Part shown: positions 1 through 21,197 of the stretch, in pieces | Layout: every line of letters starts with the position of its first letter | How positions within the stretch are numbered: position 1 is the stretch's first letter | Source of the DNA: a virus | IMG/VR virus record: IMGVR_UViG_3300026094_000738 | Coordinates: 1-21,197 of that record | Strand: one strand, 5' to 3' | DNA: 21,197 bases | Notes under the pieces: model-generated | Seen by the model: the letters and a program-made list of their open reading frames with translations, nothing else | Databases searched by the model: none | Told to the model about the DNA's origin: nothing | Translations under genes and position numbers: made by a program

Positions 1-11
1 ATTAAACTAAA

Positions 12-1910
12 ATGAGTTATAGATTAAACAAAACAAACGGCGAGCTAATAGTTGAACTTGCAGACGGCCAAATAGATAATACTAGCACTGATATTACTCT
101 AGTCGGAAGAAATTATAGAGGGTTTGGCGAACTTTTTAACGAAAATTTTATAAAGATCGTAGAAAATTTTGCTAATACTGCTGCGCCCGACGCACCGTTA
201 AGAGGACAATTATGGTACGATACTAATCAGCAGCGTTTAAAAATCTATAACGGTAATCAGTTTAGAACTGCAGGTGCTCCTGTTGTTAGTTCGAGTCAAC
301 CGTCCCTAGTTGAAGGCGACATTTGGATCGATAATCAAAATAGAAAATTATACTTTTATGACGGTAACGAAGATAATGAAATAACTCTAGTAGGTCCTGC
401 TTACGATCGGGCACAAGGAAAAACCGGACTAGAAGTTCAGTCTGTTATAGACACAAATGCAAGAGAGCGCGTGATTTTAAAAATGTTTATTGCAGGCGAT
501 CTTTTTGCAGTTGTAACACGGGCAGAAGGTGATGGTGAATTTTTTCTAGCTGGTAGAAATAAAATAGAAGGTTACCCTGACAATCCAGACGATAACAATG
601 TGCCTGCAAATCAGAGATTTAGACAGGGATTTAATCTTGTAGATAGCGGTTCTTTTTATAGAGGCACTGCAGAATCAGCTATTTCATTAGAAGATGCACA
701 AGGAAACCAAAAAACTACTGCAGATTTTTTAAATGCAAATGTAAACGAAGAAACTACAGGTTCTCTTTTTATAAAAAATTCTAACGGTATAACTGTCGGT
801 GTACAAGATACAGCATTTGCAACTCTAAAAATACTGGGAAATACAACTGCAATTGAAAACCAACAAAGCGCAACAGATATAGTGCTAAGAACAAAATTAG
901 GAAATCAGTTTAAAAATGCAGTTTATATACAAGGTCAAAATGAAAGAATTGGTGTACACAACAGCAGCCCAGAATTTAGCCTTGATTTAACCGGAGATTT
1001 AAGGACCACCGGTGACACAATTGTAGAAGGTGACTTAACTGTCAAAGGAAATGCTTCGTATTTTAATGTGCAGACACTGCAGGTATTAGATAAAAATATA
1101 GAACTAGGTTTGCTCGACGACAGCACCGAAGGCGACGACGACACTGTTGACGGTGGAGGCATAACTTTACGATCTCTAGACGGTTCAAAAGATTTATTCT
1201 GGGATAAAGAATTAGACAGCTGGGGATCTAATGTAAATTTCAATCTAGCTCAAGGAAACAGTTACAAAATTAATGGACAAAATGTATTGTCTCTTACAGA
1301 GTTAGGCCCGTTAGTTAAAACTGCAAGCGGATTAACAAGTATAGGAAAGTTACAAGATCTAGCAGTAGACGACTTACGGATTGATACTAATGTTATTTCG
1401 GCTCCGTCGGTAGCCGGCGTCGATAAAAATATAGTCTTGAATCCATCGGGGAATGTATCAGCATCGAATTCTAGAATAACAGATTTAACAGATCCTGAGG
1501 ATAATCAGGATGCTGCAACAAAACAATATGTAGATTCTCAAATTCTAATAACAGAGAATATCTCGCTTGCTTTGGATATTACAGGATTATCTGATCCCGT
1601 AATATCAGACCCGAGAAATGACGTAGCTGTAATTTTAGAATCAATTGCGCCTGCAAGCGAAAAACAAGAAGGAACACTAGCAAGAATACATGGGACTGCA
1701 TACAATGATTCAGCAATTAGTGGTATCGACGTTCAGTCGGCAGCAAATATTAATACTATAAGTGTAATTTCAGATGATAGTAGTGCTGTAAGCGTTGTTG
1801 AGAGTATATCTTTTGACCCAGTTTCTGGTACTTTTTCACCTATACCTAATAGATTAACTTTTACGTTTGAAGTGCAGAACGGTGCTTGGATTCACCAGAG
1901 TACAGTTTAG
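12..1910 (+). CDS. Phage virion/tail-fibre-type structural protein (632 aa)
   Basis: Probable virion fibre or tail-associated protein. The N-terminal ~130 residues contain two copies of a short beta-hairpin-like unit, G-[QD]-x-W-x-D-x-x-N-x-x-L-x-x-Y-x-G (about residues 65-86 and 102-128). The middle is repetitive and beta-rich, with DLTGDLRTTGDTIVEGDLTV near residue 330, typical of fibre shafts. Around residue 500 it carries DAATKQYVDS, a phrase I know from many phage tail-fibre and collar proteins. There is no signal peptide or membrane segment. The N-terminus is clearly paralogous to the next gene. The start has no good Shine-Dalgarno, and only 11 bases precede it, so its promoter is outside the window. 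The structural role is well supported; the exact position in the virion is not known. Confidence 0.85.
   Translation: MSYRLNKTNGELIVELADGQIDNTSTDITLVGRNYRGFGELFNENFIKIVENFANTAAPDAPLRGQLWYDTNQQRLKIYNGNQFRTAGAPVVSSSQPSLVEGDIWIDNQNRKLYFYDGNEDNEITLVGPAYDRAQGKTGLEVQSVIDTNARERVILKMFIAGDLFAVVTRAEGDGEFFLAGRNKIEGYPDNPDDNNVPANQRFRQGFNLVDSGSFYRGTAESAISLEDAQGNQKTTADFLNANVNEETTGSLFIKNSNGITVGVQDTAFATLKILGNTTAIENQQSATDIVLRTKLGNQFKNAVYIQGQNERIGVHNSSPEFSLDLTGDLRTTGDTIVEGDLTVKGNASYFNVQTLQVLDKNIELGLLDDSTEGDDDTVDGGGITLRSLDGSKDLFWDKELDSWGSNVNFNLAQGNSYKINGQNVLSLTELGPLVKTASGLTSIGKLQDLAVDDLRIDTNVISAPSVAGVDKNIVLNPSGNVSASNSRITDLTDPEDNQDAATKQYVDSQILITENISLALDITGLSDPVISDPRNDVAVILESIAPASEKQEGTLARIHGTAYNDSAISGIDVQSAANINTISVISDDSSAVSVVESISFDPVSGTFSPIPNRLTFTFEVQNGAWIHQSTV
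204..395 (+). repeat. Two tandem W-D-N-Y-G hairpin units in first fibre gene
   Basis: Codes for residues 65-128 of the first structural protein. GQLWYDTNQQRLKIYNG and GDIWIDNQNRKLYFYDG align position by position (G, Q/D, W, D, N, L, Y, G). The same pair recurs in the following gene, so the duplication predates the gene duplication. The DNA itself is diverged; the repeat is visible at protein level only. Confidence 0.75.
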
Positions 1911-1918
1911 CAGAATTC

Positions 1919-1926
1919 GATAAATA
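1919..1926 (+). promoter_or_regulatory. Probable T4-like late promoter (GATAAATA)
   Basis: GATAAATA differs at one base from the T4 late promoter octamer TATAAATA. It sits in the 40-base gap between the first two structural genes, 24 bases before the next ATG. Transcription would start about 6-8 bases downstream, leaving room for the ribosome site at 1938-1942. Assigned by match and position only. Confidence 0.55.
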
Positions 1927-1937
1927 CCATATATGAT

Positions 1938-1942
1938 AGGGG
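1938..1942 (+). promoter_or_regulatory. Ribosome binding site AGGGG
   Basis: AGGGG ends 8 bases before the ATG at 1951 and fixes that start for the second structural gene. Confidence 0.7.
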
Positions 1943-1950
1943 CTTAACAA

Positions 1951-3435
1951 ATGGCGTACACCATTAACAGATTTGACGGATCAACTTTAACAACTGTTCA
2001 AGACGGTACAGTAGATAACTTTACTGATCTTAAAATAGTTGGAAAAAACTTTGCAGGCTACGGAGAAATACAAAATGAAAATTTTATATTTTTGCTGGAA
2101 AACTTTTCTAGTCAGGCACCACCGCCTAGGCCCATTTCAGGACAGATATGGTTCGATGCAGACAATTCTAAACTGAAATTCTATGACGGTTCTAAATTTA
2201 GAACAACCGGCGGCGCTGAAATAAGCGAAGAAACCCCAGTTGGCCTAACAGAAGGTGATTTTTGGTGGGACACGCAAAACGAACAATTGTATGCTTACAA
2301 CGGCACTGATTTTGTCCTTGTAGGACCTCAAGATGCAGGCGAAGGCATTACTCAAATGCAAAGCATTTCTCTTCTTGGCGCTGACACCTTAACTAGATCT
2401 GTAATTGTTTCTGTCATCAATGATAACATAGTACATATAATTTCTAACGAAGCATTTACCATTGCTGAAGATTCAAGACCACCAGGTTTTGACGTTGTAA
2501 AACAAGGTGTAACTCTAAGAAATACACTATCAGGATCGGGAGGTGTAACCAGTCGTGTTACAGACAATTACGTTTTTTGGGGAACTGCTTCTGATTCAGA
2601 TAAATTGGGCGGGAAAAATGCAAGCGAATATATTGAAAAAGGTGATGCTTCTTTTGAAAGTCTAGTAGAGTTTGCGGATGTAGGATTTGCTGTTGGTGAC
2701 TCTAATGACCTAAGAGTCTTGATAGAAAATGATGATCAAGCAGTATTAGAAAACGCTGTAGGAAATGTAATAAGCCTAAGAACAAAAGACACTTTTGGTA
2801 TTGTAAAGACCCCACTAAGAATTTTATCTAATTCTGTTTTACCAGGCCAAACTCCAGATGGTGATTCTATAGAACAGGTCGATTTGGGTACTTCAACCGA
2901 TAAATTTAATGATATATATGCAGATAACTTTATTGGTGTAGCAGAAAGAGCAACTGCACTTGTAGTTAACGGAAATGATAGGTTTGGCGACGTGTCTGAT
3001 ACTGCTAACACTATTGCAGTAAGAGATGCCGCCGGCGGATTAAGAGCAGATCTTTTTAGAGGCGTTGCTCTACAAGCAAAATATGCTGATTTAGCAGAAA
3101 TATATTCTACTGCGGAAGATTTTGCAGTTGGAACGGTTGTGTCGGTGTGCTCGCACAACGATCATGAAGTGTGCGATAAGCAAGACAGCAACGTAATTGG
3201 TGTAATTTCAGAAAATCCTGCCTATTTAATGAATTCTGAAGCAGAAGGACAGGCGATTGCATTTACAGGAAGAGTCCCGGTTAGAATAATCGGTGCAGTA
3301 CAAAAAGGACAGAAGATCTATGCTATTGGAAACGGCGTCGCATCTACAAACGGCTCTGGTGATATTGTAGGCATTGCTTTAGCGTCTAATTCGACCTCAG
3401 AAGAAAAATTAGTAGAGTGTGTTTTAAAAGTATAA
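1951..3435 (+). CDS. Phage virion/tail-fibre-type structural protein (494 aa), paralogue of the preceding gene
   Basis: Second fibre-type protein. Residues 1-126 match the N-terminus of the preceding gene (LVGRNYRGFGE against IVGKNFAGYGE, then NENFI in both) and include the same two hairpin units at about 64-86 and 102-126. The middle is beta-rich. From about residue 371 there is a separate C-terminal module beginning AKYADLAEIYSTAEDF and running through VIGVISENPAYLMNSEAEG and GRVPVRIIGAVQKGQKIYAI. I know this arrangement from C-terminal head or chaperone-like domains of phage tail fibres, and it resembles the peptidase G2 type of intramolecular chaperone; self-cleavage is not shown. The start is supported by AGGGG 8 bases upstream. 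The shared N-terminus suggests both proteins attach to the same virion structure and differ in their distal parts. Confidence 0.85.
   Translation: MAYTINRFDGSTLTTVQDGTVDNFTDLKIVGKNFAGYGEIQNENFIFLLENFSSQAPPPRPISGQIWFDADNSKLKFYDGSKFRTTGGAEISEETPVGLTEGDFWWDTQNEQLYAYNGTDFVLVGPQDAGEGITQMQSISLLGADTLTRSVIVSVINDNIVHIISNEAFTIAEDSRPPGFDVVKQGVTLRNTLSGSGGVTSRVTDNYVFWGTASDSDKLGGKNASEYIEKGDASFESLVEFADVGFAVGDSNDLRVLIENDDQAVLENAVGNVISLRTKDTFGIVKTPLRILSNSVLPGQTPDGDSIEQVDLGTSTDKFNDIYADNFIGVAERATALVVNGNDRFGDVSDTANTIAVRDAAGGLRADLFRGVALQAKYADLAEIYSTAEDFAVGTVVSVCSHNDHEVCDKQDSNVIGVISENPAYLMNSEAEGQAIAFTGRVPVRIIGAVQKGQKIYAIGNGVASTNGSGDIVGIALASNSTSEEKLVECVLKV
2140..2328 (+). repeat. Two tandem W-D-N-Y-G hairpin units in second fibre gene
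   Basis: Codes for residues 64-126. GQIWFDADNSKLKFYDG and GDFWWDTQNEQLYAYNG align with each other and with the pair at 204-395. Confidence 0.75.
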
Positions 3436-3438
3436 ATA
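3431..3438 (+). promoter_or_regulatory. T4-like late promoter TATAAATA
   Basis: Exact match to the T4 late promoter octamer. It overlaps the stop codon (3433-3435) of the upstream fibre gene and lies 27 bases before the ATG at 3466. A start point near 3444-3446 leaves a short leader containing AAGGA (3454-3458). The position directly before a virion gene fits late transcription. Confidence 0.7.
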
Positions 3439-3453
3439 AAGTACGCACTTAAA

Positions 3454-3458
3454 AAGGA
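3454..3458 (+). promoter_or_regulatory. Ribosome binding site AAGGA
   Basis: AAGGA ends 7 bases before the ATG at 3466. Confidence 0.75.
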
Positions 3459-3465
3459 CGTTAAT

Positions 3466-4488
3466 ATGGCAGTTTCACCAGGTGATACAATTACAGCAGC
3501 AGATTTTAATAATCTTCAAAGCAGAATAGCACAGGTTTTAGGCACAGGGTCAGACGATTTTGGATACGGGCAAACGGTTGAAAGCAGCCAAGTAACTTCT
3601 TTAACAGATCCTGATATTCCAGACGGTGATTCTGTGCTTGCGTCACAATTTAACGATCTTAAAACCGATCTTGGAAAAGCATATAAACATCAAGAAGGCT
3701 CGGATATTCCTATCAACGATTTCACGGCTGGCGATATTATTGGTGCCAATGAATCAGGAACTAACCTAAATTTTGATCAAAGTGGCAACTATATATTTGC
3801 AAATGAAGACACTACTAAAGGATTCAATGATTTTCTTACAATTATGACAGATCTAGAATCTAATAGATTTAATATTCACCCAAGTCAAGAAGATGTCCAG
3901 GTTAGAGACTCTGATCAGAGAACTTCTAGTTTTAACGGCACTATTACTTCTCAGCTTACTATAAGTTTCACTAATGAAGATGCAAGAAGACATTTTTTTA
4001 ACTCTGGCGGGGATATTAGATTCGAAGGAACAGCTGATCTTTCAACATCGCAGCCGGGCAGCGGCGCTAGAGACGAAGGATGGAACGATTTGCTAGAAAA
4101 TCCAGGTACTATTATATTTGATTACAATTCTACTACAATTACAGGCAGTACATCTGGTGTATCTTTTCCAGGCGGTGTAATCGGCAACAATTCTCTTACC
4201 GGCAGCTTCCAAGTCATTTACAGAAAAGACGCCAATGGCGGTACTTATGGTGATTCTTTTTGGACGATCGAAGCTAGAGAAGACAGCAGCACAGTTATAA
4301 GATTTAGAATAACTCTAGTAGACGACGGTCCTGAGAGTGACACAGACGCCGGCGCCGACGGATCAATTGAAGGTGGTATTACTGAGCCAGTAACTGCTGA
4401 TCTAGAATTTGAATATTCTGCTAGACGTGCCAACGGTGAAGTAGTAGTGCCTTTCCCTGCATTTAGCATCGTAGACACATTTGAATAA
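3466..4488 (+). CDS. Phage structural protein (340 aa)
   Basis: Likely virion protein. The first ~70 residues look like a short alpha-helical attachment region (ITAADFNNLQSRIAQVLGTG and SVLASQFNDLKTDLGKAY, an imperfect internal repeat built on 'A-x-x-F-N-x-L'). The C-terminal ~200 residues are beta-rich and contain DARRHFFNSGGDIRFEG, close to a YFFNSGG-type phrase I recognise from tail-associated structural proteins of marine T4-like phages. No signal peptide or membrane helix is seen. It has its own late promoter (3431-3438) and a good ribosome site, and its stop lies 3 bases before the -35 box of the next transcription unit, so it probably ends the structural group. The exact virion position is unknown. 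Confidence 0.8.
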   Translation: MAVSPGDTITAADFNNLQSRIAQVLGTGSDDFGYGQTVESSQVTSLTDPDIPDGDSVLASQFNDLKTDLGKAYKHQEGSDIPINDFTAGDIIGANESGTNLNFDQSGNYIFANEDTTKGFNDFLTIMTDLESNRFNIHPSQEDVQVRDSDQRTSSFNGTITSQLTISFTNEDARRHFFNSGGDIRFEGTADLSTSQPGSGARDEGWNDLLENPGTIIFDYNSTTITGSTSGVSFPGGVIGNNSLTGSFQVIYRKDANGGTYGDSFWTIEAREDSSTVIRFRITLVDDGPESDTDAGADGSIEGGITEPVTADLEFEYSARRANGEVVVPFPAFSIVDTFE

Positions 4489-4491
4489 TTC

Positions 4492-4520
4492 TTGACATTC
4501 TGTTTTTACTCTTGTATAAT
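4492..4520 (+). promoter_or_regulatory. Consensus sigma-70 promoter (TTGACA, 17-base spacer, TATAAT)
   Basis: TTGACA at 4492-4497 and TATAAT at 4515-4520 are both perfect and are separated by exactly 17 bases. A second TATAAT follows immediately at 4521-4526. Transcription would begin near 4527, giving a leader of little more than the ribosome site. A host-type strong promoter suggests early expression of the genes from 4540 onward, unlike the late promoters before the structural genes. Confidence 0.85.
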
Positions 4521-4528
4521 TATAATAC

Positions 4529-4533
4529 AGGAG
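4529..4533 (+). promoter_or_regulatory. Ribosome binding site AGGAG that sets the start at 4540
   Basis: AGGAG ends 6 bases before ATG 4540. The open frame extends upstream to 4492, but an earlier start would place the coding region across the promoter, so 4540 is the real start. Confidence 0.85.
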
Positions 4534-4539
4534 TACGAT

Positions 4540-4896
4540 ATGGACGAACGTTTAGAAAAAGCCCTTGAATTTTCCAATTACATGGTTACGCTTAACAATC
4601 AAAAGCGTATTCTTAAAGAGCAGTTTAGAGAAAACATTGTTCATTATTATAACGGTGGACAATTTACAGTTACGCAAGATCTAATCACATTTGTTAATAT
4701 GCTAGTAGATCGAGGAGTGTCAGAAGACATAGTCCTTGTAGATGATAATGAAACTCCTGTGTTAATTGCTGATGCAGAAAGTTTTCTTGCAGACATTCTT
4801 GACAGATATTTTTCTGTAACAAACCAATACCACACCGCATATAAAGAACTACTATCTAAACGAAGTGTAGAAAAACTGGTAGACTATGACAACTAG
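4540..4896 (+). CDS. Small conserved-looking phage protein of unknown function (118 aa)
   Basis: I do not recognise a function. The protein starts MDERLEKALEFSNYMVTLNN. It is acidic, mostly predicted helical at both ends, with a central 'NGGQFTVTQDLITFVNML' segment and a short acidic stretch VLVDDNETPVLI that could be a beta-hairpin. It has no cysteine motif, signal peptide or membrane segment. It is first in the unit driven by the sigma-70 promoter at 4492-4520 and overlaps the following glycosyltransferase-like gene by 11 bases, so it is likely co-translated with it. Promoter strength and small size fit an early regulatory or adaptor protein, but that is a guess. Confidence 0.7.
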   Translation: MDERLEKALEFSNYMVTLNNQKRILKEQFRENIVHYYNGGQFTVTQDLITFVNMLVDRGVSEDIVLVDDNETPVLIADAESFLADILDRYFSVTNQYHTAYKELLSKRSVEKLVDYDN

Positions 4897-5773
4897 AGGT
4901 ATTGTTGTATTTGCTAGAAACAACAGTCAAGTTGACTATGTGAAACAGGCTCATTTTTTAGCAAAAAGAGCACAAGACATCCTTGGATTACCTACTACAT
5001 TAGTTACAGACAGTATTGAGTTTTTAGATGTTGAGTATCCAGATTGGCAAACTGTGTTTGATAAAGTAGTGTCTATAGTATGGCAAGCTGAAGATATTAC
5101 CGAAGACACAGTGTTGTCTCGTGGAGAACAGCACAGTCAAAAGAAATTTTATGATGGTGCGCTTGTATCAAAACGTCTAGAATGGAAGAACGAAGCACGC
5201 ACTCTTGCTTATGAAGTTTCTCCATACGATGAAACACTAGTATTAGACTCAGATATTGTTGTTTCTAATGATATATTTTTACAATGCTTCGAACAAACGC
5301 ATGATCTATTGCTGTATAAGACAGTAATCGAACTATTAGATTGTGATAGAGGCGATGATTTTGTCAGAGTTTCGGATACTTCGGTAGATTTTTACTGGGC
5401 AACTTGTATATTTTTTAGAAAAACCCAAGAAAATCAAATATTTTTTGATTTAGTTAAGCATATCCAAGAAAATTGGAATCACTATAAGAATATTTTCCAA
5501 ATAAATTCGCCATATTATCGTAATGATTATGCATTTTCTATCGCTATTCATATAATGAACGGCTATCAGTCCGGAGATTTTGTTAAACCTTTGCCTGGTA
5601 CGCTGTATTTTGTCACTGATAAAAGCATTTTATGGCAAATTCAAGACAGGTCTCTCATGATACTGCTCGAAAAACCCACATATGACGGTGAGTATACCCC
5701 AATAAGAATTGAAAACGCCAATCTACATGCTATGAATAAGTTTAGTTTAAATAGGTGTATAGATGAAGTCTAG
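4886..5773 (+). CDS. GT-A fold glycosyltransferase-like protein (GT8-like), copy 1 (295 aa)
   Basis: Probable cytoplasmic sugar transferase using a nucleotide sugar. The N-terminus (RGIVVFARN) gives the first strand of a GT-A Rossmann-like fold. The key site is PYDETLVLDSDIVV with the DxD-type metal/nucleotide motif D121-S122-D123 in the place typical of family 8 transferases. About 25 residues before it lies VSKRLEWKNEA, which could contact substrate. Its paralogue follows directly, with the same PYDET-[LI]-VLDSD core. Length suits a single GT-A domain. It overlaps the upstream gene by 11 bases and the downstream gene by 11 bases. Donor and acceptor cannot be read; decoration of phage or host surface components is inferred from context. 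Confidence 0.7.
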   Translation: MTTRGIVVFARNNSQVDYVKQAHFLAKRAQDILGLPTTLVTDSIEFLDVEYPDWQTVFDKVVSIVWQAEDITEDTVLSRGEQHSQKKFYDGALVSKRLEWKNEARTLAYEVSPYDETLVLDSDIVVSNDIFLQCFEQTHDLLLYKTVIELLDCDRGDDFVRVSDTSVDFYWATCIFFRKTQENQIFFDLVKHIQENWNHYKNIFQINSPYYRNDYAFSIAIHIMNGYQSGDFVKPLPGTLYFVTDKSILWQIQDRSLMILLEKPTYDGEYTPIRIENANLHAMNKFSLNRCIDEV

Positions 5774-6593
5774 AGGATTTGTAATTTTTGCAGAAGGGGA
5801 AGAGTATTTTCGCCAGGCATACCTTGCTGGACTAAGTATTCAAGCAGCTGGAAACAAATATCCTGTAAGTGTTATTACAAATTGTGTCTCAGACAACAAA
5901 CATCGTGAAATTTTTGACAAAATTATCGAAATTCCGTGGTACAAGCAAGACAATACTCTGTTAAAAACTGAAAATCGTTGGAAGGTATACCATGCAACAC
6001 CTTACGACGAGACTATAGTACTGGATTCTGATGTACTAGTGCTGCAAGACCTAGAATATTTTTGGAATTCTGTAAAAAATTACAATTTATATTTTCCTAC
6101 TAGAGTTTTTACTTACAGGAAAGAACTAATAGAAACAGATTTTTATAGAAAAGCATTTATTGCTAATGATCTTCCTAATTTTTACAATGTTTTACATTAC
6201 TTTAAAAAATGCAATTGGACAAAACAGTTTTATGAGTGGGTAGAGATAGTGAACAACAACTGGGAACTATTTTACGGTAATTTTTGCAAGGAACACTACT
6301 CAAAACACCCTAGTATGGACATTACTACTGCTATTGTTTCCAAAATATTAGACTGTGATAGAGAAATTTCCAATCAAAAACAGAATATGCCAGAAATAGT
6401 TCATATGAAGCCTCGCGCTCAGCAGTGGCGTAATCCAAAAAGCCGCTGGCAGGATAAAGTAGGTGTGTATCTTGATGAAAATTTGCAACTTAAAATAGGA
6501 AATCATAGGCAGGATACTGTGTTTCACTATACAGAAAACAATTTTGCAACAGATGATATTATAAGGAAATATGAAAAATGTCTGAAACTGTGA
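5763..6593 (+). CDS. GT-A fold glycosyltransferase-like protein (GT8-like), copy 2 (276 aa)
   Basis: Paralogue of the gene just upstream. It begins RGFVIFAEG, then ATPYDETIVLDSDVLVLQDL, with the DxD-type motif at D88-S89-D90. Near the C-terminus PEIVHMKPRAQQW offers a histidine in the position where GT8 enzymes place a metal-binding HxxG-like His, though the exact motif is not kept. RRxG-like basic stretches (NPKSRW) follow. AGGTG at 5753-5757 lies 5 bases before the ATG, so the start within the previous gene is credible. The two enzymes differ beyond the core, which suggests different acceptors or donors rather than a fresh duplication. Confidence 0.7.
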   Translation: MKSRGFVIFAEGEEYFRQAYLAGLSIQAAGNKYPVSVITNCVSDNKHREIFDKIIEIPWYKQDNTLLKTENRWKVYHATPYDETIVLDSDVLVLQDLEYFWNSVKNYNLYFPTRVFTYRKELIETDFYRKAFIANDLPNFYNVLHYFKKCNWTKQFYEWVEIVNNNWELFYGNFCKEHYSKHPSMDITTAIVSKILDCDREISNQKQNMPEIVHMKPRAQQWRNPKSRWQDKVGVYLDENLQLKIGNHRQDTVFHYTENNFATDDIIRKYEKCLKL

Positions 6594-7153
6594 TGTATGT
6601 GATTTTTGAAAAAGATACAGGAAAAGTATTAGGAATTTCTCCTAAACCAGAAAATGAGAACTCGATTCCTGTAAATCTTTCTGACGTAACAGGTCTTCTG
6701 AATGGTACTGAAAGAAAAAGAAATTACAGAGTTGAATATAATCCCAAAACTAAACAGTTAGAATTGCAAGACCAACACCAAGAAAGTTTTGACGGGTCTA
6801 GTGTGAATGATTTTATATACGAAATACCAGAAGACACAATAGAAGATGCTGATATAGTTGTCGAACAGGACAAACCAAACACCTGCTGGAGAATTAAACT
6901 TGGAAAACAGTTAAAAAGAAATCTACGCAAGAAAGGAATACGGCTAAACACTAGATTATCTTTCTCTGTTACAGCAAAACATGACCCTAATATACTTTAC
7001 AAAACTCTTTCTGTAGACTTTGCTAGCATACTGAATGATAATTATGCAGTAATAGATTTTTCTATGCCGTTTGAAACAGAAAACACGCCTCTATCTGTTT
7101 TTACTGCAAGACGATTCGATACTTATCAGTTTAAAAGGATATTAGATGAATAA
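6578..7153 (+). CDS. Unknown beta-rich phage protein (191 aa)
   Basis: Not recognised. The N-terminal 60 residues (MYVIFEKDTGKVLGISPKPE, then YRVEYNPKTKQLEL) look like beta-hairpins. The middle has an acidic segment (IPEDTIEDADIVVEQD), followed by a basic one (KLGKQLKRNLRKKGIRLNTR) and a C-terminal beta-rich part ending FDTYQFKRIL. The charge split might mean binding to DNA, RNA or a polyanion, but this is weak. The start at 6578 has AAGGA (6563-6567) 10 bases upstream; an alternative ATG at 6593 would give a TGATG stop-start overlap and lose 5 residues. It overlaps the next gene by 8 bases, so it belongs to this operon. Confidence 0.6.
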   Translation: MSETVMYVIFEKDTGKVLGISPKPENENSIPVNLSDVTGLLNGTERKRNYRVEYNPKTKQLELQDQHQESFDGSSVNDFIYEIPEDTIEDADIVVEQDKPNTCWRIKLGKQLKRNLRKKGIRLNTRLSFSVTAKHDPNILYKTLSVDFASILNDNYAVIDFSMPFETENTPLSVFTARRFDTYQFKRILDE

Positions 7154-8045
7154 AATTAGAATAGTAGAACAAGACATTATCTTTTTATCCTACGATGAGC
7201 CTAATGCTGAAAAAAACTATGCTGACCTTTGTCAAAAGATTCCTTGGGCAAAAAGAGTACACGGTGTAAAAGGATCAGACGCAGCACATAAAGCCTGCGC
7301 AGATTTATCTGACACTGAATATTTCATAACTGTCGATGGTGACAATCAAGTAAAACCTGAATTTCTTAATGTAGAAGTAGACGTCGAAAAACTAGGATTA
7401 ACAGCGGATCATGTATTTTCTTGGTGCGGCAAAATTCATGTAAACGGATTAATGTATGGCAACGGCGGCTTAAAATTATGGAATAAAAAATTTGTTAACA
7501 GTATGAAAACCCACGAAGCGTCAAACGGAACTGATCCTCGCTCTCTAGTAGAATTTTGTTTCGATGATTTATATTATCAATTTAATGAGAACTTTTCCGT
7601 TTCGTGTACAAACGCTTCACCTTTTCAAGCATTCAGAGCAGGCTTTAGAGAAGGCGTAAAGATGAGTTTAAATCAAGGTGCTCCGGTAAAAGATATTCGA
7701 TCAGTGTGGTGGCAGAACTTAGAACGTCTGCTAATATGGTGTTCTGTTGGTGCAGATGTTGAAAATGGTTTCTGGAGCGTTTATGGTGCGAGAGAAGGCT
7801 GTTATTTGACAAACTGCACAGACTGGGATTATACGCAAGTAAGAGATTTTGAATATTTAACAGAACAGTGGGACAATCATTATTCTAAAATTCAAAATGA
7901 CGACTTAATTTCTCATATACAAGAAGCAGGAAATATACTTGCTACTGATTTAGGATTAGAAATTGCTTTGCTTGACCAAGATTCTAGTAGATTCTTTAAA
8001 AAAGTATATCATAACACTCCCCGAATAATAAAATCAAGACAATGA
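7146..8045 (+). CDS. GT-A-like (family 2-like) protein paired with a radical SAM gene, copy 1 (299 aa)
   Basis: Likely glycosyltransferase-fold protein. IIFLSYDEPNAEKNY at 11-25 forms the first strand and nucleotide loop; FITVDGDNQV holds a DxD-like D64-G65-D66; YGNGGLKLW (about 104-112) and PFQAFRAGFREGVKM are further conserved blocks. All recur in the gene at 16599-17279 (FISYNESNADKNW, VVDADAE, YGYGGVKLL, PFSAWRSGFRECVKL), so the two are paralogues. This copy is about 70 residues longer, mostly at the C-terminus. AAGGA (7135-7139) lies 6 bases before the ATG. It overlaps the following radical SAM gene by 4 bases (ATGA). Catalytic activity and substrate are not shown; a non-enzymatic GT-fold role is possible. 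Confidence 0.6.
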   Translation: MNKIRIVEQDIIFLSYDEPNAEKNYADLCQKIPWAKRVHGVKGSDAAHKACADLSDTEYFITVDGDNQVKPEFLNVEVDVEKLGLTADHVFSWCGKIHVNGLMYGNGGLKLWNKKFVNSMKTHEASNGTDPRSLVEFCFDDLYYQFNENFSVSCTNASPFQAFRAGFREGVKMSLNQGAPVKDIRSVWWQNLERLLIWCSVGADVENGFWSVYGAREGCYLTNCTDWDYTQVRDFEYLTEQWDNHYSKIQNDDLISHIQEAGNILATDLGLEIALLDQDSSRFFKKVYHNTPRIIKSRQ

Positions 8046-9418
8046 GCGAACTAGAAAAGATAAAAGAAATTATTCCCCACACTGATCGAGAAATCTCTAC
8101 AACCTTTTGTATGGCAAAATGGCATCATACTACCATTTACCTTCAAACAGGTGAAACTCACTCCTGTTATCATCCTGCTCCGCATTCTATTCCGCTGGAA
8201 GAACTAGATAACAACCCTTCTGCTCTTCATAATACTCGTCAAAAAAAGCAGGAACGTGAATTTATGATGAAAGGCAAACAGCCTGCAGGCTGCTCCTACT
8301 GCTGGAAGATAGAAGCAATGGGCAAAGACTATGTGTCAGACCGCCATATTAAAACTGCTTCAATCTATACACCAGAAAGACTAGAAGAAATCAAACAAGG
8401 CGGCGCAAAATATAATGTAAATCCTGAATACATAGAAATCTCCTTTTCAAACGAGTGTAATTTCAAGTGCGGCTATTGCCATCCCAAAGCAAGTTCTAGA
8501 TACTGGAAGGAAATTGATGATCACGGACCGTATGACGCTTCGACCGACCATAGACAAGATATAGACTGGTTTAAGATCTATCAGAAAGAGGAAGAAAATC
8601 CCTATGTAAAAGCATGGTGGGAGTGGTGGCCTGAAGTTTCAAAGACGCTAAACATACTGCGCATTACAGGCGGCGAACCTTTGATGCACAAAAGCACATG
8701 GGATCTGTTTGATAGACTGGAAGAAGATCCTAAACCACATATTCAGATAGAAATTAACTCTAATCTAGGAGTAAAACCCAAATTAGTAGAACGATTAGTA
8801 GAAAGAATAAATTATCTGCGTTCTAATAATGCAATTAAGAGTTTTAAACTGTATACATCAATCGACACCTGGGGCAAACGTGCTGAGTACGCACGACACG
8901 GGTTAGATATAGAATTGTGGGAACAAAATCTAGATTATTATCTTTCTAATACTGGATTACCTGTTACATTTATGATTACTTTTAACATATTTGGCGTTAC
9001 TAGCTTTAATAGCCTTCTAGAAAAGATACTAGAATGGAGAACCAAATACAATTCTGACGAAAATGAGACTCAGTGGCAGAGAATTCGTTTCGATACTCCT
9101 CATCTAAAAGAGCCTGCTATATTCGATATGAATATTCTGCCAAAAGAAGAATTTATGCCTTATATGCACAGCCATTTAGAGTTTATAAAACAGAACCTAA
9201 ACAATGCTGACAGGACACAGTTTACAGATCTGGAATACGAAAAGTTTAAACGGGTAGTTGACTACATGGAGACTACCAATTATGAAGAAGACAAACTAAT
9301 ACTTTCTCGTAAAAACTTTAACGCATGGTTTTCGGAACACGATCGTAGAAGAAATGTCAGCCTTGTAGAAACATTTCCCGAGATGCAGAATTTTTGGGAT
9401 TTGTGCAAGAATCAGTGA
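8042..9418 (+). CDS. Radical SAM enzyme with N-terminal twitch domain (458 aa)
   Basis: Uses a 4Fe-4S cluster to cleave S-adenosylmethionine and start a radical reaction. The cluster motif CNFKCGYC gives C139, C143 and C146; ITGGEP (208-213) is the SAM-contacting strand; a TIM-barrel-like region follows to about residue 330. Before the barrel, C23, C42, C84 and C87 (SCYHPAP and GCSYCWKIE) look like ligands of an auxiliary Fe-S cluster. This order, auxiliary domain first, matches the 'twitch domain-containing radical SAM' family known from marine phages and bacteria, whose substrate I do not know. A tryptophan-rich run, AWWEWWPEV, lies at 191-199. The gene overlaps the upstream GT-like gene by 4 bases and its 3' end overlaps the convergent gene by 7 bases. 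Confidence 0.9.
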   Translation: MSELEKIKEIIPHTDREISTTFCMAKWHHTTIYLQTGETHSCYHPAPHSIPLEELDNNPSALHNTRQKKQEREFMMKGKQPAGCSYCWKIEAMGKDYVSDRHIKTASIYTPERLEEIKQGGAKYNVNPEYIEISFSNECNFKCGYCHPKASSRYWKEIDDHGPYDASTDHRQDIDWFKIYQKEEENPYVKAWWEWWPEVSKTLNILRITGGEPLMHKSTWDLFDRLEEDPKPHIQIEINSNLGVKPKLVERLVERINYLRSNNAIKSFKLYTSIDTWGKRAEYARHGLDIELWEQNLDYYLSNTGLPVTFMITFNIFGVTSFNSLLEKILEWRTKYNSDENETQWQRIRFDTPHLKEPAIFDMNILPKEEFMPYMHSHLEFIKQNLNNADRTQFTDLEYEKFKRVVDYMETTNYEEDKLILSRKNFNAWFSEHDRRRNVSLVETFPEMQNFWDLCKNQ

Positions 9419-10278
9419 TATAACTGATAAGGCATTGGTAATTCTTTTTTTAACCTAAAATTATTGTGAATATAATCTACCCACTGTTTAGGCATATCGT
9501 GTAATCCGCAACTGCGCTTAGTGCTTTTATATTCCTCTTTAATATATTTTCGCCATTGGGTATGTAATGAATTTACTGCATCAATCGTTCTGTCTGAAAA
9601 GTCAAAATCAAACGTTTTTGTAAGATATTCATAATGCTCTAAAATAGTAGGATGACCGTCAGAATAATTAGGATGTATTTCCTTCCAGTCTTTGTTCCAC
9701 TTATAATCTATATCATTTTGCCATAAAGTTTCGTAAAAACTAGGAGAGATACTATCTAATGAATCTTTGTATAAACTTGATAAAATATCAATATCGCCTT
9801 CATAGTTGTTGTCTCCGGTCTCCCATTGATTTATATGTTTTTTGACATCGCACATTGATAAAAAATGATAGTTGGTTTTTCCGTATAGATAATTTTTAAT
9901 AAGATCTATGTACGAAAAGTCTCTAAGCGCAAAATGAATATCGTTTGCCCAACTCCTAACAAATTTGCCATCGTACTCTTGTTGTGAATATATGTTTCCT
10001 GGAGTGACCCAGCCTTTTTTACTCCTCCATCTATCTTCTCTTGATATGTTTGTCCAGCAAACAATTACTAGATCATTTTCGTCAAAGTTATAAAATTGGT
10101 TTGCCTGCGTAATCTGATTCGATATAAAAGCATTTCCTGCTCCACTTTTTCCAAAGTTATAAAACTCACAATCAAACTCAAATGCAAGTATATTTGCCCA
10201 TGTTGCCCATTTATAATCTGTAAAGGAACAACCAAATGTAAAAAGTCTCTGTGGATTAGTATGTTTTAGTTTTTGCAT
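9412..10278 (-). CDS. SGNH/GDSL-like hydrolase family protein (288 aa)
   Basis: Probable esterase, deacetylase or acyltransferase of the SGNH fold. Block I is FTFGCSFTDYKW with the likely nucleophile S18; block II is GKSGAGN (43-49); block III is WTNISRED with N77; block V is SDGHP with D207 and H209. GCS replaces the usual GDS, a variant I know from phage members. The sequence after block V is a helical C-terminal extension of ~75 residues. AGGAA lies about 11 bases before the start. It is the last gene of the minus-strand operon and overlaps the gene before it by 13 bases. A role in adding or removing acyl groups on a glycan is inferred from the neighbours. Confidence 0.75.
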   Translation of the reverse strand: MQKLKHTNPQRLFTFGCSFTDYKWATWANILAFEFDCEFYNFGKSGAGNAFISNQITQANQFYNFDENDLVIVCWTNISREDRWRSKKGWVTPGNIYSQQEYDGKFVRSWANDIHFALRDFSYIDLIKNYLYGKTNYHFLSMCDVKKHINQWETGDNNYEGDIDILSSLYKDSLDSISPSFYETLWQNDIDYKWNKDWKEIHPNYSDGHPTILEHYEYLTKTFDFDFSDRTIDAVNSLHTQWRKYIKEEYKSTKRSCGLHDMPKQWVDYIHNNFRLKKELPMPYQLYH

Positions 10279-11456
10279 AAGTTTCGTTTTCCTAACCTTT
10301 TGTATAATTGTCTAAATGCATTCAGGTCATTGTTTTCGTTAGCTAGTATATCAAAATTATGTATCAATTTCTCTCTGCAGTTCCAACGCCATTCAAGTTG
10401 TTTTTCTCTAGGTAATTTTTCTAGGTAATTTACAGCTTCGGTTGCAGTGCGTTGTAATGCAATGTATCTTTTTTTAGTATTTTCTATATTATCAAAATCA
10501 TAATTAAATAGTTCATCATATAATTTAAAACCGTATTTTTCTAGCGCTTTATTGCAGCCTCGTTGTCCCCAAATAAGAAAAGGCTGCATATGCGCTATTG
10601 GTTTAAATGTTTTTTCAGAGTAAAAAAAGCTAGTATTATTTCGATCATCGACACTGGTTTCGTTTACAATTTGGAACAGTGTCGAATTATGTAAGTGACT
10701 TCCTAAAGAAAGCGCATGATTAGTATTAAAGTCTGTTGTGTCTGCTATTAGTGGCAGATTTTCCTGCCACCATTTTACGTTGTCCTTTAGAAGATTGAAA
10801 GTTGACCTAAAATATTCGATATCTGTAGGAGTCATGGCATCGTGGCTTAACAAACAGCTATTTTTTATTTCAGATTTCCATAAGTTGTATATTGCATATG
10901 TCCTGTGTTTACGATTTACTCTAGACAAAGAAAGCAGAATTTTGTCGTCAAACAGTTTTTGGTTTTGTTCCTTCCATTGTTGAAAATATCTATAAGATTC
11001 TAATTTATTTGTTTTGTGATTCTCTAATAGGTCTCGCACCATCGATTTAAAACTTAAAAAACAAAAAACATTAATACTATCTGTTATTGAATTTGCTTTA
11101 TTATAATCTTCAATATTTTTAGTATCATGCATGTTAGCTGATACGTAAATGATTTTTTTAGGAGGAACATTGTATTTTTTGCAGTTTCTGTATAAGATGT
11201 CAAAAAAATGATAATCAAACGGAGAATATCCTTCCGTGCTTGCATCAAATAGGAAAAACAGATTTTTATCTTTCCTAAGACTTTCGAGTTCATTGATATA
11301 ACAAAATAAATCTAAATTAGGATAGAATTTTTGGTATTGCAACATTCCGTGTATAAAACTAATGGTATTATTTGGCTGTGCATTATTAAATAGCACGGTA
11401 AAAGCACTGCTTTTGCACTCTTTTATATAAGGATTTGATTTAATCTGAAAAGGCAT
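10266..11456 (-). CDS. E-K motif family protein, possibly GT-B-like, copy 1 (396 aa)
   Basis: One of three paralogues here (also 11440-12615 and 19311-20543). Shared blocks are an N-x-x-x-H-R site (NRKHR, 181-185), [IV]-[NS]-E-[TM] (NET, 265-267), and SEKTFKPIAHMQPFLIWG from 280, followed by a hydrophobic helix, G-[FY], and a YD-like acidic pair. An E-K motif before a hydrophobic strand and a GxG-like turn recalls the donor-binding part of GT-B transferases such as fucosyltransferase family 10 or exostosin-like proteins, so glycosyltransferase activity is possible; the similarity is by eye only. The N-terminal half contains FDASTEGYS and IIYVSANMHD. The start has no clear Shine-Dalgarno and overlaps the upstream gene by 17 bases. 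Confidence 0.6.
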   Translation of the reverse strand: MPFQIKSNPYIKECKSSAFTVLFNNAQPNNTISFIHGMLQYQKFYPNLDLFCYINELESLRKDKNLFFLFDASTEGYSPFDYHFFDILYRNCKKYNVPPKKIIYVSANMHDTKNIEDYNKANSITDSINVFCFLSFKSMVRDLLENHKTNKLESYRYFQQWKEQNQKLFDDKILLSLSRVNRKHRTYAIYNLWKSEIKNSCLLSHDAMTPTDIEYFRSTFNLLKDNVKWWQENLPLIADTTDFNTNHALSLGSHLHNSTLFQIVNETSVDDRNNTSFFYSEKTFKPIAHMQPFLIWGQRGCNKALEKYGFKLYDELFNYDFDNIENTKKRYIALQRTATEAVNYLEKLPREKQLEWRWNCREKLIHNFDILANENNDLNAFRQLYKRLGKRNLCKN

Positions 11457-12615
11457 TTAATATAGTATTGTCTTTTTTTAATTTTTTTAAAATTTTTATG
11501 TTGTGCTGAAATATAGGCTGCATTTCTTTGTGTATATCTTCCAATTCTTGTAAATCTATCGAATTTATTTTATTAATTAAAGAAAATATTTTCATCATTC
11601 TGACAGAATGATTTTGCTCCTGATCATAACTTTCATCCCACCAATCAGAAAACGTTTTAAATCCTAGTTTTGTTAGATATTCAAGAGTTTTCGGCGGCGC
11701 CGCTAAGATAAAAGGCCGTTTTAATTTTATTGCATCTAAGACCTTTTCGCTAAAATTAGCACTAGGTTGTGCAAATCTTGTTTCATTAATTATACAGCAG
11801 AAACATTCTTTATAACTGGCGTAATATGCATCATCGGGATTGCTGTAATCTATTGTGGGTTTTTGAAACCCTGCTAGATATTCAAAAGATAAAATGTCTG
11901 TGTTTTCATCGAGTACAAATTTATTTTTACGTAGTTTTATATTACCCTCTTCTAGATAAGGGTATGGGAGATTTTCGACCCAATCAGTATAATTGTGCCA
12001 ATCAGAAGGTGCATCAAAAAACCAACTATAATTTCCTTCAAAGTGAGAAAGATAGCACATAATTATATGACGGTGAATTGTATATCTACCATTTGAACAC
12101 CAGAACTTTTTTTTAATTTTTTTTTCTTCATAAATGCTATTTGGTAAATTAGAAATTTGTCTTATAAAGATATCTCTTGTCTGTAAGTCTAGATAAGGAT
12201 ATATCTCTTGAAAGTGCTTGGGAACATTCCAGTCGCAGAGATTTACTATAATTTTTATAGAAAGATATTCAGCTAGATCATTTATGCAATCTAGTTCTTC
12301 TGATCTTAAACGTATATCTGAATTAAACTTATTATGGAATTCGCTATAGAAACCAAGATTGTATTCAGCATCTTGAAAATAATATGATATTGGCTCGTAT
12401 AAGAAAAAATTTAAAGGTATTTTGTTTTTTCGAATTTTTTTAGCAAATTTCTTATCTTTGTAAAAACGTGTAAAGTCTATGCGATTTGTGCCAGTAAATA
12501 ACATTATAGGTTCTTCAAAATCCTTTAAAAAAGTAGATTGGAAAATTCCTACTCCTTTTTTATTTTTTATGCGAAGTGGCAAATTACCCCAATATAATCT
12601 TTGTACAAATGACAC
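11440..12615 (-). CDS. E-K motif family protein, possibly GT-B-like, copy 2 (391 aa)
   Basis: Most divergent of the three paralogues. It keeps NGRYTIHR (175-182), NET (277-279) and NFSEKVLDAIKLKRPFILAA (287-306), but has VLDAI where the others have [TI]-[FY]-KPI. The first 170 residues are basic and aromatic-rich without a known domain. The start is GTG at 12613-12615, sharing one base with the stop of the preceding gene (TAGTG). AGGAA on the minus strand (12623-12627) lies about 7-8 bases upstream and supports it; the next ATG would remove about 38 residues. Base composition is very AT-rich (13 G/C in 12421-12480). Function unknown; transferase activity is a hypothesis from the family motif. 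Confidence 0.55.
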   Translation of the reverse strand: MSFVQRLYWGNLPLRIKNKKGVGIFQSTFLKDFEEPIMLFTGTNRIDFTRFYKDKKFAKKIRKNKIPLNFFLYEPISYYFQDAEYNLGFYSEFHNKFNSDIRLRSEELDCINDLAEYLSIKIIVNLCDWNVPKHFQEIYPYLDLQTRDIFIRQISNLPNSIYEEKKIKKKFWCSNGRYTIHRHIIMCYLSHFEGNYSWFFDAPSDWHNYTDWVENLPYPYLEEGNIKLRKNKFVLDENTDILSFEYLAGFQKPTIDYSNPDDAYYASYKECFCCIINETRFAQPSANFSEKVLDAIKLKRPFILAAPPKTLEYLTKLGFKTFSDWWDESYDQEQNHSVRMMKIFSLINKINSIDLQELEDIHKEMQPIFQHNIKILKKLKKDNTILNAFSD

Positions 12616-13109
12616 TATCTAATTCCTGTAATCTGTAGAGTATATCGATCTTCTACGCCGATGTTTGAAGCAGCATGGGGAACATCTGCACTCCACATTA
12701 CAAATTCTCCTTTTTTGTAATTGCAAAATGCTTTATTATCTATTTCGAAATAATGACCAGACTTCCAATCTTCTAGAAACACAATTGCTCTCCAGACATC
12801 TTGTCTGTTTACAGAAAATACTTCACAATATTTACGAAAATGATCAACGTGAACCGGCATAATATCGTTTGTAGTCATTTTATAAAATACATAACCTGTT
12901 TTTTTCAAGTTAAGTTCCTGCGCAATTGCCGCAGTCCAGTTAGGCATAGGATTTTTACCTCCGTACATAGCCCCTGAAAAACTAGAATGAGTATATCCTT
13001 GCTGTCTCCAGTCTTTGAGTTCTTGATCTGTTAACGGCTGTTTTGTGTATGAGAAATTTTTGTAATCTTCTTTCCAAATTACGCCTACCTGCCCTTTTAA
13101 TACAGTCAT
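12615..13109 (-). CDS. 2-oxoglutarate/Fe(II)-dependent oxygenase-like protein (164 aa)
   Basis: Probable non-haem iron oxygenase, usually hydroxylating a protein side chain or small molecule with 2-oxoglutarate and O2. Iron ligands fit H87-V88-D89 (MPVHVDHF) and H145 (DVPHAASN); R155 in EDRYTLQITG is in the place that binds 2-oxoglutarate. WRAIVFLEDWKSGHYFEI supplies the central jelly-roll strands. Length fits a minimal single-domain oxygenase. The frame stays open 28 codons upstream, but ATG at 13109-13107 forms an ATGA overlap with the preceding gene's stop and is preferred. The preceding gene encodes the amidinotransferase, so both may act on the same product. Confidence 0.8.
   Translation of the reverse strand: MTVLKGQVGVIWKEDYKNFSYTKQPLTDQELKDWRQQGYTHSSFSGAMYGGKNPMPNWTAAIAQELNLKKTGYVFYKMTTNDIMPVHVDHFRKYCEVFSVNRQDVWRAIVFLEDWKSGHYFEIDNKAFCNYKKGEFVMWSADVPHAASNIGVEDRYTLQITGIR
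12623..12627 (-). promoter_or_regulatory. Ribosome binding site AGGAA supporting a GTG start
   Basis: Reads AGGAA on the minus strand and ends 7 bases before the GTG at 12615-12613. It decides the start of the second E-K family gene. Confidence 0.65.
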
Positions 13110-14074
13110 TTTTTGTCTCTCTCTAGGTCGAGTGTTACACAATGAAATCCTCCTCCTAAAGTTCTTTGGTGTCTCATAGGTAACATGGCACAATCTATTC
13201 CTTTTCTCTCTAGTAACATTTTAAGTGTGTTTTGATGTTCCTCTAATACAACTAGATCTTCTCTTACAGAAAACAAATTCATATTAATCCACTTGCTGGC
13301 ATTACAGATTTTTGGATAATGACCTATATCCTTTGGTTCTGGCGCCCAAATAATATCCCAGTCACAAAAAGGCTTGGGCAATTGGTATTTATTTTTGATT
13401 CTTTCTGGATTTGCTAATAGTAGGCCTTCTCTGAGAAAGGCAACAGTTGAGTCAATATGCATATAGGAATATACGTCTTCTAATGTTCGAACCCGAACTG
13501 AAGAACCTAATAGATCTTGAAGTAGTTCTGCGCCTTTTTTATTACCGCTGTTACTTACAAGATATAATATATCTTTATTTGCTCTAATTATGTTAGCAGC
13601 ATCAAAACTAGGAGCAACCTCATTCAAAGCAAGAGTGTTAGGGTCTTCTACACAATCTAGATTATATAAATCATCATTATTATAGGCAGGAATCACTGTT
13701 AGATTTTTTAAATGTGATTCAAATGCTTGATATTCTGTTTGTCTGCACTGTATCGGCATTGGAGTAGCATAGGATTTATCGCCATAGACTAGCACAGAAT
13801 CTCTTGGACAGTAATTGTAATAGTTTGGATTGTTATCGTTTGGTCTTACAACTTCTACGTTTTCTTTTTTTAGAAAATCACAGAAAATCTCTAGGTCCTC
13901 GTTTGCTTCTTCTATTACTTGAGCAGGATAATCTCTAGGTTGTATTTTAGATATGTCTTTTTTATCGGCATAATTAACAGTACGCAGAGATTTATCTAAA
14001 GCAGGAATTTTTGCTCCGGTAGCAGTTCCCACTACAACTTTCTTTAGATTGTCCCATTCGTTACAATTTTTCAT
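13106..14074 (-). CDS. Amidinotransferase (glycine/inosamine-phosphate amidinotransferase type, 322 aa)
   Basis: Transfers the amidino group of arginine to an amine, making a guanidino compound. The sequence follows the AGAT/StrB1 branch of the guanidino-group modifying superfamily: EWDNLKKVVVGTATGA at the start, YCPRDSVLVYGD (88-99), APSFDAANIIRA with D158, YMHIDSTVAF with H206, and LGGGFHCVTLDL with catalytic C312. D158, H206 and C312 form the expected catalytic set. Closeness of SFDAANIIRA and LGGGFHC to glycine amidinotransferase argues against plain arginine deiminase. Acceptor unknown. The N-terminus overlaps the upstream gene by 14 bases. A DegT/StrS-like aminotransferase lies one gene upstream; the same enzyme pair makes guanidino-inositols in streptomycin synthesis. 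Confidence 0.9.
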   Translation of the reverse strand: MKNCNEWDNLKKVVVGTATGAKIPALDKSLRTVNYADKKDISKIQPRDYPAQVIEEANEDLEIFCDFLKKENVEVVRPNDNNPNYYNYCPRDSVLVYGDKSYATPMPIQCRQTEYQAFESHLKNLTVIPAYNNDDLYNLDCVEDPNTLALNEVAPSFDAANIIRANKDILYLVSNSGNKKGAELLQDLLGSSVRVRTLEDVYSYMHIDSTVAFLREGLLLANPERIKNKYQLPKPFCDWDIIWAPEPKDIGHYPKICNASKWINMNLFSVREDLVVLEEHQNTLKMLLERKGIDCAMLPMRHQRTLGGGFHCVTLDLERDKK

Positions 14075-14705
14075 TAAACTTATTATATAGTAAATTTGCT
14101 ATAATTTCATGACCTTTCTCATTTGGATGCGTATCATCAGGTATAAAATTTTCTCCTACTAGATGATGAGGCGGGCCGTCGTGTTCTAAATTATAATTCT
14201 CAAACCAATCTGCACTGCCAAGTAAGTCTGTGAGAGATCTTTTATAATCTAGAAATATTTCTTTAGGTATAAGACTTTGAAAAGCGGGGTGTATAATTAA
14301 TTTTCCGTAGTTATGTGCAAAAATTACATTTACTTTTTTTTCTAAGCAAATTGTGTAAATAGAATGTATGAACAATGCGTGATGATATACAAACCAATAG
14401 TCTGTTTTTCCTTTCAGAAACTGCTTGTGTTCTTTGTTATAATGATATAAACTATAGATTTTTTTATTTCTTTCTGTGTACCATCGAACATCGGGAGGAA
14501 CAATTACAGTTACAAGGTCACCGGGCACAAATTTATGATGCTTATTTATGAAATCATGAGTAATTTGACCAAGACTGCTCCCAGACTGAGAATAATTTTC
14601 TGAGCTGCAAGATAGGTATGTTTCGAGATATTTCGTAAAGTTTTTTTCATGATCTTTGAGTCCCCATCCTGCTCCCCAGCTATCTCCAAATGTATATATT
14701 TTCAT
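14061..14705 (-). CDS. SGNH/GDSL hydrolase family protein (214 aa)
   Basis: Second SGNH protein of this operon, with a classic GDSW block I (TFGDSWGAGWG, S9 nucleophile), block II SQSGSSLGQI, and block V PDDTHPNEKG with D190 and H193. Block III is less clear: VIVPPDVRW stands where a GxND segment would be. Short, without signal peptide, so it probably acts in the cytoplasm on a small or carrier-linked substrate as esterase, deacetylase or acyl transferase. GGAGG on the minus strand (14713-14717) lies 7 bases before ATG, the strongest ribosome site in the block. It overlaps the aminotransferase-like gene by 4 bases (ATGA). Confidence 0.8.
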   Translation of the reverse strand: MKIYTFGDSWGAGWGLKDHEKNFTKYLETYLSCSSENYSQSGSSLGQITHDFINKHHKFVPGDLVTVIVPPDVRWYTERNKKIYSLYHYNKEHKQFLKGKTDYWFVYHHALFIHSIYTICLEKKVNVIFAHNYGKLIIHPAFQSLIPKEIFLDYKRSLTDLLGSADWFENYNLEHDGPPHHLVGENFIPDDTHPNEKGHEIIANLLYNKFNEKL

Positions 14706-15289
14706 TGGAATACCTCCATATTTGATAAATCAGGATAATCCTGCCAGCTCCATTTTTTTGATGGTGTTATAATTGCCCCTGGTAATTTTTTTAGACCTAG
14801 TTCTGCTGTGTCGGGCGTCATATAGTAATGATATCCTATGCTGTTAATGTTTTGTTCAGCCCACGGAATGTCTGGCAATCTGCCGTCGTAGCTTGTTTTT
14901 TTTAATTCTAGGTAATCTTCTTTGTTATCTAATAAAATAGCGCCACCTCGTCCTAATCCAAGATGTTTCTTATATTGAAAACTCAAACACATATAAGTCT
15001 CGGGTATATATCCATTTTCTTGCCAATGTACAGCGGCATCTATTATGTTATTAGTAATATAGTAATAATCATGCCACGAATTATTTTCAAATTGCCATTC
15101 TAGTCCTAATTTTTCAAACACAAAAGGAATAGAAATATATGTATGATACGGAGACAAAGCTTTTTTTATGTTTTGTAATCTTAGACATAATTCCATTGCA
15201 TGAGTGCAAGAATCAGTAGACACGCAGAAAGGTGAATTATAGAATTTGGCAATCTCATTTTCAAAATCACTAACTATTTCAAAACTCAT
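14702..15289 (-). CDS. Miniature DegT/StrS-type PLP aminotransferase-like protein (195 aa)
   Basis: Resembles the core of sugar aminotransferases of the DegT/DnrJ/EryC1/StrS family but is half their usual 370-400 residues. Recognisable parts in order: FENEIAKFYNSPFCVSTDSC (9-28), like the N-terminal substrate/PLP loop; IIDAAVHW (82-89), where D84 would hold the PLP ring nitrogen; SFQYKKHLGLGRGGAILL (103-120), with K108 at the PLP-lysine position before a G-x-GG turn; SIGYHYYMTPDTAELGLKKL (150-169), like the 'GyNyrm..iqAA' region. The spacer between the first and second parts is only ~50 residues and the C-terminal domain is missing. The gene has clean ends and a tight junction, so it does not look decayed. 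It could be active, a half-enzyme, or a binding protein. Confidence 0.7.
   Translation of the reverse strand: MSFEIVSDFENEIAKFYNSPFCVSTDSCTHAMELCLRLQNIKKALSPYHTYISIPFVFEKLGLEWQFENNSWHDYYYITNNIIDAAVHWQENGYIPETYMCLSFQYKKHLGLGRGGAILLDNKEDYLELKKTSYDGRLPDIPWAEQNINSIGYHYYMTPDTAELGLKKLPGAIITPSKKWSWQDYPDLSNMEVFQ
14713..14717 (-). promoter_or_regulatory. Strong ribosome binding site GGAGG
   Basis: Perfect GGAGG on the minus strand, 7 bases before the ATG at 14705-14703, located inside the 3' end of the upstream aminotransferase-like gene. Confidence 0.8.
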
Positions 15290-15350
15290 ATTGTATTTAA
15301 AATAAAATCATATTTATAGTTTATAGTATGGAATAAAATTAAATATCAGT
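15290..15350. other. Divergent intergenic region
   Basis: 61-base AT-rich gap between the minus operon and the plus dehydrogenase gene, the only divergent junction here. On the minus strand it carries TATAAATA (15311-15318). On the plus strand only weak boxes are seen, such as TATAGT at 15315-15320 or 15322-15327 with a poor -35. No Shine-Dalgarno is visible before either start. Confidence 0.6.
15311..15318 (-). promoter_or_regulatory. T4-like late promoter TATAAATA for the minus-strand operon
   Basis: Exact late octamer on the minus strand, ending 21 bases before the aminotransferase-like ATG (15289). It would drive the seven overlapping genes down to 9412 and place the operon under late control with the structural genes. 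Confidence 0.6.
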
Positions 15351-16574
15351 ATGCAGATTGGATATATTGGAGTAGGAAAATTAGGCCTGCCTTGCGCCGA
15401 AGAAATTGTAAAGAAAGGCCACGATGTAAAAGGTTATGATCTAGAACCTCTTCCTAGTGAACTAGTAGAATTTAAAACCTCTATCGAAGCGTGTGTTCAA
15501 GGCTGCGACATTGTGTTTGTTGCAGTACCTACACCGCACGATAGCGATTATGATGGCAGTAAGCCTACGCATCAATTACCGCCTAAAGATTTTTCATATG
15601 ATACTGTAACATCTGTTCTTAAAGAAGCTGACAAACACATGAACCGAGATCAACTTTTAGTGTTGATATCTACTGTTTTGCCTGGCACTACAAGAAGAGA
15701 ATTTACACCTCTTATAACCAACACAAGATTTGTTTATAACCCTTATCTTATCGCTATGGGATCTGTTGCCTGGGACATGGTCAATCCAGAGATGATTATG
15801 ATAGGCACAGAAGACGGCACAGAAACAGGTGATGCTAGACTGCTAAAAGAATTCTATGATACTGTTATGGAAAACGATCCTACCACAGTTGTAGGTACCT
15901 ATGACGAATGCGAATGTATCAAGGTTTTTTACAATACGTTTATATCTACAAAAATATCACTGGTCAACATGATTCAGGATGTTGCAGAAAAACAGAAAAA
16001 CATTAATGTTGATGTAGTAACAGAAGCACTTGCAAATTCTACCAAGCGTATAATGAGTCCTCAATATATGACAGCAGGCTTAGGAGACGGCGGGTCGTGT
16101 CATCCCAGAGACAATATTGCTCTTCGTTATATGGCACAGGAACTTGATCTAGGCTATGATTTATTCGATGCTATCATGTACGCGAGAGAATATCAAGCAA
16201 AAAATCTTGCTCTAGAACTAGTGAAGCATGCTAATGAAAATGATCTGCCCGTGTACATACACGGCAAGGCATACAAACCTCAAGTGCCTTACACAGATGG
16301 ATCATACAGTCTACTGGTAGGACATTATGTCGAAGAGGCAGGAATCAAACCTACTTACATAGACCCTTACACCGGCGATGATTATAAACCTACAGAACCT
16401 GGCGTATTTCTAATGGCACATTCTGCTTCGGTAACCTATGATTACACAAAAACCAAAACTCAAGACGAAATTTACTGTCCTATTCCGCCATTTAGTATTG
16501 TGATAGATCCTTGGCGAAAATTTACAAGTTCTGTCAGTCGAGTAATACACTACGGAAATACTAGACAGAGATAA
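15351..16574 (+). CDS. UDP-glucose/GDP-mannose dehydrogenase family protein (407 aa)
   Basis: NAD-dependent nucleotide-sugar dehydrogenase-like enzyme, normally oxidising C6 of a UDP- or GDP-sugar to a uronate. The NAD site is GYIGVGKLG (G7, G9, G12); CDIVFVAVPTP is the fourth strand of the Rossmann fold; CIKVFYNT gives K191 and N195; GLGDGGSCHPRD holds catalytic C250 and D254. A C-terminal domain from about 295 starts VYIHGKAYKPQV. The usual NPEFLREG segment is NPYLIAMG (130-137), so two conserved glutamates are replaced (Y132, M136), and the usual K after GGSCFP is R253. This may change thioester hydrolysis or substrate. The start has no clear ribosome site. Likely supplies a precursor for the transferases here. 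Confidence 0.85.
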   Translation: MQIGYIGVGKLGLPCAEEIVKKGHDVKGYDLEPLPSELVEFKTSIEACVQGCDIVFVAVPTPHDSDYDGSKPTHQLPPKDFSYDTVTSVLKEADKHMNRDQLLVLISTVLPGTTRREFTPLITNTRFVYNPYLIAMGSVAWDMVNPEMIMIGTEDGTETGDARLLKEFYDTVMENDPTTVVGTYDECECIKVFYNTFISTKISLVNMIQDVAEKQKNINVDVVTEALANSTKRIMSPQYMTAGLGDGGSCHPRDNIALRYMAQELDLGYDLFDAIMYAREYQAKNLALELVKHANENDLPVYIHGKAYKPQVPYTDGSYSLLVGHYVEEAGIKPTYIDPYTGDDYKPTEPGVFLMAHSASVTYDYTKTKTQDEIYCPIPPFSIVIDPWRKFTSSVSRVIHYGNTRQR

Positions 16575-16598
16575 CATTTGATTGTAAACTAGTGTACT

Positions 16599-17279
16599 AT
16601 GTATGATATCGTCTTTATATCCTATAACGAATCAAATGCAGACAAAAACTGGGAACTTTTAAAATCTCGTTTTCCGTCTGCTAAAAGAGTAGACGGTGTG
16701 AAAGGAATACACCAGGCACATATCAAAGCCGCAAAAAAATGTTTTACAAAAATGTTTTGGGTCGTAGACGCAGATGCTGAACTAGTAGAAGATTTTTCGT
16801 TTGATTACGAAGTAGATGAATATAATTTAGACACTGTCCATGTATGGCGTTCGCAGAATCCTGTAAATGATTTGATTTACGGTTACGGCGGAGTAAAATT
16901 ACTTCCTAGAACCAAGACTCTAAAGATGGGTGTTTCTAAACTTGACATGACAACCTCTATATCCAATAGTTTTAAAGCCGTTGAAGAAACATCAAACATA
17001 ACAGCATTTAACACCGATCCTTTTTCTGCCTGGCGATCTGGTTTTAGAGAGTGTGTGAAACTTGCCAGCCAAACAATAGACAGACAAGACAATTCAGAAA
17101 CTCTTAAACGCTTAGAAGTATGGTGTAATCAGGGAGTAAATCGACCGTTTGGTATAGATGCTATAAAGGGTGCTAAACAGGGTAGAAGATTCGGTGAAGA
17201 AAACAAAAATAACCCTGCCGAGTTACAGAAAATAAACGACTTTGAATGGTTATTAGAAAAATTCCATGCTAAACATTAG
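16599..17279 (+). CDS. GT-A-like (family 2-like) protein paired with radical SAM genes, copy 2 (226 aa)
   Basis: Paralogue of the gene at 7146-8045. FISYNESNADKNWELL opens the fold, RVDGVKGIHQAH follows, VVDADAE holds D57-A58-D59 as DxD-like motif, and HVWRSQNPVNDLIYGYGGVK (81-100) and PFSAWRSGFRECVKLA are the other shared blocks. It lacks the ~70 extra C-terminal residues of the first copy. No ribosome site is visible in the 24-base gap upstream. It overlaps the following radical SAM gene by 14 bases, repeating the gene order seen at 7146-9418. Glycosyltransferase activity is plausible but untested. Confidence 0.6.
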   Translation: MYDIVFISYNESNADKNWELLKSRFPSAKRVDGVKGIHQAHIKAAKKCFTKMFWVVDADAELVEDFSFDYEVDEYNLDTVHVWRSQNPVNDLIYGYGGVKLLPRTKTLKMGVSKLDMTTSISNSFKAVEETSNITAFNTDPFSAWRSGFRECVKLASQTIDRQDNSETLKRLEVWCNQGVNRPFGIDAIKGAKQGRRFGEENKNNPAELQKINDFEWLLEKFHAKH

Positions 17280-18333
17280 AGAAATTAAGACTGTTCACAT
17301 TGAACTTACAGACAAGTGCCAAGCACAGTGTCCCATGTGTGCAAGAAATTTTCATGGTGGAGAATTACGTCCGTTTATCAAAGGCGGCGATATTTCTATA
17401 GAAGATTTTAAAGAATGGTTTTCTGTTGAATTTTTATCGCAACTAGAAAATTTTTATAGTTGTGGCAATTACGGTGACCCTGCATTTGCCAAAGACTGTC
17501 TAGAAATATATGACTATGTAAGAAAATGTAATTCTCATACACGTCTTTCTCTTCATACAAATGGAGGAATGCGCAATAAAGACTGGTGGAGAAAGCTTGC
17601 AGAGATAATAGGCACTCAGGCAAATTCTGAAGTTGTTTTTGCAATAGACGGATTTAAAGGCAAGCATGAATTATACAGAAGAAATACAAATTTTGATAAA
17701 GTTATAGAAAACATGTGTGCCTTTATTGCTGCTGGCGGCATAGCAAAAGTAGACAGTCTTGTTTTTGAGCATAATGAACATGAAACAGAAGAACTAGAAA
17801 AATATCTTCTTGATCTAGGTGTACAGTCGGTAAACTTTGTTCGCACTACTAGATTTTATGAAATGACTGAGTTTAAAGTTTTAGACAAACAAGGAAATTT
17901 TGAATATAATCTAAAACCAGCTCAAAGAGAAGAATACAAAATGTCACCTAATTATTCTCTTTCAAGATTATTGGACCAAGATTATAGAAATAGGGTTATT
18001 GCAGATAGCAAAATTGTTCCTAAATGTCAAAACGAACAAAGCATATATGTAGATCCTTATGGTAATGTATTTCCCTGTTGTTGGATAGGGGGAGAATATC
18101 AAGAAACACCTATAAAAGAAAAACTACCGATTCATAAACTTAGGAACATCACTGTTCAGAATTCAAAAGAGATGCTGGATGTTATCGGTGTGCCTAATTG
18201 CAAAGATAAGATTTTTTATACGCAGTCTGATTTATGGAAAAAATTGCCAGATTATTGGCAAGGCGAAAAAAAATGCTTCACGTGCGCTAGACAGTGTTCT
18301 ACTATGATGTACGATGTAGGAAAGTATGTCTAA
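17266..18333 (+). CDS. Radical SAM enzyme with SPASM-like C-terminus (355 aa)
   Basis: Radical SAM motif CQAQCPMC gives C18, C22 and C25 close to the N-terminus. The segment aligned with GGEP is CGNYGDPA (66-73), a known alternative. LHTNGG and VFAIDGF mark barrel strands. The C-terminal part has C254, C271, C272, C312, C337, C340 and C344 with YVDPYGNVFPCCW and CFTCARQC, the spacing of a SPASM-type domain that binds one or two auxiliary clusters. SPASM enzymes often modify peptides, but no precursor peptide gene is seen here; others act on sugars or amino acids. The gene overlaps its neighbours by 14 and 8 bases. The partial gene at the window end starts with a very similar LEITNKCQASCP. Confidence 0.9.
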   Translation: MLNIREIKTVHIELTDKCQAQCPMCARNFHGGELRPFIKGGDISIEDFKEWFSVEFLSQLENFYSCGNYGDPAFAKDCLEIYDYVRKCNSHTRLSLHTNGGMRNKDWWRKLAEIIGTQANSEVVFAIDGFKGKHELYRRNTNFDKVIENMCAFIAAGGIAKVDSLVFEHNEHETEELEKYLLDLGVQSVNFVRTTRFYEMTEFKVLDKQGNFEYNLKPAQREEYKMSPNYSLSRLLDQDYRNRVIADSKIVPKCQNEQSIYVDPYGNVFPCCWIGGEYQETPIKEKLPIHKLRNITVQNSKEMLDVIGVPNCKDKIFYTQSDLWKKLPDYWQGEKKCFTCARQCSTMMYDVGKYV

Positions 18334-19318
18334 TTATCACTCTATTCCTTTTGATAAAATAGTCAAACTAGGCCAAAAGACTCTCCTAGACCACCGTCTT
18401 TTCTCAGTTTCTTGGATCCTGGCTAGATATTGTAATTATTCATGCTCTTATTGCTGGCCATACGCAAGATCTAGTGTCTCAGATCACCGTCCTCTAGAAA
18501 CCTACTGTAGCGTAATGGATGACATCAAGGCACAGAGTCGTCTCAATGGTTTCGACAGTTTCCACTTCAGTTTTTCCGGAGGCGAACCAACTGCGTATAA
18601 ACATTTTCTCAAACTGATTGAATACTATGCCGACGATAGCCTGCCTGAGTACCAAAGCATACACATGACTACTAATCTGTCCCCAGGCACAAAATGGTGG
18701 GACCGCTGGATTGCTGCTACTGAAAATCTCAGCAGGAGATCTATTACAGCAAGTTTTCACGCAGAGTTTGCTGACGAACAACAGTTCGGCGACAAGTGTC
18801 TTCAACTGATAGACGCTGGGGTATTTGTTACAATCAATCAGGTAATGGTGCCAGAACTGTTTGATGAATACTGGGAACGCTGTCAGAGGTTTGCAGACCG
18901 AGGCATAAACGTCACTGTAAAGCCTCAAAGCGACCCTACAGCAAGTTTTGTAGTGCATGGGTATACTCAGGCACAGGTCAAGTGTTTACAGACACACTTT
19001 CCGCAGCATGTTAACGGCGAAGAACTTGGGCAGATGAGATTGACAGACGATGCTGGCGCAGAGTATGACTTAGATCAAGCAGAACGATTAAATGCGTTTG
19101 GATTTAACAAGTTCAAAGGCTGGAATTGTAATGCCGGTTATCAGAGCTGTATTATCCGCGAGCCAGGCGGTGAGATTAAACGTTCTTATTCTTGTTATGA
19201 CGAATCTCTCGGCACTATCGATGACGGATTTGATCTATTCAAATCGCCTAAGCAGTGTATAACACCGACTTGTGTTAGTTCAGCAGACTCTAAAATACCT
19301 AAGGCAAAAAATGTATAA
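18326..19318 (+). CDS. Radical SAM enzyme with twitch/SPASM-like C-terminus (330 aa)
   Basis: Radical SAM motif CNYSCSYC (C36, C40, C43), then FSGGEPTAYKHF with GGEP at 85-88, and barrel strands HMTTNLSP and TASFHAEFAD. The C-terminus has C268, C275, C290, C311 and C316, spaced like a twitch or short SPASM domain (WNCNAGYQSCIIREPGG, YSCYDES, CITPTC). AGGAA at 18318-18322 precedes the start, inside the upstream gene. Base composition stands out: 27 G/C in 18541-18600 and 30 in 18841-18900, well above the following gene (14 in 19681-19740). This suggests recent transfer from a different source. Substrate unknown; it may work in sequence with the adjacent radical SAM enzyme. Confidence 0.9.
   Translation: MSNYHSIPFDKIVKLGQKTLLDHRLFSVSWILARYCNYSCSYCWPYARSSVSDHRPLETYCSVMDDIKAQSRLNGFDSFHFSFSGGEPTAYKHFLKLIEYYADDSLPEYQSIHMTTNLSPGTKWWDRWIAATENLSRRSITASFHAEFADEQQFGDKCLQLIDAGVFVTINQVMVPELFDEYWERCQRFADRGINVTVKPQSDPTASFVVHGYTQAQVKCLQTHFPQHVNGEELGQMRLTDDAGAEYDLDQAERLNAFGFNKFKGWNCNAGYQSCIIREPGGEIKRSYSCYDESLGTIDDGFDLFKSPKQCITPTCVSSADSKIPKAKNV
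19301..19304 (+). promoter_or_regulatory. Ribosome binding site AAGG that sets the start at 19311
   Basis: AAGG ends 6 bases before ATG 19311. The frame opens earlier with GTG at 19272, but that start would lie 47 bases inside the radical SAM gene and has no such site. Confidence 0.6.
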
Positions 19319-20543
19319 TCTTACTTTATGGTATGAAAAACAATACCTATCAAACGGCGCGGTAGATGAAGATCACGACTATAGTGCAATTTACAGGGAG
19401 CAATTGCTACCTTCTAAGTTAAAAAGGCATTCAATTTCGTTCAAAAAGAAGATAATAAACAAAGACGCAATTGATAATGATAGTCTTAATTGTTTTGTAG
19501 TCGAAATAAAATATGTTAAGGAGTTTAAAGGAACCTTATCAAATCTATGCGAAACTGTATTGGATTTTGTTAAAAAATATAATGTTAAAATTCTTTTTCA
19601 TTATGCTAAAGAAGGGTATAATTTAGATCAAGATTTAAAAATTTTATATAAAGAACTGTCATCGGCTGATTTACTTAATTGCAAAAATTTTTTAATTTTC
19701 GGAGACCAAGATATAGATAAAAATTATAGTAAAGCTATCAAAGAAAATAACCTTCCTAATTTCTTCACAAAAGTATTTCCAATTAATTTCTTCGAATCTC
19801 ATTATCTTGATACTCTAGATGATTTATATGAAAATAATAGAGATAATTTTCCTTCTGATAATCAAAAAGAAAAGGACTTTCTATTTTATAACGGTAAAAT
19901 TAGAATACATAGACTTTTAGCGCATAAAGAAATTATAAAAAGACAATTAGACAAGGTAGGTCTTATAAGCTTTATAGGTGATACGCATGTTCAAACAGAA
20001 TATTCGCTTGATTTTTATAAAGAAGAGTTACAAAGTCTAAATTTATTAGATAATGATATGCAAAACTATTTAAATAGTTGGCAACCAATCTATTTAGATA
20101 AAAAAGGATCAGACTTCACTTACTATAATCAAAATAAAACTGTTATCGATCATTACGCAAAAACACATTTGTCATTGGTTAGTGAAATGTCTATAACAAC
20201 TAGGTTTTTTACTGAAAAAATTTATAAGCCAATTTTAAATAGACACCCGTTCTTGGTTTTAGGAGGTCAAGGATTCTTAGAAGCTTTACAGAATAAAGGA
20301 TATTACACATTTTCTGAGATTTTTAATGAAGATTACGATAATGAGCCAGATCCTAGACTTAGAGTTTTAAAAGTAATAGACGAATTAGAAAAATTTTGTA
20401 ATTTACCTAATGCGGAAAAGCAAAAGAAAATAAAACAGGTCAGATTTAAACTTGATCAGAATAGAGAACACTTTCTAGAAAGAGCAACTACATCTATACG
20501 TGACCAATATCTTGACATAATAAAGATGATTTATGAAAGTTGA
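19311..20543 (+). CDS. E-K motif family protein, possibly GT-B-like, copy 3 (410 aa)
   Basis: Third paralogue of the family at 10266-12615, on the opposite strand and ~7 kb away. Shared blocks: LFYNGKIRIHRLL (NG at 194-195, HR at 200-201), SEM (291-293), FFTEKIYKPILNRHPFLVLG from 299, GFLEALQNKGYYTFSEI and an NEDYD acidic patch. The N-terminal half is lysine- and aspartate-rich with FHYAKEGYN, matching FDASTEGYS of copy 1. It is very AT-rich (13 G/C in 20041-20100). It is 8 bases into the upstream gene and overlaps the methyltransferase by 11 bases. Possible glycosyltransferase; the reaction is not known. Confidence 0.6.
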   Translation: MYNLTLWYEKQYLSNGAVDEDHDYSAIYREQLLPSKLKRHSISFKKKIINKDAIDNDSLNCFVVEIKYVKEFKGTLSNLCETVLDFVKKYNVKILFHYAKEGYNLDQDLKILYKELSSADLLNCKNFLIFGDQDIDKNYSKAIKENNLPNFFTKVFPINFFESHYLDTLDDLYENNRDNFPSDNQKEKDFLFYNGKIRIHRLLAHKEIIKRQLDKVGLISFIGDTHVQTEYSLDFYKEELQSLNLLDNDMQNYLNSWQPIYLDKKGSDFTYYNQNKTVIDHYAKTHLSLVSEMSITTRFFTEKIYKPILNRHPFLVLGGQGFLEALQNKGYYTFSEIFNEDYDNEPDPRLRVLKVIDELEKFCNLPNAEKQKKIKQVRFKLDQNREHFLERATTSIRDQYLDIIKMIYES

Positions 20544-21132
20544 TATAGAAGATGTGCTGTTTTGGATGGATGCAATCCGAAATTCTGAGGATAGATATAG
20601 GACATTAGAAAGTTTTTGGAAAGGCCAGATTCGATCCAAAATATGGCTCATAGAAAAACTTAAGAATCATGTTAAATTCCAACCAAATACAATAGTGATA
20701 CATGGCGGTTGGAACGGAGTGCTTTCTAGTCTCTTGTTTAACAGCGACATCGGAATTAAAAAAATAACCAGTCTAGACATAGATCCGGAATGCGAATCAA
20801 TCGCATTAATTGTTAATAAAAATCAAGAAATGCAAGGTAGGTTTAATGCTGTGACCAAAGATATGTGCAGCTATAAATACGAAGCTGATATAGTTATCAA
20901 TACTAGCTGCGAACACATAACCGATCAACAGTTGCAAATGTGGTATAATAATATACCTAAAAATACAACAGTAGTAATGCAAAGCAACAACTATTCTGAT
21001 TTAGATGAGCATATAAATTGTGTAAATTCTGCAGCGGAGTTAGCAGAAAAAGTAAAATTTTCATCTTATGCTGAATACGAACTTGTGTTGCCTAAATATA
21101 CAAGATACATGCTAATAGGACAAAAAGAATGA
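20533..21132 (+). CDS. Class I SAM-dependent methyltransferase-like protein (199 aa)
   Basis: Probable methyltransferase. VIHGGWNGVLSSLLF (55-69) is motif I (SAM-binding glycine loop), SLDIDPECESIA (80-91) is the acidic strand that holds the SAM ribose, and DIVINTSCEHIT (119-130) is in the place of motif IV. NTSCEH with a following QSNNY is a phrase I associate with a small methyltransferase family in marine phages. A short N-terminal helical region (residues 1-50) could bind substrate. No DNA-methylase DPPY or NPPY motif is present, so DNA is an unlikely target. It overlaps the upstream gene by 11 bases and the next radical SAM gene by 4 (ATGA), suggesting coupled expression with them. Confidence 0.75.
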   Translation: MKVDIEDVLFWMDAIRNSEDRYRTLESFWKGQIRSKIWLIEKLKNHVKFQPNTIVIHGGWNGVLSSLLFNSDIGIKKITSLDIDPECESIALIVNKNQEMQGRFNAVTKDMCSYKYEADIVINTSCEHITDQQLQMWYNNIPKNTTVVMQSNNYSDLDEHINCVNSAAELAEKVKFSSYAEYELVLPKYTRYMLIGQKE

Positions 21133-21197
21133 TAACATTCGAATCTGTAGAATCTGTAGTTTTAGAAATAACTAACAAATGTCAGGCTTCTTGTCCT
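21129..21197 (+). CDS. Radical SAM enzyme, 5' fragment (23 codons, cut by window end)
   Basis: ATG at 21129 overlaps the methyltransferase stop. The frame reads to the window end as an N-terminal strand followed by LEITNKCQASCP, the start of a CxxxCxxC motif with the first two cysteines visible. It closely resembles HIELTDKCQAQCPMC of the enzyme at 17266, so this is very likely a fourth radical SAM gene of the same SPASM-like type. The stop and C-terminal domain lie beyond the window. Confidence 0.8.
   Translation, partial: MITFESVESVVLEITNKCQASCP

Follow-up and report, generated by a model that had tools for sequence, protein, structure and literature searches.

The stretch of viral DNA analysed here, called the window below, is a virus record of 21.2 kb that gave no matches when the whole of it was compared with phages by Megablast. 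Tail-fibre-like genes at 12-4488 are followed by a series of sugar genes, glycosyltransferase-like genes and radical SAM genes, the last of which number three in the window. Gene runs of this kind are known from marine myophages. About 5 kb past the tail-fibre-like genes lies a minus-strand operon with the order mini-DegT, SGNH, amidinotransferase, 2OG-Fe(II) oxygenase, GTx1, GTx2 and SGNH-like, in which the coordinates of adjacent genes overlap by 1-17 bp. A preliminary description of this DNA had placed a DegT/StrS-like gene and an AGAT/StrB1-like gene one gene apart, and both are indeed so arranged on the minus strand. The operon runs beyond the end given there and takes in the genes at 11440-12615, 10266-11456 and 9412-10278. 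The features of the region are listed below with the evidence for each.

14702..15289, minus strand: mini-DegT, a 195-aa sugar-aminotransferase-like PLP protein, first gene of the operon (Pfam PF01041, AlphaFold2 model, Foldseek, residue invariance)
14061..14705, minus strand: SGNH/GDSL-like hydrolase or acyltransferase (Lipase_GDSL 3e-4, below the cut-off)
13106..14074, minus strand: StrB1-like amidinotransferase, 322 aa (match to 1bwd, active-site table, tree)
12615..13109, minus strand: 2OG-Fe(II) oxygenase-like protein, 164 aa (invariant motif; relative in phage S-SCSM2R annotated as a 2OG-Fe(II) oxygenase)
11440..12615, minus strand: GTx1, a putative GT-B-like glycosyltransferase with a GTG start (gene position, AlphaFold2 model, Foldseek)
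10266..11456, minus strand: GTx2, a second protein of the GTx family (shares BLAST cluster c0 with GTx1)
9412..10278, minus strand: SGNH-like protein with a GCSFT motif, last gene of the operon (sequence motif)
15351..16574, plus strand: UDP-glucose/GDP-mannose dehydrogenase-like (UGD-like) gene, divergent from the operon (Pfam, PHROG, NCBIfam)
15311..15318, minus strand: TATAAATA, a T4-type late-promoter-like motif upstream of mini-DegT (motif search)

The amidinotransferase has StrB1 (1bwd) as its best match in a phmmer search of the PDB (E 3.3e-60, 207.7 bits), aligned over residues 5-319 and so over its full length. The next matches are HsvA (4.8e-37, 131.6 bits) and human AGAT (2.3e-34, 122.8 bits), so that StrB1 leads the next family by 76 bits as best structural relative. 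The protein has no Pfam or NCBIfam match; NCBIfam and the PHROGs name neither of the two key proteins, PHROG 25854 being of 'unknown function' and mini-DegT having no PHROG. Tree building with 34 proteins places the main clade of phage amidinotransferases (support 100/100) next to StrB1 and four actinobacterial proteins with moderate support (91/84), and AGAT and HsvA apart from it (97/99). The Asp-His-Cys catalytic residues are present as D158, H206 and C312, and every phage sequence in the main clade has them; together with D92, D208, R225 and S260 they match both StrB1 and AGAT. Arg and Ser are conserved at the R225 and S260 positions, which we take to bind the carboxylate of the donor. The corresponding catalytic residues of AGAT are D254, H303 and C407 (PMC3684758). 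On the acceptor side a V-Y-S-Y-M-H motif is nearly invariant across the phage clade, and S203-Y204-M205 within it compares with N-P-M in AGAT and A-S-T in StrB1, the Met being common to AGAT. Because the catalytic and donor residues are kept and the acceptor motif is unlike that of either enzyme, the donor and the chemistry can be predicted and the acceptor cannot. The acceptor of StrB1 proper is scyllo-inosamine 4-phosphate. The AGAT/StrB1-like identity given in the preliminary description thus stands, and activity as a deiminase only is not favoured since the transferase residues are kept. The actinobacterial relatives (37% identity) were also considered as a clue to the acceptor, and the neighbours of one of them, which encode TauD, a carbamoyltransferase and a class III aminotransferase, do not indicate it.

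The mini-DegT protein matches Pfam DegT_DnrJ_EryC1 (PF01041) at 1.9e-12 (47.5 bits; cut-off 19.8) in two blocks that correspond to profile positions 26-90 and ~165-235 of 360. Its 195 aa fall short of the ~360-400 aa of two-domain DegT proteins, and both the C-terminal domain and a portion of the core are absent. AlphaFold2 modelling with 17 family members gave a pLDDT of 95.3 and a pTM of 0.91, and nearly all of the top fifty Foldseek matches in the PDB are sugar or related DegT-family aminotransferases, among them GDP-perosamine synthase, ArnB and AtS13. TM-scores are 0.66-0.76 by query and, in the top matches, 0.32-0.41 by target length. The PLP lysine, an Asp for the pyridine nitrogen and a Ser/Thr for the phosphate, which mark the DegT family, are all found: K108 aligns with the PLP lysine, K108, D84 and S103 occur in 120 of 120 distinct mini-DegT sequences, and T29 occurs in 119. 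Full-length DegT enzymes carry an N-x-R motif, at the position of which mini-DegT has a nearly invariant H154-Y155-Y156. Identity among aligned members is 46-75%, and in IMG/VR at least 589 viral stretches encode mini-DegT, far more than the 248 with the amidinotransferase. An aminotransferase-like identity had been proposed earlier and is borne out by the Pfam match, the confident fold and the invariant lysine. We read mini-DegT as a predicted functional, reduced PLP enzyme on the basis of these residues and the model.

Full-length homology, the overlapping genes and the recurrence of the pair across numerous viral contigs indicate that the pairing is not due to chance. Both genes were present in all 19 of the loci first collected. 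Of 96 viral loci fetched by the amidinotransferase, 85 have mini-DegT nearby; the oxygenase occurs in 77 of the 96, GTx1 in 74 and a UDP-sugar dehydrogenase-like gene in 52. In the other 11 loci mini-DegT is not within reach; 6 of these are under 9 kb, and several represent one other context, in which the loci inspected keep the amidinotransferase, the oxygenase and GTx1. To avoid ascertainment, control loci were collected with the UGD-like gene and a radical SAM gene (C), both also from this region, as anchors. Mini-DegT is present in 14 of 16 UGD-anchored loci with the amidinotransferase versus 16 of 64 without it (p 7e-6, a value that overstates independence since the counted loci are related to each other), and in 4 of 4 versus 0 of 76 loci anchored on the radical SAM gene, so that 18 of the 20 amidinotransferase loci in the control sets hold it. 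Of 67 amidinotransferases, 34 have the oxygenase directly downstream, the commonest overlap being 11 bp, and GTx1 follows the two in 30 cases. This conserved co-occurrence upholds the functional link suggested earlier for the enzyme pair, as well as the inclusion of the oxygenase in the set.

Where mini-DegT occurs without the amidinotransferase, its surroundings differ. An NAD-dependent epimerase/dehydratase (Pfam Epimerase, 3.8e-39) is present in 38 of 45 such loci, and in some of them a hexapeptide acyltransferase-like or formyltransferase gene lies beside mini-DegT. A search with mini-DegT as anchor gave 73 distinct loci, of which 27 contain the amidinotransferase, 14 an acyl- or formyltransferase, and none both. 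The acyl- and formyltransferases thus number 0 of 27 with the amidinotransferase versus 14 of 46 without it (p 0.0012), and 0 of 35 versus 10 of 29 when all loci are clustered at 75% (p 1.3e-4), both values being optimistic since the loci are related. Such mutual exclusion fits a sugar amine as the product of mini-DegT, with amidino, acyl and formyl groups as alternative N-decorations predicted from gene content. The epimerase/dehydratase and the UDP-sugar dehydrogenase-like gene point to a nucleotide-activated sugar rather than to a keto-cyclitol product as in the streptomycin synthesis that the preliminary description cites.

The remaining genes of the operon vary in how well they can be assigned. 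In the oxygenase, H87-x-D89 and H145 (the iron triad) and R155 (the Arg for 2-oxoglutarate) are invariant in 10 relatives; the protein has no Pfam match, and a profile search of the PDB gave no relative. Its start is most likely at 13109, the TTG at 13193 being an over-extension. The model of GTx1 has a pLDDT of 83.5 and weak Foldseek matches to HepE, T4 beta-glucosyltransferase, MshA and FUT9 (best E 2e-3, TM ~0.3), on which its putative assignment as a GT-B-like glycosyltransferase is based. The SGNH gene at 14061-14705 is not a conserved member of the gene set, as its family occurs in 5 of 96 amidinotransferase loci, and acylation by this neighbour, an earlier suggestion, is unsupported. 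Relatives of the SGNH-like protein at 9412-10278, which has no Pfam match, occur in 43 of the 96. The UGD-like gene matches Pfam UDPG_MGDP_dh (6e-19), PHROG 9148 (8.6e-94) and the NCBIfam nucleotide sugar dehydrogenase model (4.7e-46, below the cut-off), and is a possible source of the sugar.

The motif TATAAATA, which we take to be the T4 late motif, occurs in 20 of 115 regions upstream of mini-DegT in relatives, where shuffled sequences predict 2.3. In 15 of the 20 the spacing is the same, and none of 91 regions upstream of the amidinotransferase has the motif. In the window its spacing is 29 bases and differs from that in the relatives. Its total in the window is at chance and CTAAATA, a late-promoter form, occurs there less often than by chance, so that only its position and its recurrence in relatives are suggestive. 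This recurrence speaks slightly for a product made late, for example a glycan of the virion. Modification of the host surface, which was proposed for pelagimyophages (PMC7029224), may equally be the purpose; DNA is less likely.

StrB1 is the L-arginine:inosamine-phosphate amidinotransferase of the streptomycin pathway, where it acts with a DegT aminotransferase of the StsC type. The same two enzyme families are neighbours in the phage, which differs in its acceptor pocket (S-Y-M rather than A-S-T), in a DegT protein of half the size, and in surroundings of nucleotide-sugar and glycosyltransferase-like genes rather than cyclitol genes. The fold and PLP site of mini-DegT resemble those of NDP-sugar aminotransferases such as ArnB and GDP-perosamine synthase, but these enzymes (~365 aa) have the C-terminal domain and the part of the core that it lacks, and N-x-R where it has H-Y-Y. 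Among phages, a putative glycine amidinotransferase was described in 2010 among radical SAM genes of the Campylobacter phages CP220 and CPt10 (PMC2853527), likewise in an exchangeable cluster. Their amidinotransferases, however, are 24-27% identical and form a separate branch outside the main clade, and there is no mini-DegT in the two CP220/CPt10 regions examined. Synechococcus phage S-SCSM2R (PQ898602), with genes annotated 'inosamine amidinotransferase' and '3-amino-5-hydroxybenzoic acid synthase', also has mini-DegT, the oxygenase, the amidinotransferase (61%) and glycosyltransferases together, though in a different gene order with a radical SAM gene in between; a literature search found no study of this cluster. 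The window belongs to the same type of genomic region as the hypervariable region of pelagimyophages, for which glycosyltransferases, a UDP-glucose dehydrogenase, radical SAM cassettes and a proposed role in O-chain modification are described; the portion of that paper used here does not mention an amidinotransferase or DegT for the region (PMC7029224). According to the preliminary description, no such pathway had been seen described for a phage. That is too broad as regards phage amidinotransferases, given the Campylobacter and S-SCSM2R cases, and holds for the enzyme pair and a phage guanidino sugar, on which no paper was found in a search that did not take in bioRxiv preprints or most subscription journals. 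The gene kind is therefore not new, and what appears to be new is the sugar module together with the miniature DegT.

The operon probably makes and attaches a guanidino sugar. The enzyme families, the intact active-site residues, the conserved linkage and the exclusion of acyl- and formyltransferases are read directly from the sequences; each chemical step, the sugar, the order of the steps and the destination we infer. A nucleotide sugar would be converted to a keto sugar, perhaps by the UGD-like enzyme or else by a host or other phage enzyme, and in many relatives by the NAD-dependent epimerase/dehydratase. Mini-DegT, as a PLP enzyme, would then aminate the keto sugar, and the StrB1-like enzyme would transfer the amidino group of L-arginine to the resulting sugar amine, yielding a guanidino sugar and ornithine. 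The product or the acceptor is perhaps hydroxylated by the 2OG-Fe(II) oxygenase. Finally, the GTx proteins would transfer the guanidino sugar to a host surface glycan or, most likely, to a virion protein; the distance of ~5 kb from the tail-fibre-like genes and the motif resembling a late-type promoter suggest the latter.

Direct modification of peptides or proteins, in which lysine or ornithine side chains or a ribosomal peptide would be amidinated with the help of the radical SAM genes, is an unlikely alternative. The three radical SAM genes in the window agree with it, as do the Campylobacter phages, where five radical SAM genes accompany an amidinotransferase (PMC2853527), but the proteins of those phages lack the R225 and S260 residues, the partner enzyme has a sugar-aminotransferase fold and an epimerase/dehydratase context, and 76 of the 80 loci anchored on the radical SAM gene are without the pair. 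Rather unlikely, too, is a role apart from the sugar genes, in which the amidinotransferase would form guanidinoacetate or a similar small guanidino molecule that serves arginine metabolism or buffering of the creatine type. Creatine-pathway genes are enriched in viruses in ocean surveys, GAMT 85-fold, and one survey takes viral GAMT as creatine synthesis (PMC11360552); M205 matches M302 of AGAT, and mini-DegT is missing from 11 loci. Against this, the amidinotransferase is nearest to StrB1 rather than AGAT and has Ser for N300 of AGAT, it is strongly linked to mini-DegT and glycosyltransferase-like genes and excludes other N-decorating enzymes, and no creatine kinase or GAMT was recognised within the window.

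Glycosylation of DNA is known from T4-like phages, and a guanidino sugar on phage DNA, as a hypermodified base that protects against nucleases, would suit the fold match between GTx1 and T4 beta-glucosyltransferase. That match is weak and common to other GT-B enzymes, however, the late-type promoter motif and the nearness to tail-fibre-like genes are unsuited to DNA modification, and no gene for base hydroxymethylation was recognised within the window, which together make this destination very improbable. Least probable of all is the view that mini-DegT has degenerated or lost its catalytic function and that the pair is only carried along in a hypervariable region. Its half length, the altered N-x-R motif and the hypervariability of the region in pelagimyophages (PMC7029224) speak for it; the large number of viral stretches with mini-DegT, the identity retained among its members, the invariant PLP residues and the linkage in the control loci speak against it.

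Going beyond the window, the guanidino-sugar reading can be widened, tentatively and at somewhat less than even odds, to a dedicated module that many aquatic phages have in common. Built around mini-DegT, it would produce amino sugars whose N-decoration, an amidino, acyl or formyl group, is exchanged from phage to phage; with the amidino group the result would be a guanidino sugar, cationic and carried by virions or host glycans. Sugars with a guanidino group are rare, the best-known case being streptomycin. If the virus makes one, its glycan would be positively charged and could bind polyanions, alter adsorption or evade defences, and the known glycochemistry of phages would be broadened. A DegT protein of 195 aa would be unusually small for the fold and would offer a testable minimum of a PLP aminotransferase, and the exchange of amidino-, acyl- and formyltransferases beside it would make the chemistry predictable from gene content.

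The amidinotransferase operon is flanked in the window by three radical SAM genes:
8042-9418, first radical SAM gene
17266-18333, second radical SAM gene
18326-19318, third radical SAM gene
Relatives of the first are present in 61 of the 96 loci fetched by the amidinotransferase, and relatives of the third in 55. A second context, found in L158, L172, L173 and L178, consists of the amidinotransferase, the oxygenase and the putative glycosyltransferase GTx1 without the mini-DegT aminotransferase-like gene, and is surrounded by replication-type phage genes. Neighbours assigned by eye include a T4 RNase H-like protein and an AAA ATPase, as well as a QueE-like protein in some of these loci.

The amidinotransferase clusters of two Campylobacter phages (L029 and L031) have diverged strongly, both between themselves and relative to the marine clusters; L029 carries a radical SAM gene annotated BtrN. 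A tail-fibre-like protein encoded in the window has its C-terminal part in common with Campylobacter phages:
1951-3435, gene of this protein, which contains a Peptidase_G2 autoproteolytic domain

A single glycan cluster of Flavobacterium phage immuto (L030) carries DegT proteins of both sizes:
6986-7630, mini-DegT
3277-4476, full-length DegT

Some contigs possess two or three amidinotransferase-family genes:
L009, 8778-10900
L010, 8775-10900
L007, 6965-8086
According to the active-site table, one copy in these contigs retains the histidine and cysteine (H206 and C312 in the window), but in this same copy the presumed donor-binding arginine (R225) is replaced by alanine or threonine and the serine (S260) by asparagine. 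The loss of these donor residues suggests that this variant copy uses a different donor or acceptor.
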